From Woeseiaceae bacterium (lineage in GTDB: Bacteria > Pseudomonadota > Gammaproteobacteria > Steroidobacterales > Woeseiaceae), in NCBI GenBank assembly GCA_021773115.1, contig JAJFKS010000025.1, forward strand, positions 248,001-312,000: a stretch of 64,000 nt of DNA. Direction: 5' to 3'. A program made the translations under genes and the position numbers. The notes under the pieces were generated by a model. The model worked only from the letters and a program-made list of their open reading frames with translations, did no database searches and was not told the DNA's origin. Positions 1-64,000 of this stretch are shown one piece after another. Within the stretch, counting starts at the first letter, position 1. Each line of letters starts with the position of its first letter.

Positions 1-1
1 G

Positions 2-190
2 CAGGTGATCTCGAAAGCCGAGCTCACTGACCGACTGTACGACCAGGACTTCGAACGAGACAGCAATGTCATCGAAGTGTTCATCGGTCGGTTACGCAAG
101 AAAATGGATCCGGACAACAGTCTCAAACCCATCGAAACGCTTCGCGGCCGCGGCTATCGCTTCGCGCTGGAGCGAAACCAGTCGGGCTGA
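2..190 (+). CDS. OmpR/PhoB-family response regulator, C-terminal part only
   Basis: The window opens inside this gene, so only about 62 C-terminal residues are visible and the receiver domain lies off the left edge. The residues form the end of a winged-helix DNA-binding domain: a recognition-helix region followed by VIEVFIGRLRKKMD and the beta-hairpin wing GRGYRF, both typical of OmpR/PhoB regulators. A histidine kinase starts 8 bp downstream in the same direction, so the pair is almost certainly a two-component operon resembling PhoP/PhoQ. The target genes cannot be deduced from this fragment. Confidence 0.9.
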   Translation, partial: QVISKAELTDRLYDQDFERDSNVIEVFIGRLRKKMDPDNSLKPIETLRGRGYRFALERNQSG

Positions 191-198
191 TCTAAGCC

Positions 199-1584
199 AT
201 GTATTCCCTGAGTAGCCGACTACTGATCTCCGTCAGTGTGCTGCTGCTGATCTTTTTTGGCGCGACCATTGCGGTCCTTGATACCGCGTTTACCGAAGCC
301 GGCGAACAGGCCAGGCGCGACGTTCTGGGTGGCCACCTGGTCGCACTACTCGCGGCTGCCGAGCCGGACGATGACGGTGAGCTGGCGCTTCCCGAGCGAT
401 TACGCGAACCCCGCTTCGCACAGATCGGATCCGGCCTGTACGGCGAGGTGCGAAATGCGGCCGGTGATAGTGTCTGGCGTTCAAAATCTGCACTCGGGTT
501 CAATATCCCAGCCAGTGCAATGCCCGCCATTGGCGTTCAGCGGTTCGAGCGCCAGCGGCTCGCCGATGACACACCGCTTCTGACGCTAAGTCTCACGGTC
601 GACTGGGAGTTTGACGACGGCAGTTCCCGTCCTTATGTCTTTAAAGTGTCGGAGAGCCTTGAGTCGTTCAACGCGCAGGTGTCGGGATTTCGAGGTCAGC
701 TGTTTCGCTGGTTTGCTGCCGTTGCAGCGACAATGTTGCTCGCTTTCTCCTTGTTGCTGCGTGGCTTGATGAAACCCTTGCGAAAAATTGAAACGGAAAT
801 TTCTGCGATCGAGAGTGGAGAACGCGCATCACTCTCCGATCAGTTTCCGACCGAGTTGATCGGCGTCGCTCGTAACATGAACCTGCTCATCGACAGCGAA
901 CGCGCACGTTCCGATCGCTATCGATTCACACTGGACAATCTCGCGCACAGTCTGAAAACGCCATTGGCGGGCATGCGAGCATTGCTCGGCGACAGCGACC
1001 GTGAAGATTTTGAATCGCGATTCAACGAGCAGATCGACCGCATGGATGAAATTGTGCGCTACCAGTTGCGCAAACCGGCGACGGCAGCGCGCGAAAGGCT
1101 CGTCTTGCAGGCGGTGCAGGTCAACAGGGAAATTACGCGCCTGGTCGACGGTCTGGCAAAAGTCTACCGTGACAAGGCACCGGAAATTAACGTCACGGTC
1201 GAACCTGGAATGCAATTTCGTGGTGACAGCGGTGATTTCCTGGAGCTTGCCGGCAACCTGCTCGACAACGCTTGCAAGTGGTGCAAGCGCCGCGTCGAGA
1301 TCAGTGTTGTTCCGTCAGTAAAGTCGCCGGCCATGGCGAGCGGAATGGTACTGATTGTCTCGGACGATGGTCCGGGCATTCCCAAAGAATCCGCTGAGGC
1401 TTTGCTGGAGCGTGGCATGCGCCTGGATGAGTCGACGCCGGGACACGGCATCGGTCTCGCCGTCGTGAAGGATATTGCCCAGTCCTACGGCGGAACGTTG
1501 TCTATTGAACAGTCGCAAATGGGCGGCGCAATGATTACAGTTTCGATTCCGCCGATTTCGTCGGCTTATCCGGGCCAGAACTAA
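199..1584 (+). CDS. Sensor histidine kinase, PhoQ-like
   Basis: Inner-membrane sensor kinase of 461 residues. An N-terminal membrane helix (about 8-28) is followed by a periplasmic sensor region, a second membrane helix (about 175-192), a HAMP-like linker, and the H box NLAHSLKTPL with phospho-acceptor His250. The ATPase part shows the N box (NLLDNACKWC), G1 (DDGPGIP) and G2 (GHGIGLAVV). It would phosphorylate the regulator encoded 8 bp upstream. The periplasmic part contains an acidic stretch (EPDDDGE), which in PhoQ-type sensors faces the membrane and senses cations or cationic peptides; that parallel is inference. The stop codon directly abuts the start of the next gene. Confidence 0.93.
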   Translation: MYSLSSRLLISVSVLLLIFFGATIAVLDTAFTEAGEQARRDVLGGHLVALLAAAEPDDDGELALPERLREPRFAQIGSGLYGEVRNAAGDSVWRSKSALGFNIPASAMPAIGVQRFERQRLADDTPLLTLSLTVDWEFDDGSSRPYVFKVSESLESFNAQVSGFRGQLFRWFAAVAATMLLAFSLLLRGLMKPLRKIETEISAIESGERASLSDQFPTELIGVARNMNLLIDSERARSDRYRFTLDNLAHSLKTPLAGMRALLGDSDREDFESRFNEQIDRMDEIVRYQLRKPATAARERLVLQAVQVNREITRLVDGLAKVYRDKAPEINVTVEPGMQFRGDSGDFLELAGNLLDNACKWCKRRVEISVVPSVKSPAMASGMVLIVSDDGPGIPKESAEALLERGMRLDESTPGHGIGLAVVKDIAQSYGGTLSIEQSQMGGAMITVSIPPISSAYPGQN

Positions 1585-2076
1585 ATGCGCATCCGCTTTA
1601 TTACGACCGGCGGCACCATTGACAAGATTTATTTCGACGCGCTAAGTGAATTCGAGGTCGGTGATTCTGTTGTGCAGCATATACTGACGGACGGTCTGGT
1701 CGATTTCGAATACGACGTCGTGTCCCTGTTTCAAAAAGACAGCCTCGAAATTGGCGACGAGGACCGCGAAATAATTCGAAAATTCATTGCCGAAGACGAT
1801 GCCTCGCACTACATCATTACGCACGGAACGGACACAATGCCCGAAACCGCCGAAGTGCTGAAGGATCTGACCGATCGGACGATCGTCCTGACAGGCGCGT
1901 TAACACCAGCGAGATTTCGCACGACGGATGCAGTATTTAACGTTGGCATGGCTGTCGCAACGGTGCAAATCGCGAAGCCGGGTGTGTATATCGCGATGAG
2001 CGGACAGGTGTTTGAAGCCGGCGCGGTTCGCAAAAACCGCGCCGAAAACAAGTTCGAAGCTACAGGTCGAAGTTAA
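1585..2076 (+). CDS. Asparaginase-domain protein, N-terminal domain only
   Basis: A 163-residue protein carrying only the N-terminal half of the L-asparaginase fold. The catalytic threonine motif TTGGTIDK (near residues 7-14) and the second threonine/aspartate motif [11 protein letters not shown] (about 79-89) are both present. Full asparaginases are about 330 residues with a C-terminal domain; nothing like it follows here, because the gene ends against the oppositely oriented dehydrogenase with a 17-bp tail-to-tail overlap. Short proteins of this size are, to my knowledge, common in proteobacteria, so this may be a natural short form, not a truncation. It abuts the kinase gene without a gap and is probably co-transcribed. 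Asparaginase activity is unproven. Confidence 0.8.
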
Positions 2077-3577
2077 TACCCTGCGCCAGCGGCAGGTCCT
2101 TACCCCAGTTGATCGTATTGGTCTGACGACGCATATACGCCCTCCAGGAATCGCTGCCGGCTTCACGGCCGCCACCGGTTTCTTTTTCGCCGCCGAAGGC
2201 ACCGCCGATCTCGGCACCGGATGTGCCAATGTTGACGTTTGCGATGCCACAATCCGAACCGCCAGCTGAGAGGAAATACTCGGCGTTTTGCAAATTGTCT
2301 GTGAATATCGCCGACGAAAGACCCTGCACAACGCCATTTTGCATGGCGATCGCTTCATCCAGTGTTTCGTAAGACAGCAAGTACAGAATCGGGCCGAAAG
2401 TTTCGGTTTGCACGACATCCCAGTCATTTTTTGCAACTGCGATCGCTGGTGTGATGAAGTTGCCGGGACCATCGATGCGTTCGCCACCGCAGAGAACTTC
2501 GCCGCCCGCTTTGACAACGGCCTTGCAGGCTGCTTCGACGCGTTCGATCGAGGATTCATCGATTAGCGGACCCATCAGCGTATCGGGCTTCAGCGGATCA
2601 CCGATGCGTATCTGACCATAGGCCTTCACCAGCGCGGCTTTCAGTTCTTCAAATCGCGACTGGTGCACGATGATTCGACGCGTTGATGTACAACGCTGGC
2701 CAGCGGTGCCGACCGAACCGAAAACAATCGCCGGTACCACGAGGTCCATGTTCGCGAATTCATCAACGATAATCGCGTTGTTGCCGCCCAGCTCGAGCAG
2801 GCTTTTACCCATACGCGACATGACACGCTCACCGACGTGTTTGCCAACGGCGCAGGAGCCTGTGAAGGAAATCATGTTGACGCGTTCATCATCGACAAAT
2901 TTGGCGGCGAGTTCGTTGCTGCCGTCGTTGATCAGGAAGAACACGTCCGGAAGATCGAGGTCGGCGAGTGCTTCGTTGACGATTTTCTGCACGGCGACGC
3001 CGCATAGCGGTGTCTTCGGCGACGGCTTCCAGATGTTGACGTTGCCGCAAACGGCCGCGACGCAGGCATTCCATGCATAGACAGCCACCGGGAAATTAAA
3101 CGCGGAGATCGTGCCAACGATACCCAGCGGATGCCACTGCTCGTACATGCGGTGTTGCGGACGTTCAGAATGCATCGTGCGGCCGTACAACATACGCGAC
3201 TGGCCAACCGCGAAATCAGCGATGTCGATCATTTCCTGAACTTCACCGTCGCCCTCAGCTTTGATCTTTCCCATCTCCAGTGAAACGAGGCTGCCGAGGG
3301 GGTCTTTGTACTTGCGCAGGGCGTTGCCAATACGACGGACAGCTTCGCCACGAACGGGAGCCGGAATCTTGCGCCAGGCTTTGAATGACTCTTGCGCCTT
3401 CGCGATGACTTGTTCGTATTCAGCCGTGGACGTCGAGCGCACGCTGGCGATCAGTTCGTTGGTCGCCGGATTAATTGACTCAATGATCTGAGTCGATTCA
3501 TCACGCGATGCCGTGGCGCCAAACCACGTGCCATCGTTAATCGCGCTGAGTCCAAGTTGATCCAATACTTTTTGCAT
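2060..3577 (-). CDS. Aldehyde dehydrogenase, antiquitin/ALDH7 type (aminoadipate-semialdehyde dehydrogenase)
   Basis: NAD-dependent dehydrogenase of 505 residues, close to the size of ALDH7 (antiquitin) enzymes that oxidise alpha-aminoadipate semialdehyde / piperideine-6-carboxylate in lysine breakdown. The cofactor-binding FTGSCAVG, the general-base region [10 protein letters not shown], the catalytic cysteine in GQRCTSTRR, and the C-terminal [21 protein letters not shown] typical of this subfamily are all present. I chose the ATG at 3577 because it follows AGGAG at correct spacing; an upstream in-frame ATG would add 55 residues unlike the family. It is transcribed alone, convergent with the asparaginase-domain gene. 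Substrate specificity is inferred from family resemblance. Confidence 0.92.
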
Positions 3578-3837
3578 GTGTTTCTCCTCGTGGGCGCGCA
3601 TTGTGCCTAGGTCGCGGCACGCTTTCCACACCTGTGTGGGCGGCTCGCAAGTAAACAGGCATGACACGCCATGCGCTTTCCGGACGCGCCAATTCAGACC
3701 CTGACGTCGCCCGAAAAAGAATCCATAAATCATTGATTGCACGAGAAACTTTTGAGGCGGTTAATGAGGCGTGGCATAGTCCGCGTCTTCCTCCCCTTAA
3801 ATTTTGAAGTCGATAAACTACCGATGAAGGCACTAAC

Positions 3838-5193
3838 GTGAGCAGAACCCTGGCAAAAACCGAATGGCATCCCGCAAGCTGGCAGAGCAAAGAGGCCACA
3901 CAACAGGCGATCTATTCCGACAAGGCGGCGCTTGACCGGGCGGTTAGCGATCTGAGCCGGCTGCCGCCGATAACGACTTCCTGGGAAGTTGATGATCTCA
4001 AGGCGCATTTTGCCAAAGCTCAGCGCGGCGAAGCCTTCGTCCTGCAGGGCGGCGACTGCGCCGAGACTTACGACGAGTGCACCTCCGAGAACATTGTTGC
4101 CAAGCTGAAAATTTTGCTGCAGATGAGCCTGGTGATGATTTACGGTCTCAAGAAGCCCGTGGTGCGCGTCGGACGAATGGCCGGGCAATACGCGAAGCCC
4201 AGGTCAGCCGACACTGAGACGCGCGACGGTGTTTCGCTGCCGAGCTTTCGCGGTGATCTGGTCAATCGCAGTGGCTTTAATGCTGATGAACGTTCGCCGG
4301 ACCCGCAGATGATCCTGCGAGGCTATGAACGAGCCGCACTCACATTGAATTTCGTCCGCTCGCTGATTGATGGCGGCTTCGCCGATCTTCACCACCCGGA
4401 ATACTGGGATCTCGACTGGGTAGGGCACTCATCCGCCGCAACCGAGTATCACGCCATTGTGTCGTCGATTTCGGATTCGCTGGATTTCCTCGAAACCGTG
4501 TCGGGGCGTCAATTTCATCGCACCCAGCGTGCTGATATTTATGCCGCGCATGAGGGGCTACATCTGCATTATGAGATGGCGCAGACACGCTACCTGGAGC
4601 GTCGCGAACGTTGGTACAACCTGACCACACATTTTCCGTGGATCGGAATGCGCACCGCGCAGCTTGACGGTGCCCACATTGAATACTTCCGGGGCATTGC
4701 CAATCCGATTGGCGTGAAGATCGGCCCCGGGATGACGCGTGAGTGGCTGCAAGGGCTGGTAACGGTGTTGAATCCAAACAACGAGCCCGGCCGCCTGACA
4801 CTGATCCATCGCTTCGGAGCGAAATCCATTAATGATCATCTGCCGGACATGATCCGGACGGTGAAAGAAATGGGATCACCGGTGCTGTGGGTCTGCGATC
4901 CAATGCACGGCAATACGGAAAGTACCTCAGACGGCACCAAGACGCGCCGCTTTGACAATGTCGTGTCGGAGCTTGAATCCGCATTCAAAGTGCATGAGTC
5001 CATGGGCAGCTACCTCGGCGGCGTGCACCTCGAACTCACGGGCGAGAACGTTACGGAATGTACCGGCGGCGCACGTGGCCTGACGGATTCCGACCTGGCA
5101 CGCGCCTACAAGTCCACCGTCGATCCACGCCTTAACTACGAACAGGCGATGGAAGTGGCAATGCGCATCGCAGGCCTCGACAAACCCGCCTAA
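3838..5193 (+). CDS. Class II 3-deoxy-7-phosphoheptulonate (DAHP) synthase
   Basis: Cytoplasmic enzyme of 451 residues catalysing the first step of the shikimate pathway, condensation of phosphoenolpyruvate and erythrose 4-phosphate. The sequence is the plant-like class II type, unrelated in sequence to AroFGH: the N-terminal WHPASW, the metal/PEP region LQGGDCAETYDEC, RVGRMAGQYAKPRS, WVCDPMHGNT and HLELTGENVTECTGG are hallmark segments. Length fits bacterial class II enzymes (about 450-460). The start is a GTG at 3838, preceded by a GAAGG ribosome-binding sequence; a nearby ATG at 3824 is out of frame and runs straight into a stop. The gene is monocistronic, ending at a repeat-rich gap before the convergent rluE-like gene. 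Confidence 0.95.
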   Translation: MSRTLAKTEWHPASWQSKEATQQAIYSDKAALDRAVSDLSRLPPITTSWEVDDLKAHFAKAQRGEAFVLQGGDCAETYDECTSENIVAKLKILLQMSLVMIYGLKKPVVRVGRMAGQYAKPRSADTETRDGVSLPSFRGDLVNRSGFNADERSPDPQMILRGYERAALTLNFVRSLIDGGFADLHHPEYWDLDWVGHSSAATEYHAIVSSISDSLDFLETVSGRQFHRTQRADIYAAHEGLHLHYEMAQTRYLERRERWYNLTTHFPWIGMRTAQLDGAHIEYFRGIANPIGVKIGPGMTREWLQGLVTVLNPNNEPGRLTLIHRFGAKSINDHLPDMIRTVKEMGSPVLWVCDPMHGNTESTSDGTKTRRFDNVVSELESAFKVHESMGSYLGGVHLELTGENVTECTGGARGLTDSDLARAYKSTVDPRLNYEQAMEVAMRIAGLDKPA

Positions 5194-5194
5194 T

Positions 5195-5291
5195 TACGGT
5201 GGCAGTCACCACAACCATAGATAAGGTAGCAGTCACCACAACCGGGTTACGGTGACTGCCACCATAATTTCGGGTTACGGTGACTGGCACC
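5195..5291. repeat. Four-copy palindromic intergenic repeat, possible bidirectional terminator
   Basis: The gap between two convergent genes consists almost entirely of a 19-bp unit, GGTGGCAGTCACCRYAACC, seen four times: two copies on the plus strand (near 5198 and 5225) and two inverted copies (ending near 5263 and 5292). The arrangement allows one large nested hairpin or two hairpins. The unit itself contains the near-palindrome GGTGGCAGTCACC. It resembles REP-like elements of gammaproteobacteria and would serve as a termination or mRNA-end-stabilising signal for both genes; function is inferred. Confidence 0.6.
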
Positions 5292-5888
5292 TTATCTTTG
5301 AAGGGCTTGCCAGGCCTGATTGGTGTCGATCTGGCGCGATTCGCCTGGGCTCAGGTTTTCCAGCGTCCAGGGTCCGACGGCGCAGCGTATCAGGCGCAGC
5401 GTGGGTAGCCCGACGGCAGCCGTCATGCGTCGCACCTGCCGGTTGCGGCCTTCTGCGAGCGTAATGTCTATCCAGCGGTCAACGACCGTCTTGCGGTAGC
5501 GAATCGGCGGATCGCGCAGCCAGAGTCCGTCAGGTTCGTCGATGCACTTCGCCGTCACGGCCATGGCCGGGCCATCCTTGAGGTTTACACCATCCACAAG
5601 GCGCTTCAATTGCTCATCGCTCGGCGTGCCTTCAACCTGCGCCCAGTAGCGTTTGCGAACTTTTGACCTGGGCTGGCTGATGCGGGCCTGCAAGCGGCCA
5701 TCATCGGTCAGAAGCATGAGCCCCTCACTGTCAAAATCGAGGCGTCCGGCCGGATAGACGCCCGGGACGCTGACATAGTCGGCCAGCGTGTTTCGACCGT
5801 CAGCATCCGTAAACTGGCACAGGACTTGATACGGCTTGTTCAGAATAATCAACACTTCTTGTCGTCCCCGGCGATCTGTACAATGCAC
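5292..5888 (-). CDS. rluE: 23S rRNA pseudouridine synthase, RluE-like
   Basis: RsuA/RluB/E/F-family pseudouridine synthase. The catalytic aspartate motif is [17 protein letters not shown]; other family segments are KRYWAQVEG, the basic GRNRQVRRM and the C-terminal LRCAVGP-type strand. There is no N-terminal S4 domain: the protein begins almost directly with [13 protein letters not shown], as RluE (23S position 2457) does, unlike RsuA, RluB and RluF. The GTG start at 5888 has an AGGGA at good spacing; an internal GTG at 5855 would match the family N-terminus more tightly and remains possible. The gene is divergent from icd, 26 bp away. Confidence 0.82.
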
Positions 5889-5914
5889 GCCAATCCCTGA
5901 TCTCTGGACACTGC

Positions 5915-7255
5915 ATGCACTACGATCATATCAATGTGCCCGCCGATGGCGCGCCCATAACCGCAAACCCCGACCACAGCCTGAATGTTCCGGACTTTCC
6001 GATTATTCCGTTTATCGAGGGCGACGGCATCGGTATCGATGTTACGCCTGTGATGCTTGACGTGGTCAATGCAGCCGTGAAAAAGGCCTACGGCGACAAA
6101 CGTGCGATCAAGTGGATGCAAGTCTACGCCGGTGCCAAAGCGGCCGAGATCTATGGTGAAGACAACTTCCTGCCGGAAGAAACGCTCGATGCATTTCAAC
6201 GCTATCGCGTATCGATCAAGGGACCATTGGCAACACCGACTGGCGGCGGGATTCGCTCGCTGAATGTTGCGATTCGCCAGACGCTCGACTTATATGCCTG
6301 CGTGAGACCCATTCAGTACTTTCCGGGCGTGCAGACGCCAATGCTGCAGTCGGACCTTGTCGATATGACGGTCTTTCGCGAAAACACGGAAGATATTTAC
6401 GCGGGCATCGAATTTCCGACCGGTTCCGAGGAAGTGCAGAAGCTGATCAACTTCCTGCAGACGGAACTCGGCGTTACCCAGATTCGATTCCCGCTGAGTT
6501 CCGGCATTGGTATCAAGCCGGTATCGCGTGAGGGTTCGGAGCGACTGATTCGCAAGGCGATCCAGCATTGTATCAACCGTGACATGAGGTCAGTCACGCT
6601 GGTGCACAAAGGCAATATCATGAAGTTCACGGAAGGTGCCTTCTGCCGCTGGGGCTATGAACTGGCCGCGACGGAGTTCGGTGCCAAGAAAATCGGCGAG
6701 GGTCCGTGGCTATCGTTCAAGAATCCCAAGACCGGAAGTGAGATCGTGATCAAGGACGTGATTGCCGATAATTTTCTGCAACAGATTCTACTCAAGCCGG
6801 AAGACTACGATGTCATCGCGACACTCAATCTCAATGGTGACTATATTTCTGATGCACTGGCAGCCCAGGTCGGCGGTATCGGTATTGCGCCGGGTGCAAA
6901 TCTTGCAGACTCGGTCGGCGTGTTCGAGGCAACTCATGGAACTGCCCCGGGCTTTGCAGGAAAAGATCGTGTCAATCCAGGATCGCTCATTCTGTCTGCC
7001 GCCATGATGTTGCGATACATCGGTTGGGACAAGGCAACGGACCTGGTCGTGAAAGGCGTGGCAAACACGATTGCGAACAGCGAGCTGACCTTCGACCTGG
7101 CGCGCTTGCGCCGAGCGATTCAGCAACCCAAACGCAAAGACAAGCCGCATGGAATAAAGGACGTTGAGCAGGAACTCGACCAAATGGTTCCAGGTGCTAC
7201 GCTGGTTGGCACCAGCGGATTCGGCGCCGCAGTTATTCGCCACATGGACGATTAG
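5915..7255 (+). CDS. icd: Isocitrate dehydrogenase, NADP-type
   Basis: TCA-cycle enzyme converting isocitrate to 2-oxoglutarate. The 446-residue protein (E. coli Icd is 416) has [15 protein letters not shown] at the N-terminus, the isocitrate-binding and phosphorylatable-serine loop [25 protein letters not shown], the lysine region [14 protein letters not shown], and the C-terminal [19 protein letters not shown]. The extra length is mainly a C-terminal extension after the adenine-binding region (about residues 405-446, including [11 protein letters not shown]). The gene is divergent from the rluE-like gene and is followed 5 bp later by a uracil-DNA glycosylase gene. Confidence 0.96.
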
Positions 7256-7260
7256 TTCGA

Positions 7261-7911
7261 TTGATCGACAAAGGTATTTTTGACAAGGACTGCCGTGCCT
7301 GTCCGAGACTCTCGACATTTCTCGACGACGTGCAAAGTCGCTACCCGGATTATTACTGCCGACCGGTACCGCCATTTGGTGCGCGAAAAGCCCGTTTCCT
7401 GATCGTCGGACTCGCACCGGGAATGCACGGTGCGAATCGATCGGGTCGTCCGTTCACCGGCGATCACGCTGGTATTTTGCTTTACCAGATGCTGCACAAA
7501 TATGGCTTCGCCAGTTGCGATCATTCCGAGTCGGTCGATGATGGGCTGACGCTCAGGGACTGTCGCATTACCAATGCGGTCAAGTGCCTGCCACCGGACA
7601 ACAAACCGGTTGGCGCAGAAATCAACACCTGCAATGTCTATCTTGCCAATGAGCTGGATGCGCTGCCGAAGAATTCGGTTGTGCTCGCACTCGGTGGCAT
7701 CGCTCACCGTGCGATCATCAAAGCCCTCGGCGAGCGGCAAGTCGATTACAAATTTGGACACGCGGCACTTCATGATCTGGGTCAATTTCGGGTGCTCGAC
7801 TCCTACCATTGCAGCCGCTATAACACCAACACGCGTCGCCTGACTGAAGCGATGTTCGACGAGGTATTTGCAACGGTGCGGGAGATGTTGGATAAATCGC
7901 AGCGTGAGTGA
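7261..7911 (+). CDS. Uracil-DNA glycosylase, family 5 (UDGb type)
   Basis: A 216-residue glycosylase excising uracil and other deaminated bases. The family-5 signature is clear: motif 1 GLAPGMHGANRSGRPF and motif 2 SYHCSRYNTNTRRLT. Cysteines at the N-terminus (DKDCRACPRL), in NAVKCLPP and in the SYHCS segment are placed as iron-sulfur ligands of the family. Family-5 enzymes lack the usual catalytic Asp/Asn of family 1, as here. A TTG at 7261 is used as start; no better in-frame ATG precedes the conserved region. The stop overlaps the uvrC start, so two DNA-repair genes are coupled. Confidence 0.87.
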   Translation: MIDKGIFDKDCRACPRLSTFLDDVQSRYPDYYCRPVPPFGARKARFLIVGLAPGMHGANRSGRPFTGDHAGILLYQMLHKYGFASCDHSESVDDGLTLRDCRITNAVKCLPPDNKPVGAEINTCNVYLANELDALPKNSVVLALGGIAHRAIIKALGERQVDYKFGHAALHDLGQFRVLDSYHCSRYNTNTRRLTEAMFDEVFATVREMLDKSQRE

Positions 7912-9733
7912 CGAGACACCATTTGAATTCGAGGCATTTCTGCGGACACTAACACACCGCCCGGGTGTCTACCGCATGCTCGACGAGAAACACAAAGTCA
8001 TATACGTCGGCAAGGCGAGAGACCTTAAGAAGCGGGTCTCCAGTTACTTCAATCGCACACACGATGCGGCCAAAACGGAGGCGATGATGTCTCGAGTCGC
8101 CCGTGTAGAGGTTACTGTTGCCAACACCGAGGCCGAGGCGCTCATACTTGAATACAGCCTCATCAAGCAGCACAAACCACGATTCAATATTCTGCTCAGG
8201 GATGACAAGAGCTACCCGTATATTTATGCGTCAACGGAACATGACTATCCGCGATTAAAATTTCATCGCGGCCCACGTCGCAAGAAGGGTCGCTATTTTG
8301 GTCCGTATCCCAGTACCTCGGCAGTGCGCCAGACATTGAGCGAACTCGAAAAGCTGTTTCTGATTCGCAATTGCTCTGATAGCTTTTTTCGAAACCGTAC
8401 GCGACCGTGTTTGCAATACCAAATCAAACGCTGCACTGCACCTTGCGTCAATCTGATTTCGAAGCAGCAGTACGCAAAAGACATCGATGCGGCTTTGTTG
8501 TTCCTCGACGGCAAGAATCGAAGCGTGGTCAATACCTTCGTCAAGCGCATGGAAGAGGCGTCCGAACTCCAGGACTACGAACAGGCTGCCCGCTACCGCG
8601 ACCAGATTTCGAAACTCAAGGAAATCGAAGCGCGACAACTTGTAAAACGCAGCAATAACATGGACCTGGATATTCTGGGTTTCGCATCAAACAGTGCGAT
8701 TCACTGCGTAACGGTGATTTTTATCCGCAATGGCTCCGTCATCGGCAGTCGCGATCATTTTCCGCGACTGCCGGGTGAGACCGACAAGCAAAAAATCCTG
8801 AACGCGTTTGTCGCTCAGTACTATCTGGGTCGCGATGCACCGGCCGAGATCATTGTTGAAACAGCGATTGAAGATGGCGACCTGCTGCAACAGGAATTGA
8901 CGGAGCGACTTGGCCACAAAGTGCAGATTCGCTCACGGGTACGCGGCGATCGTCTGCGCTGGTTGCAAATAGCTCGTACCAATGCGGAGCAGGGCCTGAA
9001 TCTTCGCGTTGCCAGCAATGCGACGATTAAGCGCCAGTTTGTCGCGCTTGGCGAGGCACTGGGTCTGGAGGAGACACCACAACGTCTGGAGTGTTTTGAT
9101 GTGAGTCATACGTCCGGTGAGGCGACCGTTGCGTCTTGCGTTGTGTTCAACACCGCCGGCCCACTGAAGAGTGACTACCGCCGATTCAATCTCAAGCCCG
9201 ACGCTGCCGGCGATGACTACGCTGCGATGGCCGAGGCATTGCGACGTCGCTACGCGCGTGTAAAAAAAGGCGAGGTACCGACGCCGGATATCCTGTTTGT
9301 CGATGGCGGCAAGGGGCAGCTGTCCGAGGCGATGAAGGTACTGGCCGAGTTGGAACTGGACTGGCTCAACGTAGTCGCGATTGCCAAGGGACCGTCGCGG
9401 AGACCTGGAGCGGAACAATTGTTTCGCCCGGGCGATACGCGGCCGATCAACCTGACAGCTGACTCATCGGCTCTATTGCTCATTCAGCAGATCCGCGATG
9501 AAGCGCATCGCTTCGCAATTACCGGTCACCGGCAACGACGCGCCAAGGCACGCCGTACGTCGAAACTGGAAGAGATCCCCGGTCTGGGTCCGAAAAAGCG
9601 CCGCGAACTGCTGCGACAGTTCGGTGGCCTGCAGGGCGTTAATGCTGCCGGTGTCGATGATTTAATCGAAGTTCGCGGTATTAGCAGAAAACTTGCGGAA
9701 ACCATATACAATGCGTTGCATCTTGAAAATTGA
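7904..9733 (+). CDS. uvrC: Excinuclease ABC subunit C
   Basis: Nucleotide-excision repair nuclease that makes both incisions with UvrA and UvrB. Domains in order: GIY-YIG nuclease (GVY near residue 21, YVG near 35), a cysteine cluster (CLQYQIKRCTAPC), the UvrB-binding UVR motif around QDYEQAARYRDQI, the RNase-H-like 5' nuclease domain (ECFDVSHTSGE, FVDGGKGQ), and two C-terminal helix-hairpin-helix motifs (IPGLGPKKRRELL, VRGISRKLAETI). The 609-residue length from the GTG at 7904 matches E. coli UvrC (610). It overlaps the glycosylase gene by 8 bp and precedes pgsA. Confidence 0.97.
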   Translation: MSDETPFEFEAFLRTLTHRPGVYRMLDEKHKVIYVGKARDLKKRVSSYFNRTHDAAKTEAMMSRVARVEVTVANTEAEALILEYSLIKQHKPRFNILLRDDKSYPYIYASTEHDYPRLKFHRGPRRKKGRYFGPYPSTSAVRQTLSELEKLFLIRNCSDSFFRNRTRPCLQYQIKRCTAPCVNLISKQQYAKDIDAALLFLDGKNRSVVNTFVKRMEEASELQDYEQAARYRDQISKLKEIEARQLVKRSNNMDLDILGFASNSAIHCVTVIFIRNGSVIGSRDHFPRLPGETDKQKILNAFVAQYYLGRDAPAEIIVETAIEDGDLLQQELTERLGHKVQIRSRVRGDRLRWLQIARTNAEQGLNLRVASNATIKRQFVALGEALGLEETPQRLECFDVSHTSGEATVASCVVFNTAGPLKSDYRRFNLKPDAAGDDYAAMAEALRRRYARVKKGEVPTPDILFVDGGKGQLSEAMKVLAELELDWLNVVAIAKGPSRRPGAEQLFRPGDTRPINLTADSSALLLIQQIRDEAHRFAITGHRQRRAKARRTSKLEEIPGLGPKKRRELLRQFGGLQGVNAAGVDDLIEVRGISRKLAETIYNALHLEN

Positions 9734-9751
9734 TGAACATCAGGGTGATGA

Positions 9752-10324
9752 TTGAAACTTAATCTTGCGAACATGCTGACGCTGTTTCGAATTGCCGCGA
9801 TTCCGGTCGTGGTCATTTGTTTCTATAGCTCGATCCCTTACGCGCGCCCAATTGCGGCCGTCATATTCGGCATTGCCGCGGTAACCGATCTGATCGACGG
9901 CTGGGTTGCGCGGCGATTCAATCAAACATCGCGATTTGGGGAGTTTTTGGATCCGGTCGCGGACAAGCTGATGGTTTCGATCCTGCTGGTCATGCTGGTG
10001 CAAGCTGAATCGAGCTGGTTTGAGGACATCATCGCGATGTTTATCATCGGCCGCGAGATTACCGTCTCAGCGCTGCGCGAATGGATGGCAACGATAGGCG
10101 AGCGCGCCAACGTCAGGGTTTCGATGGCGGGCAAGATCAAAACGACGCTGCAGATGTTCGGTATCGGATTTATGGTCTACAAGAACGCCTTGTTCGGAAT
10201 TCCGATTTATACCGTTGGATTCATCTTGCTGCTGCTGGCGGCTATCATGACGCTCTGGTCGATGATGATTTACCTGCGGGCGGCTTGGCCCTTCATAATC
10301 AACGATCAAGAGGCCTCGAGCTGA
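9752..10324 (+). CDS. pgsA: CDP-diacylglycerol-glycerol-3-phosphate 3-phosphatidyltransferase
   Basis: Membrane enzyme that makes phosphatidylglycerol phosphate, the committed step to phosphatidylglycerol and cardiolipin. The 190-residue protein has the CDP-alcohol phosphotransferase motif D-x2-D-G-x2-A-R-x8-G-x3-D-x3-D (DLIDGWVARRF through FGEFLDPVADK) and several membrane helices. The start is a TTG at 9752 with an AGGGTG upstream; the nearby ATG and GTG are out of frame. The order uvrC-pgsA-tRNA-Gly is the one known from E. coli (uvrC, pgsA, glyW). Confidence 0.95.
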   Translation: MKLNLANMLTLFRIAAIPVVVICFYSSIPYARPIAAVIFGIAAVTDLIDGWVARRFNQTSRFGEFLDPVADKLMVSILLVMLVQAESSWFEDIIAMFIIGREITVSALREWMATIGERANVRVSMAGKIKTTLQMFGIGFMVYKNALFGIPIYTVGFILLLLAAIMTLWSMMIYLRAAWPFIINDQEASS

Positions 10325-10382
10325 CGAAAGGCGCAATTTGACCTTGACTTAAGCCTGTCAGAAGATAGAATCTCGGCCCACC

Positions 10383-10458
10383 GCGGGAATAGCTCAGTTG
10401 GTAGAGCGCAACCTTGCCAAGGTTGAGGTCGCCAGTTCGAACCTGGTTTCCCGCTCCA
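10383..10458 (+). tRNA. tRNA-Gly (anticodon GCC)
   Basis: A 76-nt cloverleaf can be drawn: acceptor stem GCGGGAA / TTCCCGC, D arm GCTC...GAGC, anticodon stem CAACC / GGTTG with loop TTGCCAA holding the anticodon GCC, T arm GCCAG-TTCGAAC-CTGGT, and an encoded CCA end. It is the last backbone gene before the accessory DNA. tRNA-Gly is the known integration site of ICEclc-type elements, so its 3' end is the likely attachment core. Confidence 0.97.
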
Positions 10459-11016
10459 TTTTTCAAAGACTTAAGTAAATATGTCCGCTTTCATGTGAAA
10501 AAAATGTGAAATATGAGAGCGGCTTCTACGTAAGTGTGAAATCATGCAAGCGCATGATCGAAGGGTACCTAGAAACAGGACAGGACCTCGAACGAGAAAT
10601 TTTTCTTCCGGTCTAAGACGCGTCCCACTGGCTCGATCTCCAGCATGTGGTTCAGCGTCGCGTGCTTCGGTAGTTCCGCACCCAGGCCAACCGCCTGAGG
10701 CAGTCGAATTTTATTCGCCTACAGAACAGTTTGCTCTTTGGTCAAAAAATTGATCGAGTGGCCCTCGCCCCTGTTGTCGATAGGCCATTGGAAGTGGTTT
10801 TTTACTGTTCAGATGTACGTCAATATCTGTCGGGCCAAAACGACCGCCCTCAACTCCGTGCCAAAATTCTATTGGCAACAACCGTCGAACGTCAGAGTGC
10901 ACAGATCACACGGCATCGTCTTGTTGAAGGGAAAAGAAAATAGAAGCGGAAGCCCGGTCGGGTTTCCTCTGTCTGATCCAGTGTAGTGCTGTCACCTTCT
11001 GTGTGGGAGGTGTCCT
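10459..11016. other. Gene-poor stretch between tRNA-Gly and the AlpA-like gene
   Basis: No credible gene: open frames here lack ribosome-binding sites and recognisable content. It contains repeated ATGTGAAA-like words (10494-10540), a 7-bp inverted repeat ATCATGC/GCATGAT (10541-10558) that could bind a small regulator, and a short GC hairpin followed by T residues near 10950-10966 that may be a weak terminator. As the left flank of the integrated element it would be expected to carry the arm sites for integrase and excisionase. Confidence 0.4.
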
Positions 11017-11208
11017 ATGTCTGAAAATATTCTATATCCGAAACCCCGCTATCCAATTGGCGAGTGTTTAATTTTGCTTGCTATTTCTCGTAAAGCCTTT
11101 TACGAACGGGTTCGCATCGGCCGATACCGAACGACAAAAGATGGTGGTCGAACTTACATGACCCATCGGCAGTTGCTGGACGCAGCAGAGGGCAATCGCG
11201 TTGTATAG
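11017..11208 (+). CDS. AlpA/excisionase-like small DNA-binding protein
   Basis: A 63-residue basic protein with a single predicted helix-turn-helix (ECLILLAISRKAFYERV, then a basic wing RIGRYRTTKDGGRTY and a recognition-to-C-cap segment MTHRQLLDAAE). This matches the layout of AlpA and MerR-like excisionases, which activate integrase or direct excision in tRNA-borne islands. The ribosome-binding site GGGAGGTG is strong and correctly spaced from the ATG. Its place about 560 bp inside the tRNA end agrees with ICEclc/PFGI-1 elements, where an alpA gene sits at this end. I see no HTH confirmation beyond pattern matching. Confidence 0.6.
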   Translation: MSENILYPKPRYPIGECLILLAISRKAFYERVRIGRYRTTKDGGRTYMTHRQLLDAAEGNRVV

Positions 11209-11938
11209 TATTCTCCGGACACCCAAAAATCTTTTCGACAATTTGGACCGGCCCGATGCACAATTAAGTCGAAGTGTCTGCGGTCTTTATGGTTCTCCGA
11301 CCCGGAGCCATCAGTATCCCGTAAGCTCTTGTAATCATAGATTGTCAATAACTATTTGTTTCAGAGTTACCCTCAAATCTACCCGCAGAAATGAAGCGCT
11401 AAGAAATCATCTGAAAAAAAGCCTCGATTTCGCGATTGCAGTAATATCTTGCCAGAACATTCCAACCTCAGCCTATGTCAGTTCGGGGGAGGCTTACGAT
11501 GCCACTCGTGGCGTCTGGAAATGCATCGTGAACCAGTTTTACTCCATTTCGTAGGTAGTCATGTTCTAGCTCCCAGAGAACTTATCTACGATGCGAACGT
11601 CTGCTTCAGTAGCAGTCGCTCGTTGTAACTCGAAAGCGGCCGCTTGAGCGTCTGCTCTTGAGCTGCGGATTCCAGACGTTCGAATGACTGCTATTGTAAT
11701 TCGATGTAAGGCTGCTTGACCCCAAACAGACGGTCACCGAGAGGCAAGTGCCGGCCAATACTTGCCGCTTAGGATTCCTGGTTTTACACCTAAAACTTGC
11801 CGCCCGTGAGCGGCCGCTAAGCAGGCAACTCCAGCCGCTCAAACGGCCAATTTTCGTGTATCTTGGGGGTCTGGAAATGACCCAAAGCGGACCTTACCGT
11901 TTTAGAACAAATGCACGTTCCAATTTTGGGAGAAAGCT
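11209..11938. other. Gene-poor stretch with a decayed gene tail and repeat units
   Basis: Between about 11395 and 11554 the plus strand reads AYDATRGVWKC...QFYSIS, which looks like the C-terminal tail of a short protein type I have seen ending in ATRGVW..., but the rest is unrecognisable, so this is at most a remnant. From about 11740 the sequence consists of the non-coding repeat families of this region (family-B unit near 11751-11835; the module end GACCCAAAGCGGAC at about 11879-11892), leading into the first cassette gene. Confidence 0.4.
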
Positions 11939-12259
11939 ATGCTGAAGATGATGTTTTTTGTTCATCGTAGGCCGAATTTGGATGCCAAGGCATTTAGCAA
12001 GTACTGGCGCGAAACGCATGCGCCAATTGCTAGAAAACTTCCCGGTCTACGCAGGTATATCCAGCATCACACGGTTTTGGGGCCAGACGATTCTGAGCCT
12101 TTGTACGATGGTATCGCTGAAATGTGGTACGACGACGCTGCTGCCCTTGAACAAGCGATGGCTGCGCCGGAAGGTCAAGCGGCACAGGAAGATGCCAAAA
12201 AGTGCATGGACTTGGAACGAACGACATTTGTAGTGGTTGACCAGAACTTGGTAATTTAA
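11939..12259 (+). CDS. EthD-domain protein
   Basis: A 106-residue protein with the EthD ferredoxin-like fold signature: MMFFVHRRPNLDAKAFSKYW, THAPIARKLPGLRRYIQHH, then an acidic DGIAEMWYDD strand and a C-terminal ERTTFVVVDQ strand. EthD proteins are small dimeric alpha-beta barrel proteins, first known from ether degradation, whose activities are mostly undefined; some are decarboxylases or cyclases in polyketide pathways. The ATG follows GGGAGAAAGCT, a good ribosome-binding site. It stands alone between two spacer repeats, so neighbours give no hint of substrate. Confidence 0.8.
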   Translation: MLKMMFFVHRRPNLDAKAFSKYWRETHAPIARKLPGLRRYIQHHTVLGPDDSEPLYDGIAEMWYDDAAALEQAMAAPEGQAAQEDAKKCMDLERTTFVVVDQNLVI

Positions 12260-12385
12260 CTTCCGCTATTGGCCGAGAGGCGTCGGTCGTCCTGGTTGAG
12301 CTATAATTTCTGCTACTGACCCTAAGCGGACGTTGCTTGCTGCTGCTATCCTTAATGGAGTAACCCACTCTATTGAGGCACGCAC
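12260..12385 (+). repeat. Inter-gene spacer repeat, copy 1
   Basis: Runs from CTTCCGCTATTGGCCGAG after the EthD stop to GACCCTAAGCGGACG. Contains a perfect TATAAT at 12302-12307. Confidence 0.65.
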
Positions 12386-13312
12386 ATGAAGCAACGTACC
12401 TCGCTACTATTTTCCATATCAGTTCTCCTACTTTTGCCCGGCACAATCCAAGCTCAGGACAAGCGGCAGCCTGTCATCGATATGCATTTGCACTCGCAGA
12501 CGAGTATCTGGGCTGACCAACGTTTTTGTTTTCCGCAGCCATGTGAAGGCCTCCCATCGATGGTGAACGATCCTGACGAGTTGCGCCCAGCCGCCCTGGC
12601 AGCTATGGAGAAATACAATGTTGTCCTTGCTGTTGTCAGCGGTGAGCGTGACGAAGTCTTGTCGTGGACAGACGGTGCGGAAGACAAATTCATGACCGGA
12701 ATTGCGATCTGGCGTCCAGACGAGATCAGCTACACAGAGCTGAAGGGACTGCTTGAGTCGGGACGAGTACAAGTCCTCGGCGAGCTTGCGCTACAGTACG
12801 AAGCTATACCGATTGATGATCCCTCTGTCGATCCCATGCTGGCGCTGGCACATGAATTGGATATACCCGTCCATGTTCACGTCGCGGGTCTTGGAGGGTC
12901 GCCCGATTTCCCTATCCATTTGGGGAATCCTCTTAGAATCGCGAAAGTACTAGGTAAGTATCCGGGCCTTCGAATTTACATAGAAAATGCCAGTTGGCCG
13001 TTCCTCGAAGAAGTCACCTCATTAATGTATCAGTACCCATCGGTCTATGTTGACATCTCGACTATATTGCACCTGACACCTCGAACTGTTGCCCTTCGCT
13101 ACCTAAAGAGCCTAATTGATAACGGATTGGGCAAGCGAGTGATGTACGGGTCCGATCAGATGATCTGGCCAGAGGTAATTGGGGAAAACATCGAGATGAT
13201 CGAAGCCGCAGATTTTCTGACTGAAGAGCAAAAACGCGACATTTTGTACAACAACGCAGCGCGCTTTTTGAGGCTGTCTAACGAGCAAATTGCTGTCCAC
13301 CATCGGAACTGA
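12386..13312 (+). CDS. Secreted amidohydrolase-2 family metal-dependent hydrolase
   Basis: A 308-residue protein with a cleavable signal peptide (about 1-23, LLLLPGTIQAQ) and a TIM-barrel amidohydrolase domain. Visible metal-site elements are the N-terminal DMHLHSQTS, a mid-domain HVHVAG, and the C-terminal aspartate in VMYGSDQMIW; EKY and IYIENASW strands lie between. This set (HxH...H...D) is that of the amidohydrolase-2 (Pfam PF04909) group, which includes decarboxylases and lactonases, so the reaction remains open. It is predicted to be periplasmic. A spacer repeat flanks it on each side; no operon partners. Confidence 0.82.
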   Translation: MKQRTSLLFSISVLLLLPGTIQAQDKRQPVIDMHLHSQTSIWADQRFCFPQPCEGLPSMVNDPDELRPAALAAMEKYNVVLAVVSGERDEVLSWTDGAEDKFMTGIAIWRPDEISYTELKGLLESGRVQVLGELALQYEAIPIDDPSVDPMLALAHELDIPVHVHVAGLGGSPDFPIHLGNPLRIAKVLGKYPGLRIYIENASWPFLEEVTSLMYQYPSVYVDISTILHLTPRTVALRYLKSLIDNGLGKRVMYGSDQMIWPEVIGENIEMIEAADFLTEEQKRDILYNNAARFLRLSNEQIAVHHRN

Positions 13313-13457
13313 ATTCGAACCGTGGCGCCGTCCGCTTCTGGCCGAACTGAGAAGTTGAAATATTGGATGATCGCTAGGCTGCTTCACTTCGCATAGCGGC
13401 CTGTCGCAGGTCTTGAGCTATAATTTCTGCTGTTGAAGCGGAAACAGGTGTTTTGAC
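13313..13457 (+). repeat. Inter-gene spacer repeat, copy 2
   Basis: Begins CCGTCCGCTTCTGGCCGAACTGAG and carries a longer variant middle (AGTTGAAATATTGGATGATCGC) shared with the copy at 19584-19713. TATAAT box at 13419-13424, 34 bp before the next ATG. Confidence 0.65.
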
Positions 13458-14207
13458 ATGAATAGACTGGTTGTAATCGGATTAGTCATAGTGTTCAGCG
13501 GGTGCGCAACCATGAAAGACGGCACCGAGCAAACAATCCAGATAGATTCAGAACCCGCGGGGGCGACTATCAAAATAGAGCCTGGTGGTATGACAGCCGT
13601 TACGCCGGCGACAGTCGAGATGGCTCGTGGTCTTGACCACGTTGTCCATTTCAGCCTAGATGGATTCGAGGACCACCGCGTCCGAATAAATCGCGCTAGG
13701 AATGATGCTGCATTCAGAAATTCGTACATACCAATAGTTGGTTTGTTCGGGCTTGCCGCTGATGCTCATAGTGATGCGGAGTTTTTGCTAAGTCCGGAGC
13801 GGCTTGAGGTCGAATTACTACCTGTAGGCACTACACCCGCTAGACCAACGGAAATGGTGCAGCGATCTGCAGGCACCGTTACCTTCTTTAACCGGAATCA
13901 TCGTGGATTCCCCGTTCACTTTCAATTGGACGACGGAGAGACCTGTAAGCTGAAATTGGGTGAGTTTTATTCGATAGACATGTCATTCGGACCTCACAAG
14001 TTGATCGTCTACCATTGGGACGTCGTCAAGTTCAAGAATGAATATGAAATTCAAGTATCGCCAGATACGTCGTATATTGGTGTATTGACCGGCATCGGCT
14101 CCACCCACTATTCCTACTATGATGACATGCCCAAAATGGAACTAGATTTTACGTCTGCGAACTGCGAAGAGCTCAGTGGCCAAGAAGACCTTGGCGGATC
14201 CCGTTGA
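13458..14207 (+). CDS. Lipoprotein with PEGA-like domain
   Basis: A 249-residue predicted lipoprotein: signal peptide 1-15 with lipobox FSGC, cysteine near residue 16. Residues about 25-65 (IQIDSEPAGATIKI, TPATVEM, HFSLDGFEDHRVRI) form a PEGA-type beta repeat, which in surface proteins is thought to bind cell wall or act as a spacer. A hydrophobic stretch (IVGLFGLAADA) follows, then an all-beta C-terminal half that I do not recognise, with a NRNHRGFPVHFQLDDGE segment resembling a DUF2846-type domain. Function unknown. The ATG lies 7 bp after AACAGG. Confidence 0.72.
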   Translation: MNRLVVIGLVIVFSGCATMKDGTEQTIQIDSEPAGATIKIEPGGMTAVTPATVEMARGLDHVVHFSLDGFEDHRVRINRARNDAAFRNSYIPIVGLFGLAADAHSDAEFLLSPERLEVELLPVGTTPARPTEMVQRSAGTVTFFNRNHRGFPVHFQLDDGETCKLKLGEFYSIDMSFGPHKLIVYHWDVVKFKNEYEIQVSPDTSYIGVLTGIGSTHYSYYDDMPKMELDFTSANCEELSGQEDLGGSR

Positions 14208-14342
14208 ATGGCTGCTCCTGGCCGAACTGAGACGGTCACCTGGATTGGGTTAGAATAACAGTTGGCGACCCGAAGCGGCCTGTCGCAAATCGAGCAAATT
14301 TTTGGGTGCCCGCCCTGTTTCTCACTCTGGAGTAAGAAAGAG
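14208..14342 (+). repeat. Inter-gene spacer repeat, copy 3
   Basis: CTGGCCGAACTGAGACGGTCACC, TAGAAT at 14251-14256, then GCGACCCGAAGCGGCCTGTCGC. Confidence 0.65.
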
Positions 14343-14777
14343 ATGAAACTTTCTCTCGCTGCTAGTCTGGTCATCATGCTCTCTTTCGGACCAGCTGTCG
14401 CCGATAGCTTGGAATGGACCGACTGCAAAGGCGTTATAGAGAAAGAGGACGGATCAATAACCTTTCCCAGCCCAATATCCGAAAACGTTGAGTGCTATTC
14501 GGAACAATGGATAAACGACTCTCGGATCGCATCAATACTGGCTCTTCAGGAGTTGGTTCGTGAGTTTGGACTCGATGTGACGATGACGGCAATGCCAATA
14601 ACTTGGCAAGCGGAAACGGATGGTCCAGATCATCCGGCTTGGGAGGTATATTTCTACTCCACCGAGACGAAAAAGGTCTTGATGCTGTATCTCATCAAAG
14701 CAGAAACGGGTCTGATCAAAAAGTTATGTGACAACCGATTCGAGGATCAGCATTGCAGGAAACTTGGAGAGGGATGA
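14343..14777 (+). CDS. Small secreted protein of unknown function
   Basis: A 144-residue protein with a clear signal peptide (residues 1-20, ending PAVADS) and three to four cysteines in the mature part (TDCKG, VECYSE, LCDN, QHCRK) that could form disulfides in the periplasm. I do not recognise the family. The mature region mixes helix (ILALQELVREFGLDV) and strand (WEVYFYSTETKKVLMLYLI) in a compact single domain. The ATG at 14343 was chosen because the signal peptide begins there; an upstream in-frame ATG would bury it behind 27 residues. It stands alone between two spacer repeats. Confidence 0.6.
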   Translation: MKLSLAASLVIMLSFGPAVADSLEWTDCKGVIEKEDGSITFPSPISENVECYSEQWINDSRIASILALQELVREFGLDVTMTAMPITWQAETDGPDHPAWEVYFYSTETKKVLMLYLIKAETGLIKKLCDNRFEDQHCRKLGEG

Positions 14778-14896
14778 CCGGCTGGTTCTGGCCGTAAGGC
14801 GACGATCGCCTGGTTTGAGTTACAATTTCTGCTACTGACCCAATGCAGACGGTCGCGAACTTTGCGTCGCCATCAGAATCAAACCAAACGGATTCC
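14778..14896 (+). repeat. Inter-gene spacer repeat, copy 4
   Basis: TTCTGGCCGTAAGGCGACGATCGCC, TACAAT at 14821-14826, then CTGACCCAATGCAGACGGTCGC. Confidence 0.65.
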
Positions 14897-15445
14897 ATGA
14901 ATCTGCAAATAAAATTGACAGAAGTCTTGCCGCGAACAGCGCTATTGATCGCTGGTCTGGCTATTGGCGGCGGTACCTATTCTGCCGAGCCAACCGACCC
15001 CGGTTCTTCTCGTCTACGTGCGCTTGGCGTCGAGGATGAACCGAGCTTGGCAGTCGAGTGCGGTGGCGACAATGAAGCTATCCGATTGGTTGACTATGCA
15101 CAGAGCCGCGTAAGGGCGTTGGTTCGTGTTAACAAGGACAATGACCGCATCAACTATACGTTCCGCAGCTTTGAACGCGGAAGTGAAACCGAGGAAGTGA
15201 CGCATATTCTGAGCGGGTTGGACTGGCAGTCCCTTGTAGACGGCCTTGACCAAGATTCATTTTGGATAATGCCTGCGACCGTCACGACTTGGCGACCAGA
15301 CGGACTCCGTTGGATGCTGGAGGCTTGTCTCTCTGGGCGCTATCGAATGCACACTCTTGATCCTGATTTCGAGTTCAGGATGAACGATCTAGTTGAGAAA
15401 ATGGTTGCTCTGAAGGATTCGACTGCAAGGCAATCTGCACCTTAG
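14897..15445 (+). CDS. Secreted protein of unknown function
   Basis: A 182-residue protein that begins with a signal-like segment (KLTEVLPRTALLIAGLAIGG, cleavage likely near TYSA). The mature part is acidic with two cysteines (AVECGG and EACLSG) and a WQSLVDGLDQDSFW segment. No family recognised. ATG 14897 was preferred over the upstream in-frame ATG at 14843 because the latter falls inside the spacer repeat and would displace the signal sequence; no strong ribosome-binding site decides it. It is alone between spacer copies. Confidence 0.55.
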   Translation: MNLQIKLTEVLPRTALLIAGLAIGGGTYSAEPTDPGSSRLRALGVEDEPSLAVECGGDNEAIRLVDYAQSRVRALVRVNKDNDRINYTFRSFERGSETEEVTHILSGLDWQSLVDGLDQDSFWIMPATVTTWRPDGLRWMLEACLSGRYRMHTLDPDFEFRMNDLVEKMVALKDSTARQSAP

Positions 15446-15552
15446 ACGTCGGCGGTACGAGCGTCTCCTTGTGGCCGAACTGAGACGGTCGCCTGGATTG
15501 GGTTAGAATGACGGCTGGTGACCCATACCGGCCCCTCGTCCGATAGCCAGAT
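15446..15552 (+). repeat. Inter-gene spacer repeat, copy 5
   Basis: GTGGCCGAACTGAGACGGTC, TAGAAT at 15504-15509, then GTGACCCATACCGGCCCCTCG. Confidence 0.65.
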
Positions 15553-15780
15553 ATGACGGAAAAATCCGTGTCCTTCGAAGTCCAGCCAATGCGTGGGCGC
15601 GCCCACGGAGAATGGTATGGCGCACTAGAGAACATCGTTGATCGGGAAGACGATGCCGAGTACTGGGCTTTATTTGGCGTGACATTACGAGGAAATAAGC
15701 ACTGTCTTGCCGAATTCAGTACGAAGACTGACGCAGAAGCTGCCAGGCGTAGTGCGATTGATAGGCTGCGGCAGGAGTGA
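15553..15780 (+). CDS. Small protein of unknown function
   Basis: A 75-residue acidic cytoplasmic protein. The sequence suggests a three-strand beta sheet (FEVQPMRG, GEWYGALENI, YWALFGVTLR) and a C-terminal helix (DAEAARRSAIDRL), a layout seen in small regulatory or antitoxin-like proteins, but I recognise no family. It is flanked on each side by a spacer repeat and is among the shortest intact genes of the array, which supports the view that each spacer carries exactly one gene. Confidence 0.5.
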   Translation: MTEKSVSFEVQPMRGRAHGEWYGALENIVDREDDAEYWALFGVTLRGNKHCLAEFSTKTDAEAARRSAIDRLRQE

Positions 15781-15899
15781 CTTCCGCTCATGGCCGAACT
15801 GAGACAGTCGCATGGATTGGGCTAGAATGACGGCTGCTGCCTCAAAGCGGCCGATCAAATTTTAGTCCATTTTCTAAAATGCAAAACGGGAGCCATTTG
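15781..15899 (+). repeat. Inter-gene spacer repeat, copy 6
   Basis: TTCCGCTCATGGCCGAACTG, TAGAAT at 15823-15828, then GCTGCCTCAAAGCGGCCG. Confidence 0.65.
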
Positions 15900-16781
15900 A
15901 TGGAGCGCCTTCTTGAAGTCGCATTTCGCCTCTTCGGAGGTGCGATATTGCTCTTTGCCGCATTCTTGCCTGCCTGGATTCTATTTCATCTTGCCAAGAC
16001 TCTTCTACTTGATCCCGGTGATCTCGATTTGACAGCGGCTATTGCCTTCGCTATTTGTGCACCGCTACTGTATTTCTTTCTTCTCTTGGCATTCCGAGCA
16101 TTTACAGGTCGGGGACGCAGACAGGACGGTGGATTACTCCCGCCTTTGGCGTTGAAGTTCGTTGCCCTTTTTTTTGGCGCTATCGGCATCGCGATAGCAA
16201 TATTCGGCTTCTTTCAGGGCGAGCCGCGGCCCGTGATTGGTGGGCTTGGTTATTTAGCGTCAGCGTTCATCTTGCATAGAGTTGTCAGGCAACGAGAATG
16301 GCGTGTAAGTGATCAAGAGCAAGCGGTTGCTGCCGATAAAAATTTCATGAAAAAGCTCGATACAGTCATGATCGCTCGCAATGCAATAGCGGAAATTCTT
16401 GCGAAGTATCCGGACGTGGAGACTGTTGAGGACGCGGATATTCCTGTCGAGTTGAGTGTAACTGTGCCGCTTCAATCCGGCGTGCAACACGAAATTTGGC
16501 TTGCGTTGCAAAACGGCGATGAGTTAACACTTGGGGTGGGACATTTTCAGTGTGAGTGGTTCCCATGTACGAACGCCGAGCGTGTTGACGAGTTCGTTCA
16601 AGCAGTGACCGGTTGGCTATCGGGGAGATTCAGAATATTGGAGCACTATCGAGGGTCGCGCTGCGTGGAAGCGCAGTTACAGGCCCCTGACGGTGGTGAT
16701 TGGCGAACATTGGCGACGTGGTCAATGTTGTGGTTGCCAATTCCTTTTACAAAGACGTATCGTGTTATAACCAACGAATAA
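15900..16781 (+). CDS. Integral membrane protein of unknown function
   Basis: A 293-residue protein with four hydrophobic segments in the first 130 residues (AFRLFGGAILLFAAFLPAW, TAAIAFAICAPLLYFFLLL, FVALFFGAIGIAIAIFGFF, and a fourth near IGGLGYLASAFI) followed by a soluble C-terminal domain of about 150 residues with alternating strands (VELSVTVPLQ, EIWLALQNGDELTLGV, FRILEHYRG). The ATG at 15900 has GGGAG at suitable spacing; the ATG seven codons earlier has none. No family recognised. The C-terminal domain may face the cytoplasm. It stands alone within the array. Confidence 0.62.
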   Translation: MERLLEVAFRLFGGAILLFAAFLPAWILFHLAKTLLLDPGDLDLTAAIAFAICAPLLYFFLLLAFRAFTGRGRRQDGGLLPPLALKFVALFFGAIGIAIAIFGFFQGEPRPVIGGLGYLASAFILHRVVRQREWRVSDQEQAVAADKNFMKKLDTVMIARNAIAEILAKYPDVETVEDADIPVELSVTVPLQSGVQHEIWLALQNGDELTLGVGHFQCEWFPCTNAERVDEFVQAVTGWLSGRFRILEHYRGSRCVEAQLQAPDGGDWRTLATWSMLWLPIPFTKTYRVITNE

Positions 16782-17067
16782 GCCGCCCCTGGAACGACCG
16801 CTACTGGCCGTTCTGAGAAAGTTGACGAATCACTTGCGCGGTGGCTGCTTCGGGCGCGAGCAGCCACTCCACGTTACCGCGGAAACATTCGCTAGAATTT
16901 ACTTTAGGTTTCGCGAATAACTTACACCCGCGGGATAGTGACCGGCCGCAAATATTCGCATTGCCGCCGGTCGATTGAATTGTTGTAACATGACGGCTGA
17001 TGACCCAAAGCGGACATACTAGTGAATCTCCAGTACTCTTCGGGCATGAATAATCTGGAGCCAAATT
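16782..17067 (+). repeat. Inter-gene spacer repeat, copy 7 (expanded)
   Basis: CGACCGCTACTGGCCGTTCTGAG is followed by unrelated filler, including a hairpin GTGGCTGC-TTCGGGCGCGA-GCAGCCAC near 16842-16868, then TAACAT at 16987-16992 and ATGACCCAAAGCGGACATAC. No gene. Confidence 0.6.
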
Positions 17068-17634
17068 GTGTCGCAGTTTGAGTATGTCGCTGTCCTGGTC
17101 TCAATTATCGTCGGTCTTGCTCTCACTCAGATACTGAGGGGAGTCGGTCGAATGGTGACGACTAAAGACGGGCCACGTCCTTATTGGGTTCATCTTGTCT
17201 GGACGTTTTACCTTTTCTTACTCATTGGGATGTTCTGGTGGTGGGAATTTAGTCTAGGTACCGTCGAGTGGAGTCTCGCGATTTATATCGTCGTGATTGT
17301 CTACGCGACGCTGCTCTTTTTTGTCAGCCTAGTGATTCAGCCTTCAGATACGCAGAAGATCACTAGCTTTAAGGACTATTTCTACTCAAATCGTCGATGG
17401 ATTTTCGGTCTACTCATTGCAATTTGGCTTTGGGATTTTGTTGATACTTATTCGAAGGGCGCCGATCATTTTGCTAGCTTGAGTACCGAATACCTCGTCT
17501 ACAACGCTAGTCAAATAGTCGCCTGTGCCATAGGAATCAAGACAGCGAACGAGCGCTACCATGAGATATTTTCGGTGGTATTTGTAATCTACTTTGTCAC
17601 GTGGATGTATCGAACCTTTTTCGTAATGAGCTGA
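17068..17634 (+). CDS. Polytopic membrane protein of unknown function
   Basis: A 188-residue protein with about six hydrophobic segments, starting YVAVLVSIIVGLALTQIL and including WVHLVWTFYLFLLIGMFWWW, LAIYIVVIVYATLLFFVSL, a segment at FGLLIAIWLWDFV and a last at FVIYFVTWMYRTFF. Similar small membrane proteins are common in marine bacteria as singletons, but no function is known to me. The GTG start follows CTGGAG at good spacing. It sits directly downstream of an expanded spacer copy. Confidence 0.62.
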   Translation: MSQFEYVAVLVSIIVGLALTQILRGVGRMVTTKDGPRPYWVHLVWTFYLFLLIGMFWWWEFSLGTVEWSLAIYIVVIVYATLLFFVSLVIQPSDTQKITSFKDYFYSNRRWIFGLLIAIWLWDFVDTYSKGADHFASLSTEYLVYNASQIVACAIGIKTANERYHEIFSVVFVIYFVTWMYRTFFVMS

Positions 17635-17736
17635 TTCCATGTCCGCTTCTGGCCGGATGGAGCCCGTCGCCCTTGCCGAGATTGAACGACTCGTAAGCAC
17701 TCGAAAGCTGCCTGTCGAGTGATAAACTTAGAAGCT
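17635..17736 (+). repeat. Inter-gene spacer repeat, copy 8 (divergent)
   Basis: Keeps the left end CATGTCCGCTTCTGGCCG; the right half is a second type (AAAGCTGCCTGTCGAGTGA, TAAACT at 17723-17728). Confidence 0.5.
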
Positions 17737-18270
17737 ATGGATACTCAAACTCTCGTACTCATTGCAGTCGGTGCGGTAGTAATTTTACTGCTGAAGTCTA
17801 TTTTCTCGTCCCGACAACGTTCCGGCCACCAGCACAACTATGAGCGTCGAGCAGCATTGTTCACACGAGCTGAACGTTCGTTTCTCGGTGTCCTCGATCA
17901 GGCAGCGGCGAGTGACTACCGAGTTTTCGGAAAGGTTCGCGTGGCTGATGTCTTGAAGGTCTCAAAAGCAGCGGACCGATCAGCCTGGCAAATAGCTTTC
18001 AATAAAATAAGCGCAAAGCACTTCGACTACGTCCTCACTGACCCTAAGACACTAGCAGTACGTGTTGTGATCGAGCTGAACGACAAGAGCCACCGCTCCG
18101 AGAATCGGGCCGTGCGTGATCAGCTCATTCGCGGCGCATGTGAGAGTGCTGACCTACGCCTGATCGAGGTCGAAGCGAAGCGAACTTACTCGGTTGCAGA
18201 AGTCAGAGCGTTGCTCGCTGATCCGGTGGTACCTGACGGTGACGGTAGGACGGCCCCAACATTGAACTGA
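17737..18270 (+). CDS. DUF2726 (topoisomerase/nuclease-associated) membrane-anchored protein
   Basis: A 177-residue protein with an N-terminal membrane anchor (LVLIAVGAVVILLLKSIF) and a DUF2726 domain. The domain is marked by the pattern VFGKVRVADVL, FDYVLTDPKTLAVRVVIELNDKSH and RDQLIRGACESADLRLIEV. The D...IEL...K arrangement resembles a vestigial PD-(D/E)XK nuclease fold, but catalysis is unproven. The ATG at 17737 follows GAAGCT weakly; an in-frame GTG at 17719 would lie in the spacer. Single gene between spacers. Confidence 0.75.
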   Translation: MDTQTLVLIAVGAVVILLLKSIFSSRQRSGHQHNYERRAALFTRAERSFLGVLDQAAASDYRVFGKVRVADVLKVSKAADRSAWQIAFNKISAKHFDYVLTDPKTLAVRVVIELNDKSHRSENRAVRDQLIRGACESADLRLIEVEAKRTYSVAEVRALLADPVVPDGDGRTAPTLN

Positions 18271-18406
18271 GTGACGGCTTCGTACCCGAAAGCAGCCTGC
18301 CGAATGATAAACTACTGTAATACTGCTGCTGACCCATACCGGCCACTCAGCATTTCGTCATAAATCTAATTCTGACTTGGCAAAAACAATTGCAGGGGAG
18401 GATGCG
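18271..18406 (+). repeat. Inter-gene spacer repeat, copy 9 (divergent)
   Basis: Second-type spacer: CGAAAGCAGCCTGCCGAATGA, TAAACT at 18307-18312, then GCTGACCCATACCGGCCACTC. It shares the right end with copies 1 to 7. Confidence 0.55.
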
Positions 18407-19303
18407 ATGCGTCGCACTAATTGCACGGTCATTACGTCGGTCGCAGTTGCGATTCTCGTTTCAGGATGCGCCTCGGAGTCTGAGACGGAGCTAGAAGCAA
18501 ATAAGAACTTGGTTCGGCAGTTTATTGCCGAAACTGATGCCCAGAACTTTGCCGCTTACGATCAGCTGTGGATGGACGACGTAGTTGCACATTTTCCTAA
18601 TGGTATTGATATGGATCGTCAGACTGTTGAGGAGAACGAGAGGGCTTTCGCCGTGGCGTTCCCAGACGCGTCTAGATCGATAGACCAATTACTAGCAGAG
18701 GGAGATCGAGTAGTACTTCGCGAGACTCTTCGTGGCACACACAATGGACCGTTCGGTGATATACCGGCAACGGGCAGTCCAATCGAGATAACGGCCAATG
18801 TCATTTATCGTATCGCCGGCGGGAAGATTGCTGAAAGCTGGGTCGAAGGAGATTTAGGTACATTTGTGTCGCAGCTGGCCGCTGCAAGTGTGACAACTGA
18901 TCAATCAAACGCCGACTATCAGGCTATCCTAACGCAAACATCTGCATGGATTGAAGGAGCGGCTGCTGGCGATCTAGACGGATATTTCGACTTCATAACC
19001 GACGATTTCATTTGGCTCGGAGACGACACGGGGCCAGGTTACTCTGGTCACGATGCTGTTAGGGGGTTCTTAGAGCCATTCTTTGACTCATACGTGTTCT
19101 CAATCGAGGACGTTCAGTCCAATGGTGTGGTTTTTTCCGCAGACGGAATGAGCGCAATCCATCGATATTCCGGCACGGCGGGAATCGAATTAGAGGAGAC
19201 TGGTGAAATTACGAGATACAACAGGCGGTATGTTGATTTCTGGCGCCGGGGCGACGATGACATATGGCGATGTTCGCGTCACCTTTACGTAGTGGTTGAC
19301 TGA
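18407..19303 (+). CDS. Lipoprotein with two SnoaL/NTF2-like domains
   Basis: A 298-residue predicted lipoprotein: signal peptide ending VSGC (cysteine near residue 20). Two NTF2-like cone domains follow in tandem. The first (about 30-150) has ANKNLVRQFIAETDAQNFAA, FPDASRSIDQLLAEGDRVV and the GGKIAESWVEGD ending of polyketide-cyclase (SnoaL) types. The second (about 165-298) has AWIEGAAAGDLDGYFDFITDDFIW and WRRGDDDIWRCSRHLY. The fold binds small hydrophobic ligands; no substrate can be named. ATG 18407 follows GGGGAGG at good spacing and starts the signal peptide. Confidence 0.8.
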   Translation: MRRTNCTVITSVAVAILVSGCASESETELEANKNLVRQFIAETDAQNFAAYDQLWMDDVVAHFPNGIDMDRQTVEENERAFAVAFPDASRSIDQLLAEGDRVVLRETLRGTHNGPFGDIPATGSPIEITANVIYRIAGGKIAESWVEGDLGTFVSQLAAASVTTDQSNADYQAILTQTSAWIEGAAAGDLDGYFDFITDDFIWLGDDTGPGYSGHDAVRGFLEPFFDSYVFSIEDVQSNGVVFSADGMSAIHRYSGTAGIELEETGEITRYNRRYVDFWRRGDDDIWRCSRHLYVVVD

Positions 19304-19713
19304 CGAGAACTAAGGTTTGAATCAGCGGCTCCGCTAGAGGTCTGAGTGACCGGTTCTGGCCTATTCTGTTGAAAAACTCTGTTTTGAAAAGCGATACAAT
19401 TTCATTTGCGTTTTGCGGCCAGTTTCTTACAGTAGTTACGAATGGGACGTAGTAATTAGCTGATAGTTCGTCCTGGGACGCCACAGTAGCCGAACAAGCA
19501 GCTCTGAGATGCGCGTCTGGCGAGCAAAATTATTCTGCAAGTTTTCGGGTCGTCCTGGAACGGAGTTTTTCAACAGAATAGGCCGTATCGAGAAGTTGGA
19601 ATGTTTAGTGATCGCCAGGCCGCTTTACTTCGCATTGCAGCCGGTCGCCGTAAATCATGTAAACTTTCTGCAGATGACCCAAACCAGACTGTCAGAAAAA
19701 TTGGAAACAACCT
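19304..19713 (+). repeat. Inter-gene spacer repeat, copy 10, interrupted by a MITE
   Basis: Left end GTTCTGGCC (to 19361) is separated from its continuation GTATCGAGAAGTTGGAATGTT (from 19585) by the 227-bp element listed next. The right half matches copy 2; TAAACT lies at 19660-19665, then ATGACCCAAACCAGAC. Confidence 0.65.
19358..19584. mobile_element. 227-bp MITE-like element with 22-bp perfect terminal inverted repeats
   Basis: The ends, GGCCTATTCTGTTGAAAAAC plus TC at 19358-19379 and its exact reverse complement at 19563-19584, bound a segment without any coding capacity. It interrupts the spacer repeat precisely at its CTGGCC word, so GGCC may be a 4-bp target duplication, with the true termini beginning TATTCTGTTG. 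This is the build of a non-autonomous miniature transposable element moved by a transposase encoded elsewhere. Confidence 0.75.
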
Positions 19714-20595
19714 ATGAATCGAAAAAAGGCTGTTGCAATACTCGTTCTAACAGCCGTACTTGCTGGATGTGATTCTCGCGAAGTTCGGAGCTATCAAGAC
19801 GGGTTCGCCCCAGTTGCAAACGGCCAATTGTATTACCAAGTAGGTGGGTACGGTGATGCCGTGGTGCTCATCCATGGAAATGCCGGTGATCACCGTCACT
19901 GGGATAATCAGTTCGAATACTTTATGTCCCGTTATCGAGTGATTCGATACGATGTCCGCGGCTACGGAAAATCATCTGTACCCGTCCTTGGGTCCCCGTA
20001 TTCGGACTCCTCCGATCTCGCCGAGCTACTAGATTATCTCCACGTTGATGGCGCCCACATTGTTGGTTGGTCAATGGGCTCGGGAGTAGCGTTTGATTTT
20101 GCAACAGCGTTTCCGGAGCGGACTGAATCGTTGGTGTCAGTTGGCCCATGGATCAATGGCTATTCCTCCAAAGCGGTTGAAGACCTATTCGTACAAATGG
20201 GAGCGGTTGCGGACGCTGTGGCGCAAGGCGGGGCAGTAGCTGGTTCCAACGCATTCGCAGACTTGATACTTGGCGAATCGATCTTCGAGGAATCGGCAGA
20301 CGAGTTAATGCGAAACATCGGGTCAGAGTATTCATGGTGGGCGTTTGCCAACCCAAGTCAAACAATCGCGTTGGAGCCCAGCGCAGCCTCTCAATTGAGT
20401 GATCTGGTTATTCCGGTTTTGGTCATTACTTCAGAGTACGACCTACCGGTTTGTCGAGAGGTTGGTGATCTGATCGACACCACGGCCCCGAACTCTCGCC
20501 AAGTAATCCTTCAACGCACCGGCCACCTAATGCACATTGAAAGACCGGGCGCCTTCAACGCCGAATTGCTGGCGTTTCTCGGCGAATCGCGGTAG
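19714..20595 (+). CDS. Alpha/beta-hydrolase lipoprotein
   Basis: A 293-residue hydrolase anchored as a lipoprotein (signal peptide ending VLAGC, cysteine near residue 19). The alpha/beta-hydrolase fold is clear: oxyanion region LIHGNAGDHRHW, nucleophile elbow GWSMGSG with Ser near residue 118, acid EYDLPVC and the catalytic His in RTGHLMHIERPGAF. YDVRGYGKS is also typical. Substrate unknown; relatives include esterases and haloperoxidase-like enzymes. The ATG is preceded by GGAAACAACCT, a modest ribosome-binding site. Confidence 0.85.
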   Translation: MNRKKAVAILVLTAVLAGCDSREVRSYQDGFAPVANGQLYYQVGGYGDAVVLIHGNAGDHRHWDNQFEYFMSRYRVIRYDVRGYGKSSVPVLGSPYSDSSDLAELLDYLHVDGAHIVGWSMGSGVAFDFATAFPERTESLVSVGPWINGYSSKAVEDLFVQMGAVADAVAQGGAVAGSNAFADLILGESIFEESADELMRNIGSEYSWWAFANPSQTIALEPSAASQLSDLVIPVLVITSEYDLPVCREVGDLIDTTAPNSRQVILQRTGHLMHIERPGAFNAELLAFLGESR

Positions 20596-20785
20596 CGAAA
20601 ATGTCCGGTTTTAGCCGTACCGCGTCGGTCGCCAATGCTGATGCCGGCCGGCGGCGAAGGTTCGGTCAGCAGCCGGTCGAGGAATTTGGGGTAAACTGTC
20701 CCTCACTGACCCAAACCCGCCGTTATACAGATTTTGGTTTGAGATACCGTTTTTCGAGATCTTGCCGTTGATAAGGAGCGACGCT
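20596..20785 (+). repeat. Inter-gene spacer repeat, copy 11
   Basis: AAATGTCCGGTTTTAGCCG, a GC-rich middle, TAAACT at 20692-20697, then CACTGACCCAAACCCGCCG. Confidence 0.55.
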
Positions 20786-22102
20786 ATGAACCTTCGTAGG
20801 TTAATGAGCATTGCTGTTGTAATCTGGTTGACAACAATAATGACGTGTTCCGCATATAGTGCTCCTGCAGATTCTCACGCTATCGAGAATGCTACCGATT
20901 TGCACCAAAAGATCAGGACTGCAACGAATAATTGGCAGGTTCCTGGGCTAGCCGTTGTTGTCGTAAAAGATGGACAGACGGTCCTGATGAAAGGCTATGG
21001 CACAAGGCAGTATGGGCGCATGCTGGAAATTGACGAGGCGACATACTTGCAAATTGCGTCAAATTCCAAGGCTTTCACGGCTTACTCAATTGGCATGCTT
21101 GTCGATGAAGGCAAGCTGAATTGGGATGACCCGGTCAAGAAGCACATTCCGGAACTTGCACTACCTGATCCTTTTGTAGAAGAAAATATTTCAATTGATG
21201 ATTTACTGAGCCATCGATCGGGTCTGACGGACAATGCACTCGGTGGATTCCAGAATACCGAATTCAAAATAGATGACCTCCTTGGAGAGCTTGAATCTAC
21301 GCCGTTGTCAGTCCGATTCCGGGCGCAAAACAACTATAGCCAGGTTGGGATGGCTCTACTGGGTGAAATTGTAGAGCGGGTGTCTGGCGCGACTTGGGGA
21401 GAGTTCGTTCGCACAAGGATTTTCGAGCCGATTGGAATGAACGCTAGCTATACGAGTACAACTGATTTCGAAATGCGGGTAGGAATTCCGGCTGAAGTCG
21501 AGAATATTATGACGCCCGCTCTTATGACTAATGGTCAGGTGGCTAATGGGTCATGGGAGAATCTTGGAACAACGTCGCTCTATGCGCCCGCAGGTGGGAT
21601 TATCTCCAATCTTGCCGACATGTCGGCATGGATTCGGTTTCGTCTTAACGACGGGGCAATTGGTACCGAGAATCTGATAAGTGAAAAGTCTCTCGAGGAG
21701 ATCCGAGCTCCGCGGATTCCTATCGACATGAGTAACATTGGGATTCCGTCAGTCTATATTCATCCGAACGCGCAATTGATTAATGTTGGTTATGGACACT
21801 ATACCTTTGAACATCATGGGCGAAAGACGATTATCCATAACGGCGGTTGGATGACGTCTATCGTCGCAGTAATGCCAGATGCAGATATTGGTGTCGGTAT
21901 ATTCTCCAATTCTTGGTTCGACGAGCCAACTGCCTGGTCAAGCCTCGCGTTTGTCAATTCACTCGCACTAGACGTGTTCGATCATTATCTAAATTGCGGA
22001 TTCGAAGACTGGGCTGGCCGGATGAAAACTATTGTCGACAATCGTGCAAGTGCTGATGATTCTTCTGAGAATGAAGCCGGGGATCTCTCGAATCACCAAT
22101 GA
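20786..22102 (+). CDS. Serine hydrolase, class C beta-lactamase family, secreted
   Basis: A 438-residue protein of the beta-lactamase/penicillin-binding-protein-like group (Pfam PF00144). Signal peptide about 1-27 (IAVVIWLTTIMTCSAYSA). The active-site SxxK is SNSK within YLQIASNSKAFTAYS; the second motif reads NNYSQVGMALL (YSQ in place of the usual YxN) and the third is HNGGW. DDLLSHRSGLTDN is a strong family marker. Such proteins are mostly esterases or peptidases, not true beta-lactamases; resistance should not be inferred. ATG 20786 follows AAGGAG with ideal spacing. Confidence 0.85.
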   Translation: MNLRRLMSIAVVIWLTTIMTCSAYSAPADSHAIENATDLHQKIRTATNNWQVPGLAVVVVKDGQTVLMKGYGTRQYGRMLEIDEATYLQIASNSKAFTAYSIGMLVDEGKLNWDDPVKKHIPELALPDPFVEENISIDDLLSHRSGLTDNALGGFQNTEFKIDDLLGELESTPLSVRFRAQNNYSQVGMALLGEIVERVSGATWGEFVRTRIFEPIGMNASYTSTTDFEMRVGIPAEVENIMTPALMTNGQVANGSWENLGTTSLYAPAGGIISNLADMSAWIRFRLNDGAIGTENLISEKSLEEIRAPRIPIDMSNIGIPSVYIHPNAQLINVGYGHYTFEHHGRKTIIHNGGWMTSIVAVMPDADIGVGIFSNSWFDEPTAWSSLAFVNSLALDVFDHYLNCGFEDWAGRMKTIVDNRASADDSSENEAGDLSNHQ

Positions 22103-22498
22103 TTCACGCACAGTGCCGTGTGGCTGGCCGACTGTTGTCTATTACGCCTTCCCTAAAGCAGACATTTGAGCGGCAAGTTTCGGGCGAAGCGGACCTCCAA
22201 CATGAGTGCGAAGAACGGGTCAGGACTTATCGCTCCTCATTTCTGCGCTCGAGAGGCAGTTGCGGTCAGTACCTTCCAATTGTGATCTCACGGCTCCACC
22301 CGAAACTCGCCGCCCGTGACCGGCCGCTCGATCGTCTAACAGCCACCCAGGTGTTGGAGTGCCGGCCGGCCACTAAATTTCTGGACTGCTCAGGTCATGG
22401 CAGTTTACGGATGTTGACCATGACTTGATTGGCGCCAAGCGAATGTCAGATGCAGTGCGACACGCACTACTCGAAATCGTTGATTTGATCCTTTCTCG
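22103..22498. other. Gene-poor stretch with spacer fragments
   Basis: No credible gene. Contains GGCTGGCCGACTG near 22121, CTAAAGCAGACATTTGAGCGG near 22150 in part, the phrase GCGAAGAACGGGTCAGGAC also found near 48966 and 50637, and a family-B repeat end AAACTCGCCGCCCGTGACCG at about 22303, matching 11793-11818. Confidence 0.5.
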
Positions 22499-23392
22499 AT
22501 GTGTGGCAACATATATGGGGAAAAAATACTAATATTGGTCGAACGAAAGGCGCTGCAGTTGAAACTTGTGACTTTTAAAGACGCGGAGCACTTCCTGAGC
22601 CGCTGTGAGACTTGGCTGCTCGATCGAAGCGATGTCCATAACATATTGTATTCTTCCGCGACTCTTATCTCCCGCGAATCTCCTGTGTACACAGGCCCTT
22701 ACTGGTTTGGCGCCATTGAAGACGATAACGGTGACATTGTTGCCTGCGGTAACCACAATTTGCCCGACGGTTTGTGCATTTCAGAGACACCCGAGAGCAT
22801 GTCTGAGGCTGTCCACCGCAGTATCGTCGATGCAGTCGGTGTGCCACATCGCATCATGGCCCCGCAAGTCACCGCAAAATGGCTTGCAAAGCGATGTTCC
22901 AAGACGAGCAACGACCGCGGACGATTTCAGGCGCGTTGGCTCACGTATCGATTGGACGAATTAATATGGCCAGCAAAAGATGTTCCAGGGCAGCTACGGA
23001 AGGGCGGTGTCGAGGAAAAGGACCTGATTGCCAGATGGGGTCGTGCATTCGGAGAGGAACAGCCAGCACCGGTTGATGTCTCCGATTTCATGCTGCGAAA
23101 GCTTTCCGAAGGCGATCTCTATGTCTGGGACGATGTTGGCGCCAAGACAATTCTGTCCTTGTCCGGACGCGCAGGCAAAGGTATACGAATATCCGGTGTG
23201 TACACGCCGCCTGAATTCCGGTGTCGCGGATACGCATCCGCCGCTGTCGCTGCGTTGAGCCACGCAAAACTGAGTAGCGGCAGGGAGTTCGTGGTTCTCA
23301 GCGTAACTGACGGGAACCCGGCGGCGGGGCTCTATCAGCGACTAGGTTATCGACGCATAGGTAGTAGAGACTGTTTCCTAATGGACAAGTAG
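22499..23392 (+). CDS. GNAT-family N-acetyltransferase
   Basis: A protein of up to 297 residues whose C-terminal third is a GNAT domain: strand-turn ISGVYTPPEFRCRGYASAAVAAL contains the acetyl-CoA-binding R-x-x-G-x-A pyrophosphate loop (RCRGYA), followed by FVVLSVTDGNPAAGLYQRLGYR, a motif B ending. The N-terminal two thirds are less conserved and probably form a second, degenerate GNAT lobe. Start is uncertain: the ATG at 22499 has no clear ribosome-binding site, while a TTG at 22559 follows GAAAGG at good spacing. The acceptor substrate is unknown. Confidence 0.8.
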   Translation: MCGNIYGEKILILVERKALQLKLVTFKDAEHFLSRCETWLLDRSDVHNILYSSATLISRESPVYTGPYWFGAIEDDNGDIVACGNHNLPDGLCISETPESMSEAVHRSIVDAVGVPHRIMAPQVTAKWLAKRCSKTSNDRGRFQARWLTYRLDELIWPAKDVPGQLRKGGVEEKDLIARWGRAFGEEQPAPVDVSDFMLRKLSEGDLYVWDDVGAKTILSLSGRAGKGIRISGVYTPPEFRCRGYASAAVAALSHAKLSSGREFVVLSVTDGNPAAGLYQRLGYRRIGSRDCFLMDK

Positions 23393-23638
23393 CGAGCTGA
23401 CGCGACTGGCTGCTTATGTCCGTATGGTATGACGCCAGCAAAACGAACTATTCAGTCAAGTTTGACTTTAGGTGAAGATGCCGTATTTGGTCTTTTTCCA
23501 CCACTTGTTGTTACAATCCCAATGCCGAGAAACGATCTTGCTGGCGGCTTCATTTGTAACTCGACAAGCGCGAGGGTTGGAAACGACCGATACTTGTTCG
23601 GAAGTTCTCACAGCTAGAGAAGCTGACCCAGGAGCGAC
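23393..23638. other. Spacer with module fragments before the HIT gene leader
   Basis: Holds the fragment GCTGCTTATGTCCGTATGG (23410) and otherwise no recognisable gene; the 62-codon frame at 23429-23617 lacks a ribosome-binding site. Confidence 0.4.
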
Positions 23639-23839
23639 ATGCTGAGTAAATCGGTGTATTCGTCGCCAATCTGCCCCAAATTGCGTCGCTCGGGCAGAGC
23701 GGTGACGAATACGGGATGCGCCCGAATCTATAGAGATGTAGCTCGGGCGCATTTTTTTGCACGATTTTGTTTTACTTGCTATCAAAAATGGTCGATTTTT
23801 TTCGGCACAACGCGAACCCAATACCCAGACACTAAATGA
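23639..23839 (+). promoter_or_regulatory. Attenuator-like leader with 66-codon upstream ORF before the HIT gene
   Basis: A short frame starts at 23639 behind an excellent site (AGGAGCGACATG) and ends overlapping the HIT-gene start as ATGA. Inside it lie a very stable hairpin (23656-23712: 12 bp, a 2x2 internal loop, 7 bp) and a factor-independent terminator. The word TCGGGC at 23690-23695, in the loop side of the first hairpin, can pair with GCCCGA at 23720-23725, which also forms the terminator stem, so the two hairpins can be mutually exclusive with a third pairing. Translation or a ligand could therefore switch transcription into the HIT gene. Confidence 0.5.
23716..23758 (+). terminator. 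Rho-independent terminator
   Basis: Perfect 10-bp stem ATGCGCCCGA / TCGGGCGCAT followed by seven T residues (23752-23758). Confidence 0.85.
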
Positions 23840-24354
23840 GCGAAGACCGAAACAATCACTTTCCCATGCCCGACGGCGACCCGTGTTACTTATGCCGAAT
23901 CGTAGAGGGTGCTAGCCATCAGTGGCAGATTATCGATCAATGTGAATCGACAATGACGCTCCTAAACGGCCGCCAGTTCGAGATTGGGCAGTGCATTGTG
24001 ATTCCGAAGCGACACGCTCCGACATTGCTTGACCTGTCTGAACGGGAAGGGGCTACGATTCTTTCTGCGGCGAAACGACTAGCTCGAGCCCTAGTGGACG
24101 CTTACTCGCCCGACGGCGTGTTGCTGTATCAGAACAACGGGATGGGTAGCGGACAGGAAGTTCCACACTTTCACTTACACGTTGTACCAAGGCAACCTGG
24201 TAGTGACTGGGGATTCGGCCCACCGCACCTTGAGCGGCTCGAGAAAGAAGGTCGACTGCGACATCATGATCATTCGATCAAGACGGAAGAAAAAATCGGT
24301 TCAATTGAGTCAATTCGCCAGCATCTTACGAATGCCAAGGATCGCAAGTCCTGA
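23836..24354 (+). CDS. HIT-family hydrolase
   Basis: A 172-residue histidine-triad nucleotide hydrolase/transferase. The HIT motif is HFHLHVVPR (H-x-H-x-H), preceded by YQNNGMGSGQEVPH typical of the family, and the N-terminal CYLCRIVEG resembles the zinc-binding CxxC seen in some HIT proteins. Members hydrolyse AMP-linked or dinucleoside substrates. The C-terminus is extended by a helical segment (TEEKIGSIESIRQHL). The start codon overlaps the stop of the leader frame, suggesting translational coupling. No spacer repeat of the array type lies directly before it. Confidence 0.88.
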   Translation: MSEDRNNHFPMPDGDPCYLCRIVEGASHQWQIIDQCESTMTLLNGRQFEIGQCIVIPKRHAPTLLDLSEREGATILSAAKRLARALVDAYSPDGVLLYQNNGMGSGQEVPHFHLHVVPRQPGSDWGFGPPHLERLEKEGRLRHHDHSIKTEEKIGSIESIRQHLTNAKDRKS

Positions 24355-24482
24355 CCCTTTCTTCGCATTCAATCTGAGCGGCTGCTTTTTCCAAGACTTG
24401 CAATTCGAATGTCTGTTTTACGGAAATCGCGACGGGCCCAGATCGGCCACAAGCGGCCCTGAGACTAATTCAATTTCCCAGC

Positions 24483-25313
24483 ATGACCTGTATGATTCCT
24501 GAGATGGAATCGTCGCCTACCAATACATTTCTAGATCTGATCAAGTTTTATAAAGACCGGGAAGTTAGACGAATTTCAACCTTCGCAGATGTCGCAGGCC
24601 AACTCGATCCAGACTACCTCGTTGCGGCGTATGCCCGTGCCCGTGATTCGGCGCCTCGGCGTCATGACTGCAATAAGCTCTATTTTGTAGATCATTCCGG
24701 GCCAACGAATAGGTCGAAAATCTCAAACCGTAAAGAGGAACACCTCGCATTAGCACTATGGGGTGAGTCGCAAACTAGTGACCCGATGGTGCTGCGGAAC
24801 GGCGCGACATTGGAAATTCTCGACTACCAGACACCGCTTAAGGCACAGCAAAGAGACAAAGGCGTAGGAAAGCTCGACTTGTTTGGCCTGATCGACGGTT
24901 GCCGTGCAACTGTTATCGAACTCAAGGTTAGGCCAACCACCAGCAATTACGGTGATACGCCACTTCATGCTTATCTGGAGGCCCTTGCCTACTGCGCCAT
25001 AGTCGAGGCAAATGCATCCGAGATCGCGAATGAAGCCAGCACAAAGTTCAACAGGTCAATCGATGACCGGCCTCCCGGGTTGGTGGTTATGGCGCCGCAA
25101 GATTACTGGGCAGGATACGTGGAGCATCCAAGAGCAGGGGAATGGTGGCCAATTCTGAGTACGCTTGCTATGGAGATCGACAAAATACTAAATCTTGAAA
25201 CCCATTTCTTGGGCTTGCGAGATACTGCTTTTCGAATGGGAACTAAGGGTCAGGACCCACAATTGATCGGTCATCATTCTGTATTTAGCGTGAGTGAGTT
25301 ATATGGCGGCTGA
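24483..25313 (+). CDS. PD-(D/E)XK nuclease-like protein
   Basis: A protein of up to 276 residues. The core reads GKLDLFGLID...ATVIELKVRP, giving the PD-(D/E)XK triad Asp132, Glu146, Lys148, with an upstream Glu85/86 in a helix (RKEEHLALALW) as the fourth acidic residue. Such cores occur in restriction endonucleases and defence nucleases. Further conserved-looking parts are LEALAYCAIVE and VVMAPQDYW. Start is one of three ATGs (24483, 24492, 24504); none has a strong ribosome-binding site. The next gene, another PD-(D/E)XK protein, begins 6 bp downstream, so the two form an operon. Confidence 0.65.
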   Translation: MTCMIPEMESSPTNTFLDLIKFYKDREVRRISTFADVAGQLDPDYLVAAYARARDSAPRRHDCNKLYFVDHSGPTNRSKISNRKEEHLALALWGESQTSDPMVLRNGATLEILDYQTPLKAQQRDKGVGKLDLFGLIDGCRATVIELKVRPTTSNYGDTPLHAYLEALAYCAIVEANASEIANEASTKFNRSIDDRPPGLVVMAPQDYWAGYVEHPRAGEWWPILSTLAMEIDKILNLETHFLGLRDTAFRMGTKGQDPQLIGHHSVFSVSELYGG

Positions 25314-25319
25314 ACAGAC

Positions 25320-26288
25320 ATGAGTGACTACAGCAATTACACATCCGAGTTGATTCAGCAATTCTGGGACTACGTTGATGCCGAGTCGAGCGGCGACAAG
25401 AATCATCTTGAATCGCCCAATCGGAACGTTCAGCGGCCCCCAGTATTTCAAAAACGATTCGCAAGCGAAAACGTTCTCATTTCGCCGGATACCGATGATG
25501 ACACCAGAAACACAATCGTATCGGCATTACCCATAAATGAGCGTCATAAATATTTTGCGAGCATGCGAAGCTCGCAAGCGCTTGCCCAATCTGTTTTCGG
25601 CAATCTCACCGCTAGAGGAGCATTGGGCTTGCTCAACGATCTCAGTTCTGAGGAAGGCTTGCCGGCATTTGGCTTAGATCTCGATCGGACGTCGATGCAG
25701 CTCGAGTACAACGTGACACATCTCGGGGAACCGCGATCCACCTCCGTGGACGTTTGGTTTGAATCGGAGAGTCGAATTGCGGTTGAGTGCAAATTGACGG
25801 AGCCGGACTTTGGAACATGTTCCAGGCCAAAACTGAAGCAGGGAATTGACGACAATTACGATCGGGATTATTGCGATGGCACGTATACGCAACAGAGGAA
25901 CAGAAAATTGCGATGTTCGCTAAGTGAGATCGGCGTTGAGTATTGGGCTTACATTCCTGAGATTCTTTACTGGAAGAATGACCAGGATATATCCCCATGT
26001 GCGCTGCGGAACACATATCAACTGATCCGTAATCTGCTGGCGGCGTGTGTCCATGAAAATGGGAAGATCGATTCGCAAGTCTCGCATGCGTTAATAATCT
26101 ACGACGCGTCCAATCCCGCGTTTTATGATGGCGGATTAGCTAGCAAACAGATAGCCACCGCCAGAGCCGCGCTCAAGGTGCCGGAGATGCTGCGCTCATT
26201 AAGTTGGCAGTCACTGGTTGACCACCTTGAGTCTTTCGAGGAATTAGCTTGGTTGACGGGGCAACTCAGAGCCAAATACGGCTTCTGA
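25320..26288 (+). CDS. Putative restriction endonuclease-like PD-(D/E)XK protein (PGN_0703-like)
   Basis: A 322-residue protein with a PD-(D/E)XK core TSVDVWFESESRIAVECKLTE (Asp144, Glu156-Cys-Lys158). Downstream are features I associate with the PGN_0703-like putative restriction endonuclease group: DFGTCSRPKL, CDGTYTQQRNRKLRCSL, a WAYIPEIL strand, YQLIRNLLAACV and NPAFYDGG. These proteins are generally unlinked to a methyltransferase and their targets are unknown. It is translated just after another nuclease-like gene (6 bp gap), which suggests joint function. No methyltransferase is nearby. Confidence 0.68.
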   Translation: MSDYSNYTSELIQQFWDYVDAESSGDKNHLESPNRNVQRPPVFQKRFASENVLISPDTDDDTRNTIVSALPINERHKYFASMRSSQALAQSVFGNLTARGALGLLNDLSSEEGLPAFGLDLDRTSMQLEYNVTHLGEPRSTSVDVWFESESRIAVECKLTEPDFGTCSRPKLKQGIDDNYDRDYCDGTYTQQRNRKLRCSLSEIGVEYWAYIPEILYWKNDQDISPCALRNTYQLIRNLLAACVHENGKIDSQVSHALIIYDASNPAFYDGGLASKQIATARAALKVPEMLRSLSWQSLVDHLESFEELAWLTGQLRAKYGF

Positions 26289-26519
26289 CCGCTAATTCCA
26301 CTAATGGCGGGTTTGGGAGTTGCCGTTGCATAAGATGCGCAACCTAACATTTGAAACGTAACTTGCGTATCGAGCGGTAGTGGAAACCCTGGGTCACGAA
26401 TTGCCGCTGTCTGCCAAGTTGATTGAGGTGACATGAAGTCACTTCTTTGGCCTGGGTCACAGCGCAATAGGCGAAATTGCGCAAAGATACCCGAATAGAC
26501 CGGCAACGAGGTTACGCTG

Positions 26520-27194
26520 ATGTTTTGTACGCAATGCGGAAGCCGCGCAGAAGAAGGGGACAACTTTTGCGCAAATTGCGGTGTCCAGCTCTCAAAATCC
26601 TCTGCGGAATCACAAGGCGTTTCACAGTCTGTGCCAAACCCGCCTAGCAGCAATGCTAGCAATAGCACGACTGAGGCCATTCAGGCGAAATTGCCCCCGG
26701 CACGAGTAGCGGGCCGAAAGCTCCTGAAATGGTCGCTACGAGTGATTGCGTTCTTTATCGCTATGATCGTTTACTTGGCCTGGAAGGAGTTGTCTGCAAA
26801 GACTGGCATGGAAAGCGCTGCGATGGGGGCCGCCCGCGGAATAGCCGTATTTGGTGCCTATTTGGCATTTGTCGAATGGACGAAGTCCCTAGACGTGGAT
26901 AAGTCAGAGATGCCCAATGGCGAGCCAGTAGCGAGAATTACCGAACAACAACTAGCGACATTCGTCGGAGCAAGTTTTCTCGTGGTGGTGCTCGCATACT
27001 ACTCCGCGCCACACAACCAAACACCCGAGGCAGTTTGGTGGACCGCTATTATCTACATGGCCGCACATGCTGCGTGGTTGTGGTTATTTCCCACTAAGTC
27101 CGAGGAGGAAGTCCGCAGTGCGAGACGGTGGGCTATTGGCGGAATACTCGTGCTGTTCTTCGTTGTGTTGCCAACTCTTGTTGAAACACTGTAA
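26520..27194 (+). CDS. Zinc-ribbon membrane protein
   Basis: A 224-residue protein with an N-terminal zinc ribbon (CTQCG...CANCG, residues 3-21), a flexible Ser/Asn-rich linker, and about four to five membrane segments (RVIAFFIAMIVYLAW, AARGIAVFGAYLAFVEW, LATFVGASFLVVVLAYY, WWTAIIYMAAHAAWLWLF, GGILVLFFVVLPTLV). The zinc-ribbon plus membrane layout is frequent in bacteria and its function is unknown; the ribbon probably mediates protein contacts. The ATG follows GAGGTTACGCTG. It ends the plus-strand run of accessory genes. Confidence 0.72.
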   Translation: MFCTQCGSRAEEGDNFCANCGVQLSKSSAESQGVSQSVPNPPSSNASNSTTEAIQAKLPPARVAGRKLLKWSLRVIAFFIAMIVYLAWKELSAKTGMESAAMGAARGIAVFGAYLAFVEWTKSLDVDKSEMPNGEPVARITEQQLATFVGASFLVVVLAYYSAPHNQTPEAVWWTAIIYMAAHAAWLWLFPTKSEEEVRSARRWAIGGILVLFFVVLPTLVETL

Positions 27195-27315
27195 TACGTG
27201 TGCAAGTTGCAGTGGCAAGTTCTGACCCTGACTTACCTCTGATCCAACGATAAATCTGGGCTAGAGCTAGCCGCTCGCGACCGGGCGCATCGCGCAGAAA
27301 TTGCTCGCCTGTTGG

Positions 27316-27687
27316 TCAGGTCGTCTGCCACTCCCAATGAACAACACGTTCTAACTCGGGATCAACTTCGATGGTGTAGTAGACGCCTGGCAGGTGAACG
27401 AAAACACCGATCAGTATTTTGTCAATATACGGCGACAGCGCTTCTTCGCGACGCCGTTGCCGAATCGCCCAGTCGGCGTCATTGCTTTGCGAGGCGGATT
27501 CACTGATCAGAAAAGAGAAAAGTTGCTGATCGAGAATCCGTTCAACGACCCTGGTTGGCTCGGCGTTGGTGACATCCGTGGGTAATTCGACACAATCTTG
27601 AATGATCGCGCGTATGTCTAGAGACTTGCCTTCAAAATAATCCGAAGGATCCTCGGATAATGTCGCCGACCGTTGGTCCTTCAGCAT
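27316..27687 (-). CDS. Hypothetical protein, perhaps 5'-truncated
   Basis: A 123-residue acidic frame with plausible protein character: an amphipathic middle (IIQDCVELPTDVTN, RVVERILDQQLFSFLI) and a beta-rich end (KILIGVFVHLPGVYYTIEVD, then RVVHWEWQT). No family recognised. In-frame coding-like sequence continues upstream of the ATG for about 16 codons (APIFYECVEQRGLE) before a stop, without a usable start codon, so the gene may have lost its 5' end. No clear ribosome-binding site. It is the only minus-strand gene candidate of the left accessory region. Confidence 0.4.
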   Translation of the reverse strand: MLKDQRSATLSEDPSDYFEGKSLDIRAIIQDCVELPTDVTNAEPTRVVERILDQQLFSFLISESASQSNDADWAIRQRRREEALSPYIDKILIGVFVHLPGVYYTIEVDPELERVVHWEWQTT

Positions 27688-28594
27688 CTCGAGACCCCGT
27701 TGTTCGACGCACTCATAGAATATCGGAGCCTTTCTTCAAATCAAGAGATTGGTGATCCAGCGGTCTGGTACGGGGTTCTGGCGAGAATAGCGGGGCTACC
27801 GTGTGGAAATCTCGATATCTGAGGGTCGCGCCGGGAGACATCGCTGGATTGTCCATTCGATCGCGCGTGGGAACGGGCGTCAAAGTTCTGCGATAGACCC
27901 GGCAGGGCTTACTCTGCTCGCTCTCTCTGGGTCGCTTCACCTTTTTTTAACCACAGCAAACACTCCTGCTTCTTTCTACTCGATCGAGCGTGCCCGGCGG
28001 GCGCCTGTCCTGGAAACCCAGTAACTCCACCAAATTCTGGTCGGAAATTTAATCATCGATATCGAATGACATAGTACGAGAACACACTGACAAAGACCAG
28101 AAAAGGGAGAAAAAGCCCAAATACGGATATTTTGTATGATGCAGAACTTTTATACGGTACCGTATATGTCCGCAGTAGACCATATACGGGATTCTGATGG
28201 GTAGAGCCATTGAATTTGTAGAAATTGAGGAACCCCGCCATCCAGTGTCGGGATTTTCCCTGTTAAGGCCGGCGCGCTTGTCTTTTACTGTGGATATTTC
28301 CCTATTCCTTGGTCTGTCCGTAGCGCTATCTCCAAGGAACGCAAACACAAGCAGTGCATTGGCACGATGGGAGGGGGCGCGCCAGCGGCAGAATAAGGCT
28401 AGCGCCCCACCAATCCTGCCGATATCCGCCGCGGGCGATTAGGGGAAACGATGTCGGCTGGCGAAAACAGGAATCTCATACAGGGTCGTGGTTGATTGCA
28501 GTCTAGTTGAAGCCTTCTGTGTCCAGTCGGAGATGTTTGTTTGCGCCGCGGGGAACAATCGACCGGCAGAACTTTGAGTTCCAATTGAGGGACA
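27688..28594. other. Gene-poor stretch left of the ICE core
   Basis: About 900 bp in which I see no credible gene. It holds an inverted pair TACCGTATATG/CCATATACGG around 28155-28190 and otherwise no repeat of the cassette type. In related elements parA and dnaB precede parB at this place; no recognisable fragment of either is visible, so the junction between accessory block and ICE core probably lies here. Confidence 0.4.
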
Positions 28595-30205
28595 ATGATG
28601 GCCAAAAACAAAAAAACCAAGGTCAATTCGCAACAGAACGCTGGCGAGCCGGCTGCCAGCGGCAGTGTATCCGGCGCTTCACGCGTGCAGATTACACGCA
28701 TCAAGTGTTACGAGAAAAACCCACGACGCAGCCAGAACCCGGAATACGACCGCATCAAAGCTTCCATCCTGACGAGCGGCATGGACCAAGCCTTGTCAAT
28801 TACCCGAAGGCCCGACGAAAAGGATTACATTGTGCAAGCGGGCGGTAATACCCGACTTCAAATACTAAAGGAACTGTACGAGACCACCGGCGAGGAACGA
28901 TTTCTTACGGTCGATTGCTGGATCGTCGACTGGGATCGGGAATCCAGCGTGTTGCTTGCTCACCTGCGAGAAAACGAGCTTCGCGGCAATCTGACCTTCA
29001 TCGACAAGGCACAGGCGGTGTTGGAGGCAGGGAAACTCATTGCTGAAGAAATGGGCGTCAGCGACATTTCCCATCGGGAGTTGGAACCGATCTTGACGAA
29101 GCACGGCTACAGCCTGAGTCATGGGCTCATTTCTCTGATGGATTATGCGGTATCGATCCTGGCACCGCTGCTACCCACCGCTTTGGAGTCAGGTATCGGC
29201 AAAGCGCAAGTGAAGCGTATTCGTAACCTGGAAAGCGTCGGTCGAAAAATTTGGAGCCTTCGAGGCGGCGGCGCCGAGGCGGAGTTTGACGAGGCATTCG
29301 AGGCCCTGTGTCGGCGCCACGACAGTATCGATTGGCAATTCGAGCCACTGCACCAAGCGATTGAAAACGAGATAGCCGAAGCCGCCGATGTCAGTATTCA
29401 GGTCATTCGCATGGAGTTTGATTGTCGCCTGGCGGGACACGTGCCGTACATCCCTGACTTCGTGTATGAGGAGCAGGAGCGCGACGAGGACTTTCCGGTA
29501 TCAAGACGCGACGAACCAGCGATTGAGTCAAAGGCCGAGCGCGAGTCCAGGCTCAACAGGCGCAAAGGCGGTGCGCATGGGGAGCCGATCAACGGCATGG
29601 CGCCCGATGATCCATTGCACGACGAGGGTGCGACAGATCCGCACCAGGAACCGTCGGAGGTAGCCATTGAATTGCCACCCGAGCATGACGATGAAGCCCT
29701 TTTTCGGCGCATTGGCGTTCAATCAAGAATCCGCATCCCTATTGATTTCCTCAGAAAGACGGCCTTCACGCTGGCCCAACGGCTCGCCGAGCGGCACGGT
29801 ATCGGCCCACTGATTGCGCCGCTCAGTGACAACGGTCTGGGCTTCCTCGTCTGCGACGTGCCGCCGGCATCTGTTGTAGATCGACTCGATGACGACCTGT
29901 TGGCAGAAGTCTCTACCATGTGGTGGCAGCTTATGGCCTTTGCTGAAATGAGCGTGGCGCCTTTTGAACTGCTGCAAACATTGCTGGATGAAAAGTCTGC
30001 CTTGAACCCTGCCGCATTGTCGGCTGAGGAGCAGTGCCTGTCTGACAAAGTATGCACCGTGGACCCCGCCCATCTCGCACAACGCTTCTGGCGGCAGCTC
30101 AATCATGACGACTGGTGCGATTGGCTCTGCCTTGCACACAATTATCGTGAGTTACACCGCATGGCCAGACTGCTGAATACGCCCTTGTGGAGCAGTACGA
30201 CATGA
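28595..30205 (+). CDS. ParB-family protein of PFGI-1-type ICE
   Basis: A 536-residue protein with an N-terminal ParB/Srx-type nucleotide-binding domain: CYEKNPRRSQNPEYDRI, GMDQALSITRRP, VQAGGNTRLQIL and LRENELRGNLTFIDKA are the expected boxes, followed by a helix-turn-helix region and a long ICE-specific C-terminal half with an acidic linker (about residues 300-370). Size and layout match the integrating-conjugative-element ParB type (TIGR03764), known from PFGI-1 elements. Its role is partition or maintenance of the excised element. The normal partner ParA is not found in the window. It overlaps the next gene by 4 bp. Confidence 0.88.
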   Translation: MMAKNKKTKVNSQQNAGEPAASGSVSGASRVQITRIKCYEKNPRRSQNPEYDRIKASILTSGMDQALSITRRPDEKDYIVQAGGNTRLQILKELYETTGEERFLTVDCWIVDWDRESSVLLAHLRENELRGNLTFIDKAQAVLEAGKLIAEEMGVSDISHRELEPILTKHGYSLSHGLISLMDYAVSILAPLLPTALESGIGKAQVKRIRNLESVGRKIWSLRGGGAEAEFDEAFEALCRRHDSIDWQFEPLHQAIENEIAEAADVSIQVIRMEFDCRLAGHVPYIPDFVYEEQERDEDFPVSRRDEPAIESKAERESRLNRRKGGAHGEPINGMAPDDPLHDEGATDPHQEPSEVAIELPPEHDDEALFRRIGVQSRIRIPIDFLRKTAFTLAQRLAERHGIGPLIAPLSDNGLGFLVCDVPPASVVDRLDDDLLAEVSTMWWQLMAFAEMSVAPFELLQTLLDEKSALNPAALSAEEQCLSDKVCTVDPAHLAQRFWRQLNHDDWCDWLCLAHNYRELHRMARLLNTPLWSSTT

Positions 30206-30783
30206 TGGGTAATAAGGAGTCCGAGCTCACCACAGCAATAATGCAGTACGCCATTCGCTGCGTCGCTGAGGGCGATCAGCCGGCGTTGCGTAACATGAAC
30301 TTCGGACCGCGGGAAGTTGATGCATTGCGTGAAATGAATCTCGGCGACCTATGCCACATTGAAACGCTGCGTGCGCACTGTTTGAAAATCGCACTTGAGC
30401 GTGAGGTGTACTGGCCCATGGTGGATGAACTGCGCGACCGCCGGAAATCAGCAGAATTGCAAAAGCTGTTGATCAGTGCAGATGCAGGGCAGGACATGAT
30501 GGAGAAACTCTACGGAATGGGTGCACGGGAGTACGCGCGTTTGCGTCGTATGCTGGTGGTAGAAACAACCAGCGGTCGTCCACCTGAGCCCAGTGAAGCC
30601 GAAACACAGACATTGTGGGATACCTGGAAGCAACGCATTGAGGATCGAGAAGAAATGTCATTGCAAGGCAAGGACTATCTCGCCATGCACAAGGAAACCG
30701 GTATTGCCTTGCGTGCCATCTGGAGCCAGACGAGGCGTTGGACGGAGTACGGCAAACTGCCAGCCGCCGCCAATGGCAGCTAA
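30202..30783 (+). CDS. DUF2857 / STY4526-like island replication protein
   Basis: A 193-residue protein resembling DUF2857 (STY4526 family) of pathogenicity and conjugative islands. Matching parts are the N-terminal helical segment AIMQYAIRCVAEGD, NFGPREVDALREMNLGDL, the KLYGMGAREYARLRRML segment and the C-terminal TLWDTWKQRIE. Members always sit between parB and an STY4528-like gene, as here. Biochemical role unknown; thought to take part in replication or regulation of the element. I chose ATG 30202, inside the overlap with parB, because GGAG lies 9 bp upstream. Confidence 0.78.
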   Translation: MMGNKESELTTAIMQYAIRCVAEGDQPALRNMNFGPREVDALREMNLGDLCHIETLRAHCLKIALEREVYWPMVDELRDRRKSAELQKLLISADAGQDMMEKLYGMGAREYARLRRMLVVETTSGRPPEPSEAETQTLWDTWKQRIEDREEMSLQGKDYLAMHKETGIALRAIWSQTRRWTEYGKLPAAANGS

Positions 30784-30805
30784 TCAAAGAATTCGGGAGA
30801 CCAAC

Positions 30806-31342
30806 ATGAATATACAGAGTGTCGACGTTCGTCCTGAAACGCGTGCGCTGGGGCAGTCTGTTACCGCGGCACTGGCACGGCATAAACGGCGCTACCAGGG
30901 TACTTGGTTACGCGCGTTGGTGTTGCTGCAGCCAAACTCCACGGAACTACCGTCGGCATTGATCGAAGATAGCGGCCTAGAGCCGGTCGATAAACTGATA
31001 TGGCTGGTGCTGATGTCGCGTGCGTGCAATGCCGATGGAATCGCTGTGCTACCGACTCATTTGGAGCTCGCAAGATGCGCGAATGTGGCGGCAAGACAAA
31101 CCGTCGCAAGCTCCCTGTCGATATTGCGTTGCAGACGCTGGATGACGGTCTGTCGTATCTCGTGGCGCAAAGGTGGCCAACAAAAAGGTAGTGCGTATGC
31201 ATTACATGTCACGCCACTTCCGATCGCCGACACGATCCATCTTGACCCACACTATCGGGCATTTCTTGAGGCGTCGGCCCATCATCGCCATACTCGGATA
31301 CGAACAGCGGCGAAAGACGTGCTTGCACAACTGTCCGAATAG
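30806..31342 (+). CDS. STY4528-like island replication protein, short form
   Basis: A 178-residue protein that I place with the STY4528 pathogenicity-island replication family. The supporting stretch is a winged-helix-like region: DKLIWLVLMSRACNADGIAVLPT, ELARCANVAARQTVASSLSIL, CRRWMTVC, then GSAYALHVTPLPIADTI. Full family members are usually longer (over 300 residues), so this copy is short. The ATG follows GGGAGACC. It is followed by a large perfect palindrome (31378-31436), a possible binding site for this or a partition protein. Confidence 0.68.
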   Translation: MNIQSVDVRPETRALGQSVTAALARHKRRYQGTWLRALVLLQPNSTELPSALIEDSGLEPVDKLIWLVLMSRACNADGIAVLPTHLELARCANVAARQTVASSLSILRCRRWMTVCRISWRKGGQQKGSAYALHVTPLPIADTIHLDPHYRAFLEASAHHRHTRIRTAAKDVLAQLSE

Positions 31343-31377
31343 AGCAATTGCCACTGTCGTGGCACCAGCGCATCGAG

Positions 31378-31436
31378 CGTGTTAATGAGATTAACGTGTG
31401 TGGACTGGGTCCACACACGTTAATCTCATTAACACG
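31378..31436. repeat. Perfect 27-bp inverted repeat with 5-nt loop
   Basis: Arms 31378-31404 and 31410-31436 are exact reverse complements around CTGGG. Each arm also contains the internal near-palindrome GTTAATGAGATTAAC (GTTAAT/ATTAAC), so the site offers two symmetric half-sites plus a long cruciform. There is no T run after it, so a simple terminator is unlikely. Candidates are an origin, a partition (centromere) site or a single-strand origin of the element. Confidence 0.8.
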
Positions 31437-31546
31437 TAGCTCCTTCCCACCGATAAGTCAGCCATTCCTTGACGGGCTTTTGTGTTGTGACTAAGCGGTT
31501 GTTTATAGATTGTAATCACTCTCAATCTAAACACGGGTAGCCGAGC

Positions 31547-32263
31547 ATGATCGAGCAAGGGAAGCAGAACTCGCCACCGGGCAAAAACCCGATCAGTGTG
31601 TCAACGGTCGAGCAGAATGGACCGGGGGTATTACGCGGTGAGGTCTGGCTGACGGTTGAGTCCCACCATGCACAACGGCTGATACTCGGTCGTGCTGCGA
31701 CACCGGACAAACCGGCCATTATTGGTCTGGTGGGATTTGCTGACCGTCTGCGCGTTATTTGGAGTGCGGCGCGCGCCGACGATCCCTATGCCGATTGGTG
31801 GCTCATCAAGATCGATGAAGCACTTGAACGCGCTCGTGGCCGCATCAAAAAGGAGCAAAAGGCACTCGATGAGTGCATTGAGCAGCGCTCGGCGCTGCAG
31901 ATAAGCGTGGTCACCACCAGCAATCCCTATCGAGTGGCCCTCAATTTCGCCAACCCGTACGCCTATTGGGGTGCACATCTCATTGCCGAGTTTGATACCA
32001 CGGCACGCACCATTCTGACCGCAAAACAGGTAGGTCTGATGAGCGAATCGCTTGCCGAGCGTGCGTTGGATGGCTGTGCCGGTGCCATTCGTAGCTTGTT
32101 CGCTGTACCGGATGGCTACCGCGTGCTTCGTATCGACCGCGAGGCCGTAAGGGGCGGAATAAAAGCGGCCAAGGCAGCGGCTGAACTCATGGGTGAGGTT
32201 CCTCAGGCGGTACTGTTGGGCGAGCACGCAGCGGCACTGACACCGCGCAAGGCAAAGCCGTGA
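31547..32263 (+). CDS. ICE protein, PFL_4669 family
   Basis: A 238-residue protein of the integrating-conjugative-element family PFL_4669 (TIGR03761). Characteristic segments are GPGVLRGEVWLTVESHHAQRL, LVGFADRLRVIW, DPYADWWLIKIDEAL, FANPYAYWGAHLIAEFD and RSLFAVPDGYRVL. It is found beside replication and single-strand-binding genes in PFGI-1-type elements; molecular role unknown, cytoplasmic. The start lies 111 bp after the big palindrome. The next gene starts within its stop codon (GTGA overlap). Confidence 0.88.
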   Translation: MIEQGKQNSPPGKNPISVSTVEQNGPGVLRGEVWLTVESHHAQRLILGRAATPDKPAIIGLVGFADRLRVIWSAARADDPYADWWLIKIDEALERARGRIKKEQKALDECIEQRSALQISVVTTSNPYRVALNFANPYAYWGAHLIAEFDTTARTILTAKQVGLMSESLAERALDGCAGAIRSLFAVPDGYRVLRIDREAVRGGIKAAKAAAELMGEVPQAVLLGEHAAALTPRKAKP

Positions 32264-32628
32264 AGGCCACGGTATCGCCGATCAGTCAGCGAATCGCCTT
32301 CAAGCTCGATCTGTCGATTGCCTTCGAGGCCTTGATCCTAAATAGACTCATGCGTGTGCCTGAGAGTCGGCGCAAGGAGTGGCTGCGTGGTTTGTTGGTG
32401 CAAGGTTTCCAGAGCGAATGTCGCGCGCTGCGACAGTCACAACGCACCGAGCAACCTGGCGCCGAAGTGCCCTGGAACGAAAATGTCGCGGCACATCCAT
32501 CGGTATCAGCAAGCAATCATCAAAGCTCAAAGCCACGATCAGGAACAACACCCGATCTCGGTGCAGGCAAGGCACTGACAATAAGCAACACGGTATCGCT
32601 TGCCGCGCTGCGAAAAGTGATTGGCTGA
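32260..32628 (+). CDS. Hypothetical protein, possible ParR/StbB-like partner
   Basis: A 122-residue protein with a GTG start overlapping the preceding stop by 4 bp. The N-terminal 55 residues (SQRIAFKLDLSIAFEALILN, LMRVPESRRKEWLRGLLVQG) suggest a strand followed by two helices, as in ribbon-helix-helix partition proteins; the C-terminal half is low-complexity (Ser/Gln/Asn-rich). It precedes an actin-like ParM/StbA gene by 65 bp, and adaptor genes of such systems lie next to the filament gene, so a DNA-binding adaptor role is a reasonable guess but only that. Confidence 0.5.
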   Translation: MKATVSPISQRIAFKLDLSIAFEALILNRLMRVPESRRKEWLRGLLVQGFQSECRALRQSQRTEQPGAEVPWNENVAAHPSVSASNHQSSKPRSGTTPDLGAGKALTISNTVSLAALRKVIG

Positions 32629-32693
32629 GTATCGAGTGGCCATGGACAAGTCGTTCAAATAATGACGAAACAACGAGGAATCAGCCATTGAAT

Positions 32694-33743
32694 ATGGAAG
32701 CAGTGAGCACTGAACCCGCGGGCATAGAATCGGCAAAAGCAAAGGCCATGAAAGTGGGTATCGATGACGGTTACGCCCATACCAAACTGGCGCTGCCTGG
32801 TGGTCGATTGTTGGTTACACCCTCGCGGGCGCAAATTGGACGCTCTAAGATAAGTTGGCTGAACCAGACTGAGCGACGCATCTTCGAGTATGAGACGGAC
32901 GGCACGCTGTACTCGGTTGGCGATGTGGATGCGGCATCAACGCGCTTTGAAGGCTTTGCGTGCTCCGGTATGAATCGCGCCATCGTGCAACACGCGTTGC
33001 AACAAGCCGGACTGGAAGGAATTGATGTTGAGGCTGTGTCCGGACTACCGATTAGCGCCTTTTACCGAGGATCTGGCGATCAGCGCAGCAGCACAATTGC
33101 GGATAAGCAACAGAACCTCCTGCAACCGGTGCTGCCGAAAGGCGACGCACAACCCGTGGAAATCGTTTTTCATCGGGTGATCCCTGAGGCACTCGCGGCC
33201 TGGTATGACTACGTCATCGTCGAGAAAGATGGCGAGGCGACGCTTGATCAACGGCGCGTGTCCGTGCCGATTGCCGTAGTCGATATCGGTGGTCGCACCA
33301 CCGACACCGTGGTGGTCCGCGATCAGGGCATATTGCACGACTCGTCTGGCTCGTTTGAATTTGGCCTGCTGGATGTAAAGCAGGCGCTCGCCGAAGCGCT
33401 GCAAGCACGCTTTGATTTGGAACACGTTGCTGACCGACTACTCGTACGTGCGGTAAAGCAACAAACAGTGCGGCTTTACGGCAGCGATTACGATGTCAGT
33501 AGCGAGGTAGCGACCGCCAAACAGGAACTCGTGGAGCGCCTCTATACAGAGACGCGCCGACAACTTGGCAGCGGCATCGAACTCGACAGAGTGCTATTTG
33601 TTGGTGGTGGCACCGTGGCACTGGCGCATCACATCACCGACTGGTTTCCGAATCAATTGATCGCCGAGCAACCGGCGTTTGCGAATGCGCGCGGCATGCT
33701 GAAGTACTTGCAATTCGTTTGCGAGAAACCCGATGCCTCTTAA
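32694..33743 (+). CDS. ParM/StbA-type actin-like ATPase
   Basis: A 349-residue protein with the actin-fold phosphate motifs: phosphate-1 VGIDDGYAHTKLALP, phosphate-2 IAVVDIGGRTTDTVVV and the adenosine loop RVLFVGGGTVALAHH. AVSGLPISAFY and ALAAWYDYV agree with plasmid segregation proteins ParM/StbA. It would form filaments that separate copies of the excised element. The ATG at 32694 is used; a TTG at 32688 has better spacing to GAGGA and could be the true start (two more residues). ParM-like genes are found in some, not all, elements of this type. Confidence 0.83.
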   Translation: MEAVSTEPAGIESAKAKAMKVGIDDGYAHTKLALPGGRLLVTPSRAQIGRSKISWLNQTERRIFEYETDGTLYSVGDVDAASTRFEGFACSGMNRAIVQHALQQAGLEGIDVEAVSGLPISAFYRGSGDQRSSTIADKQQNLLQPVLPKGDAQPVEIVFHRVIPEALAAWYDYVIVEKDGEATLDQRRVSVPIAVVDIGGRTTDTVVVRDQGILHDSSGSFEFGLLDVKQALAEALQARFDLEHVADRLLVRAVKQQTVRLYGSDYDVSSEVATAKQELVERLYTETRRQLGSGIELDRVLFVGGGTVALAHHITDWFPNQLIAEQPAFANARGMLKYLQFVCEKPDAS

Positions 33744-33787
33744 AGAATTTATCCGTGGTCACTGCGGTTTCAGTGATAAGTACCTAA

Positions 33788-33885
33788 GGACCGACAACGA
33801 GGTACAGCGGCTTTCGCCGTCGGTCCATCTTCAAGGCAATCGAAATGATTGCCGCACACCCTGCCGGGACATGTACCCGTCAGGG
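33788..33885 (+). ncRNA. Structured leader RNA upstream of the DUF3577 gene
   Basis: Three successive stem-loops: 33788-33826 (8-bp closing stem GGACCGAC/GTCGGTCC), 33835-33853 (perfect 7-bp GGCAATC/GATTGCC), and 33859-33885 (CCCTG-x-CGGG / CCCG-x-CAGGG). They end 43 bp before the DUF3577 start. A conserved RNA motif named after DUF3577 has been described at this very position in other bacteria; whether this is a member needs a covariance-model search. A frame running through it (33733-33939) is probably not translated. Confidence 0.6.
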
Positions 33886-33928
33886 AGGCATGCACTCCGG
33901 TTGAATCTTAATCGCAGGAGAACGCGTC

Positions 33929-34333
33929 ATGAACACTAACGAAAACGTCAAGTATTTCGATCTTCACACCGCCGGTATCGGTTACTTAAACCGTGTCCGG
34001 CAGGTGACACCGGAGGAGGGTACGCCCTTTCTGGCCGTCACCATTGCTGCCATCCACGGCAGCGTATCCAACGTCCAGCACACTTATTTCGAGTGCGGCG
34101 TGTACGGCGAGCAGGCGCAAAACACCGTGCGTGAGCTCCAGCCGGCCGTCGAGGGCGAGTCGAAGGTATTGATTGGATTCACGCTCAGTGACCTGAGGGC
34201 GGATTCATTCACCTTTAAGCAAGGCGACAAGGCCGGTGAGACTGGCGTCAATCTGAAAGCCCGCTTGATCAAGATCGCGTGGGCCAAAGTTGACGGCGAA
34301 AAGGTCTCCATCCAGCAGCAACGTGTTGCCTGA
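33929..34333 (+). CDS. DUF3577 / STY4534-like ICE replication protein
   Basis: A 134-residue protein of the DUF3577 (STY4534) family. Typical content: KYFDLHTAGIGYLNRVRQV, PFLAVTIAAIHGSVSNVQHTYFECGV, VLIGFTLSDLRADSF and GVNLKARLIKIAWAKVDGE. The all-beta layout resembles an OB-fold single-strand DNA-binding protein, which fits its position among replication genes, but this is inference. The ATG follows AGGAG at good spacing. A structured leader precedes it and a GC hairpin (34344-34368) follows it. Confidence 0.85.
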   Translation: MNTNENVKYFDLHTAGIGYLNRVRQVTPEEGTPFLAVTIAAIHGSVSNVQHTYFECGVYGEQAQNTVRELQPAVEGESKVLIGFTLSDLRADSFTFKQGDKAGETGVNLKARLIKIAWAKVDGEKVSIQQQRVA

Positions 34334-34343
34334 TGTAAACCCA

Positions 34344-34368
34344 GGCCGGGTACTGACACTGCCCGGCC
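34344..34368 (+). terminator. Hairpin after the DUF3577 gene, possible terminator or leader element
   Basis: Perfect 7-bp stem GGCCGGG/CCCGGCC with an 11-nt loop, followed by ATCTTTCT. A second hairpin CGGGG/CCCCG follows at 34383-34400, ahead of radC. The T run is weak, so a leader function for radC is equally possible. Confidence 0.45.
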
Positions 34369-34439
34369 ATCTTTCTACCCAGCGGGGGATCTTTTCCCCG
34401 TGTGGGGCTGATCTACCTGCCATTCAATGGAGATCAGTG

Positions 34440-34949
34440 ATGAAAGCCATAGTTAAGAAGACAAAGCAGAAGGATCGCTTCAGAGGACTAAAGCCCGGAG
34501 CACTAAACGACGCTGAAAAGAATTCTCTTTTGGCGTTGGCAATGAAAGTGTTGTCGGTGCGCCACTATCGTGGTCGCGCCTTAAGAAGTCCCGGCGACAC
34601 CCAGGCCTACCTAAGGCTTCGGCTGGCGGATAAACAAGCAGAGCTGTTTGGCTGCTTGTATCTGGATAACCGTCACCGTGTCTTGGATCTCTGTGAGCTG
34701 TTCCAGGGCACTATCGATGGTACCTCCGTGTACCCGCGAGTCGTGGTACAGCAGGCGTTACAAAAAAACGCCGCCGCGGTCATTTTGTTCCACAACCACC
34801 CATCCGGTGTGGCTGAACCCAGCCAGGCCGATGAACGGATCACACACCGCTTGAAAAGCGCACTGGAGTTGATTGATGTGCGTGTGCTGGACCACTTTAT
34901 TGTGGCAGCCGGTGAGAGTGTTTCGATGGCGGCTCGTGGAATTCTTTAA
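34440..34949 (+). CDS. radC: RadC-like JAB-domain protein
   Basis: A 169-residue protein of the RadC family (JAB1/MPN metal-dependent hydrolase fold). The metal motif is HNHPSGVAEPSQADERIT (H-x-H-P-x7-S-x2-D arrangement), preceded by ELFGCLYLDNRHRVL and followed by VRVLDHFIVAAGESVSMA. RadC proteins are common on conjugative elements and islands and are not needed for DNA repair; their activity remains unclear. The helix-hairpin-helix region of chromosomal RadC is missing, as usual for mobile-element copies. ATG 34440 follows GGAGATCAGTG. Confidence 0.9.
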   Translation: MKAIVKKTKQKDRFRGLKPGALNDAEKNSLLALAMKVLSVRHYRGRALRSPGDTQAYLRLRLADKQAELFGCLYLDNRHRVLDLCELFQGTIDGTSVYPRVVVQQALQKNAAAVILFHNHPSGVAEPSQADERITHRLKSALELIDVRVLDHFIVAAGESVSMAARGIL

Positions 34950-34972
34950 CTTTAACTGTGTATCTACACACT

Positions 34973-35001
34973 CTGCCGGGGAAGGCGTTCTTCCCTGGCA
35001 G
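34973..35001 (+). promoter_or_regulatory. Leader stem-loop before the DUF6573-like gene
   Basis: An 11-bp stem (CTGCCGGGGAA / TTCCCTGGCAG with one GU pair) and a 7-nt loop, 45 bp before the start codon. Probably an mRNA leader structure. Confidence 0.45.
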
Positions 35002-35046
35002 GGAGGAGCGCATGACCCGGTGTTTTGCTTACCAAGGAGCACCACC

Positions 35047-35478
35047 ATGTCTCAATCCAGCAATAAATTGCCAGGCAGCGACAAGCTATTTGGCAAAGTT
35101 ATCTACAGCTACACCCGTGCACAGGCGATCGACGACGGTGTCTTAATGGATGCTACCGAGATGGCCAAGGAGGCCGGATTTAACTGGCCTGTCGCACTGA
35201 CTGCGGCTGCCTGGTCGGACTGTGTCGCCTGGAGCGATGCGGATAATGATCGGCAGACCTACCAGGATCAATCCGGGCGCTTGTGGGATGTGCTTTTCAT
35301 GGCGTCCTATGCGATTCGTTCAGCGAAGAACAGCGATCAGCAACTGCTATTCGAGCTGCAGCGTATTGCCCGCGATGGGTGCAGTACCAAGAGCCAACGG
35401 CTCACCTTGAAACTGATCCTCGGCCCTGACGATGACGGGGAACCTGTCATTACCATCATGCTGCCGGAGGAAGATTAG
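35047..35478 (+). CDS. DUF6573-like protein
   Basis: A 143-residue cytoplasmic protein. SYTRAQAIDDGVLMDATEMAKEAGFNWPVALT, read in two parts (SYTRAQAIDDGVLMD; ATEMAKEAGFNWPVALT), is the hallmark of DUF6573 proteins, which occur widely on conjugative elements and phages beside radC genes. The C-terminus (TLKLILGPDDDGEPVITIM) is also typical. Function unknown; a role in anti-restriction or anti-defence has been suspected for such neighbours but nothing in the sequence proves it. The ATG follows AAGGAG. Confidence 0.78.
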   Translation: MSQSSNKLPGSDKLFGKVIYSYTRAQAIDDGVLMDATEMAKEAGFNWPVALTAAAWSDCVAWSDADNDRQTYQDQSGRLWDVLFMASYAIRSAKNSDQQLLFELQRIARDGCSTKSQRLTLKLILGPDDDGEPVITIMLPEED

Positions 35479-35805
35479 CGATTGCCGTGACGGCAACCTG
35501 CCCCTGGCCACTTGGGATAAAGTGGCACCTTCGCTCGGCAATGCACTGAGCGTCCGTTCCGAAGCTGCGACCTCACGCGGCATTTCGTTGCGATAGAAAG
35601 CGCGGTGATCGACCGATCGCCAACGCGCTCACGTCTTGCCTCCATGATGTACCTCAATCCCACAAACGGCTGTCCACAGAGTCCACAGATTCTGCGGCGA
35701 TAGCAGCGCGAGCCCCACACTCGCGATGCAGGAAACCGTGCCGAAAGCATCAAGCTGTGGGCCCCTGTGGTCAGGCGAACTCCGAAGGTTGTACCCATCC
35801 CTATT

Positions 35806-35836
35806 GATCTGTGCCGGGCGGGACCCGGCACAGATC
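35806..35836. repeat. Perfect 13-bp hairpin
   Basis: GATCTGTGCCGGG (35806-35818) and its exact complement CCCGGCACAGATC (35824-35836) around CGGGA. Confidence 0.8.
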
Positions 35837-35853
35837 GGTCCACGTTGCGACGC

Positions 35854-35886
35854 GCCCTCGTCACCAGTTGCACTGGTGACGAGGGC
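35854..35886. repeat. Perfect 15-bp hairpin
   Basis: GCCCTCGTCACCAGT (35854-35868) and ACTGGTGACGAGGGC (35872-35886) around a 3-nt loop, 17 bp after the preceding hairpin. Not followed by a T run. Confidence 0.8.
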
Positions 35887-36018
35887 CTCTGCGCCAGAAA
35901 GTACGCCGCAGCCAGGCGGGCTTTTCGGGTTACTCAGAGGTTATCTGTTCTTACACTGCACCCTCGACATCGAATTTAGCCGCGGCCACTGCGGACAAAG
36001 TGGCAACAAAGCGCGACA

Positions 36019-36176
36019 GGACCGTGAAAAGCGCTGCGATTGAATAATCGTTGGTCCATCTTCGGATGAAAGCAGAAGTTTTGCTTTATCTGTCTTAACG
36101 CAAGGCGATTGCCTTGTATTCATGCAACGACGCCAATCTCAAGTCGTTGCAATCCAACCAATGCGGAAAAACCGCA
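36019..36176 (+). ncRNA. Second structured leader, similar in plan to the DUF3577 leader
   Basis: Order of elements: closing stem GGACC/GGTCC (36019-36057), the shared word GGTCCATCTTC right after it (also at 33822-33832), stem-loop CAAGGC-GATT-GCCTTG (36101-36116), stem-loop GCAACGAC/GTCGTTGC (36124-36150) and TGCGG-AAAAA-CCGCA (36162-36176). The first two elements parallel those before DUF3577. It leads into a strong ribosome-binding site at 36183-36190. Confidence 0.5.
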
Positions 36177-36194
36177 AACTTTAAAGGAGGTGAT

Positions 36195-36311
36195 GTGCAC
36201 CATTATCAAGAAACGCCCGATGTCGGGCAAACTGGATTGCGCTGGGTCGGTCCCCGACGGGGAAAAATCAGCGTTGCCTGCGACCAGGCAGATTCAGGTC
36301 GATGGGGTTAG
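36195..36311 (+). CDS. Possible 38-residue small protein behind the second leader
   Basis: AAAGGAGG (36183-36190) is followed by two overlapping frames: GTG at 36195 (38 residues, with TGLRWVGPRRGKIS and VACDQADSGRWG) and ATG at 36193 (44 residues, to 36327). The GTG has the better spacing. The DNA also forms small hairpins (CGCCCGATGTCGGGC, GGTCCCCGACGGGG), so the segment may be regulatory RNA only. No family recognised. Confidence 0.3.
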   Translation: MHHYQETPDVGQTGLRWVGPRRGKISVACDQADSGRWG

Positions 36312-36395
36312 TGTCCCAGGACTGTAGCGCGCAAGCGCAGCCAGACAGAGAATGCTGTCGGTTAGTCAGATTCACTTACCAATCGCTTTAACACG

Positions 36396-37262
36396 GTGAG
36401 AGACCTGAATTACCAGCTCAAAGAACTCGGTCGACACAACCGGGATGGCAGTCATGCCACACAAGCGAAACGGGCATACCTGTTATCGCAAATCGCCAAC
36501 CAGCTGCATGGGCTCGGCTTTAGCGGAATGTCAGCACGTTCCTTGCGGCCCAAGCACGTGCAGGCGTTGGTGAGTAAATGGAAACAGCAGGGGATTGCTG
36601 TCGGTACGATCAAAAATCGACTGGCAGCGATCCGTTGGTGGGCACGTAAGGTCAATCGGCGAGGTGCCGTTGCCAAGGGCAACGACTATTACGGTATTGC
36701 CTCGCGGCAAATGGTCAGTGCGGTCTCCAAGGCACAAACACTGTCGGCGGCGCAGTTGTCACGAATCACCGATCGGCACGTGTACTTGAGTCTTGAGTTG
36801 CAGCGGGCGTTTGGTCTTCGTCGGGAAGAGGCGCTCAAATTCAGGCCGAGCTTTGCCGACCGGGGCGATCGCCTGGTACTCAAAGCGAGTTGGACCAAAG
36901 GCGGCAAGTCACGTGTGATTCCGATTCGTACCGATGAACAAAGAAAAATTCTTGGCCGGGTATGGCAACTGGCGGGCAAAGGTTCGTTAATTCCTGCTGA
37001 GCGCAGTTACATCCAGCACCTACGCGTGTATGTACGCCAGATCATGAATGCCGGTCTTTCAAAAATGCACGGTCTGCGGCATGCCTACGCACAACAGCGG
37101 TATTTTGAACTCACGGGCTGGGCATGCCCGGTTGCCGGCGGACCGAAGAGCGCATCGCTGAGTCTGAATGATCGGCGCATCGACAAAGCTGCACGACTCA
37201 CCATCAGTCGTGAGCTTGGTCACGTTCGCGAGCAGATCGTCTCCGTTTACATCGGACGATAG
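36396..37262 (+). CDS. Tyrosine recombinase (ICE-internal integrase-domain protein)
   Basis: A 288-residue phage-integrase-type recombinase. An N-terminal core-binding domain (HATQAKRAYLLSQIANQLHGLG through AIRWWARKVNR) precedes the catalytic domain with box I arginine in FGLRREEALKF, the beta-hairpin lysine in WTKGGKSRVIP, box II MHGLRHAYAQ (H-x-x-R) and LGHVREQIVSVYIGR, which supplies the last histidine and the nucleophile tyrosine. All catalytic residues appear present. It lies in the middle of the element, not at its end, so it is probably not the main integrase; homologues at this position are standard in PFGI-1-type ICEs. Start GTG 36396. Confidence 0.82.
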   Translation: MRDLNYQLKELGRHNRDGSHATQAKRAYLLSQIANQLHGLGFSGMSARSLRPKHVQALVSKWKQQGIAVGTIKNRLAAIRWWARKVNRRGAVAKGNDYYGIASRQMVSAVSKAQTLSAAQLSRITDRHVYLSLELQRAFGLRREEALKFRPSFADRGDRLVLKASWTKGGKSRVIPIRTDEQRKILGRVWQLAGKGSLIPAERSYIQHLRVYVRQIMNAGLSKMHGLRHAYAQQRYFELTGWACPVAGGPKSASLSLNDRRIDKAARLTISRELGHVREQIVSVYIGR

Positions 37263-37378
37263 CGCAACAAATCCCGACACTCAGCTGAAGGCTTTCTTGG
37301 TATCGCCACACCACCATTGGCGCGATGCTGAGTGTGCGCAAACGAGTTGCACCCGATTCATACCACCCAGGAACTCCG

Positions 37379-37846
37379 ATGACTCGAATCAGTACCCAGT
37401 TAACACGAATCACACTGCTAGCCGCCAGCGGGCTGCTTGCCCTGTTTCTCAATGTAACCAGCCATGCCGGTGAAGGTGAACGCCAGGTTGGTCGCTACCA
37501 AACCATGGTGCTTACTCCCAGCGACGAACAAATTGATTTGCTCTCAAACATCGTCGACGTGGAATTTCCCGAGGAAATCAATACGCTCGGTCAGGCGGTC
37601 ACACATCTTCTCGACGGCAGCGGCTATCGATTGCTCAGTGCGACGTTGGCCGAGCCCAACCGCAGCCACTTGTTCGCGATGCCTTTACCAACGGTTCAAC
37701 GACACCTGGGGCCGCTGCACTTGCGACAGGCGCTGCAACTTCTCGGAGGACCCGCACACCGCCTGGTGGTTGAACCCACGTATCGATTGGTGTCGTTTGA
37801 GCTGATCAAGAAAGCGAGTAGTGCGAATGACTATTCCGACCAGTAA
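37379..37846 (+). CDS. PilL2-like ICE type IV pilus protein
   Basis: A 155-residue exported protein with a signal peptide (LLAASGLLALFLNVTSHAG) and the PilL N-terminal domain (TIGR03748 type): VGRYQTMVLTPSDEQIDLL, INTLGQAVTHLLDGSGYRLL and LGPLHLRQALQLLGGPAHRLVV. In PFGI-1 elements PilL starts the conjugative-pilus and mating block. Here it is the only pilus gene visible, so either the remaining pil genes were lost or this short form serves the mating channel. ATG 37379 begins the signal peptide. It overlaps the next gene by about 20 bp. Confidence 0.8.
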   Translation: MTRISTQLTRITLLAASGLLALFLNVTSHAGEGERQVGRYQTMVLTPSDEQIDLLSNIVDVEFPEEINTLGQAVTHLLDGSGYRLLSATLAEPNRSHLFAMPLPTVQRHLGPLHLRQALQLLGGPAHRLVVEPTYRLVSFELIKKASSANDYSDQ

Positions 37847-38633
37847 TCGCCCGGGAGTCATCGTGCCAGCGCTTACGCTGGCAGTTTTTACGATCATATC
37901 GTTACTCACCCCGGCTTTCGCACAGAGCGTGTCGAACACGACGGCAAAAAAAACGCACACGTCATCTATCGATTCGACGAGCACGCCGTTGTCGGAAAGC
38001 GAACGGCAACGCTCTGCTGCCTGGAGCCTAACCGATACCGAGTGGCGTCGTTATCAAAGCCTGCTGCTTGGCATTCGCGGCAGTATCAGCCCCGCCAATC
38101 TGTCGCCCATTGAAGTGCTGGGAATTCACGCCCGAGACGATGCTGAGCGGCAACGTTTTGCCGAACGTTGGGCACGCGCGATGCGCGACGACGCCGAGCG
38201 CATCCTGGCCTTTCAACAGGCCTACGATACAGCTGCGAAACGGCTGTTCTCGGGGCAAACCCTTATCGATGTCGGCAAGCTCCATACCTTGCCGCAGAAG
38301 ACCAGCGAGCTGCAGCCGGACGATCGCATTTTGTTTTTCACAGGTGTGAAATGTCCGGCTTGTGACGCCATGTTGGTAAAACTCCTCAGTCGTATGGAGT
38401 CGGTTGCCGGCATCGATATCTACATTGATGACGTGCCAGGAAATGACGACGACGACATTCGCGCCTGGGCGGAAGATCACGGCATTGAACGCGCATGGGT
38501 AGGATCACGGCGCGTGACACTGAATCATGACGGTGGGGCGCTTGAGAAGATAACAAACGATTCGCCTGAAAGACCGGCGCTCTATGTCCGTCGCAACGGT
38601 CAACTATCCGCTTTGTCGTATGCCGAGCTTTGA
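37827..38633 (+). CDS. ICE protein, PFL_4693 family
   Basis: A 268-residue exported protein (signal peptide with VPALTLAVFTIISLLTPAFA) of the TIGR03759/PFL_4693 family. Marker segments: AWSLTDTEWRRYQSLLLGIRG, LSPIEVLGIHARDDAERQRFAERWA, and a thioredoxin-like C-terminal half with FTGVKCPACDAML (CxxC) and ERPALYVRRNGQL. The CxxC suggests a periplasmic disulfide or assembly role in the mating apparatus. Start is ATG 37827 or GTG 37821; neither is decided by a ribosome-binding site. The stop overlaps the next start (TGATG). Confidence 0.85.
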   Translation: MTIPTSNRPGVIVPALTLAVFTIISLLTPAFAQSVSNTTAKKTHTSSIDSTSTPLSESERQRSAAWSLTDTEWRRYQSLLLGIRGSISPANLSPIEVLGIHARDDAERQRFAERWARAMRDDAERILAFQQAYDTAAKRLFSGQTLIDVGKLHTLPQKTSELQPDDRILFFTGVKCPACDAMLVKLLSRMESVAGIDIYIDDVPGNDDDDIRAWAEDHGIERAWVGSRRVTLNHDGGALEKITNDSPERPALYVRRNGQLSALSYAEL

Positions 38634-39178
38634 TGTCTCGCTTCTTTGTGAAAGCATGCTCAGTTGTATTGCTGTGGCTCGCAGCCTCTCCCAGCAGCCA
38701 AGCAGAGGAATTACTTCCGCCGGTCTATCGTTGGATCGCCGCCGACAAGGAGATTCCGGCAAGGCTTTTCTATGCCGTCTCGCTCGCTGAGAGTGGCAAG
38801 ACCATTTCAGCAACCAGCGGCCGTCGCCCCTGGCCGTGGACTCTCAACATCGCCGGCGAAGGCGTGTACTTCAACAGTCGCTGGGAAGCCTGGCGGGCAC
38901 TGGATGAGTCTCTGCGCGCCGGTGAGACTTCAGTGGATATCGGCCTGATGCAAGTGAACTGGCACTATCATCAGGCACGCCTGGGCAGTACCTGGCTGGC
39001 GCTGGAGCCAACACATAATCTCAGCGTCGGCGCCGACATTCTTAAAGATTGCTACCGAAAACGCCGCGACTGGTGGGCCAGCGTCGGTTGCTACCACGCA
39101 CCGGGAGATCAGGCGCGTGCACGACGATACCGTGCCCGGGTGATGGCGCTATGGCATGAACTGCCGGGGATGGATTGA
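38633..39178 (+). CDS. Lytic transglycosylase of the conjugation apparatus
   Basis: A 181-residue exported SLT-type murein transglycosylase. Signal peptide 1-25 (VVLLWLAASPSSQAE); catalytic Glu in YAVSLAESGK, WPWTLNIAGEGVYF, VDIGLMQVNWHYH and NLSVGADILKDCY are the standard boxes. It opens peptidoglycan for the mating channel. The position between PFL_4693- and PFL_4695-type genes is conserved in this ICE class. Start ATG 38633 overlaps the preceding stop, and its own stop overlaps the following ATG, indicating tight translational coupling. Confidence 0.9.
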   Translation: MSRFFVKACSVVLLWLAASPSSQAEELLPPVYRWIAADKEIPARLFYAVSLAESGKTISATSGRRPWPWTLNIAGEGVYFNSRWEAWRALDESLRAGETSVDIGLMQVNWHYHQARLGSTWLALEPTHNLSVGADILKDCYRKRRDWWASVGCYHAPGDQARARRYRARVMALWHELPGMD

Positions 39179-39714
39179 TGCCAATACTCTGCATCCGAAA
39201 ACGACGGATTATGGGTATTTTCGTATGTTGCCTGCTTGCCACTACCTCAGTGGCACTCGCCGAGCTGACCGTCGTTTTTGACAACGGTCAGGCAAGGCCA
39301 TTATCGGATTTCTTCGGTCCACTGGATTCGGGCAAACCCGATACCGTTCCGCCGTACACTGAAAAGCACCGACTGGGCGCCGCCGATGTTGAGTCGTTGT
39401 TACCGATTCGCTCGCCGGGACTCACGCCGGGAAAAGTTACGGCAAGAGAACACAGCGTGCCGTTTGCTCGTTCCTTCTTTCTGATCGGATCGGATGCGAT
39501 CTCAAAACGTTGGCTCACAGAAAACCGAGAAGCACTGAAGCGGATGGGTGCCATGGGCCTGCTGGTTGAAGCAGGCAGTATTGAGGATCTAGACGCCATT
39601 GCGAATCTGGCAGATGGCTTACCAATCACACCGGCATCCGGGTCCGACATTGCCAAAGCACTGGGTATTCGTCACTACCCGGTGGGCATATCCGCAGGTC
39701 GTATTTGGCAGTGA
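39178..39714 (+). CDS. ICE protein, PFL_4695 family
   Basis: A 178-residue exported protein of the TIGR03765/PFL_4695 family. A hydrophobic leader (MGIFVCCLLATTSVALA) precedes LTVVFDNGQARPLSDFFGPL, VESLLPIRSPGLTPGKV, SFFLIGSDAISKRWLTENREAL, and the end HYPVGISAGRIWQ; all are characteristic. It is always encoded just before traD. Role in conjugation undefined. It overlaps the traD start by four bases (GTGA). Confidence 0.88.
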   Translation: MPILCIRKRRIMGIFVCCLLATTSVALAELTVVFDNGQARPLSDFFGPLDSGKPDTVPPYTEKHRLGAADVESLLPIRSPGLTPGKVTAREHSVPFARSFFLIGSDAISKRWLTENREALKRMGAMGLLVEAGSIEDLDAIANLADGLPITPASGSDIAKALGIRHYPVGISAGRIWQ

Positions 39715-41825
39715 GCCGCTACGCCATCGATGCGTTGTTGCGCCCGCCAGTGGAGCTGTGGTCGGTGTTAGTCACATTGCTTGCAGCTCTAATAGCGGCA
39801 ACAGCGCCGTGGGCGCTAATGCTACCGGACGGGGTCGGCTACGCTGTCTGTGCGTGCCTGATCGTGTTCGCGGCGTTTCGCGCCCGGCAGGCATGGCACG
39901 TTATCCGCTATCAACGACGACTCAAGAGAATGCCGAGTTACCGCCTGTATCTTGATCGCGTGCCGCTGAGCCGGCACAAACTGTTTCTGGGTCGCGGCTT
40001 TTTGTGGACGCAACAACACACGCAACGCTTGCGCGATACGCTGCGTCCGGAAGTGCAACACTACGTGCAGCCGCATTGGTTGTATCGCTGGGCGCGCCGC
40101 ATGGAACTGCGATGGGAGTCGGCACGGTGTTTGTCCAGCCTGGCCAAGCTGTTACGCAGCCGCCGTTGGTGGAATCCACTGGCGCCCATACCACTACTGG
40201 GCGGCAACCCGGCGCTGCATGCGGTCGGTATCCATGAGCAGGATGTATGGATGGACCTTGATGAGCGGGTGGGTCATACGCTGGTGCTCGGCACCACCCG
40301 CGTTGGCAAAACACGATTAGCAGAACTCTTGATCGCCCAGGATATTCGGCGCGGCGATGTGGTGATCGTGTTCGACCCGAAAGGCGATGCCGGTCTCTTG
40401 AAGCGCGTGTACGCAGAAGCCAAACGAAACGGGCGCGAAAAGGATTTTGCCCTGTTTCACCTGGGCTATCCGGAGGCATCGGTACGCTACAACGCGATCG
40501 GTAATTTCTCCCGCATCACGGAAGTCGCAACGAGAATTGCCAATCAATTGCCCCGCGAGGGCAACTCGGCGGCCTTTAAAGAGTTCGCTTGGCGTTTCGT
40601 TAATATCATTGCCAGAGCGTTAGTCGCGCTGGGCCAGCGACCCGACTACGAGCGTGTCCGGCGTTACATTAACGACATGGAACCGCTGTTTATTCAATAC
40701 GCAAAGGCCATATTGAATCAGCAAGGAAAAGCGGGCTGGCAGGAGGAAGTGGTCAAGCTGGCCGCGAGCGCCACAGGACGTCATGTGCCACACGCTCTTC
40801 GCGGTCGCCAAGCCGAAGCGATCGCCCTTACTTTGTATCTGCAGGGCAGCGATATCTATGAGCCGGTGCTTGATGGATTGATGTCGGCGTTCAAGTACGA
40901 CCGAACCTATTTTGACAAGATCGTAAGCTCTGTAGGTCCGTTGTTGGAAAAGCTCACCACCGGAAAGATTGCGAAATTGCTGTCCCCGGACGTGGAGGAC
41001 CAGGAGGATGAGCGAGCAGTATTGGAATGGCTGCAAGTCATCCGGAACAAGGGCATCGTCTATGTGGGCCTCGATGCACTCAGCGATACCACCGTGGCGA
41101 GCGCCGTTGGGAACTCGATGTTCGCTGATTTGGTTTCCGTGGCCGGCCACATTTACAAACACGGCGTACCGGGGACTGAAGGCGGTGTACCCACCATCTC
41201 CTTACACGCCGATGAGTTTAATGAGCTCATCGGCGACGAATTCGTGCCGTTATTGAACAAGGCCGGTGGTGCAGGGTTTCAGGTGACAGCCTATACACAG
41301 ACCTGGTCGGATGTGGAGGCGCGCCTCGGCAATAGTGCCAAAGCCGGGCAGGTGGCCGGCAATTTCAACACGCTAATCATGCTGCGTGTGAAGGAATTGG
41401 CGACGGCACGCATGCTCACCGATCAATTACCGAATGTCGATGTTTTGACCCTAATGAGCGTCTCCGGCGTAGATGACTCATCAGACCCAGGTTCGGGCGT
41501 TGATTTCAAATCACGCAACGAAGATCGAATCAGTGTTTCGGAGGTCAGCCTGCTCGGCGTGTCCGAACTGGTAACACTGCCCAAAGGCCAGGCTTTTGCG
41601 ATGCTCTCGGGTGGTCAGCTGTGGAAACTCCGCATGCCGCTGGCCGATAGCATCGACGACGCAGTGTTGCCGCAGGCGTTTCGCGATCTCACGACGGAAA
41701 TGGAGCGAAGCTACATCACCAACGATTATTGGTATCGACAGCGCGAGACCTGGTGGCTGGAGACGGGGCAGGGCATGGCGAATAAAGGGGATGCCAATGG
41801 CGAGGCCGCCGCCACGCAATCATGA
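39711..41825 (+). CDS. traD: Type IV coupling protein TraD, PFGI-1/SXT class
   Basis: A 704-residue inner-membrane ATPase that couples the relaxosome to the mating channel. Two N-terminal membrane helices (LWSVLVTLLAALIAATAPWAL; YAVCACLIVFAAF), Walker A GTTRVGKT starting at residue 194, Walker B region VIVFDPKGDAG, and the distal ISLHADEFNELIG and AYTQTWSDVEARLG motifs of TraG/TraD ATPases. Length and the WNPLAPIPLLGG segment fit the SXT/PFGI class. The GTG at 39711 overlaps the preceding stop; the next gene starts inside its 3' end. Confidence 0.93.
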   Translation: MSRYAIDALLRPPVELWSVLVTLLAALIAATAPWALMLPDGVGYAVCACLIVFAAFRARQAWHVIRYQRRLKRMPSYRLYLDRVPLSRHKLFLGRGFLWTQQHTQRLRDTLRPEVQHYVQPHWLYRWARRMELRWESARCLSSLAKLLRSRRWWNPLAPIPLLGGNPALHAVGIHEQDVWMDLDERVGHTLVLGTTRVGKTRLAELLIAQDIRRGDVVIVFDPKGDAGLLKRVYAEAKRNGREKDFALFHLGYPEASVRYNAIGNFSRITEVATRIANQLPREGNSAAFKEFAWRFVNIIARALVALGQRPDYERVRRYINDMEPLFIQYAKAILNQQGKAGWQEEVVKLAASATGRHVPHALRGRQAEAIALTLYLQGSDIYEPVLDGLMSAFKYDRTYFDKIVSSVGPLLEKLTTGKIAKLLSPDVEDQEDERAVLEWLQVIRNKGIVYVGLDALSDTTVASAVGNSMFADLVSVAGHIYKHGVPGTEGGVPTISLHADEFNELIGDEFVPLLNKAGGAGFQVTAYTQTWSDVEARLGNSAKAGQVAGNFNTLIMLRVKELATARMLTDQLPNVDVLTLMSVSGVDDSSDPGSGVDFKSRNEDRISVSEVSLLGVSELVTLPKGQAFAMLSGGQLWKLRMPLADSIDDAVLPQAFRDLTTEMERSYITNDYWYRQRETWWLETGQGMANKGDANGEAAATQS

Positions 41826-42540
41826 TGCAGCGGCACATCCCGCGCGTAGAGGTTTTATTGCGGCACTATTCGGTCGTATCGGCTCAGCAATTCGTTGGCT
41901 GCTGTTGTCGTTGCTGGTTTCCATCGTGGTCGAAGGTCTCGGCATGGTGTTCTGGTGGCCCGAGCAGGGGCTTAATCACAGCCGCCAGATGCTGGCACAG
42001 GAAATCGAGTATCTGGATCAGGACTTTCGGCAAAGTGTATTAACTTCAGATCCCGGCCGCTTCGCCAGAAAAATCGCCGAGCGATCGCATTATTTCTTGT
42101 TTGAACTGACGGGTGTACTGCGCTTATCCGCATGGCTGTCACGACCATCCGCCGATGGAGAGACAGGCGTTCGCCCTAAATTGCATAAAGCGTACGCGCC
42201 AATCGAGCGATTCGTCACAGCGGCGATTCAGATTGTGCAGGTGTTTTCCGTGCGTCTGGCCATCTTGTGTTTGGCAACACCGGTGTTTCTATTGTTCAGT
42301 CTGATCGGCCTGGTGGATGGGCTGGTGCAACGGGACTTACGCCGCTGGGGCGGCGGGCGCGAAAGCTCATACCTGTACCACTACGCCAAGAACAGCGTTT
42401 GGATGTTCATGCTGAGTGCCTGGATCTTCTATCTGGCACTGCCGTTCAGCCTGCATCCGGCGTTTATCGTGCTGCCGTTCGCGATCCTGTTTGCAACCAG
42501 CATCAGTATTACGGCCAGCACCTTTAAGAAGTACCTTTAG
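41797..42540 (+). CDS. ICE membrane protein, PFL_4697 family
   Basis: A 247-residue inner-membrane protein of the TIGR03747/PFL_4697 family. Membrane segments are near the N-terminus (WLLLSLLVSIVVEGLGMVFWW), in the middle (LAILCLATPVFLLFSLIGLVDG) and at the end (MFMLSAWIFYLALPF, FIVLPFAILFATSISITA); VQRDLRRWGGGRESSYLYHYAKN is the conserved cytoplasmic loop. It always follows traD. Start ATG 41797 was preferred over 41791 for spacing to AAAGGGG. The mating operon is interrupted right after it by cargo. Confidence 0.88.
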   Translation: MARPPPRNHDAAAHPARRGFIAALFGRIGSAIRWLLLSLLVSIVVEGLGMVFWWPEQGLNHSRQMLAQEIEYLDQDFRQSVLTSDPGRFARKIAERSHYFLFELTGVLRLSAWLSRPSADGETGVRPKLHKAYAPIERFVTAAIQIVQVFSVRLAILCLATPVFLLFSLIGLVDGLVQRDLRRWGGGRESSYLYHYAKNSVWMFMLSAWIFYLALPFSLHPAFIVLPFAILFATSISITASTFKKYL

Positions 42541-42767
42541 GCGGTGCTGTGATTGGCTGGAGTTCAGTTGGGCCGTTGTTTCTTGGATTGGTTTCGCCAT
42601 CTTGCCCGCCGCCGTGAAAATTGTATGACCGCTATTGATGCCAACTTAGGGCACGACCTTACCCTCCTTGAAAAATGTCGGCAGTTTCTTTGCCAGAGGG
42701 CCATTTCTGCACTTTTTGGCCAAATTTGTTCACTGCACGGTATGAGCCATGTGCTTAGGCTGTATGG

Positions 42768-42929
42768 ATGCTCTTATCAATCTACATCGAAGCGCTGCTG
42801 GTGAACGAGGAATGGGCCGATCAAATCTGGGAGGCATGGAATGCAGGAGAACTGTGCGACCTGGTGGCGGCCAGCGCCTGGCTAGCTATGATCGTCGGTA
42901 CGCCACTATCAACATCCCCGCCTCAATAG
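42768..42929 (+). CDS. Small ICE protein (53 residues)
   Basis: A short frame with convincing protein character: IYIEALLVNEEWADQIWEAW, AGELCDLVAASAWLA and a short hydrophobic end. Its acidic, tryptophan-rich helix pattern recalls small proteins encoded in the same place, between PFL_4697 and RAQPRD genes, in related elements; this is from memory and unverified. No strong ribosome-binding site. If real, it marks the last ICE gene before the cargo insertion. Confidence 0.45.
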   Translation: MLLSIYIEALLVNEEWADQIWEAWNAGELCDLVAASAWLAMIVGTPLSTSPPQ

Positions 42930-43385
42930 TAAAAGTTTGGATGTTGCAGCGAACAGTCGAATCTGCGACCCATTGCAGCCTTTCGCCCGGAGAGAAGATT
43001 CGGCCAATACTTGCCGCTCAAGACCACCTGGTTCTATTCCAAAAGTAACCGCTTGCACGGAACGTCTGCTCAAGAGCGGCCGCTCAAAAAACGATTTTCG
43101 GAATTCTCGACTGGCTGCTTTCGGCCGAGGCTGTGTGAAAACGCAAAATTGACAGCCTAAGATCGTTTCCAGGCTTCGCTGATTTTTGGTTCACCGGCAT
43201 CATATCGAGACTAATAATTTAACCGAAAACGGCCTTGAGCGTACCGCTTAACCAATACAGAAGTGGTATCGAGAATATGCACAAGATTTCCCGATTTCGA
43301 TTTCCCTAGAATATGGTTACGCAAAAATTCTTGACGGTAATGAATACTACAGCCAAGGGGACTTCGCGGTCATTAGCATGTCCGG
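42930..43385. other. Left edge of cargo: repeats, no gene
   Basis: Holds a family-B unit (43001-43085) very similar to 11751-11835, the phrase GACTGGCTGCTTTCGGCC of the spacer family, and the left 18-bp inverted end of the cargo transposon (43124-43141). Nothing coding is visible between 43142 and 43385. Confidence 0.5.
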
Positions 43386-44045
43386 CTACTTTATTCGTGG
43401 GGCGTCAGTTGGCGTTGTCCTCAGCTCTCGGAAAGAAAAACAAAGTGTATATCTAGTACCCGACAGAACTTGGCTTACTGCATGATAGGAGGTCGGGGAT
43501 ATCTCGAAACCGATTCCAGCACAGTGCTCCGGATTATAGTATCGATGACGATTGGTTACTTCTGTCGGAAACTCCTCGTCGAACAGCATAAGCAGACCAC
43601 CACATTCAATCGTCCACCCCCTGTTGATTTGAATCAATAGTCGATGAGACTGGCCGTACTCTCCATAGTCTGTGTGCAATTTTATCTTCTGGCCTGTGAC
43701 CATTTTTTGAGCGGTAACATCCACCCAACTGTCCAATCCGCAATTGAAAGCCGATCCGAAGTAGGACCGCAGCCATTCATGAAATCTCATTTCAGTAAGA
43801 AAGCTCAATGAAGCAGGTAGGTCAAAGTGGCGCAGATCCAAATCGTACGTCTCGTAGAAGTCATTTATAGAGCGAAACCCCCATTTCGCGTCTTTCTCGA
43901 GCCAATCTAGCAGACGCCTTCCCTCGGCAGAAGGCAGAAAACCGGGCACCACAAAATGCGGATATGGGCACTGGCTGAGCGGTGGCTTTTCTGTGCCAAC
44001 TTGCCACCACTCCGCATCGTATTTCGCGGTCTTAGTATCTGCCAC
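43386..44045 (-). CDS. 2-oxoglutarate/Fe(II)-dependent oxygenase (prolyl-4-hydroxylase-like)
   Basis: A 219-residue oxygenase of the double-stranded beta-helix fold. Iron ligands and 2-oxoglutarate anchor are visible as HTD (His124, Asp126 in KLHTDYGEYG), His188 in SYHAVSQV and Arg198 in SGTRYTLCFSFR. PYPHFVVPGFLP at the N-terminus is typical of prolyl-4-hydroxylase-type oxygenases in peptide pathways. GTG 44045 is chosen since GGGA lies 7 bp upstream; a longer frame from 44090 would overlap the preceding gene by 43 bp. As last gene of the operon it likely hydroxylates the modified peptide. Confidence 0.8.
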   Translation of the reverse strand: MADTKTAKYDAEWWQVGTEKPPLSQCPYPHFVVPGFLPSAEGRRLLDWLEKDAKWGFRSINDFYETYDLDLRHFDLPASLSFLTEMRFHEWLRSYFGSAFNCGLDSWVDVTAQKMVTGQKIKLHTDYGEYGQSHRLLIQINRGWTIECGGLLMLFDEEFPTEVTNRHRYYNPEHCAGIGFEISPTSYHAVSQVLSGTRYTLCFSFRELRTTPTDAPRIK

Positions 44046-44047
44046 TA

Positions 44048-45328
44048 TTAAGTCCCGATTTGCACCTTTTGTGCGTTGGTAGTTGCCCACAATTGTCTGT
44101 GCCCCAAAACCTCCGGAGGCACCTTGCTTTCTATTACTTTAAATACCCGTCCGAAACTTGAATTGCGAGCTTCTAAATTTCGCAATAATTTCTGTCCTTG
44201 CTGAGTTAATTCACCTCGGGGTACTTGTGAGAACCCGACGACCAATCGATGGTATAGGATCGGTGCTCGTTTTCTAATGTAGTCACGCTCGCACTCCAAA
44301 ATATCAACCGCCGCACAATGCACATAAAAACGGGCCACTGCCGTAAAAACATATAGCGCATGCATCAGACCAATCAAGGGCCTTGGATCATCTCTCCATG
44401 GAGAGTAGTAACGCTGATCATTTTCATGAACGATGACTTCCGTGTCTAGATATCGATTCAGACAGTCGTGCGACTGTTCGTGAATAATCGCTTCAGCCAT
44501 GCGCATTCGATCGATAGCATCAGAGAGGAAAACTACACCCTTGAGCTGTGGCGACGTAAATGACCGGTGCGTTTTCGGATCATCGGTTCGAATTCTTACG
44601 TACCACTTAATGTCGTTGCGTATGTGCTTCGCCATTTGTCTATCTGCTTCATTGATCAGATCGAGCGCGTCAATGATCGCCACCTCGAATTTCTCTACTT
44701 CTCGGCTAGAGCTCTCACAGATGTCGACGTAGTATGCGTCCTCGAAAAGAATGGGGTTTGCGGCCCCAACTATTCTAAGCTCGCCGTGTTGTTCATGATT
44801 AATTTTCGACAATCGACGATCTGGAGAGTCGCCGGACAACACTTGAGCGAAGTTTGTATCTGTATTTTTTATGACTAGAGAGTTCTCGACATTTCGAATT
44901 GTGTACTCACCAATATCAAGACAGACGAAATGTCCCAGGTTAGGGAAAGGCACTTTCAACTTGCGGTTTAAGTGAATCGAGAACTCATATCCAGATGGCA
45001 GCTGCAATACAAAAGAGTCGATAAACAGCGCTGCTAAAACTACTGCCTCTTCATTGGCAAGCAACCCTTTAGAATCCGACCCCCACTCTTTTTGAATTAA
45101 ATCTGCATGACATCCAAACATTCTAAAGACGTTCAGCCAAAAAAACGGTGTTGCTCGCTCGGCGACGTCGGATGCAAGCGCATTATGCGCAAGGAGTGCT
45201 TTCAGGCGACTGACTGCAATTGAATCGTCTTCTCCGAGGCAAAGGACCAACCTACGAAAGAGCAAAGCATGATAAATGCGCGATGTATCGCGATAATCTG
45301 ACGACAAGATTGCGTTCTCATCATGCAT
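44048..45328 (-). CDS. HExxH-motif peptide modification protein
   Basis: A 426-residue protein with a zinc-metalloprotease-like HExxH motif at His283-Glu-Gln-Ser-His287 (AEAIIHEQSHDCLNRYL), followed by the acidic segment EVIVHENDQRYYSPWRDDPRPLIGL, in which WRDDPRP is, to my memory, characteristic of the mod_HExxH family (TIGR04267) that accompanies FxsB-type radical SAM maturases. The N-terminal 200 residues resemble the N-terminal scaffold of that family. Members are proposed to modify or cleave a ribosomal peptide. It overlaps the radical SAM gene by 8 bp, so the two are translationally coupled. Confidence 0.8.
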   Translation of the reverse strand: MHDENAILSSDYRDTSRIYHALLFRRLVLCLGEDDSIAVSRLKALLAHNALASDVAERATPFFWLNVFRMFGCHADLIQKEWGSDSKGLLANEEAVVLAALFIDSFVLQLPSGYEFSIHLNRKLKVPFPNLGHFVCLDIGEYTIRNVENSLVIKNTDTNFAQVLSGDSPDRRLSKINHEQHGELRIVGAANPILFEDAYYVDICESSSREVEKFEVAIIDALDLINEADRQMAKHIRNDIKWYVRIRTDDPKTHRSFTSPQLKGVVFLSDAIDRMRMAEAIIHEQSHDCLNRYLDTEVIVHENDQRYYSPWRDDPRPLIGLMHALYVFTAVARFYVHCAAVDILECERDYIRKRAPILYHRLVVGFSQVPRGELTQQGQKLLRNLEARNSSFGRVFKVIESKVPPEVLGHRQLWATTNAQKVQIGT

Positions 45329-46481
45329 TCGCGTACATCGGCAATTGCCGATCGAGAGTATTTAAAACGGATTTGTGCACATGAGATATGAGCAACTGCA
45401 TGTCGGCGCAGTATATTGTCGGATTCAAGAACCCATTCTCTTTCGAGTATCGATTCGGCAAGTATCCTGCGCCACAGATATTTACTATGGAACATTGTTT
45501 GCATGTTTCGCACAGGGATTCGGCACCAACCTGCCTGCTGCGGACTGCCAAACATGCCGCTACCTCATCAAAGCTATTCCTAGAAACGTCGTACCCAAGG
45601 TAGGCGGCCCCGTCATAGGTTCCTTTTAACGAATCCACCGCCTCTATCGACCCGTCCGTTTCTACAACTATCAAGTCGACGACTCCGAGACCTATCGATT
45701 CAACCAATGGCGATCCGCCAAAAAGTTGCCTAATAATACTGTCGAATTCGCGAATCCGAAGTTGCGGCATATTGAGGAACCAATAGTCAAAAGCTCGAAT
45801 TAGCCATTTCGCATAAACCGTACTGTCTATGCTGTCTGTTTTTCCGGGAGGGGGCCTATCGTAGGTATCGTAGGGCAGTAAGAAGTCAATTTTCGGTGGG
45901 CCGAATTTTGCCAAGTACTCGATTATTGGAATCGGATCGCAATTGACATTCACAACGCTCAGGAAACCGCTTATTACACTCTTATACGGCGAATTTAGGA
46001 TCTCAAAGAGGCGCTGCTCTAGTAGTTTACCTGTGGGCCGACCTCTTCGGTCGACTCGAGCAACGTCATTTACCTCAGGAGGCCCATCAATGCTTATTCC
46101 AATACTGACGTCATTCTCGCTCAAATACTTTGCGATTTCGAGCGTCAATAGTAAGCCATTGGATTGCATTCCAAATTTGATCTCGATACCAGAACTCTCG
46201 AATACGTCCTTTATCGCTCCCAACACTACGTCCAAATGACGAACCCCTCCCAGCAGTGGTTCGCCTCCGTGAAATACTATGGTTGCGTAAGGTTTATTGT
46301 TTGAAACGCAGTGCTCGCGGATGCGTTCGGCTGTCTTTCGTGCAGTCGCAGCACTCATCAGTGGAGGCTGCTTCCTCCAAGACTGATCTTCTAGGTTATA
46401 GACGAAGCAGTATGTGCAGTTCAAATTGCATCTGCTCGCCGTTTTTAGGATAAACGTGTGAAAAGGAACTTTCGTTGCCAC
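45321..46481 (-). CDS. Radical SAM/SPASM peptide maturase (FxsB-like)
   Basis: A 386-residue enzyme with the radical SAM cluster motif CNLNCTYC (Cys18, Cys22, Cys25), VFHGGEPLL as the SAM-contact motif, GISIDGPPEVND, and a C-terminal SPASM domain with CETCKQCSIVNICGAG and a final cysteine at IYCAD for auxiliary [4Fe-4S] clusters. Layout fits FxsB-like and other cyclophane-forming maturases, which join an aromatic side chain to a carbon of a nearby residue. The partner gene carrying HExxH and the small gene upstream support a peptide substrate. No separate RRE gene is visible. Confidence 0.88.
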   Translation of the reverse strand: MATKVPFHTFILKTASRCNLNCTYCFVYNLEDQSWRKQPPLMSAATARKTAERIREHCVSNNKPYATIVFHGGEPLLGGVRHLDVVLGAIKDVFESSGIEIKFGMQSNGLLLTLEIAKYLSENDVSIGISIDGPPEVNDVARVDRRGRPTGKLLEQRLFEILNSPYKSVISGFLSVVNVNCDPIPIIEYLAKFGPPKIDFLLPYDTYDRPPPGKTDSIDSTVYAKWLIRAFDYWFLNMPQLRIREFDSIIRQLFGGSPLVESIGLGVVDLIVVETDGSIEAVDSLKGTYDGAAYLGYDVSRNSFDEVAACLAVRSRQVGAESLCETCKQCSIVNICGAGYLPNRYSKENGFLNPTIYCADMQLLISHVHKSVLNTLDRQLPMYANA

Positions 46482-46575
46482 AGCAGAATTCCTTTTTTGT
46501 TTACTCAGCCGACCGCCTCCGCGAAAATCGCGGTTTCTTGAACATCGATATTGTGACGACTATTTGTGAGTGTCG

Positions 46576-46818
46576 CTATGCTTCGTGAGTATTGCTATGC
46601 GAGCCGTGATCTTTATGAAACTGTGGAAGTTGGTCTTTTCTAAGTACCGACTTCAAAGCTTCTTTGACCGCGTCATTTTCCATCTGATCCACATCGGATA
46701 GTTGTATACCTTCAAGTGAAATCTCGTGGATCTTATCGGATGACGCTTTTCTCTTATGATCTTCGGATTCTCGTCGCCCATGTTCCTCCGGGGCCTTTCT
46801 CAATCCTTTTGCAGTCAT
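46576..46818 (-). CDS. Putative RiPP precursor peptide
   Basis: An 80-residue protein placed just before the radical SAM gene. The N-terminal leader is highly charged (HGRRESEDHKRKASSDK) with a possible recognition helix at ISLEGIQLSDVDQMENDAVKEA; the C-terminal 17 residues, LPQFHKDHGSHSNTHEA, form a His-rich tail with one Phe and four His that looks like a core. ATG 46818 follows GGGAG at 7-bp spacing. No homolog is recognised. Small size, position and leader-core architecture are the evidence; the product is unknown. Confidence 0.7.
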   Translation of the reverse strand: MTAKGLRKAPEEHGRRESEDHKRKASSDKIHEISLEGIQLSDVDQMENDAVKEALKSVLRKDQLPQFHKDHGSHSNTHEA

Positions 46819-46890
46819 TTTCTCGCTCCCAATTTGGATAGGTTTTCCCACATACAGTTTAGACAAACACTTGTCCGAGTTCCAGTCGCA

Positions 46891-47829
46891 TCAACACCCG
46901 GTGAGCACATATTGGCCAGATTGGTGTGAGACAAGGCCGCCATCTGCGAGAATACCGCGATCCAGCAGATCAACAATAATATTCTGAAGCCTTCTCCGAG
47001 GCACTTCGTGCGTTATCGCGAATGCGCTATTGTCGATGCATAGGATGCCGGTCTCGCCCAAACATCTTGACGCACGCTGCAACATTTCGCTGATTTCTTT
47101 AGAACTAGTAATAGTCTGCCCAAGCACACCATTGATAACCAGACAATCTATATCCGCACAATAAGCGTTGTCCAGCATCATGTCGCCAGTCTCTAGGGCG
47201 GCCAATCGCCTCCATACTGGTTTCAGCTTACAAACTTCATTCGTCACCTCCTCGAAATATATCTGCCGTGTGTCATGCAACTCGCTCGGAATCGACAATG
47301 CCTTCACCCACTGCATTTCATGAAAGTTCGGCTTTACAATGTCTCTACCAACGATGGCGATATCGACATCGCGACACAACGCATCTAAAAAAACAGCCAG
47401 CGAATATGCATCCTCGCCATTCCATGTCGCTTGAACTTCAATTCGAGTTTGCCTGCGTTTTCGACTTTGAACGAATCGCTCTATAAAGCGAAGTTGAGAA
47501 TGATATTTGAACCACCCTGCGGCCCCCGCCCAGATTCCGAAATGTCGTAAAACAGGTAAGAATTTTGATGAGGGTTCAATATGATCAGATTCGACAATCA
47601 GCGATTGAAAAAACTCACTTGGCGCCGCCGTCCCTGCGATCTTCTCGAGCTCCACAGAAGTTATCGATGGCCATACATCCGTGTCCTGATTTACGAACGG
47701 AGACATCCGCAATCCATTGAAGACCGCGCAGCGTGGCATTGGAAGATCGCATATTGTTAGTAGGCTTCGGAAGTAGATCTCAATCAGCTCATGATCATCC
47801 CAGCCAAGGCCTGAATTGAATTGGTCCAT
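46891..47829 (-). CDS. CheR-like SAM-dependent methyltransferase-fold protein
   Basis: A 312-residue protein, first gene of the minus-strand operon. The segment TRIEVQATWNGEDAYSLAVF, followed by VDIAIVGRDIVKPNF, matches the SAM-binding region of CheR methyltransferases (GCSTGEEPYSLA...ATDI), although the glycine loop is altered. IDCLVINGVLGQTI and GETGILCIDNSAF fit the later strands. Chemoreceptors are not encoded nearby, so a peptide carboxyl or side-chain methylation is more likely. ATG 47829 has AAGGAG at 6-bp spacing; the ATG five codons upstream is weaker. Confidence 0.6.
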   Translation of the reverse strand: MDQFNSGLGWDDHELIEIYFRSLLTICDLPMPRCAVFNGLRMSPFVNQDTDVWPSITSVELEKIAGTAAPSEFFQSLIVESDHIEPSSKFLPVLRHFGIWAGAAGWFKYHSQLRFIERFVQSRKRRQTRIEVQATWNGEDAYSLAVFLDALCRDVDIAIVGRDIVKPNFHEMQWVKALSIPSELHDTRQIYFEEVTNEVCKLKPVWRRLAALETGDMMLDNAYCADIDCLVINGVLGQTITSSKEISEMLQRASRCLGETGILCIDNSAFAITHEVPRRRLQNIIVDLLDRGILADGGLVSHQSGQYVLTGC

Positions 47830-47892
47830 TAGAACTCCTTGCATGACAAGACCTTTCCGTCTGTCATAACTCGATGATACTTAATCACATGC

Positions 47893-47940
47893 CGAACCTA
47901 GGAAATTGTCTCTTTGCTATTTTTCCCTAAGTTAGGTTCG
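47893..47940. promoter_or_regulatory. Inverted repeat upstream of the peptide-modification operon
   Basis: CGAACCTA (47893-47900) and TAGGTTCG (47933-47940), exact complements 32 bp apart, lie about 65-110 bp before the first gene of the minus-strand operon. It could be an operator or a leader hairpin; no clear sigma-70 promoter could be fixed. Confidence 0.35.
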
Positions 47941-48460
47941 TGATTGCCCACATTACCGTAGTTGCTCGGGTCTCGCCTAGCGCGCGGAGTTTCAATTTGT
48001 TGGTGGGCGCCTCTGACGGTACTGACAAACTAATTTCCCTGCTCGAGTGATCTACTGTTAGGACGTTGTCCGTTTGGCTGCGGGACAGTTCCAGGACGCG
48101 AACGTGTGCTGTCAAAATAGTTGATCGTGTTTGGCGGACAGCCGGTGTGGCCCCTAACCGACGGTCGCTTCTTTGCAGAAACCTGCCAAGTGATTGAGGT
48201 GTGGAGCAGGATTGGGGCGATCAAGCCACCTCGAGCGGGCCGGTAAGTTCTCATCTGCGATTGCAGAACCTGTTGGGTACGGCAATACAACTGGGATGTG
48301 CGCCAAGGCTCTTTGAGTTATTGGGTTGGAGCATTCATAGCAGAGTGTCTTCATTTCTGCATCGCCTTCTATCGATTGTGCGGCGATGATAGCGTCAGCC
48401 AGTGTGATCTTGACCATCAGCGAGAAAAACTGCAGTCGACGTGTACGACCAGTAACGCCA
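47941..48460. other. Gene-poor stretch
   Basis: No gene that I can defend. A minus-strand frame (48576-48154) is open for 140 codons but shows no start signal or family feature. This probably represents decayed transposon body. Confidence 0.3.
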
Positions 48461-48728
48461 AGCGACTCAAGCGCTGGGAAAAAGAACCGCACTGGATGCG
48501 GCTGAGGCGCTGCTGAAAAAGAATCCCGATGCCATGCGACAGCGAAAACGCCTGGTCGAGCATCCCTACGGCACAATCAAACACTGGATGGGATCGACGC
48601 ACTTTTTAATGAAACGACTACCGAACGTGCAAGCCGAGATGAGTCTGCATGTGCTCAGTTACAACCTCAGGCGCGCGATCAACATTCTCGGCGTGCCGAA
48701 GATCCTGCAACAGCTGCAGGCGGCCTGA
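48442..48728 (+). pseudogene. IS1182-type transposase, C-terminal remnant with frameshift
   Basis: Residues KRWEKE in one frame (48462-48485) continue in another frame as ALLKKNPDAMRQR, VEHPYGTIKHWMGSTHFLMK and EMSLHVLSYNLRRAINILG up to the stop at 48728. The VEHPFGTIK-WMG-HFLMK...EMSLHVLAYNLKR pattern is the C-terminus of IS1182-family DDE transposases. The N-terminal three quarters, including two catalytic acids, are missing, so it is inactive. The right terminal repeat lies 166 bp downstream. Confidence 0.75.
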
Positions 48729-49089
48729 ATGACTCTCTCTTTGACGGTCGCCGAATCAGATCGTGCTGAGGCGACGATCTATTTATCCGAAATCCCGCTT
48801 GAGAATATAAGTGCCGCAACGGTGACCTCACTTGGCGACAGAAAAAACCGTGTGGTTTTTCAGGCAACACCGATTTGAGAATTAATACAGCTCTTTTCAC
48901 ACAGCCTCGGCGGAAAGCCGCCCGTCGAAATTTCCTGCGGAAAAGCAGCCGCTCAGATTGAATGCGAAGAAAGGGTCAGAACTTGCCGCCAACGGACGTC
49001 AGAACAAAATAGGAAAGTGAGATCTACGGAGGTGTCGCAACCTCAACATTGTCGTAAAGTAGTTGGGCCTTCATCGAAACAGAATCAAT
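48729..49089. other. Gene-poor stretch with transposon right end and spacer fragments
   Basis: Contains the right 18-bp inverted end (48894-48911), then GGAAAGCCGCCCGTCGAAAT, GCAGCCGCTCAGATTGAATG and GCGAAGAAAGGGTCAGAACT, words that recur in the left accessory region. No gene. Confidence 0.5.
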
Positions 49090-49413
49090 ATGCGTCTTTC
49101 GACAATAACATGGTTGCTTATCGTGGCCGGCGTCCTTTCCGGATGTACCAGGGCGAATCCCTTGATCGGCACTTGGAAACTAAAACCAGGGCAGAGCAAT
49201 GCTCAATTCATGCCTTGTACTGAGCTTAGATTCGAGAAACGACTGGAAACGTGCGGCGGCCTCGCCGAAAAGGTGACGTACGACGTTCGAGAAGGTGAAG
49301 TCATTGTGCACGGCGAGTCGGGATTATCTGCCGTTTATAAAGTGATCGACAAAAATACAATTTCTATTGAAATGCCCGGTATGGGCTCCGTTGTTTTTGG
49401 CAAATACTTGTAG
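49090..49413 (+). CDS. Small lipoprotein of unknown function
   Basis: A 107-residue predicted lipoprotein: hydrophobic leader TWLLIVAGVLSGC with lipobox cysteine near residue 19. The mature part begins NPLIGTWKLKPG, a start seen in lipocalin-like DUF proteins, and is rich in short strands (LRFEKRLE, KVTYDVREGEVIVHGESG, AVYKVIDKNTISIEM). Two cysteines (PCTEL, TCGG) may form a disulfide. A small beta-barrel sensor or inhibitor is plausible. ATG 49090 starts the signal sequence; the upstream ATG at 49063 does not. Confidence 0.62.
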   Translation: MRLSTITWLLIVAGVLSGCTRANPLIGTWKLKPGQSNAQFMPCTELRFEKRLETCGGLAEKVTYDVREGEVIVHGESGLSAVYKVIDKNTISIEMPGMGSVVFGKYL

Positions 49414-49493
49414 GTGGCAAATACTGACCCCGATTAATCTCCCACCAGGTGAGAATAAGGGTCAGGACGTTCCGCTGATAGTTCCCAGGTTGA

Positions 49494-49700
49494 ATGGGCA
49501 AGATCGGCCAATACTTTTCAGTTGAGAGCATCTGGTTGGCAACCAAAAACCTGGGTTTGACTCGCGACTATCGGGCACTAAGGACCTTGGCTTTTGATAC
49601 GGACAATGAGAGGAGAGACTTTACGTCTCATGAGGCCGCCATCACGGCCTCGTCATTTGGTTTGTTTGTGATGTGGTACATGTACAAGCGATGGGCCTAG
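49494..49700 (+). CDS. Doubtful small protein
   Basis: A 68-residue frame with a hydrophobic end (FGLFVMWYMYKRWA). Its 5' end lies in repeat-like sequence (GATCGGCCAATACTTTTCAG, related to family B) and it has no ribosome-binding site. It may be a remnant or not coding at all. Confidence 0.22.
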   Translation: MGKIGQYFSVESIWLATKNLGLTRDYRALRTLAFDTDNERRDFTSHEAAITASSFGLFVMWYMYKRWA

Positions 49701-49740
49701 ATGCTCCAATGCAGGTCACCAGGTTCATTTGGAGTATGAA

Positions 49741-50541
49741 ATGAAGAAGCTCGCAACTTTCCTAAGCATTTTTGTTGTCACGGGTTGCGCCAGTCTCGGG
49801 CATGTTCAGTTTTACGATCAAGTTTCGCCAACGAAGTACTCCCCGACAAGTGGCGTTATGGTTTTCGAATATAGCAACGTTTCAGTTGACGAGATCTACG
49901 ATCTACTCTATTCAGACTATCTCATTGTTGGAAAATCGGGGTTCAATGGGCCTTACGAAGACCCGAAGCGCGTGTCATCCTATGCAAAATCTATTGGCGC
50001 GGATGTATTCATATCTGCCGCGCAGTTCGATGAGACGCGAACATCGTTCATGAATTTATCAACGCCTACGACGTCGACAACATACGTAAGTGGAACGACA
50101 AATGGCGGGAGCTTTTCAGGTACCGCCACGACATACGGAACAACCACCACAACGGTTCCAATAGCTGTAAATCGATACGATCAGTATGGGATCTATTTAA
50201 AGAATGTAAACAATATTCAATCCGTTTGGGAAAAGACCCGGGATCAATATGAAGTTACAGAGCGACACGCGAACTCCGGGTCATGGGGTAATGAAAATTA
50301 CCGGATAGACGTCGTTCAATCCGGGGAGCAGCTAGTGGGCTTCATTTCTGAAGTTCTCAAGGGTGACAAGTCCTGGTCCGAGGGCCAACTCAAAATGTTC
50401 TTCGGCACCAATATTGGCGTAGGCATCTACATGATGGGGAGTAAAGCGCCAATACCGGCGGAGTTCGCGGTTAACAAGTTTGGGCATTTGGAAGTTACGC
50501 TACTGACCGACAATCAACAGTTTTCGTTCGCGCGGCTTTAG
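49741..50541 (+). CDS. Lipoprotein of unknown function
   Basis: A 266-residue predicted lipoprotein (LSIFVVTGC, cysteine near residue 16). After VFEYSNVSVDEIYDLLYSDYLIVGKSGF the chain has a YAKSIGADVFISAAQF strand-helix unit, then a Thr/Ser/Gly-rich stretch (TTSTTYVSGTTNGG... about residues 110-140) that probably is a flexible surface loop, and a mixed alpha-beta C-terminal domain. Related lipoproteins with such loops occur as singletons in many gammaproteobacteria. ATG 49741 was preferred (GGAG upstream) over the in-frame GTG-like start at 49729. Confidence 0.65.
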   Translation: MKKLATFLSIFVVTGCASLGHVQFYDQVSPTKYSPTSGVMVFEYSNVSVDEIYDLLYSDYLIVGKSGFNGPYEDPKRVSSYAKSIGADVFISAAQFDETRTSFMNLSTPTTSTTYVSGTTNGGSFSGTATTYGTTTTTVPIAVNRYDQYGIYLKNVNNIQSVWEKTRDQYEVTERHANSGSWGNENYRIDVVQSGEQLVGFISEVLKGDKSWSEGQLKMFFGTNIGVGIYMMGSKAPIPAEFAVNKFGHLEVTLLTDNQQFSFARL

Positions 50542-50690
50542 GTCTAGTTGGCCGAATGCTATCCCAAAGATTTCTCCAAAGCGGACATGTAAACAGCAGG
50601 GTTTTTTTGAAAAAAAGCAGAATTCCAACGTCGGTGCGAAGAATGGGTCAGAACTCGCCATTGCCTGCTAGAATCCTAGCGCATGAGTAG

Positions 50691-51761
<1,071 letters not shown>

Positions 51762-52182
51762 CGTCCGTACCAGGTTACTGATCTAAGTGATCGACAGCGG
51801 CAAGTTCTGACCCGCAGTTCGCGCTGGTCAGCGGTCAATCGGGGTCAGAAGTTCCCTCCTGACAGACGGCTGCTTATGGTGACGACTACCGTTCGGTCGC
51901 GATCAATTCCGACCCCGTGTGTACTGTCAAGTCGGAGCCAGTACAGCCAACCATTGTGTAGCCATTGTCTGCTGAGCAGTAGCGCAAACCAAGCGTAGCG
52001 TCCGTCGCGTATCAACCCGAATTGAAACGGTAACCCCCGATACCACGGTGGCTGTTTTATGACGAAATGGTCGTGTTCGATCGAAGTCGTTAACCTCGGC
52101 ACTCACCTGCGCGGTTTACAGGTAGCCGCGCACACAAACCTCACCCATCATCATTCGCATCAATACCGATGGGACAAGATCC
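51762..52182. other. Right edge of cargo, no gene
   Basis: Contains the phrases GGCAAGTTCTGACCC and GGGGTCAGAAGTTCC in inverted order (51798-51856), like junction words elsewhere in the accessory DNA. From about 52040 it probably belongs to the ICE again (leader of the RAQPRD gene). Confidence 0.4.
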
Positions 52183-52479
52183 ATGCGTACGATCATTCTT
52201 CTTCACACCCTTCTTCTTGGGTTGGCGAGCCCGCTTGTCCACGCAGATGCGGACGCTGAACGCGAGTCACTGGCTCGCATTGTTCACGAACTCGAAGTAC
52301 TGCAGCCTTTGCTCGTGGAGGCCGAAGCCGCCGCTGACCCGGATGCGCGTATCCGATTTCGATACGACTGGCTGAGAAAAGATCTTGAGCGTATCCGCCG
52401 CGGTATTCAGGAACATATTGATGCGCCCCGAGGCGAGCCGCGGTCGCTCGCACCACTGCGCGGCGACTACCGCCAATAG
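52183..52479 (+). CDS. RAQPRD-family ICE protein
   Basis: A 98-residue exported protein (signal peptide to LVHADA) of the RAQPRD family (TIGR01690). The helical middle (ESLARIVHELEVLQPLLVEAE), RFRYDWLRKDLERIRRGIQEHID and APRGEPRSLAPLRGDYR are diagnostic; the RAQPRD signature itself is degenerate here. It resumes the conjugation operon after the cargo insertion. Its role in the mating channel is unknown. Confidence 0.85.
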   Translation: MRTIILLHTLLLGLASPLVHADADAERESLARIVHELEVLQPLLVEAEAAADPDARIRFRYDWLRKDLERIRRGIQEHIDAPRGEPRSLAPLRGDYRQ

Positions 52480-52495
52480 AAAAGCGATTCAGACG

Positions 52496-52726
52496 GTGAA
52501 TCCCAACCAGCAAATCATGTTTCAGGCCGCATCGGGCGTCAGTGCCACGGTATTGCTGCTTGGCATCGCGTCAATCATTTTATTGCTGGCTTTTATCTGG
52601 GCCATTTGGGTGACGCTCGGCACCTTCCGTGCCTGGCAAGACGGCAATGCGAGCCTCTTCGACGTCGCCTGGGGCGCGATACGCGCCAGCATCATTTTGA
52701 TGGTATTGGGTTTCTATTTGCGTTGA
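52496..52726 (+). CDS. ICE membrane protein, PFL_4701 family (DUF3262)
   Basis: A 76-residue inner-membrane protein with two hydrophobic helices (VSATVLLLGIASIILLLAFIWAIW and ASIILMVLGFYLR) around the loop FRAWQDGNASLFDVAW. This matches TIGR03758/PFL_4701. Such small proteins belong to the inner-membrane part of the GI-type mating apparatus. GTG 52496 is the start that gives family length; the open frame extends farther upstream inside the RAQPRD gene. Confidence 0.82.
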   Translation: MNPNQQIMFQAASGVSATVLLLGIASIILLLAFIWAIWVTLGTFRAWQDGNASLFDVAWGAIRASIILMVLGFYLR

Positions 52727-52804
52727 GCGAATTGTATTTCCAATTCGGGTCTATCCCGAAAAATTTTCGATGCGGGTCAGCTCGCACAGCCTGGAGTAAC
52801 AACG

Positions 52805-53146
52805 ATGTTCATACACAGAAAACAATTACTGCTGACGCTAGCAGGATTAAGCGGCCTGCAAGACGCGAAAGCGGCCTTGCCAACACCGGTCGCACCCAGT
52901 ACGGCACCGGCGGCCGGTGACTGGATTGGCTTGATACAGGGCTACATCAAAGACGGTGGACTGGTATTGGGTCTCGCCATCGCGGTGCTGGGGTTCTTGT
53001 GGATTGCTTACCTTGCCTTCGCGAAGTTCAACGAGGCACGCCAGGGCAAAGCGGAGTGGGCCGAAGTCGGTGTGCTGGGTATTGTGGGGGCCATTGTTCT
53101 GATCTTCGCGAGTTATCTGCTGACCGAAGCGGCCGGCGTCATTTAG
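52805..53146 (+). CDS. ICE membrane protein, PFL_4702 family
   Basis: A 113-residue protein with a signal-like N-terminus (KQLLLTLAGLSGLQDAKAALP), one helix GGLVLGLAIAVLGFLWIAYL and a second VGVLGIVGAIVLIFASYLL around the polar loop FNEARQGKAEWAE. This is the TIGR03745/PFL_4702 layout, comparable to a pilin or VirB2/TraA-like subunit; that comparison is inference. It sits at its standard place in the operon. Confidence 0.86.
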   Translation: MFIHRKQLLLTLAGLSGLQDAKAALPTPVAPSTAPAAGDWIGLIQGYIKDGGLVLGLAIAVLGFLWIAYLAFAKFNEARQGKAEWAEVGVLGIVGAIVLIFASYLLTEAAGVI

Positions 53147-53152
53147 CAATTG

Positions 53153-53515
53153 ATGTCGAACTCCAACAACATTCTTGCCGACCGACTCAATGTCGAGCCG
53201 GCGATATTCAAAGGATGCTCGTCCTCAGAGCTCGGCGTGATTGTCACCTTGTCGGTCATCGTGTGGTTGCCACTCAGCGTGTTGTTGGCCTGGCTGCTGG
53301 GTGCCCCGAGTATGGGGCTCGGACTGGCCGGAATAGCCATCGTAGTCACGGTCGTCGTAACAGCGAGCGTATTTCAACGTATCAAGCGTGGTCGCCCGGA
53401 TGGTTATTACCAGCAGCGATTCATGATGGGGCTCGCAAGACTGGGGCTGCGACGGTCACCTTTTATTTGCCGTGACGGCAGCTGGGCCATTGGCCGCAGC
53501 CAACCGTGGCTCTAG
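53153..53515 (+). CDS. ICE membrane protein, TIGR03750 family (DUF3487)
   Basis: A 120-residue protein: an N-terminal cytoplasmic segment LADRLNVEPAIFKGCSSSELG, two adjacent helices (LSVIVWLPLSVLLAWLLG; GLAGIAIVVTVVVTASVF) and a basic end GYYQQRFMMGLARLGL. The pattern matches the DUF3487/TIGR03750 family, comparable to TraL/VirB3. ATG 53153 is used. The next gene starts 7 bp downstream. Confidence 0.84.
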   Translation: MSNSNNILADRLNVEPAIFKGCSSSELGVIVTLSVIVWLPLSVLLAWLLGAPSMGLGLAGIAIVVTVVVTASVFQRIKRGRPDGYYQQRFMMGLARLGLRRSPFICRDGSWAIGRSQPWL

Positions 53516-53522
53516 GCACGTC

Positions 53523-54155
53523 ATGCAACGATACCGATACGAAATTGACAATGTTCGCAGCCACCTGCGCTCGTTGTGGGCCGTGATTGCTTTGCAACTG
53601 GTGTTCATTGTGGCGTTGTGGATCGGCTGGATGCGCATGCCAGGCACTATCACGGTGCACATACCGCCCGATCTCCGCTCCGGCAGTGTGATGGCACTCG
53701 GTGAGGTGCCACCGGCGAATGTGTATGCGTTCGCCTTCTACATCTTTCAGCAACTCAATCGCTGGCCGGAGGATGGCGCAGAAGACTACGGCAAAGCGAT
53801 CTTTCACATTGCGCCGTATCTGACACCGGAGTTTCGCCGTCAATTGATTGCAGACATGGAAGCCAAAGGCAAACAGGGCGAGCTGGCGCATCGCATCCGC
53901 AGTCTGCAGGCGATTGTTGACAGTGGCTATGAAGAACGCCGGGTTGATGTCCTGAGTCAAGACGTGTGGGTGGTGTGGCTCGATCTTGAGCTTAATGAAT
54001 CCGTCAAAGGCATGACCATTAAGCATACCCGTATCCGTTACCCAATCCGGGTGGTTCGCTACGCGGTCGATGCCGAGGCCAACCCCTGGGGTCTGGCGTT
54101 GGACGGCTTTGCCGGCGAGGGCCCCAAAAAGCTTGATCTGGGATCGACGAACTAA
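53523..54155 (+). CDS. ICE protein, PFL_4703 family (DUF2895)
   Basis: A 210-residue inner-membrane protein with one N-terminal helix (LWAVIALQLVFIVALWIGW) and a periplasmic domain. IDNVRSHLRSLWAV, TVHIPPDLRSG, VYAFAFYIFQQLNRWPEDG, APYLTPEFR and DVWVVWLDLELNESVKG mark TIGR03746/PFL_4703, counterpart of TraE/VirB5-8-like proteins. ATG 53523 was chosen because the transmembrane segment follows at the usual distance. Confidence 0.86.
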   Translation: MQRYRYEIDNVRSHLRSLWAVIALQLVFIVALWIGWMRMPGTITVHIPPDLRSGSVMALGEVPPANVYAFAFYIFQQLNRWPEDGAEDYGKAIFHIAPYLTPEFRRQLIADMEAKGKQGELAHRIRSLQAIVDSGYEERRVDVLSQDVWVVWLDLELNESVKGMTIKHTRIRYPIRVVRYAVDAEANPWGLALDGFAGEGPKKLDLGSTN

Positions 54156-54192
54156 GCGGTCGTTCCACCGTAGCCACATGTAAGGAGTCACT

Positions 54193-54972
54193 GTGTTGAA
54201 ATTAAAACTGTATCGCCTCGTTTCATACAGCTTCATCGCGTTATTGTTCGCGGTGACGGCAAATGCCGAGTCATTACCGCCCGAGCGTGTTCAGTGGCAA
54301 AAAGCACCGATTGCAGTCGCCTTGAGTGTCGGCAAAGAGCGTATGGTGCATTTTCCTCGTCCCGTAAGTGTTGGCATCCCGGCCACGCTTCAATCGCTAC
54401 TGCGCACACAAACCGTCAACGGCACGGTGTACTGGATGGCCAATGCGGCATTCGGCCGCACGCGAGTGATGGTGCGCGAGATCGACGGGGGACAGACGTA
54501 TCTCGTTGACCTTAGCGCGGACACGCAAGTAAAGCCCTCAGCGGCAATGGTCGTGTTTGTCGATGAGACAAGCGAGTCAGAAAATCCAAGCGGAGCGGTG
54601 AGCGAGGGCGCTCGGCACGGCTACGTCAGCCTGACACGGTACGCGTCGCAACAACTGTACGCACCGCCGCGCCTCTTGTCCGCAGTGCCCGGCATTGTGC
54701 GTGTACCGGTTCAGCAACAAAACGTGCCACTGGTTCGGGGCAATCGTATTATCGCCCATCCGTTGGTGGCCTGGCGTGCCGGGCACTTGTACGTCACTGC
54801 CGTGAAACTGACGAACCGTACCTCAACAGCACAGACGCTCGACCCACGAACGCTTCGAGGGGCCTGGCTGAGTGCGACGTTTCAGCACGCACGCTTGTTA
54901 CCCGCGGGCAGTGATGCGGATACCACGGCGGTTTACCTCGTCTCGGCACAGCCCTTTGCAGCGTCGTTGTAG
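54193..54972 (+). CDS. ICE protein, PFL_4704 family (DUF3438, TraK-like)
   Basis: A 259-residue exported protein with a signal peptide (SFIALLFAVTANAE). The mature part has ERVQWQKAPIAVALSVGKERMVHFP, NGTVYWMANAAFGRTRVMVRE, QLYAPPRLLSAVPGI and RGAWLSATFQHARLLP, matching TIGR03749/PFL_4704. It corresponds to TraK/VirB9, the outer ring of the channel core; the correspondence is from family knowledge. GTG start with GGAG upstream. Confidence 0.88.
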   Translation: MLKLKLYRLVSYSFIALLFAVTANAESLPPERVQWQKAPIAVALSVGKERMVHFPRPVSVGIPATLQSLLRTQTVNGTVYWMANAAFGRTRVMVREIDGGQTYLVDLSADTQVKPSAAMVVFVDETSESENPSGAVSEGARHGYVSLTRYASQQLYAPPRLLSAVPGIVRVPVQQQNVPLVRGNRIIAHPLVAWRAGHLYVTAVKLTNRTSTAQTLDPRTLRGAWLSATFQHARLLPAGSDADTTAVYLVSAQPFAASL

Positions 54973-54975
54973 ATC

Positions 54976-56313
54976 ATGTTGATCAGCAAACAAAATCGAC
55001 TGCTACCGATCCTCGCGGCAATGGTATTGCTGATATGGGTTCTGGTCCTGAACAAATCCTGTGTCAATGAGGATGCCGACAGTGTGTTGCTCGACAGTGT
55101 GCCACGAGCATCGGCACCGGATGCCGATACACCGGCGGATACCATCGAAACCTTAACGGCGAATGTCGCCGCCATGATCAGTGAGCTGCAGGAACTGCGC
55201 CAGGCCAACGTTGAGCTTCAGAGCGACAACGAGCAATTGTTACAGGATCGCGATGGCCTTGAAGACCGCATGAGCAACAGAATCGACGACGCAATCGCCG
55301 CACGCGATCAGCCCCAGGATGATAGCAAGGCATTGCACACCCTTAGCAAGCGTATCGATGCTTTGTCGGATGCGATGAGCGCGTCCTTTTCAAATAGCGG
55401 GGCATCCGATATTCCGGTGGGACTGGGCCTGAATGGCAACGACTCAACGGATCAATGGCATTGGATCGAACCGCTGGATTCAAGCACTGCTGAATCAGGT
55501 AGTGGATTCTTGCCAATCCCCAAGTTGGATGCTGACCGTTCATCCGAGTGGTTCAAGCCAGTAAACAGTGCACCAAGACCTGCGTACACCGTACCCCGGA
55601 ATGCCACGTTGCTCGGTGCGACCGCCATGACGGCGCTGCTGGGTCGGGTGCCGGTACGCGGCGAAGTGCGTGATGCCATGCCGTTCAAGGTGATCACCGG
55701 CCATGACAACCTGGCCGCGAACGGTCTGACGATTCCGGGCGTCGAAGGCATGATCTGGAGCGGCACAGCGGTTGGCGACTGGACGCTTTCCTGCGTCACC
55801 GGGCGATTGGAATCGGTCACCTTTGTATTCGACGATGGCCGCATCCGTACCATTTCAAGCGATGATCGTGACAACCAGGGCGGTGACGCCAATCGACCGC
55901 TGGGCTGGATTTCCGACGCGCAGGGTATTCCGTGCGTGAGTGGTCTACGCAAGAGCAACGCCGCCGCATTTCTAACACAGCGCATCGGCGTGGGTGCGAT
56001 GGAGGCCGCCGCGGAAGCTGCCGCGGCATCCAACACCACCACGGTACTGCGCGACAGCGGTGCAATTACCAGCAATGTCGGCGGCGATGCCAGTGAATTC
56101 GTCCTCGGCAAGACACTCAGCCGTGGTAGCCAGGAAATCGCCCAGTGGTTGCTTGAGCGTCAGGCACAAAGTTTTGACGCGGTCTTCGTGCAGGCCGGTG
56201 CCAGGCTGGCCATTCACGTTGACCGCGAAGTCACCATCGATCTTGATCCGCAAGGCAGGAGACTCAGCTATGACAATGCCACAGCAAACCCTCAATCTCA
56301 TCGTCTTGATTAG
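54976..56313 (+). CDS. ICE protein, PFL_4705 family (TraB/VirB10-like)
   Basis: A 445-residue protein anchored by one N-terminal helix (LLPILAAMVLLIWVLVL). A coiled-coil follows (about residues 55-105: MISELQELRQANVELQSDNE), then a linker and a beta-rich C-terminal domain with NATLLGATAMTALLGRVPVRG, GMIWSGTAVGDWTLSCVTGR and ETVR-like strands. This is TIGR03752/PFL_4705, the VirB10-like component spanning both membranes. Its 3' end overlaps the lipoprotein gene by 44 bp. Confidence 0.9.
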   Translation: MLISKQNRLLPILAAMVLLIWVLVLNKSCVNEDADSVLLDSVPRASAPDADTPADTIETLTANVAAMISELQELRQANVELQSDNEQLLQDRDGLEDRMSNRIDDAIAARDQPQDDSKALHTLSKRIDALSDAMSASFSNSGASDIPVGLGLNGNDSTDQWHWIEPLDSSTAESGSGFLPIPKLDADRSSEWFKPVNSAPRPAYTVPRNATLLGATAMTALLGRVPVRGEVRDAMPFKVITGHDNLAANGLTIPGVEGMIWSGTAVGDWTLSCVTGRLESVTFVFDDGRIRTISSDDRDNQGGDANRPLGWISDAQGIPCVSGLRKSNAAAFLTQRIGVGAMEAAAEAAAASNTTTVLRDSGAITSNVGGDASEFVLGKTLSRGSQEIAQWLLERQAQSFDAVFVQAGARLAIHVDREVTIDLDPQGRRLSYDNATANPQSHRLD

Positions 56314-56686
56314 CCTTGCCGCCTGTGCGGGCAGCAAAGACAGCATTCTGCCGCGTAATGGCGCCAGCATGAAGACCATCTACACCGAGCATTTCAATGA
56401 CATCGGCATGCGCGACCCAACGAGTGTCCGCAAAGCGCTCAAGGCGCGCCCGCTCAATGCCGACGCGGTTGACTTGGCCGGCTATACGCGGGGTGTCTTC
56501 AACGAGCTCGATACCCATTTTCCGCGGCTGCCCAATCCAAGCCTGGTGATGTACATCTTCCCCCACCTGGCCGGCGCCGAGCGCGTACCGGTACCGGGCT
56601 ATGCCACCACCTTTCCGATGTACCGACAGGTGGAGTACGCCTTGCCCGGTGAAGTGCCAGCAATACCAACTCAAGCAACTGATTAG
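56270..56686 (+). CDS. ICE lipoprotein, TIGR03751 family (TraV/VirB7-like)
   Basis: A 138-residue lipoprotein: leader LNLIVLISLAAC with lipobox cysteine near residue 19. The mature part with MKTIYTEHFNDIGMRDP, YTRGVFNELDTHFPRLPNP and the ending FPMYRQVEYALPGE matches TIGR03751. It anchors the channel core to the outer membrane. ATG 56270 follows AGGAG and lies inside the preceding gene. Confidence 0.87.
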   Translation: MTMPQQTLNLIVLISLAACAGSKDSILPRNGASMKTIYTEHFNDIGMRDPTSVRKALKARPLNADAVDLAGYTRGVFNELDTHFPRLPNPSLVMYIFPHLAGAERVPVPGYATTFPMYRQVEYALPGEVPAIPTQATD

Positions 56687-56689
56687 CCG

Positions 56690-59371
56690 ATGTCAAAGTT
56701 GCCAGCGCTTCAGAATGAGGCGGTCAAAGATCTTTATCGGGAGCCGAGTTCCTTCACCGATCTTCTGCCGTGGGTAGAGTACAACGCCGACAGTGCATGC
56801 TTCTTATTGGAGGATGGTGTCAGCGTCGGCGCACTGTTTGAGATTCAGCCGGTGGGCACGGAGGCCAGAACCGAAAGATTCATGACCGAGCTTCGCGATG
56901 CCGTGCAGTCCGCCCTGAATGACGCCATACCCGAAGAGGAGGGTGCTCCGTGGGTGTTGCAGGTCTACGTTCAGGACGAGCCGAGCCTACGGCAGTTTGC
57001 ACAAGACTTGAGCGATTATCCCGACCCGCGATTGCGCACCACCAGTTTTACGCAGCACCAGCTGGCAATGATGCAAGCGCACCTAAGCGGCATTAGTAAA
57101 CCCGGCGGGCTGTTCGTTGATCAGACCGTCACCGGCACACGCTGGCGTGGCAAGCAACGCATCGTCCGCGCAACGCTATACCGGCGTTTAATCAACAGCG
57201 GTAAACCGCCACCGTTGACTGAGGTCGAGGGGGCCCTGAATGAAGTTGCCGCGAAATGGATCGCGGCACTGGCATCGGCTGGTATCCGCGCGCATCGTGC
57301 GGGCGGCCAGCATTTGTACGAATGGTTGCTGCGCTGGTTTAACCCGGCCGCCGAGGTGGCCAATGGGGATCTCGACGAATTGCTGACCATGGCGCCCTAT
57401 CCCGGCGATATAGCAATGCCGTTCGGATATGAATTTGCGGAGCAACTCACCTTGTCGATGCCGCGCTCGGAAGCGGGCACTTGGTGGTTCGACGAAATTC
57501 CCCACACCGTGGTCACCGTACAAGGCCTCAGACGAGCACCGGATATCGGACACATAACCGCCGCACGCGTCAGCGGCGATCATGTGGTTGCCTTGTTTGA
57601 TCGATTGCCCGAACACACGGTGATGGTGATGACCTTGAGCTGCAAACCGCAACATCGAATTCGCAACCACATCGCACAGGTGCGATGCGCCGCCGTCGGC
57701 GATTCAGCGGAAGCTTCGATGACGCGCGAGGCGGCCGACGCGGTCGAGCGTGAAATGGCCGAGGGTAACAATCTCTATCCCCTGGACATCGCTTTTTATG
57801 TGCGCGGCGATGATCTCAAAATGTTGCGGGCCAATGTGAATCGGGTTAATGCCTTGCTATTGTCGAGCGGTTTGCAGCCCATTGGTGGTGAAGCCGATCT
57901 GCTCGCCCAAGACAGCTACATTCGCAATTTGCCGATGGCCTACGATGTGGCGCTGGATAGGCGCCGGCGCCGATCGCGGCTGGTGTTCTCGCGCCACGCC
58001 GCCAATTTATTGCCGGTGTACGGTCGATCCCGCGGTACCGGTCATCCCGGACTGGTGTTTTTCAATCGCGGAGCCGAGCCATTGGTGTTCGATCCCCTGC
58101 ACTCGGATGATCGTAAGAAAAATGCCCACATGTTGATTCTCGGTCCCACCGGTGCCGGCAAGTCAGCATTACTGGTTTACCTGCTGCAACAAATGCTGGC
58201 CGTACACCGACCGCGTATTTTTATTATCGAGGCCGGTGGTTCGTTTTCCTTGCTGGGCCAACACTTGCGCTTTCACGGACTCACCGTGAATCAGGTAACG
58301 CTGAATCCGAACTCGGACGTGAGTCTGCCGCCGTTTGCCGATGCCATAAAGCTGCGTCGCGGCGCAAGCGGCCTGGCGTATACAGAGGACGCATTGGCCA
58401 TTGATGGTGGTGACGACGAGTTTGAAGGCGCTGGCCGCGACATTCTCGGCGAAATGGAGATCGCGGCCCGCATTATGATCACCGGCGGTGACGAACGTGA
58501 AGATGCTCGCATGACCCGCGCCGATCGTTTATTGATTCGAAACGCCATTTATCTGGCCGCGAACACCGGGCGAGATGCGGGCAAGGATCAGGTGCTCACA
58601 GAAGACGTGGTCGCTGCGCTGCAGACCATTGGCGCCAACACCGAGCTGCCCGAGTATCGGCGCAATCGCGCCACCGAGATGGCGGATGGCATGGCGCTGT
58701 TTTGTTCCGGGCTGGCCGGGCAGTTTTTTAATCGCCCCGGTACAAAGTGGCCGGCGGTGGATGTCACCTTATTGGACATGGGCTTGTTAGCGCGGGAAGG
58801 CTACGAGGATCAGCTGACGGTGGCTTATATCTCGATGATGAGCCACATCAATGCCCTGGTCGAAGAACACCAACACGACGCACGGCCGACACTGGTTATT
58901 ACCGACGAAGGCCACATCATTACCACCAACCCCTTGCTGGCACGCTACGTCGTCAAGATCACGAAGATGTGGCGCAAGCTCGGTGCCTGGTTCTGGATCG
59001 CAACGCAGAACCTCGAGGACTTTCCGGACGCCAGCCGCAAAATGCTCAACATGATGGAATGGTGGCTGTGTCTGGTCATGCCCAAAGAAGAGGTCGAACA
59101 GATTGCACGCTTCAAGGACCTCAGTGACGAACAGCGGAGTTTGCTGCTATCAACACGCAAAGAGCCTGGGAAGTACGTGGAGGGCGTCGTCCTTGCCGAC
59201 AGCATTGAGGCGCTGTTCCGAAACGTACCGCCGCCGCTGTCGCTGGCATTGGCGATGACGGAAAAGCACGAAAAAGCCGAACGCGCGAAGATCATGCGTG
59301 AGCAGAACTACACTGAACTTGAAGCGGTCTACGTGGTGGCCGAGCGCATCGCCCGAAATCGCCACGAGTGA
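56690..59371 (+). CDS. Conjugative transfer ATPase, PFL_4706 family (TraC/VirB4-like)
   Basis: An 893-residue cytoplasmic ATPase powering pilus or channel assembly. The N-terminal half (DLLPWVEYNADSACFLLEDG; VNRVNALLLSSGLQPIGG) precedes the motor domain with Walker A GPTGAGKSA from residue 485, IFIIEAGGSFSLLG, Walker B TLVITDEGHII and the ATQNLEDFPDASRKML motif. Size and motifs fit TIGR03744/PFL_4706. The start is 3 bp after the lipoprotein stop, so it is coupled. Confidence 0.94.
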   Translation: MSKLPALQNEAVKDLYREPSSFTDLLPWVEYNADSACFLLEDGVSVGALFEIQPVGTEARTERFMTELRDAVQSALNDAIPEEEGAPWVLQVYVQDEPSLRQFAQDLSDYPDPRLRTTSFTQHQLAMMQAHLSGISKPGGLFVDQTVTGTRWRGKQRIVRATLYRRLINSGKPPPLTEVEGALNEVAAKWIAALASAGIRAHRAGGQHLYEWLLRWFNPAAEVANGDLDELLTMAPYPGDIAMPFGYEFAEQLTLSMPRSEAGTWWFDEIPHTVVTVQGLRRAPDIGHITAARVSGDHVVALFDRLPEHTVMVMTLSCKPQHRIRNHIAQVRCAAVGDSAEASMTREAADAVEREMAEGNNLYPLDIAFYVRGDDLKMLRANVNRVNALLLSSGLQPIGGEADLLAQDSYIRNLPMAYDVALDRRRRRSRLVFSRHAANLLPVYGRSRGTGHPGLVFFNRGAEPLVFDPLHSDDRKKNAHMLILGPTGAGKSALLVYLLQQMLAVHRPRIFIIEAGGSFSLLGQHLRFHGLTVNQVTLNPNSDVSLPPFADAIKLRRGASGLAYTEDALAIDGGDDEFEGAGRDILGEMEIAARIMITGGDEREDARMTRADRLLIRNAIYLAANTGRDAGKDQVLTEDVVAALQTIGANTELPEYRRNRATEMADGMALFCSGLAGQFFNRPGTKWPAVDVTLLDMGLLAREGYEDQLTVAYISMMSHINALVEEHQHDARPTLVITDEGHIITTNPLLARYVVKITKMWRKLGAWFWIATQNLEDFPDASRKMLNMMEWWLCLVMPKEEVEQIARFKDLSDEQRSLLLSTRKEPGKYVEGVVLADSIEALFRNVPPPLSLALAMTEKHEKAERAKIMREQNYTELEAVYVVAERIARNRHE

Positions 59372-59484
59372 TTGCTGTCCCAGTCCGTTCTCGATAACCG
59401 CGACACGGCCTGATCCGCTTTTCCCTGTCCCGTACCCTCGGCCCGCGTCACGATATGCGTTCGTGAATCGCCAGGACGGCCGAT

Positions 59485-59949
59485 ATGAAAAAACCATCAC
59501 TACTCATTCCCTTGTGCGTCGTAATGGCGCTGCTTCTGGGGCAACAGAGCCAGGCCGATGATCCCGTACCCGCAACACGCATGGATCTTTTCATCACAGC
59601 GGACCAAGCAACCAATCAGCTCGATGCGTTTGCGACAAAACACCCGGAGATCACACTTCGTGTTCACACGCTCGATGCCATCGAGACTCTCAAAGACGAA
59701 CTCTCAAACGGACTGCCGGCAGATCCACGCGAGGCTAAACGTCTGGCACTGGCTCAGCTGAAGCAATTGAGCAAGGATGAACGCGCGGAACTCGAACACG
59801 CTGCCACATCCATTGCCATCGCACTGCAGCAAGGCGTGATGAAATACCCGGCGATCGTTTTCGACAGGGCATTCGTCGTCTACGGCATTCACGACCCGTA
59901 CCGTGCTCTGCAACATTTTCAACGCTGGCGTCTGGCAGAAGGCCCATGA
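59485..59949 (+). CDS. ICE protein, PFL_4709 family
   Basis: A 154-residue exported protein (signal peptide LCVVMALLLGQQSQAD). FITADQATNQLDAFATKHPE, RVHTLDAIETLKDELSNGLP and VMKYPAIVFDRAFVVYGIHDP match TIGR03757/PFL_4709, which resembles TrbC/TraW-type thioredoxin-like proteins. Its stop overlaps the start of the next gene (ATGA). Role: periplasmic assembly factor, inferred. Confidence 0.86.
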   Translation: MKKPSLLIPLCVVMALLLGQQSQADDPVPATRMDLFITADQATNQLDAFATKHPEITLRVHTLDAIETLKDELSNGLPADPREAKRLALAQLKQLSKDERAELEHAATSIAIALQQGVMKYPAIVFDRAFVVYGIHDPYRALQHFQRWRLAEGP

Positions 59950-60965
59950 TCCGATCGTGCGGGAGGTTCCTGTGGCTGGCGCTGATGCTCTCGATGACCA
60001 CTGCGCGCGCCGGATCGATTAGCACCTCGGACATCGTCACAAAGACCGCGGACGCCAGCTTTGCCTGTATGCAATGGACTCCGGTGGGCTTGTGTTTCTG
60101 GCTGCGATGTTCGTATTTTGAGTGCAATGTTGAAACATCGCTAAAGATTGGTCATTACAACCCTGATTTTGTGGTCAGTAGCTACAACGAACTGGGGCGC
60201 AATCCCTGGAATGAAATTCGATCGGTGCTGGGCAGCGCGCAAAAAGCGGCCGCCGAAGGCATCCTGGGGCGGCTGTCCCCGCTACCCATAGACAGTGCCG
60301 GTAATCGCACCGAGGGCACTGCCGATCGCCGCGATCACAAAAATCTCGTCTTCCGGGAAACCGATGTCATTGGGCACCCGCAGCAATTACTCTCAGGCGT
60401 CCTGCCACAAATTCTATGTGGCTCTCAAGCGCGTGCGTTTGTGCCGTACTTTCAATCTGCTTTGGACGCACAGTCCTGGCGCCACGCAATCCCGGAGATC
60501 TTCTACCCGGCGAGCTTCACGCCCGGCCTCAGGGAATTGGGTGACTGGCCATTGCAAACCTGGGGTGGTGTGTACCCGCGAACCGGATGGACCACGCAGG
60601 CCGAGGAGCCCAAAGCCGCCGCAATCAATGCGCAGCGCGCAGGCGATATCGTTACCCGCGTGCGCCAGCCGCATATCTACCTTTCCCTGAACGACCCCTC
60701 ATCGAGAAATCAACGTGTGTGGCCACCGGGGCCCTTGCTTGAGAAGGACCGGCGCACCGGTACCTGGCAAATGCTGCTGCCCAAGCACGAGACCGGTTGT
60801 GCGGTGTTCGGCATCAATGACCTTGCCAGCGCTTCGGGCTGGGGAGGCGGACGCGTCGACGAGCAGGGCGACTACGTCTGGAACCTGTGGCGTCCCTACA
60901 AGTGCTGCGAACGGAAAGGGCAGTTATTCCTGTTCGACATTGATTGGGTTGTTTTCCCAAATTGA
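59946..60965 (+). CDS. ICE protein, PFL_4710 family (TraU-like)
   Basis: A 339-residue exported protein (leader LWLALMLSMTTARAG). FACMQWTPVGLCFWLRCSYFECNVETS contains paired cysteines typical of TraU-like proteins; VVSSYNELGRNPWNEIR and RPYKCCERKGQLFLFDIDWV are further markers of TIGR03756/PFL_4710. Disulfide-rich and periplasmic, it takes part in mating-pair formation by analogy to TraU. It overlaps the PFL_4709-like gene by 4 bp. Confidence 0.88.
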   Translation: MIRSCGRFLWLALMLSMTTARAGSISTSDIVTKTADASFACMQWTPVGLCFWLRCSYFECNVETSLKIGHYNPDFVVSSYNELGRNPWNEIRSVLGSAQKAAAEGILGRLSPLPIDSAGNRTEGTADRRDHKNLVFRETDVIGHPQQLLSGVLPQILCGSQARAFVPYFQSALDAQSWRHAIPEIFYPASFTPGLRELGDWPLQTWGGVYPRTGWTTQAEEPKAAAINAQRAGDIVTRVRQPHIYLSLNDPSSRNQRVWPPGPLLEKDRRTGTWQMLLPKHETGCAVFGINDLASASGWGGGRVDEQGDYVWNLWRPYKCCERKGQLFLFDIDWVVFPN

Positions 60966-60975
60966 GAGCTGTGCG

Positions 60976-62349
60976 ATGAACCTCACGATGAATCTGGAGT
61001 ACCCAGAAATTATAAAGCGGTTCGTGCCTGGCCTGATGGTCGTAGCTACCTTGCTGGCTAGCAGTGCATTCGCGGGCACGAACGCACCGACCGAGGACGG
61101 TCTGTGGTACTACGAAATCGGTGGCGCCGAACCGGTGTCGGTACCCGCAAACCCCAAAGTCACCGCCATGACACTCGGCGGGTCGGTAGAACTTGGCCTC
61201 GGCTACAGCTGTGCAGCCTTTGATCCGGTTGCGGCGGTCAAGAACAGCCTGAACGATATTGGTTCCGGTGTTGACGACATGATGGATGCGATGACGGCCG
61301 CCGCGACCAGTGCGATTGCGGCCTTGCCGGCGTTGATCCTGCAGCGCGCCAACCCCGGACTGTACGATTTGTTTCAAAACGCCTTGCTCAAAGCCGAGCA
61401 GACCGTGCAACTGGCCACCAAGTCCTGCGAGCTCATGGAAGCCGAGATTGCCCAGGGCAAGAACCCGTACGCCGATCTCATTACCTTATCCAAGGGCAAT
61501 GACTGGAAACGGCAGATGGGCATTGGTGGCAATGACGCAGTCACTGCTAAAGAAGCCGTTGAGGCCGCCAACGGCGACAGCGGTATTCCCTGGATTGCAG
61601 GGCAGGCTGGAGGCACCGGGCAGCCGGAACTGCGCTTCACCGGCGACATTGTTGAGGCCGGTTACAACATCAACATGAATCGACCCATCAATGCATCGGG
61701 CCCCATCCCGGTGGCCGCCGCGACACGCCTTTCTGAAATCTGGTCCGAGCCCTCAGTGGCGCGGGACTGGGTGGTGGACGTGGTTGGCGAGAACATCGTC
61801 ACCACCTGCGATACCTGTCGCAAAGACAGTGTTCCCGGTACCGGACTGTTACCAAAACTGTTCCAGGAGGGCAGTGCCGTCACCACGGAACTGCAAGACC
61901 TGGTGAACGGGGCTAGTACACCGACACTGGATAATCTTGAACGCATTACCGCACCCGGCGTGGCCATCACCCGTCAGGTCATCGAAGCCATTCGGGAGAT
62001 GCCGGCAACGGAGCAAAGCCTGATCATTGGTCGTCTGGTCTCGGAAATCAGTACCGCCCGCACCATCGAAAAGGCATTGTTTGCACGGCGCCTGTTGTTA
62101 TCCGGCCGGCAAGTGCCGGAGGTCTACGCGACGCAGGTGGCACGCGAACACGCCGATACCTCGATCGCCGAGCTCGACCGGGAAATCGATAACCTGTTGT
62201 TCGAGACCCGAGTGCGACGTGAAGTTGTCTCCGACACGGTGGTGACGCTGTTGCAGCGCGCCGCCGCCCGTCGCCAGGCATCGTTGAATGTGCCAAGCAC
62301 TTCACCGATCGATCCGCAACCGCTAAAGAATGGTCGTGTTGAAGAGTAA
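60976..62349 (+). CDS. ICE protein, PFL_4711 family (TraH-like)
   Basis: A 457-residue exported protein with an N-terminal signal (PGLMVVATLLASSAFAG). YYEIGGAEPVSVPANP, GLGYSCAAFDPVAAVKNSLNDI, LPALILQRANPGLYDLFQ, CELMEAEIAQGKNPY and a long helical C-terminus (about 330-440) are markers of TIGR03755/PFL_4711, with TraH-like position in the operon. The open frame extends upstream of 60976, but the ATG there begins the signal segment. Confidence 0.87.
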   Translation: MNLTMNLEYPEIIKRFVPGLMVVATLLASSAFAGTNAPTEDGLWYYEIGGAEPVSVPANPKVTAMTLGGSVELGLGYSCAAFDPVAAVKNSLNDIGSGVDDMMDAMTAAATSAIAALPALILQRANPGLYDLFQNALLKAEQTVQLATKSCELMEAEIAQGKNPYADLITLSKGNDWKRQMGIGGNDAVTAKEAVEAANGDSGIPWIAGQAGGTGQPELRFTGDIVEAGYNINMNRPINASGPIPVAAATRLSEIWSEPSVARDWVVDVVGENIVTTCDTCRKDSVPGTGLLPKLFQEGSAVTTELQDLVNGASTPTLDNLERITAPGVAITRQVIEAIREMPATEQSLIIGRLVSEISTARTIEKALFARRLLLSGRQVPEVYATQVAREHADTSIAELDREIDNLLFETRVRREVVSDTVVTLLQRAAARRQASLNVPSTSPIDPQPLKNGRVEE

Positions 62350-62353
62350 AACA

Positions 62354-62713
62354 ATGCGTCAACGACGCTGGTTTCTGCGCTTGTGCGTATTCACGATCGT
62401 CTCAACGATCCTGATCGGTGCGTTACTCATGGTCTCGCTTCAGAGCGCGAGTCCGGAGTCGCTGCAGGCGAGTCTTGATGGCTACAAAACAAAACTGACG
62501 GTAATTCGACTGATGATTATCGGCCTGATCGCGCTGATTTGGCCAAAACTCGTTCAGTCCACTGAGCTGTCAGGCGCGATCAGCATCGAGCGCAGCAAGG
62601 ATCTCAAAGAGCTCCGTTGGCGAATTATCGGCTGGCTCTTGCTCATTGAATTGCTGCTCGGTCAAAACCTTATTTGGCGCCTGTTGCAGACCATGGGCTG
62701 GAGTGGCGCATGA
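62354..62713 (+). CDS. Small ICE membrane protein
   Basis: A 119-residue protein with three hydrophobic stretches (LCVFTIVSTILIGALLMVSL; LMIIGLIALIWPKLV; WLLLIELLLGQNLIW). It lies between the TraH-like and TraG-like genes, where GI-type elements regularly encode a small membrane protein. Molecular role unknown. Both ATG 62354 and the overlapping ATG 62330 are possible. Its stop overlaps the TraG start (ATGA). Confidence 0.72.
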   Translation: MRQRRWFLRLCVFTIVSTILIGALLMVSLQSASPESLQASLDGYKTKLTVIRLMIIGLIALIWPKLVQSTELSGAISIERSKDLKELRWRIIGWLLLIELLLGQNLIWRLLQTMGWSGA

Positions 62714-64000
62714 ACGTCGACAGTTATCTGGAACTCTTTACCACACTCTTCGGTTGGACCTTCTACGGCATCCTCTGGGATGTGCTGGTGGGCACCGGCA
62801 TCGTGTTCCTGCCTTTTTTGGGCATTCTTATTGATAACTGGCGAGAACCTGCCGAGGGCGGTGAGTTCGGAACCGTCACCGGCCTGTCGCTGCGGCGAAT
62901 GGAAATTGAACTGTTCATCGCCTTGCTGGTGGTTGTCTTGGCGGGACAACCGGCGCAATTAACAGCGCTGAACGCCGCGACACTCAGCTACTCCCCGCCA
63001 CCGACCTTAACCAATCCCGATCCCGTAACGGCAACCGTGGCGGCATCACAGAGTACGTTCGGAAGTACCGGTTTTACGGGCTCGCCGGAAACCGTCAACA
63101 TCCCTATCTGGTGGTACGCCGTGCTGGCCGCTTCATCCGGCATCAACCATGCGGTGATCGAAGGTCTGCCTTCGGCTGCCGATATGCGAACCTACGAACA
63201 ACAGGCCCGACTGGCCACCATTACCGATCCCCGTCTACGCCAGGAAGTCAGTCGGTTCTTCAGCGAGTGTTACATACCAACGCGCTCCAAATACCAGTCA
63301 GCACAACCGACATCAGCTGCTATTACGGGTTTGCTGCAGACCTATGGACCGGATGATCCGGATTGGCTCGGATCGCACGTCTACCAGGAGACACCCGGTT
63401 ATTACGACGCACTCAGGCCGTCATCGGCCGTCGTTGGCTGGGACTACGTTGCAGCCCGCGACACGGAATACGATTCGGCTGAACCCCCGACCTGGGGCAA
63501 ACCCTATTGCAGTGAGTGGTGGGCAGACAGCGATATTGGTCTTCGCCAAAAGCTCGTTACCGAAGCCGATCTGACAGCAGGGGGTCTGTCCGGCCTCGTC
63601 GTTATCATAGCCCCGTTTCTTGCTTCCGATAAACAATACGACGCCGTAGCGCGAGTGGTACTCGCGAATGCCCCGCCATCCTGGTCAAATAACGATCTGG
63701 TGACCAATAACACCGGAACTTCAGGCTTGATCAGCGATGCAGAACGATTGATCAAAGGTGGACTGGCGACCGGTGGTGTGATCACTGCGTCAGCCTTATT
63801 CTCGGTTACCATGACCGCAGTACTGCAGGGCTTGCCGATGGTGCAAGCGGTACTCTTGCTCGGCATGTACGCGCTGCTTCCCATGCTGGTCGTACTGTCT
63901 CGTTACTCGATTTCGATGATGATGACCGGCGCCATGGCCATATTCACCGTGAAGTTTTGGTCGGTGCTTTGGTACCTGGCCCTATGGGTTGATCAGAATC
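62710..64000 (+). CDS. TraG-like mating-pair protein, N-terminal part (runs off the window)
   Basis: The first 430 residues of a TraG N-terminal-domain protein. Hydrophobic segments near residues 15-40 (GWTFYGILWDVLVGTGIVFL), 60-80 (MEIELFIALLVVVLAGQP) and, near the right edge, LLLGMYALLPMLVVLSRYSISMMM and FWSVLWYLALWVDQ, flank a large periplasmic domain with NIPIWWYAVLAASSGINHAVI and VSRFFSECYIPTRSKYQSA. It is needed for mating-pair stabilisation in related systems. The 3' end lies beyond 64000. Confidence 0.88.
   Translation, partial: MNVDSYLELFTTLFGWTFYGILWDVLVGTGIVFLPFLGILIDNWREPAEGGEFGTVTGLSLRRMEIELFIALLVVVLAGQPAQLTALNAATLSYSPPPTLTNPDPVTATVAASQSTFGSTGFTGSPETVNIPIWWYAVLAASSGINHAVIEGLPSAADMRTYEQQARLATITDPRLRQEVSRFFSECYIPTRSKYQSAQPTSAAITGLLQTYGPDDPDWLGSHVYQETPGYYDALRPSSAVVGWDYVAARDTEYDSAEPPTWGKPYCSEWWADSDIGLRQKLVTEADLTAGGLSGLVVIIAPFLASDKQYDAVARVVLANAPPSWSNNDLVTNNTGTSGLISDAERLIKGGLATGGVITASALFSVTMTAVLQGLPMVQAVLLLGMYALLPMLVVLSRYSISMMMTGAMAIFTVKFWSVLWYLALWVDQN

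Follow-up and report, generated by a model that had tools for sequence, protein, structure and literature searches.

Gene content of the locus

The window (the whole 64,000-nucleotide stretch of Woeseiaceae DNA that was analysed) carries five neighbouring genes on the minus strand, for which the order CheR-like gene, precursor gene, maturase gene, HExxH gene and YhhC-type gene was observed directly (Table 1). The last three overlap, with 8 nt shared between the HExxH gene and the stop end of the maturase gene and a further overlap between the HExxH and YhhC-type genes. A scan of the five genes revealed neither a transporter nor a protease.

Table 1. Features of the cluster, in window coordinates
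Feature	Position	Strand	Basis
YhhC-type 2OG-Fe(II) oxygenase, 234 aa, GTG start	43386..44090	-	NF041706, 188.5 bits (cut-off 150)
aKG-HExxH peptide beta-hydroxylase, 426 aa	44048..45328	-	TIGR04267, 98 bits (cut-off 40)
FxsB-family cyclophane-forming radical SAM/SPASM maturase, 386 aa, GTG start	45321..46481	-	TIGR04269, 398.4 bits (cut-off 370)
Short perfect hairpin CCGCGAnnnTCGCGG, 6 bp, between precursor and maturase	46519..46533	-	weak
Putative RiPP precursor peptide, 80 aa	46576..46818	-	ORF reading; profile rank 1/871
Putative core, codons for last 17 residues LPQFHKDHGSHSNTHEA	46579..46629	-	register inferred from relatives
Shine-Dalgarno-like GGGAG of precursor	46826..46830	-	7 nt before ATG
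CheR-like methyltransferase candidate, 317 aa	46891..47844	-	PF01739, E 1.7e-4, 21.6 bits (below cut-off 27)

Family membership of the maturase and of both oxygenases was likewise observed directly. AAGGA lies just before the maturase start codon (GTG, 46481), and in the alignment the protein keeps CxxxCxxC and three C-terminal Cys; its nearest solved structure is ChlB (9gm3, E 4e-82), and it scored 364.2 bits against the YhhB model NF041707, under the cut-off of 445. For the HExxH protein the nearest solved structure is ChlH (8s5f, E 3e-11), with HEQSH at residues 283–287 and SPW conserved. In the YhhC-type protein, the HxD pair His139 and Asp141, the distal His203 and Arg213 are invariant among the four sequences aligned. 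All three enzymes thus retain their catalytic residues.

The CheR-like gene ends 72 nt before the precursor gene, and its product is a candidate member of the cluster. Searches gave no convincing relative of it: its own genome only among 274 genomes of the class, its own genome and two matches (E 0.005 and 0.007) among 147 genomes of the order, and nothing in seven genomes of relatives, the plasmids, the viral contigs or the best 80 maturase loci (of at least 458 maturase relatives). A search against the PDB gave nothing significant, and a structure model predicted with no alignment reached pLDDT 35 and was of no use. The stretch between precursor and maturase was considered as an attenuator and rejected, as the whole intergenic stretch folded no better than shuffled sequences (z 0.42); the hairpin within it scored as terminator-like on the plus strand only.

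The precursor peptide

The precursor ORF opens with ATG at 46818 and closes with a stop codon at 46576–46578; re-reading of the sequence bore out the earlier description of one Phe and four His in the final 17 residues (LPQFHKDHGSHSNTHEA). An alternative TTG start is possible, which would give 96 aa with the tail unchanged. At least four His in the last 17 residues were found in one of the 563 window ORFs of 40 aa or more, the precursor ORF itself, and in 37 of 9,916 ORFs (30–160 aa) from loci of relatives; such a tail is uncommon, yet could be obtained by chance alone, and conservation is better evidence for a precursor than rarity of the tail. The peptide matched no NCBIfam family model at E values up to 10, including the YhhA model NF041705 (control peptide at L021, 60.9; cut-off 36), and it has no FxSxx C-terminus, the tail ending in HSNTHEA.

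A profile was built from four relatives with the window peptide left out. Against 871 window ORFs the window peptide ranked first (E 5.3e-6; next ORF 0.3), and with the leader-only profile it gave E 0.0022 (next 2.5). Against 9,916 ORFs from the loci, the full profile gave 6e-5 for the window peptide (best unrelated ORF 5e-4) and the leader-only profile 0.025, with one apparently unrelated ORF scoring better (0.0004); when the peptide of the Spirirestis locus L080 was left out in turn, the values were 3e-4 for the full profile and 0.43 for the leader only. Pairwise tblastn of the peptide found no relative in loci outside its own genome. On these results the link to the relatives is modest for the leader by itself and good once leader, tail and position are combined.

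A reading in which the small ORF is not a substrate, and the enzymes act on another peptide or on a housekeeping protein, would draw on the fact that an 80-aa ORF can occur by chance and that no family model matches this one. Where the ORF lies, its ribosome-binding site, its match to the profile and the pattern of its tail oppose that reading, as does the distance in the profile to every other window ORF, and we regard it as most improbable. Very probably the small ORF encodes the substrate of a cyclophane-forming radical SAM enzyme, as the sequence-only reading had proposed; the maturase, above the TIGR04269 cut-off, belongs to the FxsB family.

Relatives of the maturase

Genome contigs were scanned with an alignment of eight maturase sequences, and the best 80 of at least 458 confirmed relatives were kept. 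The closest among the matches listed was L080 from Spirirestis (376 residues aligned at 51% identity), followed by Microcoleus L081 (42%) and Trichodesmium L082 (39%). A relative of the HExxH protein was present in 43 of these 80 best loci and a relative of YhhC in none of them. At L175, from the same order as the window, YhhA, YhhB, YhhC and a HExxH-motif protein occur together.

In a tree of the window maturase and 34 chosen loci, the window paired with L080 (support 96/85), Paraburkholderia L026 came next and then L081 with L082, the five-member clade being supported at 94/92. Actinobacterial maturases with FxSxx tails formed a separate group (100/99); group labels in this tree were assigned from the tails, and how the labels cluster is therefore in part a matter of choice. 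A larger tree with 74 rows, from which an overly strict motif filter had left out 29 loci, agreed, with weaker support for the five-member clade (87/70).

The actinobacterial group bears on a reading with a single ring, placed at Phe in the manner of FxSxx peptides, and with unlinked His residues that might, for instance, bind a metal. Actinobacterial FxsB systems, with single FxS tails beside relatives of the window maturase, favour it. Their maturases, however, form their own clade, the window lies outside it with array-bearing loci and the window tail holds no FxS; a single ring thus seems very unlikely.

Plasmid-borne maturase loci L021, L022, L024 and L027 adjoin possible defence genes (Piwi, Fic, CD-NTase/ThiF, NACHT), and at L024, on a Ti plasmid, an IS21 element lies between the maturase and HExxH genes. 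Viral contigs gave 80 maturase loci, of which the best three (L186–L188) were examined, and none of these three held a relative of the HExxH protein. The viral locus L187 (946–1386) combines a maturase of 37% identity with a 146-aa peptide that has repeated Tyr/Phe motifs and a possible Tyr/Phe tail.

Peptide tails in related loci

The upstream position of the small ORF and the tail pattern in relatives were observed directly. In the nearest clade (the window and four loci), all five members have a small upstream ORF that can be aligned to the window peptide, and four of the five peptides end in arrays of His/Tyr/Phe-x-Ser/Asn/Lys tripeptides, keeping the triceptide arrangement in which an aromatic residue or His (i) is followed two positions on by a partner (i+2). 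The exception is L026, which has neither array nor HExxH gene in its 9.1 kb. The tails read YDS-HGS-S-HSK in L080, whose peptide continues for about 20 residues beyond the array, HES-HSS-HAE-FHQ in L081 and HTK-HTS-HSS-HSK-YSS in L082; HGS is common to the window and L080. The alignment of adjacent small ORFs and their C-termini, which had been proposed as a check, thus recovered a conserved upstream ORF with an aromatic/His tail, and since homologous loci keep both, the loss of this pattern that had been named as counting against the sequence-only reading did not occur.

Outside the clade, L086 (a Pyrinomonadaceae MAG, 6567–6973) carries a pair of adjoining array peptides, HTE-FDN-HTA-FTE-HTN and HTA-FQD-HSD, with no relative of the HExxH protein in the 15 kb of that locus. 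L143 shows HSS repeats in a His-Ser ORF about 950 bp upstream, with a 249-aa ORF between, and was retained as an array peptide with doubt. Cyanobacterial L171–L172 end in WRD-FSS-HNK, with variants in L169 and L173; some of these four loci have two small peptides in a row beside maturase and HExxH protein. Annotated YhhA cores read YDR-M-HHR-HNR, and tails of this type were also found in two cyanobacterial loci with fused maturase-HExxH genes (L161, L170). An unannotated YhhA peptide ending in YDRMHHRHNRS lies at 3772–3969 of L024.

The window tail and the YhhA cores have the same spacing (aromatic residue, His at +4, His at +7), which was reached by 2.4% of 200,000 tail shuffles in a test chosen after the tail had been seen. 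A count of tandem tripeptides was not significant alone for the window tail (P 0.07), nor was it for L080 (0.15), L026 (1.0), L021 and L060 (0.31 each); it was significant for L081, L082, both L086 peptides, L171 and L173 (P 0.03 to 0.0002).

Mobile setting and distribution

Conjugation genes lie on both sides of the cluster, all above cut-offs: TIGR03759, PFL_4695, TraD and TIGR03747 to the left, and RAQPRD, TIGR03745, TIGR03749 and TIGR03752 proteins to the right. Genes of an integrative conjugative element span 37821–56310 of the window, and G+C, about 57% in the element, drops to about 47% in the cargo at 43–48 kb. Because conjugation genes flank it and G+C falls, the RiPP cluster is carried as cargo by an integrative conjugative element. 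Relatives of the maturase (E 0.001) were found in none of the 15 other listed genomes of the genus and in 19 of 147 genomes of the order, its own included. The same element holds a second copy of D-Ala-D-Ala ligase (50727–51761), and another full-score copy lies on contig C35 of the genome; a use of the ligase for self-protection is mere speculation.

Proposed maturation and ring register

Three-residue cyclophanes described in the available text of PMC11002830 are those formed by XncB, by OscB, by MscB (Phe-Ser), by YxdB (Tyr-Asp), by HaaB and ScaB (His-Ala) and by YhhB (Tyr-Arg and His-Arg); the spacing logic of i to i+2 with which the tail was first interpreted fits these triceptides. In the available text of PMC12636437, a fused radical SAM/HExxH protein acts on Asp and His as a hydroxylase once the cyclophanes have formed, the ChlB/ChlH pair makes cyclophanes and beta-hydroxylates Asp and His, and other HExxH enzymes hydroxylate Gln and cleave the backbone.

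In the proposed course, the leader (about residues 28–60) would be bound by the neighbouring FxsB-family maturase, which would link each aromatic or His ring (position i) to the beta carbon two residues further on (i+2). Several three-residue rings could form in this way, and the layout assigned to the window core is FHK-D-HGS-HSN-T-HEA, with FHK-D-HGS-HSN as the favoured register (rings Phe-His-Lys, His-Gly-Ser and His-Ser-Asn) and His-Glu-Ala, less surely, as a further ring. Hydroxylation of beta carbons in the ring-bearing tail may follow, by the aKG-HExxH enzyme as well as by the YhhC-type oxygenase. As candidate sites we regard the central His of FHK and the Ser of HSN, because the middle residues of YDR and HHR are Asp and His, the types that a ChlH-type enzyme reportedly hydroxylates. 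We consider this whole course, leader-guided formation of several rings in the tail followed by beta-hydroxylation by both oxygenases, to be likely.

The main competitor for the register places contiguous rings at HKD-HGS-HSN and leaves Phe outside. The tails of L081, L082, L086 and the WRD-FSS-HNK loci are contiguous tripeptides of this kind, and other enzymes use Asp, Ser and Asn as ring partners in the available text of PMC11002830. Against this, L080 (YDS-HGS) and YhhA start with an aromatic residue that matches the window Phe, and the middle His of FHK resembles HHR, so that the all-His arrangement appears unlikely. With the favoured register starting at Phe, comparison with the relatives favours F-H-K and H-S-N among the spacings first suggested, with HGS in place of H-K-D. 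The further suggestion that a mostly His-based core would be unusual is partly right at most: His-Arg and His-Ala rings are published, the YhhA cores contain His and cyanobacterial relatives have longer His arrays, so that the core is ordinary for its clade, but it stands out when set against the published crosslinks. A fuller proposal, a triceptide with mostly or wholly His-based rings and Ser, Asn or Asp as partners (HGS, HSN, perhaps HKD), beta-hydroxylated by two unrelated oxygenases, perhaps O-methylated by the CheR-like protein, able as a rigid cluster of imidazoles to bind a metal ion, and spread by the element, is unlikely.

No report of His-Ser or His-Asn rings was found in the literature searched, which left subscription journals mostly outside, and a core with possible rings of these kinds, the presence of both kinds of hydroxylase, the CheR-like neighbour and carriage by an integrative conjugative element look like new features. 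Should these rings form, a single maturase would use both Phe and several His as donors, with Lys, Ser and Asn as partners, which would widen the known His-Arg and His-Ala chemistry. Clade tails with one to about five candidate sites make site choice by the enzyme directly testable, and rigid clustered imidazoles may, speculatively, be of interest as metal ligands.

Comparison with known systems

The closest solved relatives of the window maturase and HExxH enzyme are ChlB/ChlH (PDB 9gm3, 9gmc, 8s5f). ChlB/ChlH of Chlorogloeopsis are reportedly a fused radical SAM and aKG-HExxH protein (Nat. Chem. 2024 and JACS 2025, as cited in PMC12636437), whereas the window has separate genes; the two fused cyanobacterial loci L161 and L170 have YhhA-type tails and belong to another clade than the window. 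To YhhABC the window is linked by an oxygenase above the YhhC cut-off and by the spacing of aromatic residue, His and His, but its maturase scores under the YhhB cut-off, its precursor does not match YhhA and its ring partners would be Lys, Ser and Asn in place of Arg. With FxsA/FxsB of actinobacteria and MscB it shares a maturase above the FxsB cut-off; its tail is not FxSxx and offers several candidate sites rather than one. By motif description it resembles HaaB/ScaB in His as a putative ring donor, and the terminal HEA could be of the His-Ala kind, although other motifs dominate the tail. The likeness to HxsABCD (His-Xaa-Ser) is weak and below cut-off, consisting of HxS-like repeats in the L082 and L143 tails, while the window cluster has one radical SAM gene, which scored 59 bits against the HxsB model (cut-off 370).
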